A stretch of DNA of 64,000 bases from Strigamia acuminata. Taxonomy: Eukaryota > Arthropoda > Chilopoda > Geophilomorpha > Linotaeniidae. Below the pieces are notes generated by a model that had not been told where the DNA came from, ran no database searches, and saw only the letters and a program-made list of their open reading frames with translations. The stretch spans positions 28,505,118-28,569,117 of the forward strand of contig OX442314.1 in the NCBI GenBank assembly GCA_949358305.1. Reading direction: 5' to 3'. This document shows positions 1-64,000 of this stretch, one piece after another; position 1 is the first letter of the stretch; every line of letters begins with the position of its first letter. A program made the translations under genes and the position numbers.

Positions 1-1292
1 GTAAGTGGGTTTCCTATCAGTAATAAAATTCGGAGATTAGCTATAGTTTTGACAAGAGGGACTAAAGAAGTTAAGTTATCCAACTCATTAAAGCTCAAAT
101 CCAAATGCATTAAATTTGGAAATACACGTTGCAACGACTTTTCCGAGGATGAAATTGCTTTAAAGGATAAAAACAAAACATTTGAATTATTATTTCTATT
201 ATACTAGACGCATTCAGGCCGTTGTACTGGGCGCGACATAGCCAGGCGCGACGTCGCTTTTCGAAATGCGTACGCTATTTCAAAGCGACATTTTTAGCGA
301 CATTTTTAGCTGAACTCGTCCTCGTCCACAACGGGTTGTGTCGCGCCACGCTGTTCCGGACCACCGTAAACACAGCATGTTGCGTTTAGGCATTACAAAC
401 AATGTAATGCCGATTGCTAGGCGCAAATCTCAATGTGCGCTTTGCTATGTCGTGCCCTGTACGCATCACCACGCATTCATAGTAATGTTTAGTTGTTTAA
501 ATGAAATCGTCTATTGGACGCTATTTTGCCGGCAGACCCATGTTCAACCAATTTTTTGCGTGTTGTACTGCTGTAAAAATAGCGCCCGCACGATGCTCAA
601 GTCCCATTATCGTGTGGTACTCAGGGCCGTCTTTACACTTTTCAGGACCCTGGGCTAATAAAACTCAGGCGCCCCTTGCCCAGCACTTTTCTGTGCCCGG
701 TGCCCTTCTGTGCCCATCGAGCCCCTGTGCCCGGCGCCTCTGGGCTGCAGCCCAGTTAGCCCAATGGTAAAGGTGGGCCTGGTGGTACTTTCGGTAAAAG
801 TTGCCAATACATTTTATCAGATTGTAAGCCAAGCCCAAATATTTCAGATTCATTAATTTGCTTTCAAAAATCTCATCCAATGAAGTAAATTGATTATATC
901 CAAGTTCTAGAATTTCTACGCTCGCCGGTACGTTTGAATCAGATAGTGAGCTAATGTCATTACAGGAGAGTACTACTGTCTTCATCTCGTTGGAAAATTT
1001 CTTTTTTGGAAACTGGAATTTAAAAATAAAATAAAACCAAATATAAAAACAAATTGCGAACACCTGAACTAAAACATCCTTAAATTCTCTTGAGTAATTG
1101 CAATTTGTACCTTTTTCTTAGTATACGTCAACGAAGCTTTTTTTCCAACTTCTGGCTTTTTGGATGATTCAGCTTTCTTTTGTTCCTTTATTAAAAAAAA
1201 CACAGAATAAGAAGATATATTTCAAAATGCTTGCTTAGTAAGTATGGCGTTTTACTTACAGGTACTAGAAATTGAGCCGGCTTACTGTACAT
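1..1292 (-). CDS. LRRC43-like protein, tandem copy E (partial, runs off the window)
   Basis: Fifth and last copy of the array. Coding exons, in transcript order: 1260-1292, 1111-1185, 811-1012 and 1-157 (this exon continues off the left edge). The start ATG is at 1292; the first exon codes for only 11 residues, shorter than in its sisters. The third exon carries the VEILELGYNQF leucine-rich repeat and ends at an AAAAT|GTATTG donor, as in every other copy. Exon 4 matches the IxxSEKSLQRVFPNLMHL block. The intron between exons 3 and 4 holds two insertions with clean target duplications (217-470 and 622-781), which do not touch coding sequence. Everything after exon 4 lies outside the window, so intactness cannot be judged. 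Confidence 0.7.
217..470. mobile_element. MITE with 9-bp target duplication
   Basis: A 254-bp insertion flanked by the direct repeat ACGCATTCA (208-216 and 471-479). The ends form an imperfect inverted repeat, GGCCGTTGTACTGGGCGCGACATAGC against GGTGATGCGTACAGGGCACGACATAGC. The equivalent intron of copy D has the uninterrupted target site. A 9-bp duplication with GG termini fits Mutator- or Merlin-like transposition; the superfamily is inferred. It has no coding capacity. Confidence 0.75.
622..781. mobile_element. hAT-type MITE, family 1
   Basis: A 160-bp element starting CAGGGCCGTCTTTACAC and ending GGTAAAGGTGGGCCTG. It is flanked by the perfect 8-bp duplication GTGGTACT (614-621, 782-789). 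The CAGGG terminus and 8-bp duplication are typical of hAT elements. A second copy lies at 26690-26833 with a different 8-bp duplication. Confidence 0.85.
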
Positions 1293-1760
1293 TTTTCACG
1301 AAATACCTGGGCACTAAAACCACCTTTTTAAATTCATGGTAACTTTACAAATAACTTTTCAACTCAAAAGAAAAATTCCCCATTGGTAAAATCCCTGAAC
1401 TAAATACACAAACTAAATTAGAATAAAAATGTGTCTCGCCATGATCGGTACTTTTAAAGAAATGACACCAGAGGGACCAGGCCATACCTAAGAGCTACAG
1501 ACAGACCGAATCCCCTTGGCTTTCTTGTAAGTTGGTGATAAAATAGAAATAAAAACAGAACTTATGTATTTTATAAATTCTTTTTCAGTTTTAATTAACG
1601 GAAAATTGAGAATAATTTTTTGTTGGTTCTGAATAAAGAAAACATATTTGATAATTGATAAACGCCAAATATTTTAGACGCTTCACAATAATTCTGTGTC
1701 CGAAGCTCATTTAACCATAAATAAACCCAAATTAGTCAGTCAAAAGTTGGATACAAAAAG

Positions 1761-4700
1761 TCATTCATAAGTTTGCCTGTAGACGGCAAGCACAATATTG
1801 CAAGTAATCGGATTCGACGTATCGGCCGTGCCCTGGCTTCCATCATTTACTGAAATTACATTGATTAAAACAACTGGAAAATTACGCCATTTTAAATCAC
1901 TCCAAACACAACTGAACGACACTTACTCGTAATATAATTCCCGCTTTCCGCAAACTAAAAATTCAAATGTAACTGTTATTCAACACCAAATTGATCGCTT
2001 TTTTCTGAGTATTACGACATTTGAACGAACTTACCTCAAGGTTTTCTTGTGATTTGGACTTCTTTACGTTAGTCCAATCGATATGAATTTCCGGTTTGTC
2101 CATCAATTGAGAAAGCGGAATATAAAACTCTGCTCGAGAACCCTAAAAATCAAAAAATAAAATATAAAAATTAAAATATAAAAATCTCAATAATTGCTTC
2201 GAGACCTTTGCGTCATCAATAATATTAACAACCAGCGAAGTGGAAAATAATCTTTTCAAAATTCTGCAATTTTTTGCCGGTATAAGAAACACGTCGTTAA
2301 ACTCGATGGGATTGGCCCCCGGTCGTTGTTGTGTAGAATGCGTAGAAACTTCTCTTTCAACGATGGTCATTCTGCTGACCGTGCGCGATGCCAAAATGTC
2401 AGAACCATGTGGAGAACTTGGTAAAATTTCTACAGGATCCTGTATTTGCCACGTGTATTCAACGCGATAATAATTAACGATAGGTTTCACCACCCCTATT
2501 TGCTTTTTGGCAAGCTGTTATATAAAAATTACTATTTTTTTACGTTTGTTTTATGTAAATATACGTAAGCTTATATTTATAGTAGTGTAGGCCTACACCA
2601 GCGCTTCCCAAACCATATAATTTTTTGTCCCAATGTATTATGGTCCTGGAAAAAAAAATTTCAATACTGGGATTTGTTTAAAAACACTGGTACTCGTAAG
2701 GTTAGGTTCAATGACTAAGCGCGGAATAGTTTTTCACGCTTATTCGTTCCGCGCCAGTTATTGTAACCCGACAGTGTAGGCTGCGTAGCCTGGACAGTTT
2801 GGAGGGCCTGATTTGGTCCCGCCCAATACCCAGCAATATTAAATCTGTGGTGACCACGAGGTCACAAAAGTGTTTTAATTAGTTATGACTTAATAAATAG
2901 TGATTTTAGTATTCATAATAAATTGATTGTCAGATTACTGCGGGAAAACTAGCTATACTAGTTTTACCGTTTCTGCAGGATTGACGTAATGACGTCATAA
3001 ATTTGCATAATTCTCCGAATTTATGCGAATACGTCATTTCCGGTCCAGCAAGTATTTAAACCCGTGTCTGACCGGAAACCCCCACTTTATAGATACCAGA
3101 GCAACATTAGCATCACCACCTCACCGTCAGGCCGTTTTACCGGATTGATAGAGGATCGATGCCCGTTGCCAATTACATCTATAAATCAGAAGTCACAGAT
3201 ATTATCGTAGCTATACTACGATTGTAATATCTCCCGAAGCGAAGCGTTTGCGAACACGTGTTTCGTCAGACGCCATTACCCTAGACAACAGAAGCCACGT
3301 GTAAGACTGCCGTGCAGCAACAAATCGTATCCGCCGACAAGAATCCGAGACCACAACATTGTTAAGTATTATTTGTATTATTACAAGTGTGAAATAAAAG
3401 TGTGTTATTTGTAAAATATTGCGTATAAGTTTATTTACCGGAACCAAGGTTACGACAAATCTCCTCTCCCATCCGGACATTCCATAGACCGGACAAGTTT
3501 CTGGGTCCCATCCTATGTCCGGGCTACACAGCCTACCGTACTGCCTTGAACAATGGCCCGGGCGTTTAATTTTTTTTTCGACTCGCCCGCCACGCGCTTA
3601 TTCAAAACCAGACGATTACTTAAGCCAGGCCTCTATCTAAAAAAAAAGTTGCTGACTCCGAACGTTTCGTTTGTTGAGGTTTCGTCCGTCGAAGTTTCCT
3701 CCAAAAGGCTACTAAAAACCGTTTTTAATAACCGTTTTTAAAGTATTTTCCCATTAACCCGGCGTTTATTTGAGGCAGGTTTAATTGCGCCCGGCCATTG
3801 TTCAAGGCAGTACGGTATACTGTTTATACAGGGTGGAAAAAAAGTCTGATCCCCTCAAATCTTTTCTGAGCAATTGCATCTAGGCCAACTTTGATGAAGC
3901 GATCGTATAGGAAGTTGGGTGAAAGCAATCCAATGATGTCATCAAATTTGACCTTGAAGGCCATTTTCAAGGTCATTCACTTGCTAACTTCTAAACCGAT
4001 CAGGTTAGAGCAAAATTTCTAATTACAAAGTTGTAGAGCACCATCAAACTAGTACTATCCAATTCATCTTAGTCACCTAAAGTTAAATGTTTTCGTTTTA
4101 AATGAAAACAAATCAGCTAAAATAAAGCCAGCCATTGTGACAAAACTTAAATTTCTACTAAAAAAATACTGAATTACTTAAATAAACGTTTTTAAATGTG
4201 CATTATTATGCAAGTAAACAAGAAAAACCACTGCCTTTTTTTAATGCCTCAATAATTATTTTATCACAAGAATAAAAAATTTCATTTTTCCTGAATTTTT
4301 TCTGATTTGTCTCCTTTTTAAAAAAAAACATTTAACTTAAGATGACTAAGATAAGTTGGATAGTACTAATTTGATGGTTCTCTACAACTTTGTAATTGGA
4401 AATTTTGCTCTAACCTGATTGGTTTAGAAGTTAGCAAGTGAATGACCTTGAAAATGCCCTTCAAGGTCAAATTTGATGACATCATTGGATTGCTCTCACC
4501 CAACTTCCTATACGATCGCTTCATCAAAGTTGGCCTAGATGCAATTGCTCACGAAATATTTAGGGTGGTTCAGACGTTTGGGACACCCTGCCTGTATAAC
4601 TTATAGACCAGTTATCTAATAGTGCTTTAGCGCTACCAGTAGAGTAGCGAACGACCACTTTGAGAAGCGCTGTTTCTGTAATGACCTACTTTTTTTTGTA

Positions 4701-6470
4701 AATAAATAAATAAATAAATACCACTGTGCCAGCAGCCGTCACAGGTTTTGCTATTTGACTAAAAGGTTTGATTGACAGTTGGATGACGTTAACCTTTATA
4801 GCTGCTGAAATTGCTTCAAATTTGCCTCCTTTAAGCATCCAAAGGGAGTACATTAGCATTTCTTTACGGTGAACCGCAATTTCATCCAAATTCGCCAAAT
4901 GTTGACAGTTGGATAGAACAAAACCACGATAACCACTAGCAAACTAAAAAAGAAATAAAAGTTTTCACCGGTAGTGCAGATTACCCGTAACTGTGCATTG
5001 TGTTTTAGGTGTTTGTGTTTTGTGATGTCACTTCTTCGAATGTTTGTGTTTATTGGCTTAAAATTAAAAACACACCAAAACATGGCAGAATTAAGCGCAA
5101 TCTAAAACTACAAGCACTTTTTGAATGCTGCTAGTATTGTTTGCTATTGGTATTAATTATTTTCAATTATCCTCAGTTAGTATCAACTAATTATTGTTAC
5201 TTTTCATAAATAAATGTCCACACATCACTTTGATTAATAAACAAACCGGCATAATGTCCAAATAGTTTTAGATTACACACAAACGCTACACGCTGAATTT
5301 CACCCGCATGAATCCCACAATACAATACAAACTCAATATTATTAACAAACCCATAATAATTATACAAACAAACTCTCTAATTACAATTACAAAAATCTAC
5401 CAATACTGAGCTTAATTTTCATTACTTACCGTAAGTGGGTTTCCTATCAGCAATAAAATTCGGAGATTAGCTATAGTTTTCACAAGAGGGACTAAAGCAG
5501 ATAAATTATCCAACTCATTAAAGCTCAAATCCAAATGCATTAAATTTGGAAATACACGTTGCAACGACTTTTCCGAGGATGAAATTGCTGTGAAGGATGA
5601 AAACAAAACATTTGAATTATCATTTCTATTATACTAGACCAGGGGTCGGCAACCTTTTGAGACGGAAGAGCGAAAAGTTACACTTTACAAAATTTCCCAG
5701 TTTTTAAAGAGCCACTAACATTTTTGTTTCAATATTATGGTATTACATTATTGTATCGAAAGAGCCGCAGGTTGCTGACCCCTGTACTAGACGCATTCAT
5801 AGCAATGTTTAGTTGTTTAAATGAATTCGCCTATTGGACGCTATTTTGCCGGCAGACCCATGTTCAAACAATTTTTTGAATGATGTACTGCTGTAAAAAT
5901 AGCGACCGCACAATGCACAAGTCCCATTATCGTGTGGTACTTCCGGTAAAAGATGCCAATACATTTTATCAGATTGTAAGCCAAGCCCAAATATTTCAGA
6001 TTGATTAGTTTTCTTTCAAAAATCTCATCCATTGAAGTAAACAGGTTATATCCAAGTTCTAGAATTTCTACTGTCGTCGGTACTTCGGCTTCGGCATCAG
6101 ATAGAGAGTCAATGTCAGCACAAGACAGTACAAGTGTTTTCATCTTGTTGGAAAAATCCTTCTTTGTGAGCTGGAATTATAAAATAAAATAAAAACAAAC
6201 TAAATCCAATATATAAAACCAAATTGAGAACACGTATACTAGAACTCCTCCTGAAATGTCTTCTGTAATTGACATGTTTACCTGTTTTGGATATTTCAAA
6301 GCAACATCTTTTCCAGGTTCAGACTTTTTGGTTACTTCCGTTTTTTTTTCCTCCTTTTTTAAAAAGAAAAATAGAAAAATATATTTTTATAGCTGCTTAT
6401 TTACGAAGTATTGTGTTGTACTTACGGGTAAAACAGATTTAAGCTGTGTACCAGCCTTCTTACTAGCCAT
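1761..6470 (-). CDS. LRRC43-like protein, tandem copy D (412 aa)
   Basis: Exons: 6426-6470, 6282-6353, 5963-6170, 5430-5587, 4722-4943, 2206-2514, 2035-2142, 1927-1954, 1761-1849. The total is 1239 nt, all phases match, and the frame is open from ATG at 6470 to TGA at 1761-1763. Intron 5 is about 2.2 kb, against about 0.2-0.6 kb in other copies, because a stack of mobile elements (2772-4594) sits in it. The exon 5 donor (GTG|GTATTT) lies close to that insertion, so splicing of this copy is the least certain. Exon 3 is 6 nt longer than in the sisters because an Ala-Glu pair is repeated. Exon 8 (FAESGNYIT) has diverged from the DEDAKKYIT form. Likely role as for copy A. Confidence 0.72.
2846..3457 (+). 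mobile_element. Candidate solo LTR
   Basis: A 612-bp segment that begins TGTGGTGACC and ends TACGACA, flanked by the 4-bp repeat AATC (2842-2845, 3458-3461). Inside are a TATA-like TATTTAAA near 3052 and an AATAAA signal near 3393 followed by GT-rich sequence, the order expected for U3-R-U5 on the plus strand. There are no internal retroelement genes next to it. Solo-LTR status is inferred from ends and signals only; I see no second copy in the window. Confidence 0.55.
3536..3815. mobile_element. Mariner-type MITE (GGCGTTTAA family)
   Basis: A 280-bp element with inverted ends CCGTACTGCCTTGAACAATGG and its complement CCATTGTTCAAGGCAGTACGG, inside a TA target duplication (3534-3535, 3816-3817). 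The interior has CGGGCGTTTAATTTTTTTTTC, shared exactly with the truncated copy at 54046-54302. A much shorter relative is at 20887-20972. Confidence 0.8.
3829..4594. mobile_element. Tc1/mariner-type foldback MITE
   Basis: A 766-bp element bounded by TA, with ends CAGGGTGG... and ...ACACCCTGCCTG. The two arms (about 3829-4110 and 4325-4594) are long diverged inverted copies of each other; for example TAGGAAGTTGGGTGAAAGCA near 3910 faces its complement near 4500. The central part is AT-rich with no ORF. It sits in intron 5 of copy D. Confidence 0.75.
5640..5784. mobile_element. hAT-type MITE, family 2 (CAGGGGTCGGCAACC)
   Basis: A 145-bp element with ends CAGGGGTCGGCAACCTTTTG and CAGGTTGCTGACCCCTG, flanked by the perfect 8-bp duplication TACTAGAC (5632-5639, 5785-5792). 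It lies in intron 3 of copy D. A truncated relative begins at 53964. Confidence 0.88.
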
Positions 6471-7009
6471 TTTTCACTACGTAACAAGGCACTTTAACTA
6501 TAAATGCTTTTTGAAGCTCATAGTAACACTAAAAATAATTTTTGAACTCAGAAGAAAAAAATCCCCATTGATATAAATCCCTGAACTAATTACACGAAGG
6601 AACTTAGAATAAAAATGTCTCCAGCCCAGACCAGACCAGTACTTTCAAAAACTGAAACCAGGGGGAAGCATCTTATCCTACAACTACAGACAGACCAAAC
6701 CCCCAGCTAAATGAGCAACTCTACGTGTCCACAGTGTCCACAATCTGTGTACGTGTCATGGCGGTTGTTTTGCCTCGCATAGAAGTGAATTAAAAGTAAT
6801 TAATTTAAAAAATGTAATTAATGTGGCTTGGCGAAATAAAATGTCGGTTTTTTGATAAATGATAAGTTGCGGAATTTATTTTAGAATAAAACAAAGACAA
6901 CACGTTTGATATTTGATAAACCCAAAACATATTAAGATGCTCGTCGTTCATTATCAGTCGTCCTTCGTTATTTCATTGATCAATCGAAACATTGAAAATA
7001 ATAAGTCAC

Positions 7010-9408
7010 TCATAAGTCATAAGTTTGTCTGTAGATTGCAACAACAATTTTGCAAGTAATCGGATTTGATTGAGCGTAGTTGCCCTGATTTCCATCATAA
7101 ACTAAAATATATTGATTAAAACACATTTTTGACTCCATTTTAACTGTACCAACCGAACAGAAAGATACTTACTCGTAATATATTTCATGGCCTCCTCATC
7201 CTAAAATTTACATTCATCAATTAAACTTTAAAAAAAATTCAATTGATTAATATTTAATCTAACGATAATTTTATGAACCAAACCAGAATGTTTTCTTGAG
7301 ATATAGGCCTCGGTATGTTAGTCCAATTAACACAAATTTCCGGTTGGTCGACCAATTCGTTAAGCGGAATATGAAACTCTGCTCGAAGACCCTAAAAACC
7401 AAAAAAATATGAAAAACATAAAAACAACTCAATAATCGCATCGAAACCTTTGAATCATCCAGAATACAAACAGCCAGCGGAGTTGAAATGAGTCTTTTAA
7501 AAATTCTGCAATTTTTTGCGCGTATAAGAAACACGTCGTTAAATTCGATGGGATCGGCCCACGGTCGTGGCGGCGTAGAATGCGACGAAACTTCCACTTC
7601 CGTATCCGTTCTACTTCCTGTGAGCGAACAATTTGTGGGACTTGTTGCTAAAACTTCTGCAGCAACTGTCGAAATTCTTTTTTCGTGCATTTGCCAGGTG
7701 TATTCAATGCGATAAGAAGCCCCAATTTTGGCCGACGCTTGCTGCTTTTTGGGAACAAGCTGCAATCGCGAAAAATGCAATTTTTACGTTTGTTTTCTGA
7801 AAATATATACGGGGTGAGTAAAAAAAGCTGGACACACACACATCTTTTTTTTGTTTTGATTTTTGGATAATTTTAGAATTGATATATCTTCAGTCATTTT
7901 CGAGAAAAAGGTGTGTCCAGACTTTTGACTCGCCATGTATACTTTAGGCCTATTGTAGTGTTTGTGATTATTACTGCTGTGGTTGGGCGTTTTGTTGTTT
8001 GAGAAAAAGGTACGATGGACAGTTGGACGACGTTAACCTTTATAGCTGCTGAAATTGCTTCAAATTTGCCTCCTTTCAGCATCCAGATGGAGTACATTGA
8101 CATTTCTTTACGGTAAACCGCAATTTCATCCAAATTCGCCATATGTTGACAGTTGGATAGAGTATAACCACGATAACCACTAACCAACTATAAAAGAAAT
8201 AAAAAATTTCACCGGTAGTGCAGGTTACCCGTAACTGTGCATTGTGTTTTAAGTGTTTGTGTTTTGTGATGTCACTTCTTCGAATGTTTGTGTTTATTGG
8301 CTTAAAATTAAAAACACACCAAAACATGGCAGAATTAAGCGCAAAAAAGTTAGAATTTGCAAAACTTACCGTAAGTGGGTTTCCTATCAGCAATAAAATT
8401 CGGAGATTAGCTATAGTTTTCACAAGAGGGACTAAAGCAGATAAATTATCCAACTCATTATTGCTCAAATCCAAATGCATTAAATTCGGAAATACACGTT
8501 GCAACGACTTTTCCGCAAAAGAAATAGCTGTTGAAAAATCAAAAAAAAAATTATACAAAGAATTATAGAGGCTTAGTTATAGCATATACGAGGCGTATTG
8601 TGTTGTACATCCGGGAAAAGATGTCTATACATTTTATCAGATTGTAAGCCAAGCCCAAATATTTCAAGTTCCATAGTTTCCTTTCAAAAATCTCATCCAG
8701 TGAAGTAAATAGGTTATATCCAAGTTCTAGAATTTCTACTGTCGCCGGAACTTCGGCATCAGATAGTGAGTCAATGTCAGCACAAGACAGTACAAGTGTT
8801 TTCATCTTGTTGGAAAAATCCTTCTTTGTGAACTGGAATTTCAAAATAAAATATAAAGATATAAAATAAGGGGCCGTCCATAAATTACGTAAAGCTGATT
8901 TTTCGATTTTTAGACCCCCTACCCCTCCCCTGTAACAAGGTCGTAACAAATCCACAAACCCCCCTATAATATTACGTAACAAAACTGACTACTCCCCCCC
9001 CCCCCCCCAAAAAAAAAAAAAAAATTTATACAAGCTGATAATACAAAATATTACAAAAATTTAAAATTTTTTACAAAAATTTAATATTTTTTGCTGTGTT
9101 CGTATTCCAAAGACATTTCCATTTTTACCGGTCACAGTAAGCGGTCGAAAGGCCTTTGGAATACTAACACGAGTATTAAATACAAACTCCGTCTTCTGTA
9201 ATTGTCACTTTACCTTTTTCGTAGCATATTTCAAATCAGACTCTTTGTCTTTTTCAACTTCCGGCTTTTTGGGTAATTCAATTTTCTTGTTCGCCTATAT
9301 TTAAAAAAAAATAAAAAAATACTTTATTAACTGCTTATTTACTAAATTTGATATTGTACTTACAGATGTAAAAGATTGGCCCTTTGGCAAAGTCTTCTTA
9401 GTATTCAT
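7010..9408 (-). CDS. LRRC43-like protein, tandem copy C (412 aa)
   Basis: Exons: 9364-9408, 9214-9294, 8631-8832, 8370-8527, 7975-8187, 7448-7759, 7284-7391, 7173-7200, 7010-7101. They sum to 1239 nt with every phase consistent. The protein starts MNTKKTLPKG. Exon 3 carries LSCADIDSLSDAEVPATVEI and exon 4 the FAEKSLQRVFPNL block. The C-terminus reads NPITCKIVVAIYRQTYDL, two residues longer than copies A and D. Exon 4 and its flanks are nearly identical to copy D exon 4, pointing to recent duplication or gene conversion between these neighbours. Intron 2 contains a GC-rich repeat ending in a C-run/A-run (8869-9025) and intron 5 a small MITE (7808-7939). Confidence 0.75.
7808..7939. mobile_element. 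Small mariner-type MITE in intron 5 of copy C
   Basis: The segment CGGGGTGAGTAAAAAAAGCTGGACACAC... ends ...GTGTGTCCAGACTTTTGACTCGCCATG, and the two ends are inverted copies, with TA on each side. The same element sits in the same intron of copy A (about 13406-13912), where a second insertion has opened it. Confidence 0.65.
8869..9025. repeat. Dispersed repeat with C-run and A-run
   Basis: It begins GGGGCCGTCCATAAATTACGTAA, contains a second TTACGTAACAAAA further in, and closes with a run of about 15 C followed by about 17 A. It is intronic in copy C and absent from the other copies, so it inserted after the array formed or was lost elsewhere. I cannot assign it to a superfamily with confidence. 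Confidence 0.5.
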
Positions 9409-9881
9409 TTTTCATTAAATAAGTGGACACTACATTTATAATTGCCGTTTCAAAACCACGGAAACACTAAAATTTAAATTCTTTAAACCAGAAGTAAAAA
9501 AAAACCCATTAGCAAAATCCCTGAACTGTATTACACAAATAAACTTAAAACTAGAATATAATTGTCGTCCATGAAAAACGCTTTCAAAGAAAGAAACCAG
9601 GGGGAAGCACGACTTACCCAAAAGCTAGAGACAGACCGAAGTTGGCTGCCCCTTGGGCCCTTGGCTCGCTCGCATTGCTCTACAATTCTGTGTGTGGGGA
9701 TGGAAAAAAGAAATGGAGTACAGTTACTAATTTATTTCACAAATTTCAATATGTTGGTCAATTTAATAAACGTCAATATTAATAGACAAGAATGTTGCAA
9801 ATATTTTTTTTGGTGCTGCAAAAAGAAGAAATACATATTCCTGTTCAAATTGACCAACCAAATCATCGACTTCATGAAAAC

Positions 9882-12249
9882 TCATTCAATATGTTGCCTA
9901 TGCAGACTGATTACCATCTTGCAAGTAATCGGTTTAGCCATTACGTTCCCAGCAGTAGGATATACTGAAATTGCAATGATTACAAGACTCAAACTCATTT
10001 CTTTTGACGCCATTTTACTTACTCGTTTCACATTTCACACCAACCGGATCCTAAAATTAAAATTTAAAGATCAAAATTAAAAAATTAAAATTAAAATAAA
10101 ACACTAATTCTGTTTTTACACGTTAGATGTTAGAGGTGCTTGCGTTTTTGTTTTGCGCTGTTAAAAAACACTTAAAACAGAAAATCTTTATAAAAAAAAC
10201 ACAAAAAAAAACGTGTTAAATCAAAATAAATCGTGTAAAAACGGAATTGTGTGTATTTTAATATCGCAACCAACAAAAATCATTTCTTGCGACTTCTGCT
10301 CGTGCGAGTGCCAGTCAATGTGAATTTCCGGTTTGTCCATCAAATCCACGAGCGGAACATGAAACTCTGCTCGAACACCCTAAAACCAGAAAAATTAAAT
10401 TAAATTAAATTAAATTAATTGCATCAAAACCTTTATATCGTCCAGAACAAAAACAGCTAGTGGTGACATTAATAGCTTTCTAAAAGCCTTCGAATTTTTT
10501 GAATGTATGTGAAACGTGTCATTAATCTCGATTGTTTCTGCCCACAGCTTTGGCGGCGTCGAATGTGACGAAAGGAAGTCTTTGTGCTCATTCATCTTGA
10601 TCATTTCGACCGCGACCGAGGTTTGGAAGTCGGAATCACCTTTGGGACTTGACGGGACCTCAGTAGTCGAAAGATTCGAAATATTCGAAGTTGGTGGGTC
10701 GGTTGTGTGCCACGTGTATTCGACGCGATAAGTAACGACCTGTTTGGAATATTCTGCTTTTTTGTGAAGCTGTAACGTGAAAAAGGCAATTTTTTAAACC
10801 TAGAAAATTGGATTAATTGTCAATTATTATTATTACCACAGTTATGTCGCTGGCATGATGAACGAAAGGGTGGATTGTCAGTTGGAGCACCTTAACCTTT
10901 ATAGTGGCTGCGGTGGCTTCGAATTTTCCTCCTTTCATCAACCAGTTGGCGTAAAGCAGCACTTCCTTGCGGTAAATTGGTGACTCGTCCAAATTCACCA
11001 GGTGTTGACAGTTGGAGATAACATACCCTCGATAACCACTAACCAACTACGAAAAATGATGGTGGATGAGGTAAATTCAGGTAGATATGCTTTAGTATAG
11101 TCGCAGAGCAACTAAATGAAGATGAATGAAGATGAATAACATATATTCCAACATAAAACATACGGTCCACACTAATGAAGCGACATTTCATCGGACCGAC
11201 AATTCATTGGCCAAAATCTCATCGGGCGCCAATTGCGATGTGGTGCAACATTCGTCCGCTCGATGAAGTGTCGCCCTCATTCAGTACAGTTTTCATTCCT
11301 TACCGAACATGGGTTTCCAAGTAGCAATAAAATTCGAAGACTAGATATAGTTTTGATAAGAGCAATTAAATTCGGTAAATTATCCAACTTATTATAGCTC
11401 AAATCCAAATGAATTAAATGTGGAAAGACACGTTGCAACGACTTTTCCGAGGATGAAATACTTGAAATAGCTGTTGTTGAAGAAATAAAGAAACATAATA
11501 GAAAGAATTAGGCTTATCAAGAGTAGAGGGAGTTGTTACATGCTGTACTAATGTAAAATTAGCGCCCGCATGATGCACAAGTCCCGTTACCCCGCGGTAC
11601 TTCCGGTAAAAGCTGCCTATACATTTTAACAAATTGTAGGCCAAACCCAAATATTTAAGATGATGTAACTTTCTTGAAAAAATCTCATCCATTGAAGTAA
11701 ATTGGTTATATCCAAGTTCTAGAATTTCTGAATTTCCCGGTATGTTCACATCGGACAGTGAGTCTATGTCACTGCAAGACAGTATTACTGTCTTCAACTT
11801 GCCAAAATCCTTCTTTTGTAACTAAAGTTTAACAAAAAATATGATAATTTAATAATGGTTAATTTTACTGTTCCAGCTCTTTGACATTTTACCCTTTTGC
11901 TAGCATATTTCAAAATTCCCACGTCTTTATCAGATTTTTCTTTTGACTTCTTCTCGACAAAAGAAGAAGCTTTCTTTAAATTGAATATTGAATATTGTTA
12001 TTAAAAAAAATAAAAAAATAAATAAATAAACAAACAAAGATACACTTTCCAGCTGATTTTTTTTACTATGATATTGTACTTACATCCTTTAGTGTAACTT
12101 TCTTTAGGTTGAATATTGTTATTTAAAAGTAAATAAATAAATAGATATATAAGTATTAAAGATGCACTTCCCAACTGATTTTTTACTAAAATTTTATACT
12201 TAACAGCAGACACAGGTTCAACCTTTCGTGGAGCCTTCTTAGTAAACAT
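9882..12249 (-). CDS. LRRC43-like protein, tandem copy B (418 aa, most diverged)
   Basis: Exons: 12205-12249, 11893-11973, 11623-11821, 11304-11470, 10837-11046, 10431-10769, 10275-10379, 10023-10050, 9882-9964. The total is 1257 nt with no internal stop. This copy differs most. Exon 3 is one codon shorter, exon 4 has three extra codons (SIS), exon 6 is nine codons longer and rich in Ser/Arg/Pro, and the PxWAD motif is replaced by LWAETIEIND. The last exon keeps KPITCKMVIS but ends HRQHIE. The intact frame despite this divergence argues for a maintained protein, not a pseudogene. The intron 1 region has duplicated TTTCTTTAGGTTGAATATTG blocks, so the exon 2 boundary is less sure. Confidence 0.68.
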
Positions 12250-12591
12250 TCTTGTTGGTAGCCATTAAATTCGTAACTAATTTTTAAAGTCATGGCAACA
12301 CTACAAACAACTGTGATGGGAACGACGTTAGGTTAAATAAATAGCTAATTTTACCAATAGATGGCACTGTTAGTTCTAATTTAGGACTAATTAATTTTTA
12401 AAAAATGTGGGTTGGCGAAATAAAATGTCAGTTTTTTTTATAAATGAGAAGGTGAGGTTTATTTTATGATAAAAAAAAAGAATACACGTTTGATAATCGA
12501 TAAGCCCCAAACATCTTAAGATGCTCGTCGTTAACTATCGGCGTGTCCTTCGTTCATTTCATTGATCAATCGAAACATTGATAATAATAAG

Positions 12592-15531
12592 TCACTCATA
12601 AGTTTGTCTGTAGATTGCAAGCGCAATTTTGCAAGTAATCGGATTTGATTTAGTGTCGTTGCCCTGATTTCCATCATGAACTGAAATTATTTATATTGAT
12701 TAAAACACTCAAAAATTAACGTTTTTGACGCCATTTTAACTGTACCAACCGAACAGAAAGATACTTACTCGTAATATATTTCTTGGCATCCTCATCCTAA
12801 AATTTACATTCATCAATTAAACTTTAAAAAAAATTCAATTGATTGATATTTAATTTAATGATAATTTTATGAACCAAACCACAATGTTTTCTTGAGATTT
12901 AGGCCTCGGTATGTTAGTCCAATTAACACAAATTTCCGGTTGGTCGACCAATTCATTAAGCGGAATATGAAACTCTGCTCGCAGACCCTAAAAACCAAAA
13001 AATATGAAAAACGTAAAAACAACTCACTAATTGCATCGAAACCTTTGAATCATCCAGAATACAAACAGCCAGCGAAGTGGAACAGAATCTTTTGAAAGCT
13101 CTGCAATTTCTTGCGTGTATAATAAACACGTCGTTAAATTCGATGGGATCGGCCCACGGTAGTTGCCGCGTAGAATGCGACGAAACTTCCATCGTCGTTT
13201 TGCTTCCCGTGAGCGAGTTTAAGCCAGAACTATTTGTGGGACTTAGTGAAAGTTCTGCACCAACTGCCGATAATTCTTTTTCGTCCATTTGCCAGGTGTA
13301 TTTAACGCGATAAGAAACGCTACTTTTGGCCGCAACTTGCTTCTTGGGAATAAGCTATAATACGCAAAAAATGCAATTTTTACGTTTGTTTACTGAAAAT
13401 ATATCCAAAGTGAGCAAAAAATCTGGACACACACATTTCATTTTTCAACTGTATGAAAGTATAAATTGTATAACCACGAACACAATAAACCTACATAGGG
13501 TAAATCACATTCGAAACTTGGAAATTCGGTGTCTACGATTGTTATTTACCCTATGCACCATGAATGGTGCTGTGGAACCGAGTATTTATTCATCGGTGAC
13601 ACTTTTTAACATTTTTTGAATAGTCTGCTGGCCGAAAAACGGCAATATCTTGAAAACGGCTTGTCGAAACAATTTGAAACTTGGAAATTGGGTGTCTACG
13701 AGTGTTATTTATTCTATGCACCATGAATGGTGCTGTGGAACCGAGTATTTTACGTTTGGGACATGTTTTACATTTTAACAATAGGCTCCGTCCTTCCCCT
13801 AGATGGGCGAATCGAATGTTCTGCCAAGGTTATTCTACCGCATGATTAGAATTGATATATCTTCAGTCATTTTCGAGTAGAAAGTGTGTCCAGACTTTTG
13901 ACTCGCCGTGTAGTGTATGTGATTATTACAGCTGCGGTAGTTCGTTTTGCTGTTTGATCGGGTTGGATGGACAGTTGGATGACGTTAACCTTAACACCTG
14001 CTGCAATTGCTTCAAATTTGCCTCCTTTCAGCATCCAGGTGTTGTACAGTAGCATTTCCTTACGGTAAACCGCAATTTCATCCAAATTCACCAAATGTTG
14101 ACAGTTGGATAGAACAAAACCACGATAACCACTAACAAACTATAAAAAAAATAAAAAATTTCACCGGTAGTGCAGATTACCGGTAACTGTGCATTGTGTT
14201 TTAGGTGTTTGTGTTTTGTGATGTCACTTCCTCGAGTGTTTGTGTTTATTGGCTTAAAAACACACCAAAACAGTGTCGACGGTGAAAATTGAACGAAAAA
14301 TCCAAATTAAGATAAATAAAGGCTTCTATAAAAATGTCAGGGTCTATTAAGAGTTGGCATGAAGAAATCTACCAACATTGAGCATAATTTTCATTACTTA
14401 CCATAAGTGGGTTTCCCATCAGCCATAAAATTCGGAGATTAGCTATAGTTTTCACAAGAGGGACTAAAGCAGATAAATTATCCAAGTCATTAAAGCTCAA
14501 ATCCAAATGTATTAAATTCGGAAATTCACGTTGCAACGACTTTCCCGCGAATGAAATAGCTGTTGAAGGATGAAAAAAAAATTATACATAGAATTATAGA
14601 GACTAAGTTGGCACATACGACTAGGCGCATTCATGAAGTCATGTTTTCAAATTGCTGTTTCGTCTCAATGACTTCATGAATTCGTCCATCGTCGCTATTT
14701 TTCCGGCAGTTCCGTATTCAAATAATATTTTTTTGTGTTTTGCTGCTGTAAAAATAGCGCAAGTTCCCATCATTGTGTGGTACTTCCGGTAAAAGATGCT
14801 TATACATTTTATCAGATTGTAAGCCAAGCCTAAATATTTCAGACTCATTAGTTTGCTTTCAAGAATCTCATCCAATGAAGTAAATTGATTATATCCAAGT
14901 TCTAGAATTTCTACTGTCGCCGGTACTAAAGTAGCAGGTAGAGAGTCAATGTCGCTACAAGACAGTATTACTGTCTTCATCTTATTGGAAAAATCCTTCT
15001 TTGAAAACTGGAATTTTAAAATAAAACGTTAAAAGAAATTTCAACTAAGTGTAGTAAATCCTGTATTTGTTCGATTAATTACATTTACAACATGCTGTGT
15101 TTGTATTCCAAAGGCATTTCCACTGTTACCAGTCAAAATGCCTTTGTAATCCTAACACAGCGTTTGTAAATGTCATTTTAAACAGTAACTGCATTCAAAA
15201 ATTAAAATAACAATTTTTTTGATGTCATTTTTGGTTTAAAATTGAAGTAAAACACAAAATATTTTAGTTTTTGAGTGCAGCTAGTGATAAACAATCGAAA
15301 TAGAAGTATTAAATCGGTAGACTAACTCCTTCTTCTGTAATTGCCATTTTACCTTTTTGCTAGCATATTTCAAATCAGAATCTTTTTCTGTAGACTTTTT
15401 TGGTAATTCAATTTTCTTGTTCTCCTATTTAAAAAAAAATACATTTGTAACTGCTTATTTACTAAACATGGTATTGTATTCACAGGTGCAAGAGATTGAA
15501 TCTTTTTCGTATACCGGTACTTCTCATTCAT
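12592..15531 (-). CDS. LRRC43-like leucine-rich repeat protein, tandem copy A (408 aa)
   Basis: First gene of the array in transcription order. Exons: 15484-15531, 15353-15424, 14806-15007, 14402-14559, 13930-14139, 13043-13354, 12880-12987, 12769-12796, 12592-12680 (1227 nt, phases match). A Lys-rich N-terminus (about residues 1-45) is followed by four to five leucine-rich repeats (about 50-160; VEILELGYNQF, LKYLGLAYNLIK, LIHLDLSFNDLDNL, LRILWLMGNPL). After these come SGYRG, a long tail with HSTRQLPWADPIEF, and a C-terminal NPITCKIALAIYRQ strand. The order GNPL-YRG, then HST-PWA, then the C-terminal strand is what I recall of vertebrate LRRC43, a poorly characterised protein expressed with motile cilia; this family is shorter. 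Function is not established. Confidence 0.72.
13406..13912. mobile_element. Small mariner-type MITE of intron 5, copy A, opened by a later insertion
   Basis: The outer ends (CAAAGTGAGCAAAAAATCTGGACACACAC and GTGTGTCCAGACTTTTGACTCGCCGTG) match the intact element at 7808-7939 of copy C. About 390 bp of foreign sequence (about 13450-13845) lies inside. Confidence 0.55.
13508..13785. repeat. Two-unit direct repeat inside the intron 5 insertion
   Basis: A unit containing GAAACTTGGAAATT(C/G)GGTGTCTACGA and CACCATGAATGGTGCTGTGG occurs twice (about 13512-13580 and 13675-13750) with the same order of motifs. CACCATGAATGGTG is itself a palindrome-like motif. Origin unknown. Confidence 0.6.
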
Positions 15532-16944
15532 TTTGCATTAAATAACTAAGTACTATATTTATAACTGCCGTTTCAAAATCACGGTAACAATAAAATTTAT
15601 ATTTTTCACACTCAGAAGTAAAAAATCCCCATTAGCAAAATCCCTGAACTATATTACACAAGCGAACTTAAAATTAAACGGTCATTGTCAACCATGATCA
15701 ATGTTTTATAAGAAAGAAACCAGGGGGAAGCACGACTTACCCAAAAGCTAGAGACAGACCGAATCCCCACTATATTAAAGTTCGCTGCTCCGTAGCTCGC
15801 TTGCATGGCTCTACAATTCGGACAACAATGTGCACATGTTTTGGACAGCTGCAAAAATTAATGATTTGTTAACTGCTTTGAATTCCAGTCAACTCCAGAA
15901 TTTAAATTAACAATAAAATATTTTATTACACAAAAAAATCTACAAATAATCTACAAAATCAGGAAAAAGGGGTCTTAATTACATGTGGATAACTCTTATG
16001 CAACAATCAAAATTCATTTTTAATAAAAACTTATACATAGAAATATTTTAGAAAATAAAAGTATTCAACTTTTGATAAATATATTAAATTTCTTTAACAA
16101 ATAATAATAGTGGAATGTTACATTTTGTTTTAAATTGTTACTAGTTTAACTAAACTTGCTACTTTTTTCAAAAAAAAATATTGAAAACACCCAGCAATCT
16201 TCTTGGCCATCACATCAATTCAATCCATTGCTATCAATCCTAAATAAAATAAAAAACATAAATTAGCAACAATTACACTAAATAAATAAATGCAGTTAAA
16301 GTGAAGGAAAACATGCAATAGTACTACAAAGAATAAATAGAATGGCAGGTGTTGTAAGAAAGCTGAAACCAATGCATTAATGCAATCAAAACAAACTTTA
16401 CCCCCAAACAGAACCACATCAAAAGTGCAATTCAAATTTCAAATAAAATAAACAATACCAGTTGAACCCAAAACAGGAAATGAATCCTTCTCCACCAATA
16501 ACCAATTATATTAAGTTTACAACTTATTAGTTCACCCCAAAGACAGAATTCCTATTGGGGATCACGGAGTTATCGATGGAACGACTTTAAAAACCCAAAC
16601 TTACATTTGCACCAAGAAACTGGAAAAACCACAGAAAACCCAGTGCGATAACTCCATCATGCAGGCTCACGTCTCAAACATTCTCCAATAATAAGTCGCC
16701 CATCCAAGTACTAACCAAACCCAATGCTGCTTAACTCGCGTGTTTTAATGGAAAGGTGCACTCAAAACCGTGCATTCATGCAAAAATTAATTAACGACAA
16801 ACAAACCCATGCATTCAGTTAGCCAAAACAAGATGTGGAATTAGTCAAGTTATGCAAAGCCCGAGCGATACGCATTAATTCGTGCAGATCAAAGTGTTGT
16901 TAGTTGCTACGACTACAAACTCGTATATATCTCCTTACATGTTC
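15532..16944. other. Spacer between Disabled and the LRRC43-like array
   Basis: AT-rich, with no coding exon that I can support. The right part (about 15900-16944) is presumably the 3' UTR of Disabled, with several minus-strand AATAAA-like signals near 15910-15925. At 15720-15765 is a block (complement GGTCTGTCTCTAGCTTTTGG followed by GTAAGTCG) that recurs upstream of copies C (9597-9643), D (6658-6705) and E (1467-1512). It is a candidate non-coding first exon with a splice donor, or a promoter, for each array gene. Confidence 0.45.
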
Positions 16945-19900
16945 CTAGCGATCTCTATTTACTATAAAAGAATCCATAACCCATCCATTTTTCTTGTTCA
17001 ACTTATTCTGCGACTCTATTCTGGACTCTTCGTTCGACGGCGACGTAAAGAAATCGTCGGCAAACGGATCGGAGTTCCGATGAAATATCGACTGCTCGAC
17101 CGGCTTCGCCATGATCCACGCCGTCTCAAAGTCCGTCACATTCCCCCGATTCCTAGTCACCATATTGTCTACTTGCTCCACATTCTCATTCACTGTAAAC
17201 CGTTTATTGTCCACTCCGTTATTCAAGCTATTCGGCGGCGGCAGCGGAATAAACGCCGGCGACGAAACCCCGACGTTCGGGCAGCGCGGCGAATAGCTAC
17301 TTCCGTTCGGCGAACTCCAGCACACGCTGGAGCCCTTGCTTCCGTCCGACTGCTGCGACATGGAACTGACCGAAGTCAGCGAGTTGGATTCCGGCGTGTT
17401 CGCGTAGCGCCCGGAAACCGGTCGGGGGGAGCTCCCCAGCCCGGGAACCGGTCCCCGGACGCGGCGGCTCGGGATGGTTATGGGTAAAGTCCCGCCCGGT
17501 CTGTCTCCGCAAGGTCTATCCGCTTTGGCCGGCTGGTTGTCCCTCAAAGACGCCGGCGGATCGAGTTTGAACATCGGCGTCGGCTTTTTGGGCGGCAACG
17601 GCGGCGCGAACCCCGTCGGTGGACGCGGCGGCAGGACCGGCGGCAGCGGCGGCGGCGGGTTGGGCGGCGAAGGAAGATTGAACTCGTCGTCGAAGAACAA
17701 ATTCCTCCCGTTGGTCTTCGACGCGAAGGAGTCGGAAGAGCCGCCATCCGAGTTGGCCAGTGGACTGGAAGTGCCCGAAGACGACGGTTCCCTAAAGGGG
17801 TCTGGCGAAGGACTGACGGACAGGGGTGGGGAACCTACGGATCGACTCGAAGCCACGGAAAAATTGCTGTCGGACGATGGCGGCGAGGACGAACGCTGGG
17901 AAGAGGCTTGAACCAGGTCGTTGAGGACCTTCTTGGGGGGATTTTTTACCTCGTGGAAGAAATCTTTCTTGTGTATAAAAGGCCGGTCTTTGCCCAGAGG
18001 GTCGAGATCGGAGAAAAAATCCGGATCGGTCTTCGGAATGTCGGTCTGCGGCTGTTCCGTCACGTCCAGGTCCGGGTTGGACTCTTCCGGAGAGGCGAGG
18101 AAAGCGTCGTTGAGGACGCGGTCGAGCATGCTGCTGCTGCGTTCGCGGATGACGGCCAGCGGAGCGTATTTGTCGGACGATTCGAATGGGTTTGTTATGG
18201 GCGAGGGGCGCGTGTTGGTCACCGCAGGTGTCGATTGAGGTCCGTCGAAGTGGGCCGTGAAAGCCGCCGATACCTCTTCGCTCGCTGGCGATTTGTTGCT
18301 GAAAGCAAACTCGGTTGCACTGCTCACGTTTACAGTCAGGAAAGATCCTCCCTAGGAAACAAATAAAATAAAATAAAAAACAGTTTTTTCCATTCAATTT
18401 CACTCTAAATACTCTAATAGAATGCGGGTGTTCTAATTACAAAATCCAAAAATCGAAAACATTAAAAGTTACCAAAATAATTTTATTATTTCAATTTTTT
18501 TTTCAAAAAACATTGAAAAATTACATAAAAAAAATTTCCATAGATTTAATTATGACCCGAGAAGTGCACAATGCTTAAGTAAAGTTGAATAACTGGGTGG
18601 CTTAGGTGGTCCAACCCAGTTATAGCAAATCCGCCTTAACGTAAAATCCGTTTTCACAACATTTGGCGATTCGCTACAACGGCGTTGGACTGCACCTGTA
18701 AAGCGTGAACGAGCTTCGTTTAGTACCGCAATTAAAACCATTGCATAATGCACCACTTATATTTAATTGAGGGTATTCAATCATTCCCAATGACCTCCTT
18801 TACTATTAAATATTGCAACTGTTCCAGATACAAAAAATAGCATCAAAATTGAATACCCCGCACTCATTTATGCGTACTATGACTAATTACCGTGTTACTG
18901 CTCATGGATGAAGATATGCTGCTGATAAAAGTCAAAGGATCCGTGAAAAATGGATCATTGCTGGCGGGGTTTGCAAAGAAATCATCCTCGCCCGTGACGG
19001 ATCTTCGCGGTTCCTTCAAAACAAAGTATTTGCTTAGTGTAATTGTAATTTTGCAATTTTTGAATAAACTTACGTTGACTACTAGAGTGGTCTCTGCATC
19101 AAGATCCAGCAGGTTGGGTCCGTTGTCGGGGGCATCTTCAATGATATAAATTGTCTGCAATTTAATTCACTGTCAGTTAATGTGCAATTTTTTAAGCGTT
19201 TCAATAAACTTTACTTGTTCATTTTCAGTGCTGCTAGAGCTTCCTCGATTTACTTCGCGCTCAACCGACTCTTCGCTAACATCGGACGTCTTGCATTCGG
19301 ATTCTGAACCGTTCGCTGGAGCATTGCAGGAAAGGTTTTCCTCTATTTCTCGCTTGCGGAGATTGAAAACCACTTGAAACAGATCTCGCATGGCCACAAC
19401 CACTTGTTGTGCCTAGAAATAATCGAAAACATATAGAAGTGAGACAAAATTGAATTCGAAAGCAACAGATATGCAATATTTACTCGTAAAACCCCAAAAC
19501 TAAACTATAAATAGACAAAGCAAATTTTTTTTTATATTTCATATGCGTAGTATCACTTTTGATGTTTTTATTAAAACATTAAATTAAATTAAACTAAATT
19601 AAATTAAACTGAAGGGAAGTTTTCTTTGTCCACGACTGTACATACTTTCTGTAGTCTTTACCATTTACATAAACACCCAAAACAACAAAAACAGAAACTT
19701 TCAATGCGCCTATTGTAGCATTAATACCTTGCCACTCATATAAATTTACATAATTCCGGGTAAACGCACACGTTTCACTTTTAATTGAAGCTTTGTCACA
19801 TCATTCAGCCCACCAAGGATGGCTGATCAAACAAACCTTGAATCAGAAGCTGAATCACTTGATAAAGCAAGCAGAACCTCATCCGGCGAACAAAATCCGC

Positions 19901-22900
19901 CGAAGCAATTACATAACGAGCGAAACTGTTTCCACCCAATATATATTTACCGCTTTCTCGGTCTTAACGGCGAAGAAGCTGTGTCCAAGTGCAGGGCTGC
20001 CAAATACATATCCAAAAGCACGGTTGTCCGAGATATCTTGAGCTATAAACGATATCTTGTGGACCGGATGGTGGTGCAATACATTCTGCAAACAAAACAT
20101 AAAAATACTTTTATTCACACACATTAAATTGCAATTGAATAGTCACAGCTGGAACAAATAAACTATTGGGATCTATGGCCTTTTTTAACTACCAATAAGT
20201 CCTCAAAACCCAGATATAAACCAGATGTTGCTGAATGATACCCTTGACATCAAGGAAACAACAGGATTTGATGTTTTTCTTTCCCCCTTTTTTTTCTTTC
20301 TTTCTTCTTCACACTTTTTGCTTCTCTGTCCTCATTTGAGATGACTAATTTAAATATAGTTTCAACCTTGAAATTACAACACAGCTGACCTCAAAACTAT
20401 CAAAACCATAATCTAAGCAGAATGTAAACAATAATAAACATTAAAAAACACAATTCAACTGATGATAGCATTGAAAACTCATGTTTAATTCCCAGAATGT
20501 AACTATTCAAGGTCATAAACCCGAACAATCTGCACAAGGACAGTGCAAAAATTTACCATTTCATGGCTGCGACTTAGAAAATATTTAAAGTAAACTTTAA
20601 AAAAAAAAAAAAAAAAACATTCATCAAAAATAAACATATCTAATTGGCTGTTGCATCTTTTTTCCGCCAAACATTCCATTTATGCATGATTGAAGCAACA
20701 GTTGCATCCGAAAAGTAATTTAAAACAAACAAACATTTTTAAACTGTTTGTTCATGCAGCAAATTTCAGGTTGAACATTTAAGTTGGTCATTTAATTAAC
20801 GTTTCTTTGATCTAACAATAATTTTAAACTACGAAAGACGTTCAACTAAACTTTAAAACAGCGTTTATTGCAACTATCCGTCAACGTCCGTACTTACCGC
20901 CTCATTTAAACACCAGGATTCATTAAGACGCCGGGCCCGTTTTAGCGCAGGGCGTTTAAACGAGGCGGCACGATAATAAACACATTTAAAACACGTCAAA
21001 CCATTTGCGATGAAAAATTATTTACCAATCCTTTCTCATCTTTGATTTTAATCCCGTCTACCGATACATTGAAGACAATCTTCTGCTTATGAGTATTTGA
21101 TGCCTTCACGTTTGCCTAAAAAAAAATACAAGAAAAACTCTTATTAAATGACAATATTAACAACTAATGAAGCTAAATCAACTTGATATCAAGTGATAAC
21201 ATGATTGGATATTTTTTTATTATTATTATCAACTTGTGCAAGTTATTCAACCATAAGTCGTGTATTGGATTACCTTCAGTTCCAATAGAGCTTCTTGGGC
21301 GAGGCGATCACCTCGAGCCTGGCCAACCTCTTTGATCCCAATTAATTTTGCCTTGAAATTCACACCATCTCCAAAAAACCGATTGGGATCTTGTTTATCA
21401 GCAACTGCACACATGACACAAGAAATTAAAGTGAGTTTTATGCTTCAATATCATTAAACTCAGTTTCCACTAATTCATTTACATATCAAGGGGAAAACAA
21501 GTTTCAATTTGTTCAACCTTGACTTTACAATATAAAAAAATAGATATCAATTTGGATAGGAGCAGGTGCCAGAATGGTTGACAAATCAGATGCCAGCATT
21601 TTTTTTTTTTTTTTTTTTAAATACATTAACTGCAATACAAAATGGCTATTTTGCAAAGGTAGTAAAGAAATTAGCTCATTGAATTAAATAATTGAAAAGA
21701 TAAACATTTGTGGTAATAAATATTACATCAAACGGAATAATGATGGGGCTAATTCGAAGTAAATACAAAAGGGTGTGTACAGATGAAATCTGTTTTCCAT
21801 TGCATCATTAGATGAATGTTTAAACAGTGCTGGGCTGGTTTCATGCTTTATTTAGTTAGAAGGTCAAATGTATGTTGAAATCACAAAGAATTTAAAAAAT
21901 AAACTTTACATGTTTTTTTGTATATTATTATTATTATTATTATATAAATAAATTTACACTTTTCAAGCTGAATATCGATCCCATGCACAAAATGTGCATA
22001 TTTCAGATTACATTTTAATTGTAATGGCAAAATGGAAACAACATCAAAGTGTTTTAATCATCTAACAGATTAATCCCACTGCATTCCAATCTACCTGAAT
22101 TTATCTTAAACTCTGCACCTGGTATCGGCAGGGCTGCCATAACCATGAGTGCAAGTTGTACACCGCACAAGAGCGCCACACAAGTGCAGGGCGGGGGGGG
22201 GAGGGGGGAGGACAAGCGCCATAAAAGTTTTTGCACAAAAGCGCCTTAGTCAGCAGCGGCCCGGGTATTGGTATCTTTAATGCCAAATCCAAACCCTAAA
22301 TTTTATTTTTTCCCCACGAAACCACGAAAGTGTAAAATTGTTTACAGCGCACGAGTGAATAGTGCTATTTATCCGTTATTATTTCTAAAAATCATGCATT
22401 AGCTACGCTCCAGTGCACAAACAGCAATTTTTAAGTTTTAACAATTTTTACCATAATTGTGGATAGGAGTGTGGACTCAAGTTGCCTGACAAACTCTACT
22501 GGTTAACCTAGTGCAATCATCCCAACAGTGGACATAATGCTTACGTAATTGGGATGCATGAGACTCAAAAACTACGCTATAATAAACCAGGCCCAAAAAC
22601 AAACGCATTCACAGTTAGGCAAGTTTTTGCCTTCTGTTTTTCTTGTTTATAAAAAACACCAACCCCCACAAAAACTTTGAATGCCCTTATGGTTTTTCTA
22701 CCAAAGGACTTTTAAAAGAACTGATGAGTAGTCTTATCGTCAGTGCACTGTGCGATTTTCCGTGCGCTTCATCATTCATTGTTTTGAATGCCAGTCAGAA
22801 GACTTTGGACGCATTAATGCACCTAAAGATGGAAACACAAGGGAGCGGGTAAAATTTAAAAGCTTGCTTTTACTTGAAAAAGCGGCTAAAAACTCGCCCA

Positions 22901-24965
22901 CTATAACAAACACAAGCTTGCGTTTTTATTCAAAGCTTTGTTTTGAAGCGAGCTTGTACTCACCCGCTCCGATCAAACTGCGTTTGATTTACCAGCTTCA
23001 AGCTTGCTGGTGTTCTGGTCATGTGACTTTGACAGCCAATCAGAATAGTGAGGAAATTCTTGAAAGAGATTTTGGCGGGAATTTCTACCTAGTTACCTAC
23101 CTAGCTCGAGTTTGCCAGTTAACCTGGTAAGCAAAAAGCGGATGAAGTGAGCTCGTAAATGACTCCCTCTTTAAACTTGTACCAGCAAGCTTTGAAATTT
23201 TACCCGCTTCCTCGTGTTTCCACCTTTAGTCTCGGTGCCCCGTGCTGTTGCACCGCTCGATTGTGCTTTCAGCCGCCCCTGGTTGTCGTTAATTTCCAAA
23301 CGCAGGCTTTGTGTTAGTGGACAATAAAAACAATCAATGTTCCAGTTTTGTAATAAATTAAATGCTATAAATAAGTCATTCAATCAGTTGATTACATTAC
23401 ACTGCACTCACCCAAATCAGGCGATGGAGGCGGATTCGAAAACTGCTTGGGAGGATTCGGATTTAAAGGACTAGGCACAACTAAGGAGTGAAGAAGCAAC
23501 TTTGGCACTAATCAAGCAAAAAAAGACAAAAAAAAATATGGATGACAGGTTAATTTAAGCACAAAAGGATTTTACTTTTTGTTGAATTTAAATAAAAACA
23601 TGAATCATTTTTACTTACAACATCAGCAGCCAAAAACAAACATTTGTTAAATATTATTCCCACTTAAGGACAAGTTACAGAAACTCTCACAAGTTGTTAA
23701 TCCACACAACAAAAGAGATGCGTAATTTTATTGTTGTGGTCAAACTTTGAACCATTGTGAGCTTAACCAGGTCAATCCCACAGAAAGATTTTAAAATTAT
23801 GTACAAATCGGGTCCACTGAACCCCAATCTGATGCTTCTTAATAATCCACTTAACCACACATGCATGCCCTCTATTTCAACTGAATTTGGTTAGTGTCTC
23901 ATATGACCTTCCATTGGTTAATTACACTTGTACACAATCTCACATTTGCATTTCAAGGTGTTCTGGTTCTACAAACATAAAAAAGAAAAAAAAAGAAAAA
24001 AAAAAAAAAAAAAAACCTCTTTATAAAGTTTCAAAATTATATAATCAATTCATTACAAAATAAATTTAAAGTTGAAATAACAACAATTTAAATGTAAAAA
24101 TGCAAACGGTTTTGGTAAATTTCAAACCAAATTCTCCATTTTTTGGATAAATTTTGAAAAAATTCTCCATTTTTTTGATCAATTTCGACCAAATTCTCAA
24201 CTTTTTCTCAAATTTTGACAAATTTTTCTCAAATTTGAGAAAAATTTGTCAAAATTTGTCAAAATTTGAGAAAAATTTCTCAAAATTTGTCAAAAGATGA
24301 GAAAAATTTGTCAAAATATGAGAAAAATTTGTCAAAATATGAGAAAAATTTGTCAAAATATGAGAAAAATTTGTCAAAATATGAGAAAAATTTGTCAAAA
24401 TATGAGAAAAATTTGTCAAAATATGGTTAAAAAATATACTTTGCAATATACTGCGTTTCACTTAACGCATTCCAAAATGTATATCATTTCGCAGAATTAA
24501 ATGTATTACAGTCGAAACTCTTTATAACGAATCGCAAGGGACCAGAATAATCGATCCAAAGAATTTTTGTTCAATATGGGAGGAATGTCCCCATACGTCC
24601 TATCTTCTGTACCACTCATCTAACCGGTAAATGTTCCCGGCATTCTTTAAAACTCGATTTCTATTTGTATTTTTGATACCTAGCATAGTCACGACCCTTT
24701 AGAACTGCCGGGGCCCAGACCCCAATCAACCTTTGTCGAAATAGAACATCATACGCTCTCTTTATGGGACCCATTTCTAGGACACGACCTATGTCCGGAC
24801 CACACAGCTTACACTGTATTCTAGTCTTATCGATCAATCACCTTTTCTGGCATTGCGAAACTTCTTAAACTCTCTCCACTTGCCACTGGGAAGATCCCGC
24901 TTGCTTTCCTCGCTACCGGTTGAATTCGTCTCCTCCATTTCTTCTTTTTCGATACTCTCCTCCAT
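16945..24965 (-). CDS. DAB: Disabled homologue, PTB-domain endocytic/signalling adaptor (about 785 aa)
   Basis: Exons: 24842-24965, 23412-23480, 21274-21404, 21026-21115, 19951-20085, 19215-19412, 19074-19154, 18891-19013, 16945-18351 (2358 nt, phases match). The N-terminus [12 protein letters not shown] leads to a PTB domain (about residues 60-215): [71 protein letters not shown] and [12 protein letters not shown], all close to DAB1/DAB2. The PTB of this family binds NPxY tails of LDL-receptor-type proteins. The large last exon encodes a low-complexity tail with a polyproline stretch (SH3 ligand), NPF (EH-domain ligand) and DPF motifs such as SDPFADDFF (AP-2 ligand), matching a clathrin-adaptor role at the plasma membrane. 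GC content rises sharply in the last exon. The stop in the last exon is inferred from the open frame. Confidence 0.93.
18352..18890 (-). other. Intron 8 of Disabled
   Basis: A 539-bp AT-rich intron. I see no embedded gene or clear mobile element. Confidence 0.6.
20887..20972. repeat. Short inverted-repeat element of the GGCGTTTAA family
   Basis: TTACCGCCTCATTTAAACACC at the left faces GGGCGTTTAAACGAGGCGGCA at the right, with a GC-rich core. The ends match the right end of the element at 54046-54302. It lies in intron 4 of Disabled. No clear target duplication was found. Confidence 0.5.
22815..23236. repeat. Inverted-repeat element in Disabled intron 2
   Basis: The left arm around 22815-22866 (CACCTAAAGATGGAAACACA...GCGGGTAAAATT) is complementary to 23190-23228 (AAATTTTACCCGCTTCCTCG...TTTCCACCTTTAG). 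The interior has further GCTTGC/GCAAGC arms. It looks like a MITE with about 45-bp ends; the exact boundaries and target duplication were not resolved. Confidence 0.5.
24248..24425. repeat. 21-bp minisatellite in Disabled intron 1
   Basis: The unit AAAATTTGTCAAAATATGAGA is repeated about six times almost perfectly (24300-24424), with decayed copies on the left side back to about 24180. Because 21 is a multiple of three, both strands give spurious periodic ORFs. Confidence 0.9.
24509..24816. mobile_element. Pogo-like MITE
   Basis: Starts CAGTCGAAACTCTTTATAACGAA and ends GGACCACACAGCTTACACTG, with TA on both sides. The motif TTATAACGAATCGCAAGGGACC is shared with the element at 35228-35397. The right end lies 26 bp beyond the donor of Disabled exon 1, so this insertion is very close to a splice site. 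Confidence 0.7.
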
Positions 24966-26618
24966 TATTTTCTACTGGCAATTAATCTCTAACTTGAAAC
25001 CACTTTCAAAACTGTAAACAAAAGATAATTTGGTATAATTAATAATCTTTTAAAAACAACAACAAAAAATTTCACAATCTGATACCCAAAACAAAGTGAA
25101 CATTTATAAAAATTTATTATTAATCTTTTTGATTTTTTTTTCCTGACAACACAATGTGCAGCTAAGATAAACTTCATGGAAATTGGTCCATAAAAAAAAG
25201 ATAATTTCCTTTTTCACAAGGTCACAACACTAATATACATCTTAAAACATTTACACTCTGGTTAATGACCCAAATTAGAAAATATATACACAAGAGTTCA
25301 CTTACCATCTCTGAAAAATTCAAATTTCCAGCTATGCTTGAATAGACCTAACTTTCACCCTTTCCCAAGTGTTTATGTATATACATTCAACACTATAAAA
25401 ACATGATCTTTGGTTTATTGCTCCAATTCCTTGCAGAAAATCTCAAATTTTACTTATTTTAAAACACAATAAACATCCCTATTGCATTTTTTATTCAGAA
25501 TTAAAAGGTCAAATGAGTAGGAAGACTTCCTTAGGTCTGATTGTGTTATGGGGTCAAATAAAAACTTAAGGTCACAATTAAACACTAAAAGCTTCAAATG
25601 TTTACAAATTTAACATTGGTTAAGTTGACCCAAGACATGCATTCACCTCTGCAGTAAACATGTGATGAGTTTGGCTGAGGTCCAACATGATTCATTAATG
25701 ATACAATTCATACTGTGACTGAAAGAAGTGTCACATTTCTAGCTAAAGTCATTCATTTGAGACAAATTGAACCCAGCAATTGTTTTTCTTCTGGAGTGAA
25801 ACAATCCCAGGTCATCCAGGAGCCTCCAACACAATACAATTAACCATTAATAAGCCAAAAATAAACCAGCATTAAAAAAATAAACAATTTTTTTTCTCCT
25901 ATCAACCCTAAGATTCAATTTATTTTCGGTAAATTACTTGTAAAAACCAGTTGGTTATCACCAATTTATTTTTATCACTTGATAGCATTGTTTCATAACA
26001 CCATGCTGGGTCAAACATGATCTAAAAACATGTTTATTCCACTTAATTTCACCATGTGCTGTGAAAAACAACTCCCAAGCTGCATTTGCATCAATAAAAT
26101 AACAAGAAAGTGATAAAGAACAGCAGGAAATTGCCCAACTTTACAACATCCATCACTAAAAATCAAACTGTCATTTATAGCAAATAACACAGTAGTTAGC
26201 AATGCAAATACTGCTGAACAATAGTCAATTTAGTAATGGTGTTCCCCATAAAGGGAAATATTAGTTGAGGATATGCTTTTATTTGATACATTCAAACGTT
26301 ATGCTTGCTGGGCCGGATGTAAGTATTGCCTGGCCTTAACCTACCACACAACATATATGGGCCCTTACATATAATGTTCTAGGCACACGCCTAATCTGCC
26401 TTATGGGTAATCCGCCATTGACCAAAAGCCAAAGAATCATACCGCATTACCTCGCTTTCGAGGGAATGCCCTAAAATCATGAATCCGACCACGGTGCCGG
26501 ATAATCCCAATTATCTGGCAGTGCCGGATAAAACAAGCCCCAATTTTCCAGCCAATCGGATTCCCAGATCTAGTCTAACTCTCATTTTAGGGCATGCCCT
26601 CCAAAGAGGGGCAATTCG
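24966..26618. other. Upstream flank of Disabled
   Basis: About 1.65 kb of AT-rich sequence immediately 5' of the Disabled start codon. An acceptor-like TTGCCAG|TAG lies about 10 bp before the ATG, so the 5' UTR is probably spliced. No coding exon found. Confidence 0.4.
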
Positions 26619-26906
26619 CAGTGCTGGACTGGCCTGGCGAGCTATCGGGTATTTCCCGGTGGCCTGTGGCCCGTGGTGGGCCCACCGTACAGGGCCGTCT
26701 TTACACTTTTCAGCGCCCTGGGCTAATAAAACTCAGGTGCCCCTTGCCCAGCACTTTTCTGTGCCCATTGAGCCCCTGTGCCCGGCGCCCCTGGGCTGCA
26801 GCCCAAGTTAGCCCAATGGTAAAGGTGGGCCTGCCACCGTAGCCTGTCTTTGTGGCCCGACCCATCCAGATTTCCCGGTACTAAATTTGTACACAATCCA
26901 GCCCTG
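26619..26906. mobile_element. hAT-type MITE, family 3, with a nested family 1 copy
   Basis: The outer element begins CAGTGCTGGACTGGCC and ends CAATCCAGCCCTG, flanked by GCAATTCG/GCAATACG (26611-26618, 26907-26914, one mismatch). An intact relative is at 38173-38327. Family 1 (26690-26833) has jumped into it. Confidence 0.8.
26690..26833. mobile_element. hAT-type MITE, family 1, second copy
   Basis: A 144-bp element, CAGGGCCGTCTTTACAC...GGTAAAGGTGGGCCTG, inside the family 3 element with the perfect 8-bp duplication CCACCGTA (26682-26689, 26834-26841). Confidence 0.88.
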
Positions 26907-27774
26907 GCAATACGGTAAAATAACTTCATATCTGGACAAAGATGCTTAATATACATTGCAGAGAATGGCTAATGGATGTTAAACACGTGCTTTTGTTATT
27001 TTGGGGATGTTAAACTCACTTACCCTTTCGGTTTGGTTGGGAATGTCCAGTTTGTGTTTGTTAGTTGTGGTTCAAATGCACTTGTTTAAATGGCTACTTT
27101 GAAAATATTGCGCTGGTTTTATCTCAGTTTGGTTTTTTTTTTTTTTTTTTTTTAAATATTTTTCTTGAAAATCCAATCAGTTCTAGTTTGGACATACTTC
27201 CGGTCAAGGAACCAGACGTAACAAGGTTCAATGGGATTTTTCATCAGAAAAAGTTTGAGTCAAAGATCAGGAAACATCAAACGATTTCAGCACGTTCAGG
27301 CGCCACGAGTGACGAAATTAGTCAAAAATCAACTCGTGTCATCCGCCACTTTATCAATTATTTCTCAATTCAAGGAAAAATAAACCGTAATTCGATACTT
27401 CAATTCAATTCGAGTCAACAAAGATAAATTTCTTATACAAAATTCGAGTTAGTAGTGGAAAATAAAAAATAAAAAATTGATTTTTTTTTTCTTCGTAATT
27501 TAACTTATTGAGGTTAAATTTTAAACTATAGCGCTAAATAAACGGTGTTTTGACTCCACTGTTCCAATGATATCGATTGAGCCATACGTCATACGTGAAA
27601 TGTATTGAAGTCAAAAAGCGAAGAAAATCGATTGTTAATTGCCGATGATAAACAAACATGGCGGAATGTTAGCCTTTAACCTTGTCCAAGTTACCATAAT
27701 TATTTTTCCAACTAATCACGATGCACTTTGTAACAAGCATTTTCATTGGGCGATTTGAATTTCGATAACCAAAT

Positions 27775-28015
27775 TTGGTAAAACAACGGAAATCCGAATT
27801 TGGGATTTGGAAAAACCGAAATCCGTATTTGGGAAAACCCGAAATCCGTATTTGGGAAAACCCGAAATCAAAATTTGGTCCAACCGAATTCAAAATTTGG
27901 TCCATCCAAACTCAAAATTTGGTCCAACCGAATTCAAAATTATTAAATTGTTAAAACCCAAAATTGATAAAACCGAAATCCGAATTTGATAAAACCTGGA
28001 ATTCACAATTCGGTT
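27775..28015. repeat. Degenerate tandem repeat (about 20-24 bp)
   Basis: Successive variants of TTTGGGAAAACCCGAAATCCGTA and TTTGGTCCAACCGAATTCAAAA run through this stretch. Unit length drifts, so it is an old, decayed array. Intergenic. Confidence 0.7.
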
Positions 28016-29117
28016 TTCACTGAACCACGGGCGAACGACCTCTGAAGTTCGTTTTAGAGTAAAATAAAAACCGAAATACACAACCTGAATTTCGGTATTC
28101 AGCAATTCGGAGTCGGTTCCTTTTTTAAAAATCTCTCACAAACCATTTCCCATTGGTTCTAAATTACCGATTAATTTTTAAATCCTCGCCCAATTTTGCA
28201 CGTAAAAAAAAATGGCCGCTTCGTAAATTAATAACCGGTTGGATTTGACACAAATGCCATTAGATTAGAATTAAATTAAACGATTTTTCAATGTCAAGGA
28301 TTTTTCTTCAAGGATATCCGTATGAAAGACCCCAGGTGAGAGACAACTCCTCAAAAAAAAAAAAATAAAAAATTTAAAAATTAAATAGTACGAGGTCAAA
28401 TCACGCCATATTGTCGGCTAGAAAATGCATTACAAAGAGCGCGTACAACAACTGTGGTAGAAACTCTCCAAATTTCCCCGAAAAACGTGAGAGCGCGAGA
28501 TATTTCGTGACCCAATGACATAAATAAAATGGCGCAGGTCACGAAATATCCCACCAAATATTGGGCACATCTCGAAATTAATTAAATAAACACGAATTAC
28601 GACTCTTTTCAAATCCAAACTGGCAAATTGCCACTTTTTCCACATTGGTCACATCCTTTTTAATTCGCCCATGTTAACTTTTCATTTCGAAAAAATAAAA
28701 AAAAATAACCAAAATTCATAATCAACATGATGCAACCAAATATGCAAAAAAATAAAAACACGTGACCATCAAGGACAATGATTTTCATCGCCAGAAATAA
28801 AAAAAAAATAAAAAATAAAAAAATATATCAATGACAGAAATTTCTAACCGGAAGTACATTTTTTACGCAGGAAATACCATCAACCAATGACCTATTCAAC
28901 AGTTTTATTGGAGCGTGGATTCGTAATGTTAATTTCGTATTTCGACACCTAATGGTAATTTTTATAAACATTTCTGCTTTAAAAATGCAGTGGCGAATCG
29001 ATGCAACACGAAATGTTGTTTACTATATCAGTGCATGACATGAGTAAAAAATAAAATAAAATGCAACATGCACAATGGTGGAATTTTTTTTTTTTTTGTG
29101 GATTAAATAATTCTAAC

Positions 29118-29303
29118 TTACGTCAAATCGCATTTTTTTTTCTTCCAATTTTGGCCACAGTAGCACACAGTTCCGCTCGTACAGGTACAACCGATCGATC
29201 GTCGAGTCTCTGGATGTTTGTCGACTCCTACCACGTGCTGATCCGCAGTAATCGTGACCTTCGTTCTGATTGGTTGAAAATGAAAATAGAGTTTCCCTCG
29301 CAA
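29118..29303 (-). other. Possible non-coding first exon, candidate 5' end of Disabled
   Basis: A higher-GC island in AT-rich DNA that, on the minus strand, ends in a good donor (TTTGAC|GTAAGTTA at about 29118-29123). It lies 4.2 kb upstream of the Disabled start codon and about 650 bp from BBS2 on the opposite strand. Assignment to Disabled is a guess from position and donor orientation. Confidence 0.25.
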
Positions 29304-29957
29304 TTTTTCTTGCTAAATATATTTTTAGGCATTGTTGATTAATTTGTAGTTGTTTAATTAATTATTAAGTGTTGTTTGTTGTTTTAATCCAGCTAAATTA
29401 AATATAAACTCGTTTATTTTACATCGTAGACGATTTGGTTTGTTCAATGAGGTATCATGCTGTGGGTAGTGTGTACGATTTCTAGCGTCAGAACGATGCC
29501 TCGCTTTGTGATGTATCATCACGTTTTATTAATCAGAGAAAAAAAAATTAAATTTGTGGTTAAAACTCGAGGGTAAAAGTTGAACTATTTGTGAGCAAAT
29601 TGAATAAATAAAAAAATTTAATAGTAAAAATCATGTTTTATTCGAAAGGAGCAATGAACTTCAATAAACTCTATACAATATTTTTTATTCTCATCTCCCT
29701 GTAATCAGGTGTAGCAAGAAATAAAAAAAATAAAAATAAAAAACAAAAATTTGTCTCATTAAAATAAAAAAAAATTTATTTTCAATAACATAATATCATC
29801 ATAAATCTTCCATTTATTTTTCCAAGAACTTATTTACAATCAGCCATTTTGTAGTCAGCGCCTTCTGATGCCAACACATCCAACTCCACGCCAAAACAAG
29901 CCGTAACCATGACCACGCTGCCAAAACAAACAAACAAAGCCGACTTTTCGTTGAAAT

Positions 29958-32900
29958 ATGCTCGTCCCGATATTTACCCTCAACTTAAACCACCGTTTTC
30001 TGACCAATCGTGTGGCCATCGGTGTGTACGATGGAAAACACCCGTGTTTAACGGCCGCAACAACCGCCGATAAAGTGCTGATCCACTCGCCGCACATGAG
30101 AGGAACGTTCTTGGGCGGAAGAGTGTTCAGTCACGCGGTCGCATCCGACATCTCGCTGCTGAATATCAACCAATCTGTGAGTTCGTTGGCTACTGGTAAT
30201 TTGGTCCCGAATGGATCCAATGACACGCTAGTAGTCGGCACTCCAAACAGTGTGTTGGCATACGATGTTTTGAACAATTCGGATCTGTTTTATAAAGAGG
30301 TTCGGTTATAACACTGTAGTTTCGTTTAAATCGAAACTTGGTTAAATTTTAAGGGAAATTTATTTTTATAGTTACCGGACGGTGCAAGTTCGGTTGTTAT
30401 AGGAGATCTTGGTTCTTCCCAAACCCCAACGGTGGTTATTGGCGGGAATTGCTCGTTGCAAGGGTTTAATAGTGAAGGAAAAGATGTTTTTTGGACTGTA
30501 AGTTTGGAGTTTGATTTTAATTTATTTTCTTTAATAAAAAATAAAAAATAAAAATATTTTTTAGGTAACTGGGGATAATGTATCTGCCTTGTCATTGGTT
30601 GATGTGGATGAAGATGGGGAATCTGAGGTTGAATATAATTTTTACCAAAATTTATGATGAAGTTGAATAGAAATAATTTCTTTTCCAGTTGTTGGTTGGT
30701 TCTGAGGATTTTGATGTCAGGATATTCAAAAATGAAGAAATTATAGCAGAAATGACTGAAACTGAGGTAAAACAAAAAGTGAATAATAGCCCTGACTTAA
30801 ATAGTAGCCTAGTGTGGGACACTACAGCCAGTGCGACAGCCATAAACGCAGTGTTGTGTGCGTTACTAGAATTTGGTAGCTAGTTACCGTTACCGTTACT
30901 TGGCAAAAAAAGTAACTAGTTACCAACCGTTACCGTTACATTTTTTATACCTACGTTACCGTTACCGTTACTTGGCAAAAAAAGTAACTAGTTACCAACC
31001 GTTACTGTTACATTTTTTATACCTACGTTACCGTTATCGTTATCGTTACCGTTACGTTACCGTTACATTTGCGAAAATTTCAGGCAGTCACGGCTTTGTG
31101 TTTGTTGCAAGGAAGTAAATTTGGTTACGCCTTAGCCAATGGTACAGTTGGCGTATATGATAAAGTAACAAGAAACTGGAGAATAAAAGTAATGTGAGAA
31201 ATCAAAATGTTGTACTTCACAATTTTGCAATATTTATTTACCTGTAAATGTTTTGTTTCAAGTCAAAAAATCATGCCACCAGCATTTTGGGTTTTGATCT
31301 GGACTCTGATGGAATAGCTGAATTGGTTACTGGATGGAGTAATGGAAAGGTAAGAATAAAAAAATATACATGATAAAAATGGAATAAATTTTATTTCTTT
31401 CATCCAGATGGATGTCAGGAGTGATCAATCTGGTGAAGTGATTTTTAAGGACAATTTTAGTCAATCCATTGCTGGACTTGTTCAAGCTGATTATAGACTT
31501 GATGGGAAAACAGAACTGATTTGCTGTTCAGTAGATGGAGAAGGTTTGATTTTAGTTTTGAATATAAATTTAAAAAATATTGCACTTGGAGAGCAATTTT
31601 CTCTCTTTCAATTTAGTTCGAGGGTTTTTACCGGCTTCTGGTGAAATTCAGCAAAGCATGTTAGATTCCAATGTCGAGCAAGACACAATAAGAGACTTGG
31701 TCTTAAAGAAAAATGTAAGCAATCAAATTGCTTAATGTTGCAACCTCAAAGTTTAATTTCACTTTTTCTTTGTAGAATCTCATGATGGAATTGCAAAACT
31801 ATATGGATAGTTCGAGATTGTCTGATTCAATTCAAAGCAGCAGCACAAGTTTTGACACCAGGCTTGGAATGATTCCTGTAATTAAAAAAAACAAAAACAT
31901 TAAAACAGCGTTGAGAGCAAATACCGAACTGTAGCACAAAATTACACTCGCAGTACGGCATTACCACCAATGCAAAATAAAGTACAAAAAAATAATAAAA
32001 TGAAAAAATTGTCATAGCCATAATGTTCAGCCAGGTACCGGGAGAAAATATCTATTTGGCAGTTTTGCATTAGCAGTAGTGTAGTGCAATTAATCACACT
32101 GGCCTTGCAGTTAAACGAGTTTTGTTGTTTAAATGTCGTGCGCATGCCCACTGCGGGTATTGTATGAAGTGCTATGGTTTTACAAATCTCTTATCCCTTA
32201 TGCAATTGCTAAGACCTAAAAATAATAAATAATTATTATTCAAAAGGCTGATACACAACTTCAAGTTGCAATCTCAGTTTACTCGGACACAACTCACGGT
32301 GACCCTCATGTCCAGCTTGTGCTTGAAACTTCAAACGACACACTTATAAAGAGTGTGATTGTGTTTGCTGAAGGAATATTTGAAGGAGAAAGTAAAGTGG
32401 TGTAAGTTGTGTGGATGAAGTGTTTACATGTTGAGATGTTCAAACTTTTGTGTTTTGACAGACATCCAAGAGAAAATGTTCTAAGCAACAGAATTATAGT
32501 TCCAATTATTCCATCCAAAGATGTTCCAGTGGACATCCACCTCAAAGTGTTGATTGGTCACAAAGGAAGGTGAATCAAATCCTTTTCATAGTTCTGTTTA
32601 TTTGTAAGAATAATTTTTAAGAATTAAATTGCAGCAACAATTTCCACGTGTTTGAAGTCAGCAGGCAATTGCCAAGGTTCTCCCTGTATGTAATATGCAA
32701 GGATACAGACGTAGCCAAACCTAATGGATTTGTGCATTTTGTTATAAATGACAGGGTTCAAAGGGTTAGTTTCCTTAATTGCTAAAAACTAATTATAAAA
32801 ATATATTTTTTTTTAATTGTGACCACATTTTCAGGTTTTATTGTGGTTGAATCAAAGTTTCCTCCTGATGGAAGAAATTGAGTTACCGGAAACCAATATT

Positions 32901-33943
32901 TTAGATGTTACATTTTTATCACTAAGAAACGGACAAGTTTTGAATATAAAAATGGAACCAAATGGAGCTGTTAGTAATAGATTGACACTTTAAAAACTGG
33001 CAAAAAAAACTGTTTTCCCTCTCTAAATCAGACCTACATCAATACTGACGACATTGACTTAGCTGGAAACATAATTCAAGCTTTGGCAATATTTTTAAAC
33101 ATCAATGAATTGGCAGCCACTTGTGACTTCCCTGCAGAACTTGAGAGATTAAACCAGACTTTAGAAAGGGTCTGTTCCAACACAAATCCACACAGTATCC
33201 GAACGTCGATTATGCGAACAAATCGGTTTTACGAACGCCAGTAACGCACCAATCTCCAAATCCCCACTGCAAAAAAAATGAGATTTCCATACGGAAAGTA
33301 TAATGAAAATATAGCTGTAAATGATCGTCTTTCCGCATAGTGGAAATGTGTATAGAATTCTCTGAAATTTGGTCAGGGTGCCGAAAGTCTCCCAATTAGT
33401 TCGGATAATCGACGCTCTACTGTAATTGACTTGACATTTAATTATTTCTGATGAACGCAGGTCCAAGCCTATAATTCAACCAGACTAGCAATGATGGCCG
33501 ACACTGCAGACCATTCCTCGGTGATTAGGTCACTAATTGTCAGGGCGGAAGACTGTCGCTTAATAAAAGACTAGTAAGAACAATTCCCACCATTTTTGAA
33601 CGCAAATTAATAAACGTGTATCCAGCACTAATATGAAACAGTGGTATATCAACCTGTTTGATATCAACAAGGACCTGATAAGCAACTTCAAAATCAGTAA
33701 CAACAACCACCAGGAATTGCTCAATTGTTTGAAAATTGTAAACCAGACTATCCAGAAAGTGGGACAACTTCGTGGTTTGTCATAAAATAGTTTTTAATTT
33801 TATTAATATTTTTGTTTTAAATTACAAACTTCTCTTTTACAGTTGGGAAGTCAAAGAGTATGTTGATAATGGCTTGCAGGACAGCAATTCAAAAACATAA
33901 CCCAACTAGTTTGTTTAAGGTGATAAAAACAGGTGTATATTAA
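29958..33943 (+). CDS. BBS2: BBS2, BBSome subunit (721 aa, 17 coding exons)
   Basis: Exons: 29958-30299, 30372-30497, 30565-30627, 30689-30766, 31084-31188, 31263-31349, 31408-31543, 31617-31714, 31776-31877, 32247-32401, 32462-32569, 32635-32764, 32835-32969, 33032-33169, 33461-33573, 33626-33774, 33843-33943. They total 2166 nt, or 721 aa, the same length as I recall for human BBS2. The N-terminal beta-propeller (about 1-310) has [37 protein letters not shown]-like and LICCSVDGE segments. A coiled coil and the GAE/platform and alpha-helical parts follow ([20 protein letters not shown] at the end). BBS2 is part of the BBS2/7/9 core of the BBSome, which moves membrane proteins in and out of cilia. 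The introns hold repeats (30885-31080, 33200-33425) but the frame is intact. Confidence 0.97.
30885..31080. repeat. TTACCG-rich tandem repeat in BBS2 intron 4
   Basis: Two copies of a unit of about 67-70 bp (CCGTTACTTGGCAAAAAAAG, TAACTAGTTACCAACCGTTA, TTTTTTATACCTACGTTACC) are followed by short GTTACC/GTTATC iterations that end only 4-5 bp before the exon 5 acceptor. A CAGTGTTGTGTGCGTTAC hAT-like terminus precedes it near 30849, so it may be the inside of a decayed element. Confidence 0.7.
33195..33428. mobile_element. Pogo-like MITE in BBS2 intron 14
   Basis: The left end CAGTATCCGAACGTCGATTATGCGAAC is the imperfect inverted match of CAGTAGAGCGTCGATTATCCGAAC at the right end. Exons on both sides keep matching phase. 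Confidence 0.6.
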
Positions 33944-34442
33944 AAAATAAATTAAAAAATGTAACATAACCTAACTTCTATTGCTTCCTGAGTTTTGTAA
34001 AACAATGAAATGAAATTTATTGTTACACAATTGTTATACATTTAATAACACAAGCACCAAAAGCCACTTAATCAAGGAAACTCCTTTGAGGCTTTTGGAA
34101 TGCCAAGCACCTTCAGTAGCTTTGAAATTGAATTAAATTTTCAAGGAAGTAAATTCAGTAATTAATTATTTGGAATAACTTCAAAAATGTAACTTTGAAA
34201 CTAGACACAAAAGTAGAACCCCGATAACCTGAAATTGAGGCGCCTGCACTTCAAATTCAGGGGGAATTCTATGGGTATTAAGAGTCCCCTATTTCATCTG
34301 CGCTTCTGAATCTCTTTTCAAACAATTCTGTTTTGGAGCAAATTTCAAAGCAATAAGCTTTGCCGTATAATAAGTTTTCTCAGCACAAAAACTAGTCTGC
34401 ACCCTGTGGCTTGATGCCAAATCCAAACATTAAATTCTGTTA

Positions 34443-34929
34443 GGTGCGTTCAATTCTTGAAGAAAAGTCACTTTCCTTACTTTCATTCCTTCTAAAAGGC
34501 GGAAGTGATGCTTTTTAGACTTCTAAACCTGATGTTTAGAAAGTCTATTAAAATGGTCATGTCCGTCTGTCCGTCCGCGCACTTCCGGCTTCATTTCACT
34601 TTTACGTCATATGACATCATTTCCGGAAGTGTCTACATCGCGCATTTGCGACGAGTTAAATCCAACATTCGGTTTAGGGGTTTAGAAGTCTAATATGTAA
34701 ATGCATCCATGCATTACAGATGTTTACTTGTTTACGTCATAATTAAAGAAAGTCAGCCTTAGATTTCTTGACTTCATTCAGTCATTTTTTGTTCTATTAT
34801 CAACTAAGAAATTAATCCATGTGTGCGTTCATTCGAAAGTTACTTTTCTAAAAGGACGGGAAGAAAAAATTACTTTTCTAAAAGGAAGGGAAGTAAAAGT
34901 CACTTTTTCTTTCTTGAATTGAATGCACC
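34443..34929. mobile_element. MITE with GGTGCGTTCAATTC ends
   Basis: The left end GGTGCGTTCAATTCTTGAAG and right end CTTGAATTGAATGCACC are inverted, with TA outside each. The body includes TCTAAAAGG blocks in tandem and an inner segment with GTCCGTCTGTCCGTCCGCG and facing GGAAGTG motifs (34500-34690), possibly a nested element. Confidence 0.65.
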
Positions 34930-35227
34930 TATTGTTTGTTTTAACTTGAAAATACAAAAGTCTAAAATTGTTTATTGCACCGATCACTGTAATTACTTCT
35001 AAAAACATGTATTTGTTGAGTTTGTGCGCACCTAAAGAGATTTTCAGCTTGATTTTGGTATCCTGATACCAGGTGCAGCCTACGAAAACAATTTAAACTG
35101 ATACAAGTATGTTATGGAACACAAAAGTTTCAGTCATCGTAAAGTTATGAAATCAAACAGAATAGTTCTTATCTTCAGTATCAACAAGCTGCCATTTATC
35201 AAGTGTGTACGTAGTAAAATTTATATG

Positions 35228-35397
35228 GTCGAGCCTCGTTATAACGAATCGCAAGGGACCCGAGAAATCGGTTGGTTATAACGAAAGTTTGTTTGATCTG
35301 GTGTTCTGTGGCAAACCAGTCAACCGAGCCATTTTTAAGTATTCGTTATAACGAAAAATTCGTTATATCGTGGTTCGTTATAACGAGGCTAGACTAT
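35228..35397. mobile_element. Pogo-like MITE (TTATAACGAA family)
   Basis: GTCGAGCCTCGTTATAACGAA at the left faces TTCGTTATAACGAGGCTAGAC at the right, with internal TTATAACGAAAGTTTG and ATTCGTTATAACGAAA copies. The same sequence family is at 24509-24816. Confidence 0.75.
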
Positions 35398-35793
35398 AAA
35401 ACTAAAAAAAAATTTCATCTACAAAATTCTATTTTTTGGCCATAAAAATTAAATTATTTGTTAAGTTATAAACCATGTTGCAGCACTGCAAATAAATCAG
35501 ATTCAAAAACCTGATAAATTCATGGAAACTACAAGCTGCGATAACCATCCAAAATGTATTGCAAATAGTATGTTGTTTCATATATTCCACATAAAATTTA
35601 ACTATTATTACAGAAAGTGATGAATTTCAAATAGAAATCTGCGCAGAAATAGGGCACACAAGTAAGTTTTACGCAATTTAAATGATTGATTGAATGGCAC
35701 CCCGTAAAATCTGCCATCAGGGCCCCAAGGACCGTAAATTCGCCACTGATTGCAAGGCACTATTGAAGCTAATTTGTTTTAATAACTATATTT

Positions 35794-38700
35794 CTACTCG
35801 AAGATAAGAATTCTATTATTAAAATAAGCTAAAGTAAATAAGGTTGTCACTCCGGTGAGCCAACCAAGGTTCTGTAGTAATAAAATAACTAATGCTTTAG
35901 ATACACTTTGTTGACTAGCTGTTTTGAGTGTTTCATTCATTTCTGGTATCTGGAATGAACAAGACATTATATTTTATACTCATTTATCACTCAATAAAAA
36001 CATTCATCTCACCATGTCTACCAATGATATGTATAAAAACATTCCTCCTGCTAAAGCAAAAATGTAAGTACTTGCTGCCGTTAATTCTCCTAAAAGAACA
36101 CCGACTATAAGGCCGAGGTAACAGGTGCACGCCGATAAGAAATTGTACATGAGGGCTTGCTTCATGGTCATGCCAGCATTTAGTAATACTGCAAAGTCAC
36201 CTGGAAAAGTTTTTTTTTTTAACAAATATATTTTTTAATGGATCAAAATATTCAAAATTGTTTAATTAAAATCAAGAGCACAAAGTGTATTTTAGCAAAT
36301 TAAGAAAATTTTTTTTTTGTTATTTTTAAAATAATTAGACTGACAAGTGAAGGCTCAAATGGCATCTCGCATACTCAAATTCCGAACCTGAAACTGCATT
36401 TTTTTTCAAGGCAAACTTAGTTCAAGTTCACGAATTTGAACCAATAGTTCACGTTCACTTTAATTTTTTTTTTTAAATTGACATGTTTTTTGTTCCATTT
36501 TGTGCATTGTAGATGGAAAATAACCACTTTTTTTTTTTTTAGAAAAGTAGTCGTTTTCATGCCTTTTTATGACTAAAACGGCTATTTTCGATTTGAAATG
36601 AACGTTTTGATGATAAAAACGTCATCAAAACAATAAAAAACAATTTTTCCAACAAAAAGTAACGCTTTTGCGACGTTTACATGACAAGGATTCACGGTGT
36701 GTTCATTTTACATTCAAGACTAATATAAAAAATTGAAATACACGCGTGCAAATGACAAAAATTGGTAAAATTTCAGACAAAGGCTTCTAGAAATCAAATC
36801 GGCGCAGGTATCGGTATCGACCAATATTCGGTTGCTGATTACTTGGTATCGGCGATACTGCAAAATATCGATATCGGTCAAAGTCTACCTAAAACTGCTC
36901 CTGGGATATAACCGATATTGCCACTACCTGATTTTTTTAAAAAACTAATATTGATATCTAAATGATAAAATTACAACTTTGTGACCTTGACCTTAAATTT
37001 AAAAAAAAAAAAACACTTTTTACCCAATTCATGTGGAAACTCCTCACACAATACAGCCAGTGAAATACTAACTCCAGTTAAGATGCTCTTATTGAAAGCC
37101 GCTCCGATCGAAAGACCATCGATGAAATTGTGCAAACCATCTCCAAAAATAATCATCCAAGCCACTGTTGCAATTGCACTATCTTTTCCCGGCTTGAATT
37201 CAATATGATGCTCATGTCTGTGTTCTTGAGCCTGAATCATAACACAACTATAAAAAAATATCCCTTGCGCTAACATATCTGTGCAGTGCATTAACTACGG
37301 TATTAGAATAGCAAAACTAGAAAGGAAAACATATCACAACAGAAAATGAAAGTGAGATAATCAAAATGGCTGCTAACAAGTACAGCAGACAAAAACCACC
37401 AAACCTAATTGAATTTTCTAACTTAAATAATAAATTTAAAAAAAAAAAACTATTTCTAAGCTATTTAATTTAAGCCTACTGGTTAGAAATGTGCAAAACC
37501 CAGCATTATCCACTAGTGTTAAAGTGTAAGCTATGCTCTCCAATAAGCAAAATGACAGAGGGCTTACATCACAAACAAATGCAATTGAGCACAGCCAAAC
37601 ACTAACTTTGTTGGAATTTGCATCCTTCTTTTCAACACAGTTTTGCACTGGTGATGGAGTCTCTGAAATTTGCTTATGTGGAGATAAACTAGTGCTCAAA
37701 CACATGTTTCCCACCGAACGTTGAAACTCCTGCGAGATAGTTGCCGGCACGTACCGAAGAGTCTCCACGTCCGAATAATTACTGTTCACTTTGGAAATTG
37801 ATCTCTGAAATTAGACAGGCAACATCATACAGCAAGCAAAAGGAATTCAATCAATAAAACAAACAAATAAAGGTTTTCTTTTACCATACAATAAAGCAAA
37901 TACTCAATAAATCTCTCAACCCTAGAAACCTCCAACAATCAATTGCGCATTCAATAGATAAATTAAAGATATATTAGATGCATCTTAATGCCAAAATTAC
38001 TTAAAATTTTCTATTTAGGGAAATTTTTTCCAATTTTCCAATTTTTTTTTTGCATTTTTGCCATAGATATTGATTCTGAAGTTGTTTTAATGATTGGTTG
38101 GCTCCGTAAACGTAACAAATGCATTGATTTGTAGGAATCAATTATTTCTTCGATTCTACACTGTACGTCAACCAGGGCTGGACTGGGAACAAATTTATTG
38201 CCGGGAAATCTGGGTGTCCGGGCCACAATTAATGAAGTCGGGGCAGGCCACAGCGGGCCGCAACAGGCCACAGCGGCCACGGGCCACCGGGAAACTCCCG
38301 ATAGCCTGCCGGGCCAGTCCAGCACTGACGTCAACGCATAATAATATAAATTTAGAATCCTGACAATTGACTGTTGTTTTGTACCTGGTTGGGCACCTAC
38401 CTTACGGGCCTCCAAAAGAATTTTCATAAGACATTCCGTCATGAAAAATAAATAAATTCCTCCCATGACTCCTAGAGATATAAATAAATAACCGTGCTCT
38501 TGATCGTCATCAGAAATCAAATCAAAAGCCTGCAAAGTGAAGATATTTTTGTGTAAAATGACTAAACGGTTGGATTGATGCAAGTTACCTGTGGGAGGAG
38601 ATGAAATACAGCACTTCCGGATAAACTACCGACCGCTAAACCGATGAGGAAAGTTAGCAAACGTTGGTAAAGGCTTTTACCCATGAATGGAAGTACGCTA

Positions 38701-39748
38701 ACTCCGACCAGAGAGCACAGGCTAATAAGAGTGACAAACAAGATGCCATAACCCCAAACTAAAAATGAAAAATAAAAATTATTCCAATATTTATCAAAAA
38801 TTTTCAAAATCTTTTGAAAATTTCTAATATTTATCAAAAATTTTCAAATTTTTTTGAAAATTTCAAACATTTATCAAAAATTTTCAAATTTTTTTGAAAA
38901 TTTCAAACATTTATCAAAAATTTTCAAATTTTTTTTCAATTTTTTTTGAAAATTTCCAAAATTTCCAAAATTATTTTCCAAAATATTGCTAAATTTATTA
39001 AACCTGCAGATTCACAGGCAAGATTAAACCCGTTGCTAATCGATTTCAAGAATTCGCTGACCTTCTAGATGTGATGATTTGCTTGTTGATATTGGTGGTG
39101 CACTTTGGTTTCGGTCGTAAGCACAAATCCCCAATTCAATTTGCGCCAATATCGCAGGACAAAGTTTCTCAATTGTACTTTTATCAATTTTCACATTACC
39201 ATCTGTGTGTGCATACTCAATCCACTCAAACAATTCCTTTGAAGACAAACACTATGACAGAAAAAAAAAATAAAGAAAATCAACCAAACCCTTTCAAAAC
39301 ATTGAACAGTCTCCAAGCACCCAAAATAACCCACAAATTACGCCAAAATGAATAAATAAACCCTTCAAAAACCACATGACATTTAAAAACAATATTTCTT
39401 CATTTTCTTTCAACTGATAACTAAATTCTAACAATTGATATAATCGATTAAACGATTATTAATTAAAAAGAATTTTTTTTTTTAAAAAAAAAGATAAAAT
39501 CATCTCACTTGATTTGTCACGTTACAAACTCTCTCCTGTCCATTATTGCACTTCCATGCTTGTTGTTTATTCCTATTGTTGCCTTTAAGTCTAACAGCAT
39601 CCAATAAATCTTGCAGCTCATCCAGGTTGAGCGCATTGTTGTGGCTGTTGCTGTATTTGTCAATTATCAGATCGAGTACTTGAGAATTAGTGGAAAACAC
39701 TTGGAAAATGGTCACTTGAAAGACGATAAAGACAAACAGAGTCCACAT
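35794..39748 (-). CDS. SLC39A14: LIV-1 family zinc/metal transporter, ZIP8/ZIP14-like (487 aa)
   Basis: Exons: 39509-39748, 39062-39236, 38589-38758, 38401-38529, 37607-37804, 37024-37231, 36013-36200, 35794-35949 (1464 nt, phases match). A signal-peptide-like N-terminus ([15 protein letters not shown]) leads into an extracellular Cys-containing domain. Then come TM1 ([18 protein letters not shown]), TM2 ([20 protein letters not shown]), TM3, a cytosolic loop with a few His, TM4 ([16 protein letters not shown]) and TM5 ([17 protein letters not shown]). The EExxHELGD form, with Glu in place of the first His of the usual HExPHE, marks the ZIP8/ZIP14 subgroup, which transports Zn, Fe, Mn and Cd. 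EFPHELG|GD spans an intron. The last TM pair and a short C-terminus end at TAG 35794-35796. I cannot separate ZIP8 from ZIP14; an invertebrate probably has one pre-duplication gene. Introns carry a MITE and a 40-bp tandem repeat. Confidence 0.92.
38173..38327. mobile_element. hAT-type MITE, family 3, intact copy
   Basis: A 155-bp element from CAGGGCTGGACTGGG to GGGCCAGTCCAGCACTG, with the perfect 8-bp duplication ACGTCAAC (38165-38172, 38328-38335). It lies in intron 4 of the ZIP gene. Confidence 0.9.
38785..38990. repeat. About 40-bp tandem repeat in ZIP intron 2
   Basis: The unit built on TTTATCAAAAATTTTCAAAT and TTTTTTGAAAATTTC recurs four to five times with small changes. Very AT-rich. 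Confidence 0.75.
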
Positions 39749-40157
39749 TGTGTATGACTATCTCAACCTCGAGTTTCCCATGCGGATTCCACGCGCTAAC
39801 TCACGTGCGGCAGTCGGGGTTCATCTGAAATCGGAAGTAGACGTGTTAAAATAGTACTGCATAATTTCGGTACGATAAAATTACGCTTACGTCATGTGCC
39901 GACGATTTATGTTAGAGATATTTGCCGCTATCAGTATGCTCTGCCGTATCACGGACTAACCAAAGGACGATACTTAATACCCACAAACCAAACTTTTGTT
40001 TTTCAAAAATTATATTTTTGTTTTTATAAAAAATTAATTTTTTTTTTATTAAATATTTAGTTGTTTGGTACATTTATTGATTGGTTGGATTTTTATTTTT
40101 CGAAATTTTGGATCCGGTTTGTCGCTAGACGTTGCGCGCGCATAGTAAACAAACAAA
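39749..40157. promoter_or_regulatory. Shared head-to-head promoter interval, ZIP transporter and TFPT
   Basis: Only 409 bp separate the two divergent start codons. The interval has a GC-richer core (39770-39960). No TATA box or motif can be assigned with confidence; a bidirectional promoter is inferred from the arrangement. Confidence 0.45.
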
Positions 40158-40957
40158 ATGGCCGCCGATGGCGAACAAATAAGCGAAGAAAACGGCGACA
40201 CGAATCTTCAGGTGGATTGTTTCAACACCGATCCGTACGAGAAGAAATATTTCGCCTTGCTTCGTCGTTGCGAAGGCATCCAGCAAAATAATGAACGTTT
40301 AGTTAACAGAATTCATCATGTACAGAAATTACTACGAAGGCTTCGACACGAACGAAGGTGGAGTATTTTTCCCGTTTTATTTCCTAAAATATTCACAAAA
40401 CGAAACGAATAATATGTTTTTTGACATTCCAGATTGCTAATAAAAAGATTAGACCACCACGGGGACGATTATCTATCCGTACCAGTGTCGTTTCCAGCCG
40501 ATGTAACGAAATTTCACATTATAACCGAAAAAACCTCAAAAAACATTAATTTCATTAAATATATTAACAGGACGAAGCGGATTTATTTACCACAACATCG
40601 TCCCCGAGTGTGAAGACGAGCAAACCGCCAACATCAGACATTGGTGTTGTTAGTGGGCCGCAAAAGAAGAAAATCAAGACGGAGAACACTAAAAAGGGGA
40701 ATGCAAATAGCAGCCCTTTTTATTTGATTTCACAAAGCAATAACAATAACGCGCCAATCATTGATGATATTAAAAGCGAGATCAAAGTAGATGAGAGCGC
40801 TGGAATTAAAACGTAAACAAATATATTAAACAATTTAATTAAATTGCAGAGTGAATTTACGAGCGATGATCTCGGTAAAACGTTCGCCGACGGCTGGGGC
40901 AGCGAAGAAAAGAAGAATTTATTTTACCCGTTGAATATCAAACAAGAATTGGAATAA
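40158..40957 (+). CDS. TFPT: TFPT / INO80 complex subunit F homologue (about 197 aa)
   Basis: Exons: 40158-40357, 40433-40502, 40571-40786, 40850-40957. The N-terminal half has the diagnostic helix YFALLRRCEGIQQNNERLVN-RIHHVQKLLRRLRHERRLL followed by HHGDDY, matching vertebrate TFPT, a subunit of the INO80 chromatin remodeller in the nucleus. The middle is Ser/Lys-rich with KKKIKTE, then DIKSEIK, and the end is GWGSEEKKNLFYPL. I chose the third donor at AAA|GTAGAT because it keeps the conserved C-terminal frame. The alternative AAAAC|GTAAAC 26 bp on would shift frame and give a different short tail. The start ATGGCCGCC has a good animal context. Confidence 0.85.
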
Positions 40958-41314
40958 ATTTAAATTGAAATAATTTTTTTTGTTATTTTTCTTATTATTT
41001 TACTTGTTATTTATTGTTTTCTGTATCCTATTGTACGAAAACCACAAAAAAAACGATAAAATTTTTTTTATAAAATAAAAAATAAAAATAAAAAGATAAA
41101 TGTGTTTCACTGACTTTATTGAGATCAAGCCAAACTGTGTGTACAAATCAACTAAGCATTGTTAATGAAGAAAAATATTACATATACAATGGAAGGATGC
41201 GGGTTATCGCCAAACGTCTCCGATTAATAAATTAAAAATTACTTTCCCACCAATTGAAACAAAAACAAACAAAAAAATGACATTTTCCTTACAATTCTTT
41301 TTAGTTATTTTACT
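40958..41314. other. Convergent 3' ends of TFPT and Crk
   Basis: 357 bp between two stop codons facing each other. AATAAA-type signals for TFPT lie near 41075-41090; the rest is 3' UTR of Crk. No other feature seen. Confidence 0.55.
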
Positions 41315-43241
<1,927 letters not shown>

Positions 43242-43660
43242 GTTGAAATTTTTAAGTCATCAAATCGTTTATGTGCGGAGCATTTTCGCTGTTGTTTTAC
43301 ACCAACATCGAGGTCCTCGGATCAACGTTTCTCTTAAGTGTGCCCCTATTTGCAAAAATTAACCCGACATTCAAGGATAAGTAGACAGGAAGTAAGGATT
43401 TTTATTTTAGGAAACTACAGGGATGCCTGAATGAAAGCAAGGGGAGAAGCTTCCGGTGTGTTTCCAGTTCATGTTTCAATGGGTGGTTTTGGATTCGACA
43501 CCGTGTGGTGATGTTTGCGACCAAAATGGCCGCGATTGTTTTTGTTGTCTTAATTATTATAATTATTAATAATAATAAACGCAATTTTATTACCGAGTTA
43601 AAAGTGACAATGAAATTACATTGGATGATGGTGGTTTTTTTTTTTGGGAGGTGGGGAGGT

Positions 43661-46097
43661 TCACCAGTTTGTGAATTTTTTAAATTCCGTTTTTTCGATT
43701 GTTTTTTTCCGTTTCGGCGCGGGTTCCGTATCACTGGTTCGAGATGTCGAAGTACTGAGAAAGGAGAAAAAAATTAAATTTATGGATTTTTTTATGTTAA
43801 AAACGAATAAATATATTAAATAATATAAGTGTTTACCTCGGTGCCGAATTGATGTATTTGCCGACACCCTTTTTATACGTTTTTAGCTCATCTTTCCTCG
43901 CATCGTCTTCGGATTTCACTTTTTGCTCCACTTGAGCCGCCATTTTCTTTCCCTCTTCTTCTCGGTCTTTCGCCAACTAATTCAAAGAAAAAAAAGAAAA
44001 AAACGATAAACCTTGAAGGATAAATTCCCCAAATTAAAAAAAAAAATACCTGATCTTCGACTTCTTGGAACGGGTCGACAAAAACAGTCACTTTTTCAAT
44101 TTTAATATCGACCTGTAAAGAAAAATAAATAAAAATCTCAAATTTTTCCAAAGAAAAAATACCAAACAAACGAACTTTAGGTTTATCTTTTCCAGACACT
44201 TCGGCCTTTTCCATCGAATCCAACGTATCGAATCCACCAACAACACTAAAAAAAAAATAAAATCAAAATTAAAACCCAAATAATTAATAAAAATAAAAAG
44301 GAAATCCAAACCTTCCGAAAACCGTGTGTTTTCTATCCAAATGCGGACAAGCCCGATAAGTGAAAAAACTAAAAACAAAAAATAAAAATAATAATTACAA
44401 ATAAAATTTAAAAAACAAAAAAATTATCCGTTACAATTGCGATTTATTAGTGTTGGGTCCCGAATTGGCCATGCTTAAAACGCCACGTCCGTTATGCTTC
44501 AAATTCGTCTTAAATTCGTCTTTAAACGGCCGATTCCAGACGGAATCGCCGCCTTTTCCCGTCCCCGTCGGATCCCCGCCTTGCACCATAAAATGTCGAA
44601 TCGAACGATGAAAAATCGAGCCGTCGTAATAACCATTTTGACACAATTTCATGAAATTCTCGCACGTCAGCGGCACCAAATCGCAATGCAGCTCCAAATT
44701 TAACATCCCGAGCGTCGTATGCAACCTTACGTAACCCTTTTTCTTAACTCTCTCGTACCGTACTGCCCTATCCGACAAAACAGCTGCAAAAAACAAAACA
44801 AAAAAATATTTTACAACGTCAAAATGTAAGAAATTCAATTTATATGGTTATACCGTATTCGATTTTCGTTTTGGGTTCCATTACGGTCGACGTAAAACCC
44901 GCTGCGACCGTTCCCGTCGAATAATGCGCCTAAAATCAAAAATAAAATTTTTTTTTTTGCATTTTGTATTTGATTTTCAATTAATTTTACGGCGTTGTAT
45001 TTATCGGCTATTTTGGTCGGTTCGGGTTCCTTTTTCTCCTCCGGTTTGTACGATTTTTGCAGCTCATCCAATATGGTCGCGGTTTCCATATTGATCGATT
45101 TGAGAAAGTATTTTGGGTCCTTTCGCGCTTTTATTTCATCTGTTAGTTGAATTTCGGTATTAATTACGGTATATTTTTATATTTCTTGATATTTTTTTTT
45201 GTTTTTGACCTTCGTTATCGACCGATAAATTGTTTTTCAAGTAATGGAATTTGGCCAAGTTGAATTTCTCCAAATGTGACGGATCTTGCAAGATTATGAC
45301 GTCGTCTCGGACGAATGGACTGTCGTCGATTAAATCTCGGTAGGTTTTGGGCTTCAAATTCAATTGTTCAACGGCCTAAAATTTAAGGAATAAAACAATA
45401 AAAGAAAAAAAATTCGAATTTTGTGACAAATCGATAAAACCTCGTATGAGAAAACATTGCCGGTCGTTTTAATCGCAACGATGTGAGAATTATTATTAAA
45501 AATCTTGTACAGAACGGGGCAGTGGAATTCCCCTTCGCTATTTTTGTGGAAACTCAAACGAATTAACGATTTCATATCCAATGGCTGAAAAATATAAATT
45601 TTTAATAAATTTTTTTTAATGAAAAATTTCAATTTTGTCAATTTTTACCTTTCCGGTGATGGGATTGGTTGAAAATTTTTTTAAAAACGGGAGTATATTC
45701 CTTGAATTTATAACAAAAAAATATAAATTACTAATAATTAAATTTTAAATGAACTAAATAATATATACATGAAGTCGAATATGTGTCCTTCGGGTGAACA
45801 TAGCGGATTTTCGAACGGTTGTAACGATAAACTGCAGTGATCGAACGGTAAACGACGGAAATCGGCTTCACCGACGGGTCGATCTAGAAAATAATTTATT
45901 TATTCATTTTATTTTATTTTATTTTATTTATTTATTTCTTCATATTTCTTACCTGGTTTTTTGCCTCCGTATAATGTCGTCCATTCCGTGCATGTCAGGT
46001 ACCTATGAATCATTAAAAATGTATTGTATTAAATCTTTAGTGTTGTTCGATATTTGTTTCGTTACATCTTATCCTTCTGATGCTGTCTTTTCCCCAT
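43661..46097 (-). CDS. PPIL2: PPIL2, U-box cyclophilin (518 aa)
   Basis: Exons: 46066-46097, 45953-46002, 45769-45883, 45649-45700, 45441-45584, 45210-45375, 44991-45139, 44854-44929, 44435-44783, 44312-44368, 44176-44245, 44050-44112, 43837-43976, 43661-43754 (1557 nt; human PPIL2 is 520 aa as I recall). It starts MGKRQHQKDKM. The U-box (about 38-110) reads FDHCSLSLQPFENPLCSPEG and NILPFLKKFSTNPITGK. A linker with HLEKFNLAKFHYLKNN follows. The cyclophilin domain (about 275-435) has GYVRLHTTLGMLNLELHC, FHRSIRHFMVQGGDPTGTG and MANSGPNTNKSQF. The position equivalent to the catalytic Arg of CypA is kept in FHRSI, but the drug-binding Trp is His (ACPHLDRKHTVFG), typical of weakly cyclosporin-binding family members. 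Nuclear, spliceosome-associated, with E3 ligase activity through the U-box in its orthologues. It ends KKFTNW. Confidence 0.96.
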
Positions 46098-47056
46098 AGT
46101 TATAGTTTAGTGACAAAACCAAAGGATCTATCGCTTGTGTTTACAACATAGAATATCGTTTACAAGACGGAAGACACAATGCGCCGCGCCGAGGCAGTGA
46201 GTGGCATTATATTCGTAATGGCGAGATTTCATATTCTCGATGCCAGCTGAGTGGAGAGGTAAGACCGAGACGAGACCGAGGGCACAGTCCGAGGGTAAGA
46301 CTAAAAAAATTAATTTTTTGTTTTTTGTTAAAAATTTACAATTTTTGTGTCTAAAAAGCCTATTTTTTGTTGAAAACTCTCCGTTTTTTTTTTGCGTCAA
46401 AATAACACACCACCAACTTGAATATGGGCGGAGCCAATCGGCGACTCAACTCCCTGGTGGTGGCGATAGAGATTACACTAGCAGACAACGTAATATAGTG
46501 GTTTTGAATATTTGATGTTATGTGTTATGTTTTGTCAATATTTGCGTGACAATCGCTTAAGATGTAATTTTTCTGAAGAATTTTTAGGCGAAAAAATAAG
46601 CAATTGTTTCCTGCATTCATTTTTGTTTTCATCACTTTAAAAATGTCAAAATTGAGGGGCATTATTACTCTGCCATAAGTATGAAAAGTGCTATTTTGCA
46701 CAAGAAAAGTGTCATTTTGCACAATAAAAATTTATTTTGCACAATAAAAGTGCCATTATGCACATGAAAAATGTCATATTGCACATGAAAAGTGCCATTT
46801 TACACATAAAAAGTGCCATTTTACAATAAAATGTGCCATTTTACAATAAAATGTGCCATTTTACAATAAAATGTGCCATTTTACAATAAAATGTGCCATT
46901 TTACAATAAAATGTGCCATTTTACAATAAAATGTGCCATTTTACAATAAAATGTGCCATTTTACAATAAAATGTGCCATTTTACACATGAAAAGTGCCGT
47001 ATTGCACACCTAGATACATACAGACAGAGGTAATTATTAATTTTGGGGATTGGAGA
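46098..47056. other. Intergenic region upstream of PPIL2
   Basis: It includes a short GC-richer stretch near 46180-46290, perhaps the PPIL2 promoter or first non-coding exon. The rest is AT-rich and ends in the minisatellite at 46680-47000. No coding exon found. Confidence 0.5.
46680..47000. repeat. 20-bp minisatellite
   Basis: The unit AAATGTGCCATTTTACAATA is repeated about eight times perfectly (about 46822-46985). It is preceded by decayed variants (GTGCCATTTTGCACATGAAA type) back to about 46685. It lies just downstream of the DEG/ENaC stop codon. Confidence 0.95.
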
Positions 47057-50000
47057 TTACTTTTTACATGTTACAAACAACAATGCAATGCCATTCTGTA
47101 ATAGCTCCGGTATTACCAGCAACGACAAGCCAAAAAACAAGCCAAAACTATTTCCCACATCACAGAACAGAGCGTTTAGGCTGTATACATAATGTTCTTC
47201 AAATTTCTCTATTAAATTATTTACGGGCATAATTGCAGCAACTGACACAATACTTGTGTTAGGTTGTTGAAAATAAACACGTGTTTGGTATATATTCTCT
47301 GTGCAGGAAGGTTGACAGTAACATTCTTTCTTTATGTCGGTCTTCAGAGATAAATGAATAAACGTGGACAAAGCTTCTTTGGCTTCTTCGGCAGAGCTGC
47401 ATGCGTTGGTCAAATTGTTCTCGGTGAAAGGTAATCTAGTTGAATACAGATTTTTAGTCATTTAGTAATTAGATGAATGTTTCAATTTCAATGAACTTTG
47501 GCATGAGATGAGTGACTTACTTGCACTTGATTGATTGAAATTTACTTCGAAAGCATTCGTTTCGGCATCGGACATGCTCTTCTCGTGCGATGCAGGCACG
47601 TGATTTTAAATTAAGTGATATTTTCTGCAGCAATTAAAAATATAACATAAATCAATAAGTTTTCTCGAGCCTAAAATAATTGCAATTTTATGACTGCATC
47701 ATGGAAGTAGTAAAATTACTTTTCTTTTCTGTATTCAAGTGATGTAATACGTTGAGTTTTTCTTACCGGCAATTTTAAAGTAAAAATACAAAAAACCCAA
47801 AACATCTATAGTACTATACTCTAGTTCAATCAAAAAGAGTCCTTCCTCTCATTGGCTGAGCCTCATTACTCCTAACTCTAAACCACAGTATAGACTGTAT
47901 AGACTGGGGTTGCACCGAATACCATAAAGGCCGAATACCGAATATTCGGTATTCGGCCGAATAACCGAATAAAAATTTAAAAAACAAATCTACATTGTCA
48001 AAAGCGATTTCCAAGCCAATTAAAGCAATCCCCAGGTTAAACATGCTATTTTCATGCCGAAAACCCAATTCCCACTGTTGAAAAAAGCAATTACCACATC
48101 AAAAAACCAATTTTTGCAACCAAAAAAGCAAACGCCATGTTTCACGTCAAAAATGCAGTTTTCACAAAAAAATTGTAAGTTTTTCAGTCGAAATGCAATT
48201 TTTATCTAAAAATGTAAAGTTATCTGGTAAAATGCATTTTATAAGATGAAAATTATTAGTACACTCACACCTAAGAAGACAACTGTCTAGGAGAAAGCAC
48301 TCTTTTGGATTGAACAAGAAAGGATCACAAAAGGATACTGCATGGTACATTGTACGGGCTTCGCATTCAATTTCAAAATGGCCACCACATAAGTTAGATA
48401 AGGGACAAATAAACTTCCAATTTCTCTAATGCTTGCAGATGAAGCATCCATAACCAAAACTAAGCAAATTTTCTAATTTCACTACAATGCATACATACAT
48501 TAACAAATGTAAATTGCAATATTGAAGAAGTAGACTGCATGAGGTTCCGCTGACTCGTAAGAATAGATTCTATCTTCGCTCCAGATGGCCGCACATACAA
48601 CTGAGGAGATAAAAATATCGATCAGTTTCAAATCTCAACAAACATCAGAAAATGTTGACAGAGATGCTAATAAACAGTGCACGTGCACCTACCTGCCACA
48701 AGCCATGAGAACATGTGATGTCTTTATTTTTTACAAAGCTTAACAAAACTGTTGATCCGGATCCAGCAAACTTCATTGGCTCTAAAATGAATTAATAACT
48801 CACGTAATTTTAATTTTGATTTTTATTTAAATTGTTCTAGTATACTTAGTTCGAACTCGTTGCATATTCCCGAATGCATGTTTATATCATCCTTACTGAA
48901 GGTATCGTCTTTTTTCCTTAACCCAGCTCCCTGGTGTAAAAGATTAAATAATTTAACGTCAAAAATAAACGAGACAACAAGAAAAAAGAACTACTTTCAG
49001 TACTGCATTCACGGCGTATTCATCAAATCTCGGTTTCTGGTCTTTCCAAACCTTTTCGAGTGATGGTTTTCTATCACTCTTCATTAGATCAATAAAATGA
49101 ACTTCGCACTGGTGTTTTTTAATCTGCTCTGCATATTTTTTCGTGTACGCTGCCGTTAAAAGGCCTTCAGTGCAGGCAATTACATTAGGCATGTAAATTG
49201 TGTCGTTTTCGTGAACTGTAACGACTGTTTTGGTCGGTTCGCTGCAGTAAAACTGGATTTTAGTTGCGACGACATACGATGCAATGACAGCACCTGCAAA
49301 CAGAACGGTGTATTGCACGTAACGAGTGGTTTTTGATTTATACGCAATAATTTTGTTGGTTTTTCTCTCCAGCTTTCCGTGAATCTTCACTATTTTGCTC
49401 GCAATTCTTTTCGTCGACGGCCTTTTTTTAAGGTTTTCAAATAGCCGCTTAGCAAGCCATCGAATTACAGCCAATAAGGACAACAAGGACAAGCCCAATG
49501 CAAATCCCAAATTTCCACCAAAGTCCACCAAAAGTGCAATTTTGTCGTAGACATATTTTTCAGTCAGGACGACGTATGTCGCATCAGTTTGCTTCAGTTT
49601 GGTAATTACTATATTTTCATCCGTTAATTTCTCCACAACGAGGTGGTAATGATATGCGTTTTTTGAACAGGGTCGCAAGCAACCACAATCTAATGTTGCC
49701 AGTGTGGATAATTCCTGTTTGTACGCAGCCTCGTGAGTTTTAGATACAATGGCCTTATTTTTCACGGTACTGCAATCACGAACTGCATCGTTAAAAGGCA
49801 TGTAGGGTAATCTGAAATTTAAAGACATATTTAAAGTCAATAAACTCAATATTGATTGAAAAACAGATAGGCACTTCCTCTTTTTTCTGATTTTCTTTAC
49901 TTAATGACAATTTTTTAACGTGATTATGATTACTTGTTGGTATACAGAGTAATACACGATTAAGAAAATGTTGACTAACCGACATTCCGGCTTTAGGATT

Positions 50001-51524
50001 CTAGCCAAACAATCTTCGTAACATTTGATGTTTAGCTCTTCGTCTGGGCTGCAAAACGGGTAGTTTGATGGTAAAAAATTGTACTGGAAATGAATAATTA
50101 TTTCAATACGTTTATACCGGTAGGGACATTTAAACCAAAATCTGGTGATCCTGTTTATATCTCACTTGTATGATGAAATACCAAAAAGCACTTACCTGTC
50201 GTAAATGAAAATCCACAAACAACACGTTACCAACTTGTGTTGGTATTGCATATCCATATGGTTGCAAAGGATTTATAATAGCAATCTATTATGGAGATAA
50301 TTTAAAATTTAAAGATATGGTATACTATTAAATAAATGACTACAGTTTTGTCAACGGAGGGAGTTAGTGGGTGTTATTACTCGTTTCATTCCACCCTGTA
50401 ATCACCAGAAAAAAAAAACAGTTTTTTCACACAAGAGAAACAGACGGAGCATGCATGAGAAGCGAGTTTTGCAAAGCATTATCGTCTGATTTGTAAGTAT
50501 GCCATCTTGGGGTTCAACCCCAAACATAAGGTTTGGCAAATTCTCCATTGGGATTGGATTTCTGATCAGGTCAGTGGAATGAATGGACTCTAGTGATCTG
50601 ACTAATCTGTTTAGAAAAGAGTCAATAAGATAAAAAGTAATAATACGGTTATAAGTGGAGTTCTGCAGTTTCCATTTCGACGTAAACTAAATTCGACTGA
50701 GGATCCTTCACTCATGGATAAACCTAAACCAAAATGGAATGATTTAAATAAAAAAAAATGTACTCTACTTGAACAGATATTGCTTACTAGTCGTCAATAC
50801 TAAGGTAGCTCCTGTGCTCGTGTCCTTTTCACTAATTTCTACATTGGAATCAGATGCTATCAAAACACTGCCATTACGACGCACTTGAGACAGAATTTTG
50901 TTGTACTGCAACAATAATCAACTCTGTTAATCAAATAATCAAATTACAATTGAAATAAAATCTATTTCTATTCTACATCAATCACATCGATAAAATATAA
51001 TTTTCTTAGCTTACTTTTTTAACTCTTACAAGCTCAACATTTCCCATTAAACTCGAATCGCTCCACAGCCGAGTGTAGTTGTTAATGTCGGTATTTAAAT
51101 TGATTAGTCCTCTCACTGCACTTCCACAATGTTTAAATTCCGAATTGCTGTCACCTTCAAAATATAGTGGCCACAAAGCGGTCAAAGCTGCAGTGTCGAA
51201 CCCTGTTGCAGAGAAACCGAGTATTTTTAAGTGTGTTGTCTCTTTAAATTCAATGTTAACTTCAACCGGTCCAGACATGTAATAGCGTAGTCTGTCATAC
51301 GTTTGGTAACAGCAAATGCCCGAGCAAAAACCGACTGCAATCAGCCACAGAATTCGAACAGAAAGTGATCTTCGTTTGTCCAAAATCTTGTTGAGTATCG
51401 GTAGGGAATTCTTCTCGATTGAATTTGCAATTTGTTCTTTACATAAATACCTAATGCGATGTTTTCGTTTGTTGACTTTTCGATTTCTCGCGAGTGCCAT
51501 ACTGCGAGTGTAGTTGTTGTCCAT
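47057..51524 (-). CDS. Tandem (two-subunit) DEG/ENaC channel in one reading frame (839 aa)
   Basis: Exons: 51015-51524, 50788-50905, 50647-50723, 50196-50285, 49980-50083, 48995-49811, 48846-48930, 48693-48781, 48505-48600, 48271-48425, 47057-47435 (2520 nt, all phases match). Subunit 1 spans residues 1 to about 425: TM1 about 55-78 (LSVRILWLIAVGFCSGICCY), Cys-rich extracellular domain, TM2 about 388-415 with GLS selectivity filter (406-408, in GGNLGFALGLSLLS). Without any stop, exon 6 runs through a basic linker carrying IHG (about 443-445, the N-terminal HG motif) into subunit 2: TM1 about 466-487 (YTVLFAGAVIASYVVATKIQ), extracellular domain with CYCQPSC, TM2 about 797-825 with GLS (816-818). 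Both subunits share the exon pattern ...CLLR|LPF / ...PECR|LPY. Because DEG/ENaC ends are cytosolic, fusion is topologically simple. Sodium or proton-gated conductance is inferred from family only. Confidence 0.88.
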
Positions 51525-52916
51525 TTACGCACACTGAAAATGTATTTTAAAAAACTCAATAACGTTTTTCAATTTATTTTCAGAGCAAGCCGCACTATAT
51601 AATTATCACTGACGTGACGAGGCCTAATTTAAATTTAAATTAAATAATAAAATAAAAAAAATTATTAATATATATAATTATTATTTTTAACGTTTTTCAC
51701 AGAGAAAATTGTTAATTGAATTTTTAATTTGAAATGTTTAGGAAAAGTCGATCACTAACTAAATTTTCTACTTGCAATGTCGCTAAAATTAAGTGACTTG
51801 ATGTAACCGGTTTTTGGTCACGTGCAACCAAGTTCCCGAATGGCCTGCAAATCTTGATAAGATGAAGCTTTTTAAGATTTCGATAAGCACCCCCTTATGC
51901 TTCACTGCAGCATAATCTGAAATTATATCAAAGAGACAAACACTTGTTGTGATCCGGGAATTTATTTGAATAAATACTTACCTTTTATCCAAATAACTCA
52001 CAATCGAGATGCCTCTGTGGGGTTTAAACTCTAATAGCCTGTAAAAATGTGTCTATACTCTGGCCATGTGTAAGTTTGGCCTAACTCCGAGCCTTTTCTC
52101 TGGTGTAGTGATACAAGAAAATAGATCCAAACACCAGGATTACTGGTATCCATTTTGTTTCAGACTTAACAATCAATAATAAATTTCAAAATTGTTTTGG
52201 TTTCTGGAAGAAGCAAGCAATAAACTATGAACTATTTTTCCTGGTGGCAGCACAGAGTGAGTTATGAGGCTCGGAGTTAGGCCAAACTTACACATGGCCA
52301 GAGTATAGGGGTGTTGAAAAATAAGGAATACAGTTTTGATTGAACAAAAATAGTAAATTGTGCTTTATTTGTGGAAATTACAAATGATTTAGAAAATATA
52401 ATATATTATTACTAAAATATTAGAGGTTAAATTTAAGACTAAAAAAGGAAGAATTAGAAATGAAATGTGAAACGATGTTTGTTGCACACAAAATGGCGAG
52501 GCGGACTCGCCTGGAAAAATTTCCCTGCACGTACAATGGCAGCGACCGCAAGCTCCGGAGGGACTCCGCGGTGGCTTACAGTCGTTTACGATGGTACACG
52601 GCAAGTGTGGGTGCTGTGACAGTAACGGTGAGTCCTAGATAGTTCAACGGGACTCACGATAACCGACAGTGAGCGGTCTCTTGGGCGTTACTCGAGATTT
52701 GTACAAGTACGTGTAGCAGACAGTGACTGTTACACACGAGCGCAAATGGAAAATCAGTGGAAACAGCAAAGTCTCAACTCACCAAACGGTACACTATCAA
52801 TACTTGAAGTTCTGGGAGATTCAAAGCAGTGATGTTGTGTGTTGTTGGTGTGAAGTCAAGAGTGAGCAAAACCGCCAAACTTTGGGGTTTTATTCACTCT
52901 CTGGTCCTGCGCACTA
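51525..52916. other. Intergenic, repeat-containing region upstream of the DEG/ENaC gene
   Basis: The first 200 bp should hold the DEG/ENaC promoter. A 40-bp inverted-repeat element follows (52054-52307). The stretch 52440-52760 has higher GC and short ORFs on both strands, with no recognisable domain. Confidence 0.45.
52054..52307. mobile_element. MITE with perfect 40-bp terminal inverted repeats
   Basis: 52054-52093 (TATACTCTGGCCATGTGTAA...) is the exact reverse complement of 52268-52307. The interior is 174 bp of AT-rich non-coding DNA. Perfect ends suggest recent movement. A TA duplication would be contained in the TATA-like termini. Confidence 0.85.
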
Positions 52917-53272
52917 ACAAGGGGAGAGCACCAATAAGCTATCACAGATTGTTGTAATATTAAACAAGAAGGATTGTTATATCATGCTGAATGAGACCCT
53001 AAAATAATTTCATTCCATAAACAGCCAACAATGCAAACAATGAGCTGAAAGTTGGCACTATTTTGTCTGTGTATACATCAAATCTGAGCAATCAGGCCTA
53101 GTGTATGAATACTGTAAACAACAGTTGCTAGGTAAAAAATAGTTCCAAGATCCAAGTTCAATTTTACCATTTGAGATTCAATGATGTCATTTCCTCTTTT
53201 GATATCACATGACATATGACATCAGAACTTTGTTCAACAACATGACTGTCTTCATGAAGACAATAATAGTTT

Positions 53273-53344
53273 GTAGTGGTGGTTCAGTGGTTAAGGCAAT
53301 GGACCAGGAATCTTTCCACACAGGTTCAAATCCTGTTGGGTGTG
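53273..53344 (+). repeat. tRNA-Ser-like (SINE-head-like) sequence, left arm
   Basis: GTAGTGGTGGTTCAGTGGTTAAGG followed by GGACCAGGAATC and a perfect T arm (ACAGG-TTCAAAT-CCTGT). The A box TGGTTCAGTGG (53280-53290) and B box GGTTCAAATCC (53323-53333) fit pol III promoters. The body resembles tRNA-Ser but lacks the long variable arm and has a degraded anticodon stem and acceptor 3' half, so it is tRNA-derived, not a working tRNA. Confidence 0.65.
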
Positions 53345-53516
53345 AAAATTTTTACATTTATTTTTTGTTAAATTTTAGCAGTTATTTTAATTTTTGTAAT
53401 TTTATATTTGTTAAAAAATTAAAATTAACCAAATTAAAATTTTCTGAAAACAAATATAAAATTACAAACATTAAAATAACTGCTAAAATTTAACAAAAAA
53501 TAAATGTAAAAATTTT

Positions 53517-53588
53517 CACACCCAACAGGATTTGAACCTGTGTGGAAAGATTCCTGGTCCATTGCCTTAACCACTGAACCACCACTAC
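53517..53588 (-). repeat. tRNA-Ser-like (SINE-head-like) sequence, right arm
   Basis: Mirror copy of 53273-53344 on the opposite strand, with the same A and B boxes. The two promoters point toward each other across the foldback centre, so transcription from either would read a self-complementary RNA. Confidence 0.65.
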
Positions 53589-53963
53589 AAACTATTATTG
53601 TCTTCATGAAGACAGTCATGTTGTTGAACAAAGTTCTGATGTCATATGTCATGTGATATCAAAAGAGGAAATGACATCATTGAATCTCAAATGGTAAAAT
53701 TGAACTTGGATCTTGGAACTATTTTTTACCTAGCAACTGTTGTTTACAGTATTCATACACTAGGCCTGATTGCTCAGATTTGATGTATACACAGACAAAA
53801 TAGTGCCAACTTTCAGCTCATTGTTTGCATTGTTGGCTGTTTATGGAATGAAATTATTTTAGGGTCTCATTCAGCATGATATAACAATCCTTCTTGTTTA
53901 ATATTACAACAATCTGTGATAGCTTATTAGTGCTCTCCCCTTGTGAGTATAATTAGTCTATAC

Positions 53964-54045
53964 CAGGGGTCGGCAACCTTTTGAGACAGAAGAGCCAAAA
54001 GTTAAAATTTACATAATTTTCAGTTTTTAAAGAGCCATAAACGCT
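53964..54045. mobile_element. Truncated hAT MITE, family 2
   Basis: CAGGGGTCGGCAACCTTTTGAGACAGAAGAGCC and about 45 bp more match 5640-5715. The copy then stops abruptly at the element at 54046. Confidence 0.75.
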
Positions 54046-54302
54046 CGGGCGTTTAATTTTTTTTTTCAGCAGCTTCCCCGGCGCCAATTTGAAACCCGGC
54101 GCTAAATTGAACCAGCGCATAACCAAAAATTCGTCAATTTTTCGCAAATATGGCGATTTTTCGGCAAAAATCATCAATTTTTTACAAAAAAATCGGTAAT
54201 TTTTGGGTCCCTGCACCAATTCATTGAACCGCCGATGACTGCCCGACGCTAAAACGGGGCCGGCGCTTTATTGAACCCGGGCGTTTAAACGGGGCGGTAC
54301 GG
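54046..54302. mobile_element. Mariner-type MITE of the GGCGTTTAA family, left end truncated
   Basis: It begins inside the element with CGGGCGTTTAATTTTTTTTTC, identical to 3563-3583, and ends GGGCGTTTAAACGGGGCGGTACGG. Interior GGCGC motifs (CCCGGCGCTAAATTGAACC) are facing copies. Confidence 0.65.
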
Positions 54303-54305
54303 TGT

Positions 54306-54460
54306 ATTACTTTAGCGACGCCGTGTTTCAGCTGCTTAGATTCAGCTAGGTTAGTTCAGGTCAGGTTAGGTTAGTTTGTTTAGGTTAGGTCAGGTCAGGT
54401 TACGTTTAATTAGATTAAAAAACGGCGTCGCTAAAACGGGCGTCGCTAAAGTGAAGTACA
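54306..54460. mobile_element. Inverted-repeat element enclosing AGGTTAG repeats
   Basis: The left end TACTTTAGCGACGCCGTG faces CGGCGTCGCTAAAACGGGCGTCGCTAAAGTGAAGTACA. The loop holds a run of GGTTAG/GGTCAG units (54346-54410), which include TTAGGTTAG. The direct unit TAGCGACGCC occurs twice at the right end. Confidence 0.65.
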
Positions 54461-55798
54461 TTCTTCCAGTTATATGAATGTACGCCTAACTTTGTACTGT
54501 GTTCTACTACGTGGAAAAGTAGTTCTGTGTCAAAGCATCACCTTTGACAATGTTGGTATTCGAGCACAATGTCTGGAGTTCGATTACACTTCTGGTGTTT
54601 TGGACTACTTTTTTGTGCCACTACACCAGTGAAATAGATCAACGTTGGAGTGGTTTTGAGTATAGAACTGTTCTTAAAAAAATTATCTCTTACTGAAAAG
54701 TTTTGAGAAAAAAAGGTTTGAAATATTGGTCTACTCAGCTTTGTAACCTAAAACTTGTCACGTCGTAGTCGACTTTTTAACAATGGTTTCGGAAATTTGA
54801 GAATTTCCAGGGATTGTAATAACCAGAAAATTTAGGTTCGCAGGCGCTGCAACTCTTAAAACTTTGCCGGGGGTGGTAGCTAGGTTAAGACAGCGTCTAT
54901 TCGTGAAATCTGTATTTTTATGGGTGCAGGATTCAATTCGGGCGCCGTACAAAATGGCGAACGTTGATACTTCGAATTTAAGACCAAAATATCGCTCTTC
55001 ACTAGGGAAAATGTCGTCATATGCTAGGCGTACTTACGAAGAGTATATTTCTTCTTTTGGACACGCGCAAACGTTGGGTGAACGCGCAAACAGGTACCAA
55101 ACCGCAGACAACGTCGTCGAACCGTCGATAATGAAATGAATACGCAATTGAGACGAGTATGAGTTCAAAATGTCTAGGCTGAGGAGGAAGTCACAGTCGT
55201 GGCATAAAATGTATTGACGAATTAAGACCGTCGAATACGCCGCTTTTCCAGTAATTTGTACGCAAATAATGGGCAAATAATAAAGGTTGTGGTTAGATAG
55301 CCAACCATGAGAATTCGGGCTGCATAATGACCGTATGCGTTGAGACGCAACATAAATCGCACTTGGAAATCTTCCTAGTTAAGACAGGAGATGTTGACTA
55401 GTCGAAGGCGAAAATTATTCTCTCTGTCGAAAATGTCTTGACAGAACAAGTCACCTCTGATCACATGTCAAAGGCCAAGTCAATTCCCAATGCGGACCGA
55501 GCAGAAAACAGGCGATCAGGGGTGAAATATGCAAATTTAGAGCGCGATTATATCAACTTATTGCAGAATTCTCATGAATTGTCTGGATGGGGTGATTAAA
55601 ACCAGGCCAAATTAAAGATAAACATCAAAAATAAGGAAAATAATATAAAGTAAAATAATAAATTTGGATTTGGGAAAAACAAAATAATTAAAGGAAACTG
55701 GAACAATTTCTCAATAATATTGGGAAAAATTTAAAGGAAAGGCGCAAAATGCGCTTAAAATTTTGAAAATTATTACTGTCTAAAGTCAGGACCGTGAC
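54461..55798. other. Region between repeats and retroelement PPT, including the presumed 3' LTR
   Basis: The minus strand from 55799 downward begins TGTCACGGTCC directly after the purine tract, as a 3' LTR should. I could not find its other end, since the 5' LTR lies outside the window; it may reach to about 55150-55260. A plus-strand ORF from 54951 (MANVDTSNLRPKYRSS..., to 55139) has a fair start context but no recognised domain; it could be a broken host exon or chance. Confidence 0.35.
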
Positions 55799-55815
55799 AT
55801 TCCCCCCCACCTAGA
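55799..55815 (-). other. Polypurine tract and 3' LTR boundary of the Ty3/gypsy element
   Basis: Minus-strand AGGTGGGGGGGAA is followed at once by TGTCACGG. This is the usual plus-strand primer site and LTR start, and fixes the 3' side of the element. Confidence 0.6.
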
Positions 55816-56631
55816 TGTTTATTATATGGTTTTTATATAATCAACATCTAAATGGAGTCAACAACATGATTGATAAAAATTTGAACATATAGATAAATAA
55901 AAATAATGAATCAACAATAGCAATCTCACTTATGAACACATAACAAAGGTAGGGATTTAGACAGACAGACGCAACAGACGCACAACTTGGCGCAATTACA
56001 GACAAGAACAAACAAACACAAACAAATGGGTTTAGGAGAGGAATATTGTAAAAAATCGTTTGATTAAAAATTAATAGAATCAATAGACGTTTAGGCGCTA
56101 ATTACGACTAAATTCTAAATAAAATAATAAAATTTGTTAAATTATTTGATAACACTTGAAATTAACAATGGTATTTTTCGTTATGACTAGAAAATAAAAT
56201 AATTTAAGATTAATTAACAATGCCTATGGGTGACAAAATTTCTATAAAAATGTAGATTATTAGCAAACAAAAATATTGATTAGGCGCTGATTTGGCGTCA
56301 ATTATCACAATATAAGGATAGCAAAATTTCAATGATCACAAATGGTTAATAAAAAATGATTGGCAAAAATGATTAGCAAAATATAAATATCAAAAAATAA
56401 AAAGTTCGCAAACGAATATTATCTTCTTTCGTAGGCGTTTGAATTTTCACGGAACTTAACGTAAAATCTTCATAGAGGCGCACAACAATCACATTTTAAA
56501 CAATTATAACACTTATTGTTTGTATCACAATTATCACAATAAAGTCCACACACATAACAGTTCGTATATGGGTCTCAGGAGGCGCAAAGTCACTTTATAG
56601 GTTTTCGAAGTCAATTTTAGGGATCTTAATT
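55816..56631 (-). other. AT-rich leader between the extra ORF and the polypurine tract
   Basis: About 0.8 kb without ORFs, with scattered short repeats of GGCGC(A/T)AAT type. Looks like a 3' untranslated part of the retroelement. Confidence 0.5.
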
Positions 56632-57567
56632 CTAGAATGCAGACGCGCCCTGACCGTCCATCGCATAATAGACTAGTTTAAGCGCTGTTTTCACGAGGAT
56701 CACTCTCACCTGTTGTTTAGAGGTCGCATAACACTTCCGGCTAATCCTGTTCACTCGATAATGGAAATGTACGACGTAATATTGTTTAATGATGGATAAT
56801 AACTTTTCGCCCGCGTTGTGGTCAAGTTGCAAGTCCGAAAAGATGATTGTCTCGTAAAGGCGCGTCAGAATACTCCAATCCACGACCAATTCGATTTTGG
56901 GCTCCCACGGCAATGAGTAGAAAATATCATCAATCGGAATAATCTCCTCCATGATCGCAAGGGCGCAGGTGGGCTCCTCCAAACGCTTTTCTTTGGGTTT
57001 CGGGTTGACTGGCTCACGTAGACTTTCACGCGTGACAACCTCGCCTTGGTCGTCGTCGTTTTCCTTCGGTGGCGTCAAAATCATTTTAGGCATTCTTGAC
57101 ATCAAAGGCGATCGACGTCCAGCCCCTGCACCGCCCCGTCCAACTCCAGGAAGTCTGAAGGGCTCGTCGGCCTGAATTACCTCAATTTTGTTGTGTTCCC
57201 GCGCCGCCAGAAATGCCTTGTGGTTTTCCTCGTCACCCGTTGATTCGCGAAGCGATTCGACATCCGACATCGAATAATCCACATCCGATGATAACTCCGA
57301 GGCGAGTATTCCTGTGTCTGCCACGATTACGGGGTCGTATCGGAATGAATATTTGGTTCGGGGATCTGCCAATTTCGGATTCTCGGCAATTGCGTCCTCA
57401 AATTGTTGCACCAGTTTTTCAGGCGCCAACTCAATGAGAATTTTCTCTGAAAAGTTCTTGATTTCATCCTCCGTCATGATCAATTCCGGGTCCAGTGGTG
57501 GCTTAGCGGGCGCATTTTTCTCGTCCTCAAGTCTCTGGGCCTCCCTGAGCGCGTCGGCCTCTCGAAA
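56632..57567 (-). CDS. Second part of the retroelement's extra 3' ORF (after an in-frame TGA)
   Basis: 311 codons open in the same frame as the ORF ending at 57568, separated from it by a single TGA (57568-57570). The region is acidic with Glu-rich helices (FSEKILIELAPEKLVQQFED), a Gly/Arg patch (GVGRGGAGAGRRSPLM) and a hydrophobic C-terminal part (KQYYVVHFHYRVNRISRK). There is no good ATG near the top; the first in-frame ATG is a few codons after a TTG at 57483. I recognise no domain. It reads as the C-terminal portion of one protein of about 955 codons, made by stop readthrough or cut by a point mutation. Confidence 0.6.
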   Translation of the reverse strand, partial: FREADALREAQRLEDEKNAPAKPPLDPELIMTEDEIKNFSEKILIELAPEKLVQQFEDAIAENPKLADPRTKYSFRYDPVIVADTGILASELSSDVDYSMSDVESLRESTGDEENHKAFLAAREHNKIEVIQADEPFRLPGVGRGGAGAGRRSPLMSRMPKMILTPPKENDDDQGEVVTRESLREPVNPKPKEKRLEEPTCALAIMEEIIPIDDIFYSLPWEPKIELVVDWSILTRLYETIIFSDLQLDHNAGEKLLSIIKQYYVVHFHYRVNRISRKCYATSKQQVRVILVKTALKLVYYAMDGQGASAF

Positions 57568-59499
57568 TCATTTGACAGCGTCACGACGACTCTGATGCAT
57601 TTGGGTGATAATTTCTTTTAAATTAAAGTGCACGGCGTGCACAATGAGGTGCTGCACCGCGTGTTCGTCTCCGGTACAGTCTTTTGTCATCTTTGCTTCA
57701 ATTTCCTTCGCGATGTTCCCGAGGCGTCCGAAAATCGTTCCGACGACCGTCTTGAAGTCTGAGGCGCTAACGTTGAAATCCAGGTTAATCGACATCTTGA
57801 AAAGTTCTTTCCATCCCTCAGATCTCAGGTTGATTCGTCCTTGGCCCCTGTTCTCCATGGGGTACAGAATCTCAAGCTCATGGCGCCGGAATATTTCGGA
57901 CATCTGAGTGAAGATACGATCCGGGCGCATGGTACATCCGTTTCGGTCGAATCCCTGGAGATATCGTGGCTTCAGGGATGCGCATCCTTCCGACGACGTC
58001 GATCCGCTCGAGACCGCTGAAATGGCTTTAGCAATTGGATTAGAAATCTTGCTCTCCAATTTCTTGATGTCGTGGATCTTTGCGCATTCTCCTGCATCCT
58101 TTGCAATCTCAGCAGCGATATTCGCGATGGATGAAGACGGTGTGAAGTTTAGCAACGCCTTAATATCTCGGTCAACCTGTGGGGAAAAATCAGCTGTTAT
58201 TAATTTTTTGTTAAAATCTGCGATAGTGTCCATTTTTGTGTTTGTGGTCATAATCCCAGAATACGTAATCGGCACCGATGTCGCAACGACTGAAGTCATC
58301 ATTTTTGGAGTCACATTCGATTGGGTCACAGTAGTGGCATCGACAGATCGGGCAGCTTGGCTCGATTCAGACGTCTCAATCGAAGATGATTTGTTCTTTA
58401 CGACTCGAAAATATGGAATTATAATCGGCGCAGCAGCAGTGGTCACTGTCGTAACATTAGTCGATTTCGCCTCCGCCGCCGTCACGCTCGATTCCGTTTT
58501 GATGATCGGGGTCGACATCGTGTTGATGTTGTTAATTTTTTCTCTCTCTCTTCTATTTTCTTCATTTTTTAGTACCTTTTTAGCCACTTGATCGTTTAAC
58601 GAAAGTTCCTTAGCGGGCTCCACGACAAGCGATGCGGCAGGCGCTACTCCAACCGCTCCGTTTTCCTCGATGATGACTGAAGAGACGTCCAACGCTGGTC
58701 CGGATCGTCCCGTCACGAAGTGAGCGTCTCGGTTTGCCTCCGCTCCAATTCTTTTCGTCACTCTCTGTGTATATTCCTTCAAACGATGTGCACTTCGCTC
58801 CTCGTATGTATGTCGTGGACGCAGATTTGAATGCTGAAACGGCAAGTCGGCTGCAACTCTTTCCGGCTCCGAATATGCTCTTTTCGCGTCCGCAATTACA
58901 CCAGGCGCTGTTAAACATAGTTCCAGGCCCGATTCCACATCGTAGGTCTTTCCTTCAGGCGTCACAAACTGGTCCGGAAGTTCGGCAGGTTGCTCGCCGG
59001 CAATTATGTAGGCTCCCTCCGGATATTTCCAAGTCAACGGCCGGATTCCCTTCTCTTTCGCCAATTGCTTTATGCGTGCCAAATATGATGCGTGCGCATG
59101 ACGAAAACGAGCGATGGCGTTTGCACTGCCGAATGGAATCCTCGGCGGTGGAAAATCCACTCCAGCCAACGAAGTTTTATCCATCGACTCATAACCAAGT
59201 ACATATGCAAACATAAGGCGCATCCATTTCCGAAATTTGCAACGGCGCAAGTCACCGCCGCCCCGACACGCTCGGCATTCTCGTGGCGCCCGCAGTTGAT
59301 AAATTTCAAATCCAGTTCCGCTACAAACTGGACACAATTCATAGTTTGGAAAACTTTGGTCGTTCGGGTGGTCTGGATGAAAACGCGGTACTAGTCCTTC
59401 GTCCGACGCTTCGATTGGTGGCATTGGCAGGTACTTTGGATAGCCTTTTTGGGTTGGTTTTGGAATCGTAATTGTCACATTTGGATCGTAGGACGCCAT
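57568..59499 (-). CDS. Large extra ORF downstream of integrase in the Ty3/gypsy element (643 aa)
   Basis: ATG at 59499, stop TGA at 57568. Near residues 55-85 it has CPVCSGTGFEIYQL and CRACRGGGDLRRC, two CxxCxGxG-like knuckles as in the zinc-binding region of DnaJ/Hsp40 proteins. A Thr/Ser/Val-rich low-complexity stretch (about 330-430) follows, then a more globular C-terminus (FGRLGNIAKEIEAKMTKDC). No transmembrane segment or signal peptide is apparent, so it is not an obvious envelope protein although it is in the env position between integrase and the polypurine tract. It could be a displaced Gag-like protein, a captured host gene, or a lineage-specific accessory ORF. I do not recognise the family. 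Confidence 0.7.
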   Translation of the reverse strand: MASYDPNVTITIPKPTQKGYPKYLPMPPIEASDEGLVPRFHPDHPNDQSFPNYELCPVCSGTGFEIYQLRAPRECRACRGGGDLRRCKFRKWMRLMFAYVLGYESMDKTSLAGVDFPPPRIPFGSANAIARFRHAHASYLARIKQLAKEKGIRPLTWKYPEGAYIIAGEQPAELPDQFVTPEGKTYDVESGLELCLTAPGVIADAKRAYSEPERVAADLPFQHSNLRPRHTYEERSAHRLKEYTQRVTKRIGAEANRDAHFVTGRSGPALDVSSVIIEENGAVGVAPAASLVVEPAKELSLNDQVAKKVLKNEENRREREKINNINTMSTPIIKTESSVTAAEAKSTNVTTVTTAAAPIIIPYFRVVKNKSSSIETSESSQAARSVDATTVTQSNVTPKMMTSVVATSVPITYSGIMTTNTKMDTIADFNKKLITADFSPQVDRDIKALLNFTPSSSIANIAAEIAKDAGECAKIHDIKKLESKISNPIAKAISAVSSGSTSSEGCASLKPRYLQGFDRNGCTMRPDRIFTQMSEIFRRHELEILYPMENRGQGRINLRSEGWKELFKMSINLDFNVSASDFKTVVGTIFGRLGNIAKEIEAKMTKDCTGDEHAVQHLIVHAVHFNLKEIITQMHQSRRDAVK

Positions 59500-60032
59500 A
59501 ATAAATTATCGTAAAGTGAAACTAAAAGAAATGGAAATTTCCGGGAAAGAAAGAGTTATTTTAACTAAAATATTCAATTAAAAATGAATTGTTGTGAGAT
59601 AGAAAGTACTTACGGTTGATAGACGCACAATTTTTAACAATATTTATCCAATTTTAACAATTGTTAGATGTTTTAAGGCGACTATTCAGACGCAAACTAA
59701 TTTCAAACTAACTAAGTCGTGCCCTCACATGTCTTTAATACACGCGGTCTCGCTACGGGGTCGCTTCGTCACAAAATATGACACGGACCTCTCGCGTGAA
59801 CGAGATTTGATCACACACCTCGAAGAAGCATGAGTTTGGACTTAGTAAATTTACGTATCATCATTTTAAATTGATGAATTTCAAATTCCTAAACTAATCT
59901 TTACTTACTATTTTCAGCGTCTATCCTCCATAAATATTTGGTTTAAAGCAGGGAAAATTATAAACACAAGAAGGAAAGAGGATTGGGTAAAGTAAAGAAA
60001 GAAATAAAATTATAAAATGAAAAGAAATTAAG
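59500..60032 (-). other. Gap between integrase and the extra ORF
   Basis: 533 bp without a supported ORF. It has a GC-richer block (59740-59800) with GGTCTCGCTACGGGGTCGCTTC, which could be a promoter or splice-acceptor region for the extra ORF. Nothing identifiable. Confidence 0.4.
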
Positions 60033-61814
60033 TTATTTTATCGAAAATGAAGCGATAATGGTTTCAATTTCCGATGTAAACGCAGCAACATGTTTTTCGA
60101 TAATTGTTGCGTCTGTGTGGTCTAGATCATCATCATTGTTGAACCAATGGCGCAATTCTACGACGTTATACGGCAGCATTCGACGACCATCCTTGTCCAT
60201 TAGAATGACAGTATTGGGCCCAGTTAATTTATGGATTACGTAAACGCCTTCCGTCCTCTGTCGAAGTCCTGCAGCAAACTGTCGGTCCGCTGATGACAAT
60301 TGTCGATTTTTGATAGACACAAAATCGCCCGGTTTGAAATCATGTGGTCTTCTTTTTCGATCAAACCAACGTTTATGTCTAATCTGAGCTTTTTGTAAAT
60401 TTGCAGTGGCATTATTTCGCAATTCTCTCATCAATTCATGCGTCTCTCGCGCTCGTACTGGCGGTAGTGGCTGTCCATCGTCGGTGTCTGAATCGAAATC
60501 ACCTGGATAACGCGCCTCTTGTCCCGTCACCATTTGATAAGGAGAATATTGAAGCGAAGCTTGATATGCTGAGTTGATTGCTAGCACAAAATATCTAATG
60601 TGAATGTCCCAGCGCACATGCTCTTCAATATAAGCTAAAATGCAGTTTTTTAATGCTTGGTTTAGTCTCTCGGCCAAGTTCCCTTGTGGATGATAAACAG
60701 CCGTGTAGCGATTGATGGCGCCAAAACTCTGACATGCAGCCTGGAATTCCATTGATCGGAAAGCTGGCGCATTATCACTGATGATAACTTTTGGAAATGC
60801 CCATCGCTGAATAAATCCTTGCAATTGTTTGATTGTTGTTTTCCAGTCAGATGTCTCAGTCAATCTCACATCCAACCATCGACTGGCGGCATCCACAATT
60901 ACTAATGCGTAACAATGTCCTCCAATCGATCGGGGTTTTTTACCATAATAATCGATGTAAATTGTGTGAAACAAATGTCGTGGTTTGGCCATGATCATTG
61001 GTCCATATGGAAGGCGATTCAACGGCTTGGCTCGTTGACATGGTTCACATTTTTGAATCCAAAGTAAAACGTCCTCCTTCATTTTAGGCCAATAAACTCG
61101 GGCCCGAAGTCGATGAAGTGTTTTTTCAATTCCTAAATGTCCGCAGCTCGGCGGGTAATGCAGAGCTTTGAAATATTGTTCGCGTAACATTAAAGGCAAA
61201 TAGATTTGTCTTCTACGGCGAATTTTATTTATGTCGATCGGTGGATAACGACACAACATTCCCTTATAAATAGCAAAATCTACGGCACGATACCTGATAC
61301 GCGCTGCTTGTACTTGGTCATTGGGCAAATGTCCTTGATCAAGATATTCGATTAATTCGGAGCTCCACGTGTCCTCGTGTTGTCGACGAATTATTTCGTT
61401 AATTGTTGGTATTAGACGAAAACATTGGTGATCTTGCGGCGCATCATGTGCTTGCTCGGCCTCATCTTCTTCTTCGTCTTGTTGTTCATCAACAATTGGT
61501 CGTCTCGATGCATTTCTTTGAAATTGTGATCGATCTTGACGCACTCGTTGTGGTATAAATCCTGCACGTCCCATCCATGCCGGTCGATAAGTTGTCGAAT
61601 CGTCCGACGAATCCGAATCCGGACCTCCATATCCGTCAAAATTCGGTCGCACAGCTCCGGATGGTCCTGCAGGTGGGCTTAACATATTAGGGGTCGGAAA
61701 TGATGTGGTCGGCACATTTGGTGATGGCAGGGGCAACATTAGAGGTGGCAAGGGTGCAACAGCTCCAGGAGGCGTCGAAACTTGTGCCTGCTGACGTGCC
61801 CTGGCTCGAGTCAA
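60033..61814 (-). CDS. pol: Ty3/gypsy integrase region of pol (about 593 aa ORF)
   Basis: A Pro-rich and acidic linker (first 130 residues) leads into the integrase H2C2 zinc domain (HYPPSCGHLGIEKTLHRL, then CEPCQ). The catalytic core follows, with the three acidic residues in IYIDYYG, ISDNAPAF and NLAERLNQ (D-D-E order), then a C-terminal DNA-binding region (FKPGDFVSIKNRQ). No chromodomain was recognised. The frame begins at a TTG/overlap (61811-61814) and is shifted by one base relative to the preceding linker ORF, so expression needs a -1 shift or reflects a mutation. It ends at TAA 60033-60035. Confidence 0.9.
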   Translation of the reverse strand: MTRARARQQAQVSTPPGAVAPLPPLMLPLPSPNVPTTSFPTPNMLSPPAGPSGAVRPNFDGYGGPDSDSSDDSTTYRPAWMGRAGFIPQRVRQDRSQFQRNASRRPIVDEQQDEEEDEAEQAHDAPQDHQCFRLIPTINEIIRRQHEDTWSSELIEYLDQGHLPNDQVQAARIRYRAVDFAIYKGMLCRYPPIDINKIRRRRQIYLPLMLREQYFKALHYPPSCGHLGIEKTLHRLRARVYWPKMKEDVLLWIQKCEPCQRAKPLNRLPYGPMIMAKPRHLFHTIYIDYYGKKPRSIGGHCYALVIVDAASRWLDVRLTETSDWKTTIKQLQGFIQRWAFPKVIISDNAPAFRSMEFQAACQSFGAINRYTAVYHPQGNLAERLNQALKNCILAYIEEHVRWDIHIRYFVLAINSAYQASLQYSPYQMVTGQEARYPGDFDSDTDDGQPLPPVRARETHELMRELRNNATANLQKAQIRHKRWFDRKRRPHDFKPGDFVSIKNRQLSSADRQFAAGLRQRTEGVYVIHKLTGPNTVILMDKDGRRMLPYNVVELRHWFNNDDDLDHTDATIIEKHVAAFTSEIETIIASFSIK

Positions 61815-62026
61815 TACCTGATAATTTGGTGCGGTCTCTTCTTATTTTTAGAACCTTTTGGCCTGCCCAACTTTGGTTTAACCTGCTGTTGTCGTCCTTG
61901 CGCTCTTGTCATCACAGCTGCGTTATTTCGTTGCTGTGCCGCAGCCAATCCAACTCCAATAATGTTGATTATTGGTAATTTTGGCCAATCATTTGGGTCG
62001 TCAAAATAGGCGATGTAGCATGTTTC
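61811..62026 (-). CDS. pol: Pol linker segment between RNase H and integrase
   Basis: Open frame from the edge of the inserted element (62026) to TGA at 61811-61813. It has YIAYFDDPNDWPKL and a basic AT-hook-like GRPKGSKNKKRP. The motif MTRAQGRQQQ here is echoed as LTRARARQQA at the very start of the integrase ORF, suggesting a small internal duplication at the frame junction. Confidence 0.65.
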   Translation of the reverse strand, partial: ETCYIAYFDDPNDWPKLPIINIIGVGLAAAQQRNNAAVMTRAQGRQQQVKPKLGRPKGSKNKKRPHQIIRY

Positions 62027-62517
62027 GGGGTGCCGTTCCAACGGCGAATCGTTTAAGGGCGAATCTGGCCATTCGGACGAATGGCGAATTTCGACCTTAT
62101 TCCGTCCAAAAGCAGTCCCAATGGCAAATTTCTCCCAATTCGCCATTGGGAACGTATTTGGACCTTCTAATGACGAATTGGTAGAAATTAGCCACAGGAG
62201 CGCGTCATGAATCTGCCGCGACAAGCCGACGCAAAAAAATGGTTTTGGATCAAAAAACCAGTAAGGTTAGGTTCGCGGGGGGTCAAGGGGGGGCTGCGCC
62301 CCCCCTTGTTAGCCCTTCTTAGGAATTGGGAGTCGCGGTAGTTGACGCCCACAGATTCGCCATTGGAAACGCAAATAACGTTTCCAATGGCGAATTTCAA
62401 TACACACGTTTCCAATGGCGAATTTGCCCAGATTCGCCATTGGAATGTCAAAATACCTTTCCAATGGCGAATTTTCAAAATTCGCCATTAGGTGATTCGC
62501 CGTTGGAACGGGTACCC
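62027..62517. mobile_element. 491-bp MITE inserted in pol, rich in TTCCAATGGCGAA repeats
   Basis: Flanked by the perfect 8-bp duplication CATGTTTC (62019-62026, 62518-62525). The ends are inverted: GGGGTGCCGTTCCAACGGCGAATC and, reversed, GGGTACCCGTTCCAACGGCGAATC. The interior contains about ten more copies of the TTCCAATGGCGAA core in both orientations, most of them in two clusters (62075-62150, 62350-62500), around a G/C-rich block (62275-62305). An 8-bp duplication is seen in hAT, P and Merlin families; I cannot decide which. Confidence 0.85.
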
Positions 62518-64000
62518 CATGTTTCATCAATGAGAGGCGAGTCGTCCGCATCTAATGGTTCCGATGGTTCCACAGGCGCACGGCTAAGGGCATCCGCAAC
62601 ACGATTCTGTGCTCCTGAACAGTAAAGAAATGTAAATTTGTACTCACTGAGGGACAAAACCCATCGTGCCAGGCGTCCTTTTGGTTCTCGCTGCTGGAAA
62701 AGCCACTTTAACGACAAATGATCGCTTTCTAAATAAAAATTCATCATCTCAAGATACACACGAAATCTCTTGACCGCCCAAACCGCCGCTAAGCATTCAA
62801 TCTCGGTGACGCTGTAATTCTTTTCAGCAGAATTTAATGCACGCGATGCAAAGGCGATAGGTGTTCGTTCACCTTGATCATTTAGTTGCATGAGGGCAGC
62901 GCCCAAACCTGAATAGCTGGCGTCTGTTTGTAGTATGTATGGCTTGGTCCAATCTGGGAATTTTCGGTGTAGAGTTGGTTCTGCCAATCCTTTCTTGAGT
63001 GAATCAAATGCCTCTTGGTGTTGAATCGTCCAATTCCACTCAGAATCTTTTTTGAGTAAGGGGCGAAACACCTCGCATGTTTTTGAATAATTTGGGAAAA
63101 ATGACTGATAATAACCAATCATTCCTTTGAATCTTTGTAATTCTTTGATGTTGGTAGGCGCCGGAAAATATTGAATCGCCGTCACCTTGTTTGGATTTGG
63201 TTTAATATGTCCAGCCTCCACAATGTGTCCCAAAACCTCGAGCGATGTTCTGCACAATTCCGTCTTGTTGGCGTTCATGGTGAATCCCGCTTCATCCAAG
63301 GCTTGAAGAATTATTTTGAGATGTTGTACATGCTCCTCGAAAGTTTTGCTGAAAATTATCACGTCATCGAGATAAACGAACACGAACTTGTAAAGATATT
63401 TCGACAAAGTTTTGTTCATGACTCTCTGCAGAGTTGCTGGGCCATTAATGGGTCCAAACGGCATTCTCACATATTCGAAAAGTCCTCTGTGCGTAATAAA
63501 TGCGAGAAATCTCTCGTCACCTGGACGCACTCCAATCTGGTGGAAAGCTTCTCGTCCATCTATGATCGAAAACCAATTTGATCCTCCTAAATAAGAAAAT
63601 ATAATATCGATGTCGGGTAGTGAGTAGACATCTGGTAAAGTTTGAGCATTCATCGGTCTAAAATCCATGGCTGTACGCCAATCTCCAGTTTTCTTTGGAA
63701 CAACAACAGGCGCCACCGCACAATCACTTTTTGATCGACGAATAATGCCTTGCTTTAGTTTTTGGTCCAAATAAGCGTCAATTACCATCTTTTTTGCTGG
63801 GTTAACGGGTCTTACAGGCACATGAATTGGTCTAAAGTCCGGTTTTAAATTTACTTTAAACTGAGTGTTGTTGCATAATCCAACCTCCTCGCGAAATACT
63901 TTCGAAATTGGTCGAAGAGTCTGAATTAATAAACGAATTTGGGGTACCGTCAATGATGACCACAGCTGGTCGTAAATCCAATCCAGTTGCGTTGGATCAC
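62518..64000 (-). CDS. pol: Ty3/gypsy reverse transcriptase and RNase H (partial, runs off the right edge)
   Basis: Frame open to the window end. RT motifs in order: LKQGIIRRSKSDCAVAPVVV, WRTAMDFRPMNAQT, FSIIDGREAFHQIGV, YVRMPFGPINGPATLQRVMN and the catalytic FVYLDDVIIFS; the thumb follows. RNase H has the first Asp in ILQTDASYSGLGAAL, the Glu in TEIECLAAVWAV and Asp in ESDHLSLKWL. This is a Metaviridae-type pol, RT before integrase. The first RT motif carries GRE in place of the more usual LxxGF/YxQ context residues, and FGPINGPATLQ has an extra-diverged region. Frame leaves pol into the inserted element at 62518. Protease and Gag would lie beyond 64000. Confidence 0.93.

What the first reader, a model, noticed from the sequence alone, without database searches (positions are those of the whole stretch)
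47057..51524. A natural tandem concatemer: two DEG/ENaC subunits in one 839-aa reading frame
Seen directly: exon 48995-49811 is a single open stretch that contains the second membrane helix and GLS filter of subunit 1, a basic cytosolic linker, and the first helix and start of the extracellular domain of subunit 2. There is no stop. There is also no methionine between the last part of TM2 of subunit 1 (about residue 415) and the far side of TM1 of subunit 2 (YMPN, about 508), so a separate second protein cannot start there. All eleven exons join in phase to 2520 nt. DEG/ENaC channels are trimers of single subunits; a covalent dimer cannot form a regular trimer without a third subunit or a dangling repeat, so stoichiometry must differ. 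I know of no described native fusion of this kind.
Basis: partly seen in the sequence, partly recalled or inferred. Interest (0 to 1): 0.88.

Follow-up and report, generated by a model that had tools for sequence, protein, structure and literature searches.

The report
Hundreds of paired centipede sodium-channel genes
A centipede genome carries a large family of genes that each encode two sodium-channel subunits joined in one protein, although the known channels of this kind are built from three separate subunits, so how these ones assemble is a new and testable question.

Summary
Window 47057-51524 (minus) is an intact 11-exon gene encoding two complete DEG/ENaC (Pfam ASC) subunits in one frame. 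Exon 6 (48995-49811) runs from TM2 of subunit 1 through a 41-residue basic linker to TM1 of subunit 2 without a stop.

It is not a lone oddity or an assembly join. Three seed searches of this genome (Strigamia acuminata, identified from chromosome lengths) gave at least 228 places with such an exon, 218 without a stop. Both halves keep intron phases 0,1,0,0,2. Half-1 and half-2 TM2 domains each form one tree group (half-1 weakly), so one fusion probably preceded the expansion. Spacing in the lists shows two subunits per gene, not three.

Transcripts, currents, stoichiometry and presence in other species are untested. I favour tandem chains giving two of three trimer subunits, with the third from a single-subunit channel, and a sensory role; both are inference. 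No native fusion of this kind was found in print with the searches run.

The parts
51015..51524 (-). Exon 1 (510 nt): start Met, N-terminus, TM1 of subunit 1, first part of extracellular domain
   Evidence: aligned in L031; 150 exon-1-like places scored genome-wide
50788..50905 (-). Exon 2 (118 nt), extracellular domain 1
   Evidence: L029, L031
50647..50723 (-). Exon 3 (77 nt), extracellular domain 1
   Evidence: L029, L031
50196..50285 (-). Exon 4 (90 nt), extracellular domain 1
49980..50083 (-). Exon 5 (104 nt), extracellular domain 1; phase-2 intron follows
48995..49811 (-). Exon 6, joint exon (817 nt): end of extracellular domain 1, TM2 of subunit 1, linker, TM1 of subunit 2, start of extracellular domain 2
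49454..49525 (-). TM2/pore of subunit 1, residues 396-419, DFGGNLGFALGLS tract
49319..49441 (-). Cytosolic linker, residues 424-464 (41 aa, 14 K/R, 2 D/E)
49250..49306 (-). TM1 of subunit 2, residues 469-487
48846..48930 (-). Exon 7 (85 nt), extracellular domain 2
48693..48781 (-). Exon 8 (89 nt), extracellular domain 2
48499..48600 (-). Exon 9 (102 nt), extracellular domain 2
47521..47624 (-). Exon 10 (104 nt), extracellular domain 2; phase-2 intron follows, as after exon 5
47057..47435 (-). Exon 11 (379 nt): end of extracellular domain 2, TM2 of subunit 2, short C-terminus, stop
47072..47161 (-). TM2/pore of subunit 2, residues 791-820, DVGNSFGLFFGLS tract (second Gly of GG replaced by Asn)

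Best explanation
Shown from sequence: this is one member of a large family of centipede DEG/ENaC genes in which a complete subunit 1 and a complete subunit 2 lie in one open frame, joined by a short basic cytosolic linker inside a single exon; the predicted chain has four membrane helices. Inferred history: two neighbouring tandem DEG/ENaC genes fused once by losing the stop and the intergenic stretch, and the fused gene then multiplied. Inferred working: subunits 1 and 2 take neighbouring places in one trimer, as in engineered ASIC concatemers, and the third place is filled by a single-subunit DEG/ENaC. This would fix a 2+1 order with an asymmetric pore (GG in half 1, GN or AN in half 2). Inferred role: sensory, probably chemical, receptor channels, because of the size, array layout and divergence of the family. 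Step confidences: two-subunit chain 0.95; single fusion origin 0.75; 2+1 assembly 0.45; sensory role 0.6.
For: Gene intact, AG/GT introns, one frame; splice sites kept in the paralogs checked. Whole model and each half hit Pfam ASC above cut-off. Both halves hit centipede BRTNaC1 and PDPNaC1 structures. Joint exon at >=228 places on C1, C3, C4, C6, C8, C9, C11 and C50, 218 without stops (compiled in 52). Within 3 kb, exon-1-like matches lie upstream of 71 of 228 joint exons and downstream of 0; exon-11-like matches lie downstream of 55 and upstream of 0. The nearest same-strand joint exons in the list are 5.3 kb apart, so two, not three, subunits per gene. After the TM2 match, half-1 exons stay open 166-212 aa in the seven loci where they were read; half-2 exons stop after 0-34 aa in nine loci (a tenth runs off its locus end); eight other TM2 exons stop after 6-31 aa. 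Identical intron phases 0,1,0,0,2 in both halves. Half-1 one group (support 88/34), half-2 one group (100/92). GG in 31 of 31 half-1, GN/AN in 10 of 10 half-2, GG in 8 of 8 other TM2 domains. Engineered linked ASIC1a chains give working channels (PMC5449180, passages).
Against: No transcript, protein or current was examined. Support that half 1 is one group is weak (88/34), and half 2 does not group beside half 1, so the two partners may already have differed, or the tree is blurred by long branches. dN/dS over the linker is 0.55 among four close copies but 1.22 among six others with few changes (TM2 there 1.08), so selection on the linker itself is not shown. Some copies have odd half-1 pores: GLS reads DLS in L010 and L012, and L022 lacks eight residues including GLS. 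Ten of the 228 joint exons contain stops. A third-subunit partner is not identified. The sensory role is argued from family size and layout only.
Confidence: 0.6

Rival explanations
1. Twin pore: three tandem chains assemble into two linked trimers, one made of the three first halves and one of the three second halves.
For: Needs no partner and uses every half; the two halves have their own consistent pore signatures (GG versus GN/AN), as expected if each lines its own pore; each half matches full-length channels.
Against: Linkers of only 35-52 residues would have to join two side-by-side channels, far apart for some of the three chains (geometry from general knowledge, not modelled).
Confidence: 0.2
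2. Two tandem chains per channel: three of the four halves form the trimer and one hangs free.
For: Known as a possibility for engineered dimeric concatemers of trimeric channels (general knowledge); needs no partner.
Against: A useless fourth half would be expected to decay, yet both halves are kept in diverged copies.
Confidence: 0.15
3. The halves work as separate subunits: internal start, internal splicing or proteolysis within the linker separates them.
For: 23 of 35 paralogous linkers contain a Met; linkers are rich in basic residues that cytosolic proteases could cut.
Against: No stop between the halves in 218 of 228 joint exons; no Met in the window's own linker; no NPG (2A-like skipping) motif in the 35 joint exons read. 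Half 1 alone would need an mRNA ending or splicing inside an exon that is open throughout.
Confidence: 0.12
4. Assembly artefact, or chance open frame joining two genes or pseudogenes.
For: Clusters of near-identical genes can be mis-assembled in principle; ten of 228 joint exons contain stops.
Against: The same joint exon recurs at >=228 places on seven large scaffolds and one small one; gene intact with conserved splice sites; chance of ten diverged linkers all open 5.6e-14.
Confidence: 0.02

Closest known systems
BRTNaC1 and PDPNaC1, DEG/ENaC channels of the centipede Scolopendra (PDB 8ymr, 9jf7)
   Same: Closest solved relatives of both halves; same two-helix subunit plan; PDPNaC1 also lacks the HG motif (PMC12714832, passages)
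   Different: Single-subunit chains of 431 and 421 aa; PDPNaC1 is reported as a homotrimer. Here two subunits form one chain of 824 aa
Engineered ASIC1a concatemers (PMC5449180, passages)
   Same: Subunits joined end to end in one chain
   Different: Man-made, three units per chain; here natural, two units, encoded in one exon across the junction
Expanded single-subunit DEG/ENaC families of arthropods (Drosophila ppk; Tetranychus ENaCs of Ngoc et al. 2016, cited in PMC7738191, passages; the count of 136 genes is recalled)
   Same: DEG/ENaC repertoires with shown or suggested chemosensory roles
   Different: Not described as two-subunit chains in the passages seen; Ngoc et al. was not held and was not read
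Two-pore-domain K+ channels (K2P), recalled, not tested
   Same: Natural duplication and fusion of pore subunits into one chain
   Different: K2P suits a four-fold pore (2 x 2); two units do not divide evenly into a trimer

Membership tests
DEG/ENaC (Pfam PF00858 ASC) | ASC profile above the curated cut-off | tested here: met
   Whole 103.8 bits, half 1 69.5, half 2 46.1, cut-off 23.6
DEG/ENaC (Pfam PF00858 ASC) | Two membrane helices flanking a large extracellular domain, per subunit | tested here: met
   Four hydrophobic segments at 54-72, 401-419, 469-487, 802-820 (hydropathy only)
DEG/ENaC (Pfam PF00858 ASC) | G-x-S tract in TM2 | tested here: met
   GLS in both halves of the window gene; paralogs L010, L012 (DLS) and L022 (tract missing) depart in half 1. 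That GxS is the family filter motif is general knowledge
DEG/ENaC (Pfam PF00858 ASC) | His-Gly motif before TM1 | tested here: inconclusive
   IHG stands in the window's linker but not in many paralogs (IHR, IHE, IHD); half 1 has no HG before TM1 by eye; PDPNaC1 lacks it too
DEG/ENaC (Pfam PF00858 ASC) | Trimeric assembly and amiloride-sensitive cation current | not testable with these tools
   No expression or structure of the complex
Tandem two-subunit DEG/ENaC (family proposed here) | TM2-linker-TM1 in one open exon | tested here: met
Tandem two-subunit DEG/ENaC (family proposed here) | One upstream TM1 exon and one downstream TM2 exon per joint exon, no third unit | tested here: met
   Window gene; polarity 71:0 and 55:0 within 3 kb, of 228 joint exons; smallest same-strand spacing in the list 5.3 kb. 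Both flanks were seen for only 21 of 228 at 3 kb and 44 at 8 kb, since each flank search scored 150 places
Single-subunit DEG/ENaC | Stop soon after TM2 | tested here: not met
   Half 1 runs on without stop into subunit 2

The most novel reading that the evidence does not exclude
A geophilomorph centipede uses a family of more than two hundred natural two-subunit DEG/ENaC chains as a main sensory receptor repertoire. The channels have an obligate stoichiometry unknown in DEG/ENaC: either tandem plus one shared single-subunit partner (an Orco-like co-subunit logic), or three tandems forming twin pores.
Probability: 0.35. Interest if true: 0.93.

Novelty: new variant of a known kind. Interest (0 to 1): 0.83.

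Why it matters
Known DEG/ENaC channels are trimers of separate subunits (general knowledge). A large natural family of covalent pairs makes the question of subunit order and stoichiometry directly testable. It gives natural linkers for channel engineering. It also points to a possibly overlooked receptor expansion in centipedes: the first Strigamia genome paper counted gustatory and ionotropic receptors, and its main text contains none of the terms ENaC, degenerin, pickpocket or sodium channel (PMC4244043, term search of the main text).

Tried and rejected
Assembly artefact, chance open frame and pseudogene were considered and rejected. Three-unit chains were sought: no two same-strand neighbours in the list of 228 joint exons start closer than 5.3 kb; an unlisted, diverged second joint exon would be missed. 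2A-like skipping was sought by the NPG motif: none in 35. A selection test on the linker was weak and mixed. Relatives in the large protein collection: none at E<=0.001 for the whole model (7995 candidates scored) or for half 2 alone (2921 candidates). Since half 2 found no DEG/ENaC at all, the collection probably holds few or no animal proteins, so this says nothing about other animals. The viral, metagenome and bacterial/archaeal contig collections were not searched; no other animal genome was on hand. Rfam gathering search of the window: 0 matches.

Literature searches for a native fusion or an expansion (listings unless said otherwise): 1 paper, a C. elegans DEG/ENaC study; 16 papers, engineered ASIC concatemers among them; 191 papers; the 20 listed concern autologous transplants; the other 171 not seen; 4 papers holding Strigamia and ENaC; 0 papers; 21, 6 and 10 papers; 686 papers, 8 listed. 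Passages were read in PMC7738191, PMC10556566, PMC12714832 and PMC5449180. PMC3583452 was searched for fusion, fused, tandem and the like: 0 (for other terms). PMC9151784: term search gave no DEG/ENaC mention. No native two-subunit DEG/ENaC was found; most subscription papers are not held.

Structure prediction was not run: by my reading of its rules the tool takes contiguous window proteins or loci from certain other tools, and the gene is spliced.

Mistake put right: one search translated minus-strand loci in the wrong orientation; its output was discarded and redone. Rows dropped: of the 20 joint-exon loci, five were left out of the alignment (L013, L020, L023, L026, L027), among them L020, which has one stop; the 20 places fetched were picked from rows without stops. 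Of the 35 aligned, 31 long enough on the TM2 side went into the tree.
Full report
WHAT WAS CHECKED. The region 45500-53500 was read on both strands. On the minus strand the stretch 49900-48959 is open for 313 codons. Inside it the exon 49811-48995 runs from the end of a DEG/ENaC extracellular domain through TM2 (DFGGNLGFALGLS...), a basic stretch, and TM1 of a second unit into a new extracellular domain. I built a gene model of eleven exons with AG/GT at every intron: 2475 nt with stop, 824 aa. In the paralog L031 all eleven exons align with AG/GT at the introns and one open frame (exon 2 is six bases longer), but the first codon is Thr, so that copy must start elsewhere; L029 gave exons 2-11 and L030 exons 4-11. 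Hydropathy gives four membrane segments. The whole chain and each half match Pfam ASC above the cut-off, and each half matches the centipede channels BRTNaC1 and PDPNaC1 among solved structures. No other DEG/ENaC stretch was found in the 64-kb window by comparison with the model.

WHERE IT COMES FROM. The genome held for the window has 237.5 Mb in 157 scaffolds, a first scaffold of 66,985,994 bases, others of 37.79, 19.34, 16.99, 16.15, 14.71, 12.25 and 9.84 Mb, and a 15,068-base scaffold with a COX1 match. TTAGG repeats, the usual arthropod telomere repeat (general knowledge), stand at the start of scaffold 1. This agrees with the published assembly of the geophilomorph centipede Strigamia acuminata: 237.5 Mb, 158 scaffolds, chromosome 1 of 66.99 Mb, mitochondrion of 15.07 kb (PMC10556566, abstract and passages). 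The identification is mine, not given by a tool.

IT IS A FAMILY, NOT ONE GENE. Searching the genome with the joint exon gave 144 matches, of which I count 139 spanning TM2-linker-TM1 in one frame. Two diverged copies used as further seeds found more. Compiled, 228 unique places span TM2 to TM1, 218 without a stop, on C1 (111), C6 (61), C3 (18), C4 (14), C8 (8), C9 (8), C11 (7) and C50 (1). This is a lower bound, because each search scores only its best 140-150 candidates of 1342-1627; it includes recent near-identical copies, and the rows were merged by hand. The 35 joint exons that I aligned are all open, but they were picked from rows without stops, and L020, fetched but left out, has one; 218 of 228 is the fairer figure. 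Ten of the 35 are mutually at most 45% identical, down to 21%; the chance that their linkers would all be open if non-coding is 5.6e-14. Linkers are 35-52 aa, and K+R exceed D+E in 35 of 35.

TWO UNITS, IN ORDER. Matches to exon 1 (TM1 of unit 1) and exon 11 (TM2 of unit 2) were located genome-wide, 150 scored each. Within 3 kb, exon-1-like matches lie upstream of 71 of 228 joint exons and downstream of none; exon-11-like matches lie downstream of 55 and upstream of none; both flanks were found for 21. At 5 kb the wrong-side counts are 7 and 6, and at 8 kb 19 and 26, as neighbouring genes come into range. Same-strand neighbours in the list start at least 5.3 kb apart, so there is no sign of three-unit chains. 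In fetched loci, half-1 TM2 exons stay open for 166-212 aa after the match in seven loci, half-2 TM2 exons stop after 0-34 aa in nine (a tenth runs off its locus end), and eight other TM2 exons (L001-L008, taken as single-subunit, not proven so) stop after 6-31 aa.

HISTORY. The five introns of each half have phases 0,1,0,0,2 in both halves. An AG directly before the [L/F/M]P motif, the acceptor of the phase-2 intron in the window gene, is seen in 17 of 17 joint exons whose match starts there, 8 of 9 half-2 exons and 6 of 8 other TM2 exons. This is what an internal duplication, or a fusion of two neighbouring genes of common descent, would leave, with the last exon of the first gene now joined to the first exon of the second without an intron. 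In a tree of 50 TM2 domains, 31 half-1 domains form one group (weak, 88/34) and 10 half-2 domains one group (100/92). One fusion before the expansion is the simplest reading. Half 2 does not fall beside half 1, and long branches make deeper placing unsure. The second Gly of the pore GG is kept in 31 of 31 half-1 domains and 8 of 8 other TM2 domains, but is Asn in 10 of 10 half-2 domains. The two halves are therefore consistently different.

HOW IT MAY WORK. Shown: the gene encodes both halves in one frame, and many paralogs share the joint exon. Not shown: that the chain is made, reaches the membrane, or conducts. Engineered ASIC1a chains joined end to end work (PMC5449180, passages), so a tandem chain is physically reasonable. 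Because two does not divide three, I think it most likely (0.45) that each tandem chain supplies two neighbouring subunits and a single-subunit DEG/ENaC the third. A twin pore from three chains (0.2) and two chains with one spare half (0.15) remain open. The large, clustered and diverged family suggests a sensory receptor role, as shown or suggested for ENaCs in insects and mites (PMC7738191, passages); PDPNaC1 is expressed in centipede antennal neurons (PMC12714832, passages). This is inference.

NOVELTY. It is a DEG/ENaC by profile and sequence features, in a new arrangement. The searches named in Tried and rejected found no native two-subunit DEG/ENaC in the held library. The Strigamia maritima genome paper does not mention ENaC, degenerin, pickpocket or sodium channel in its main text. 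Whether gene models in other species already show two ASC domains could not be checked; I recall that domain databases list some such models. Verdict: real, a new variant of a known kind, high interest.

WEAK POINTS. No RNA evidence; one genome; the linker dN/dS is 0.55 among four close copies and 1.22 among six others with few changes; some copies have an altered or missing half-1 GLS tract (L010, L012, L022); counts depend on hand-merged, capped lists; the single-fusion reading rests on a weak half-1 node.

Noticed in passing
window 46684-47008: A minisatellite (20-base unit ACAATAAAATGTGCCATTTT, 12.8 copies at 46741-46998) lies just 3' of the gene and recurs at the 3' side of close paralogs L029-L031, suggesting it travelled with the duplications.
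   Followed up: partly
window 60036-61841 minus: Open frame of 602 aa with integrase zinc-binding and rve domains, a retroelement-like coding stretch.
   Followed up: no
window 665-1117, 5841-6176, 8563-8988, 11414-11821, 14639-15028, all minus: Five similar open stretches that share 'EILELGYN.FTS', with a leucine-rich repeat match below the curated cut-off in the one scanned (8566-8988): a local tandem gene array.
   Followed up: no
window 44434-44847 minus and 29955-30308 plus: Cyclophilin-type isomerase fragment and BBS2 N-terminal domain fragment, ordinary animal genes.
   Followed up: no
genome G000, C1 start and elsewhere: The 30-base TTAGG repeat pattern matches 7317 times forward and 11387 times reverse (control, read backwards: 4 and 6); C1 begins with it, and an interstitial match stands at C1:115054.
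   Followed up: no
genome G000 C4:7358317-7376957 minus: A row of eight TM2-type ASC matches spaced about 2-3.7 kb without joint exons in my lists, probably a cluster of single-subunit DEG/ENaC genes beside the tandem family.
   Followed up: partly
L010, L012, L022 (joint exons of paralogs): Half-1 pore tract altered: GLS reads DLS in L010 and L012, and eight residues including GLS are missing in L022, so some copies may have a non-conducting or regulatory first half.
   Followed up: no
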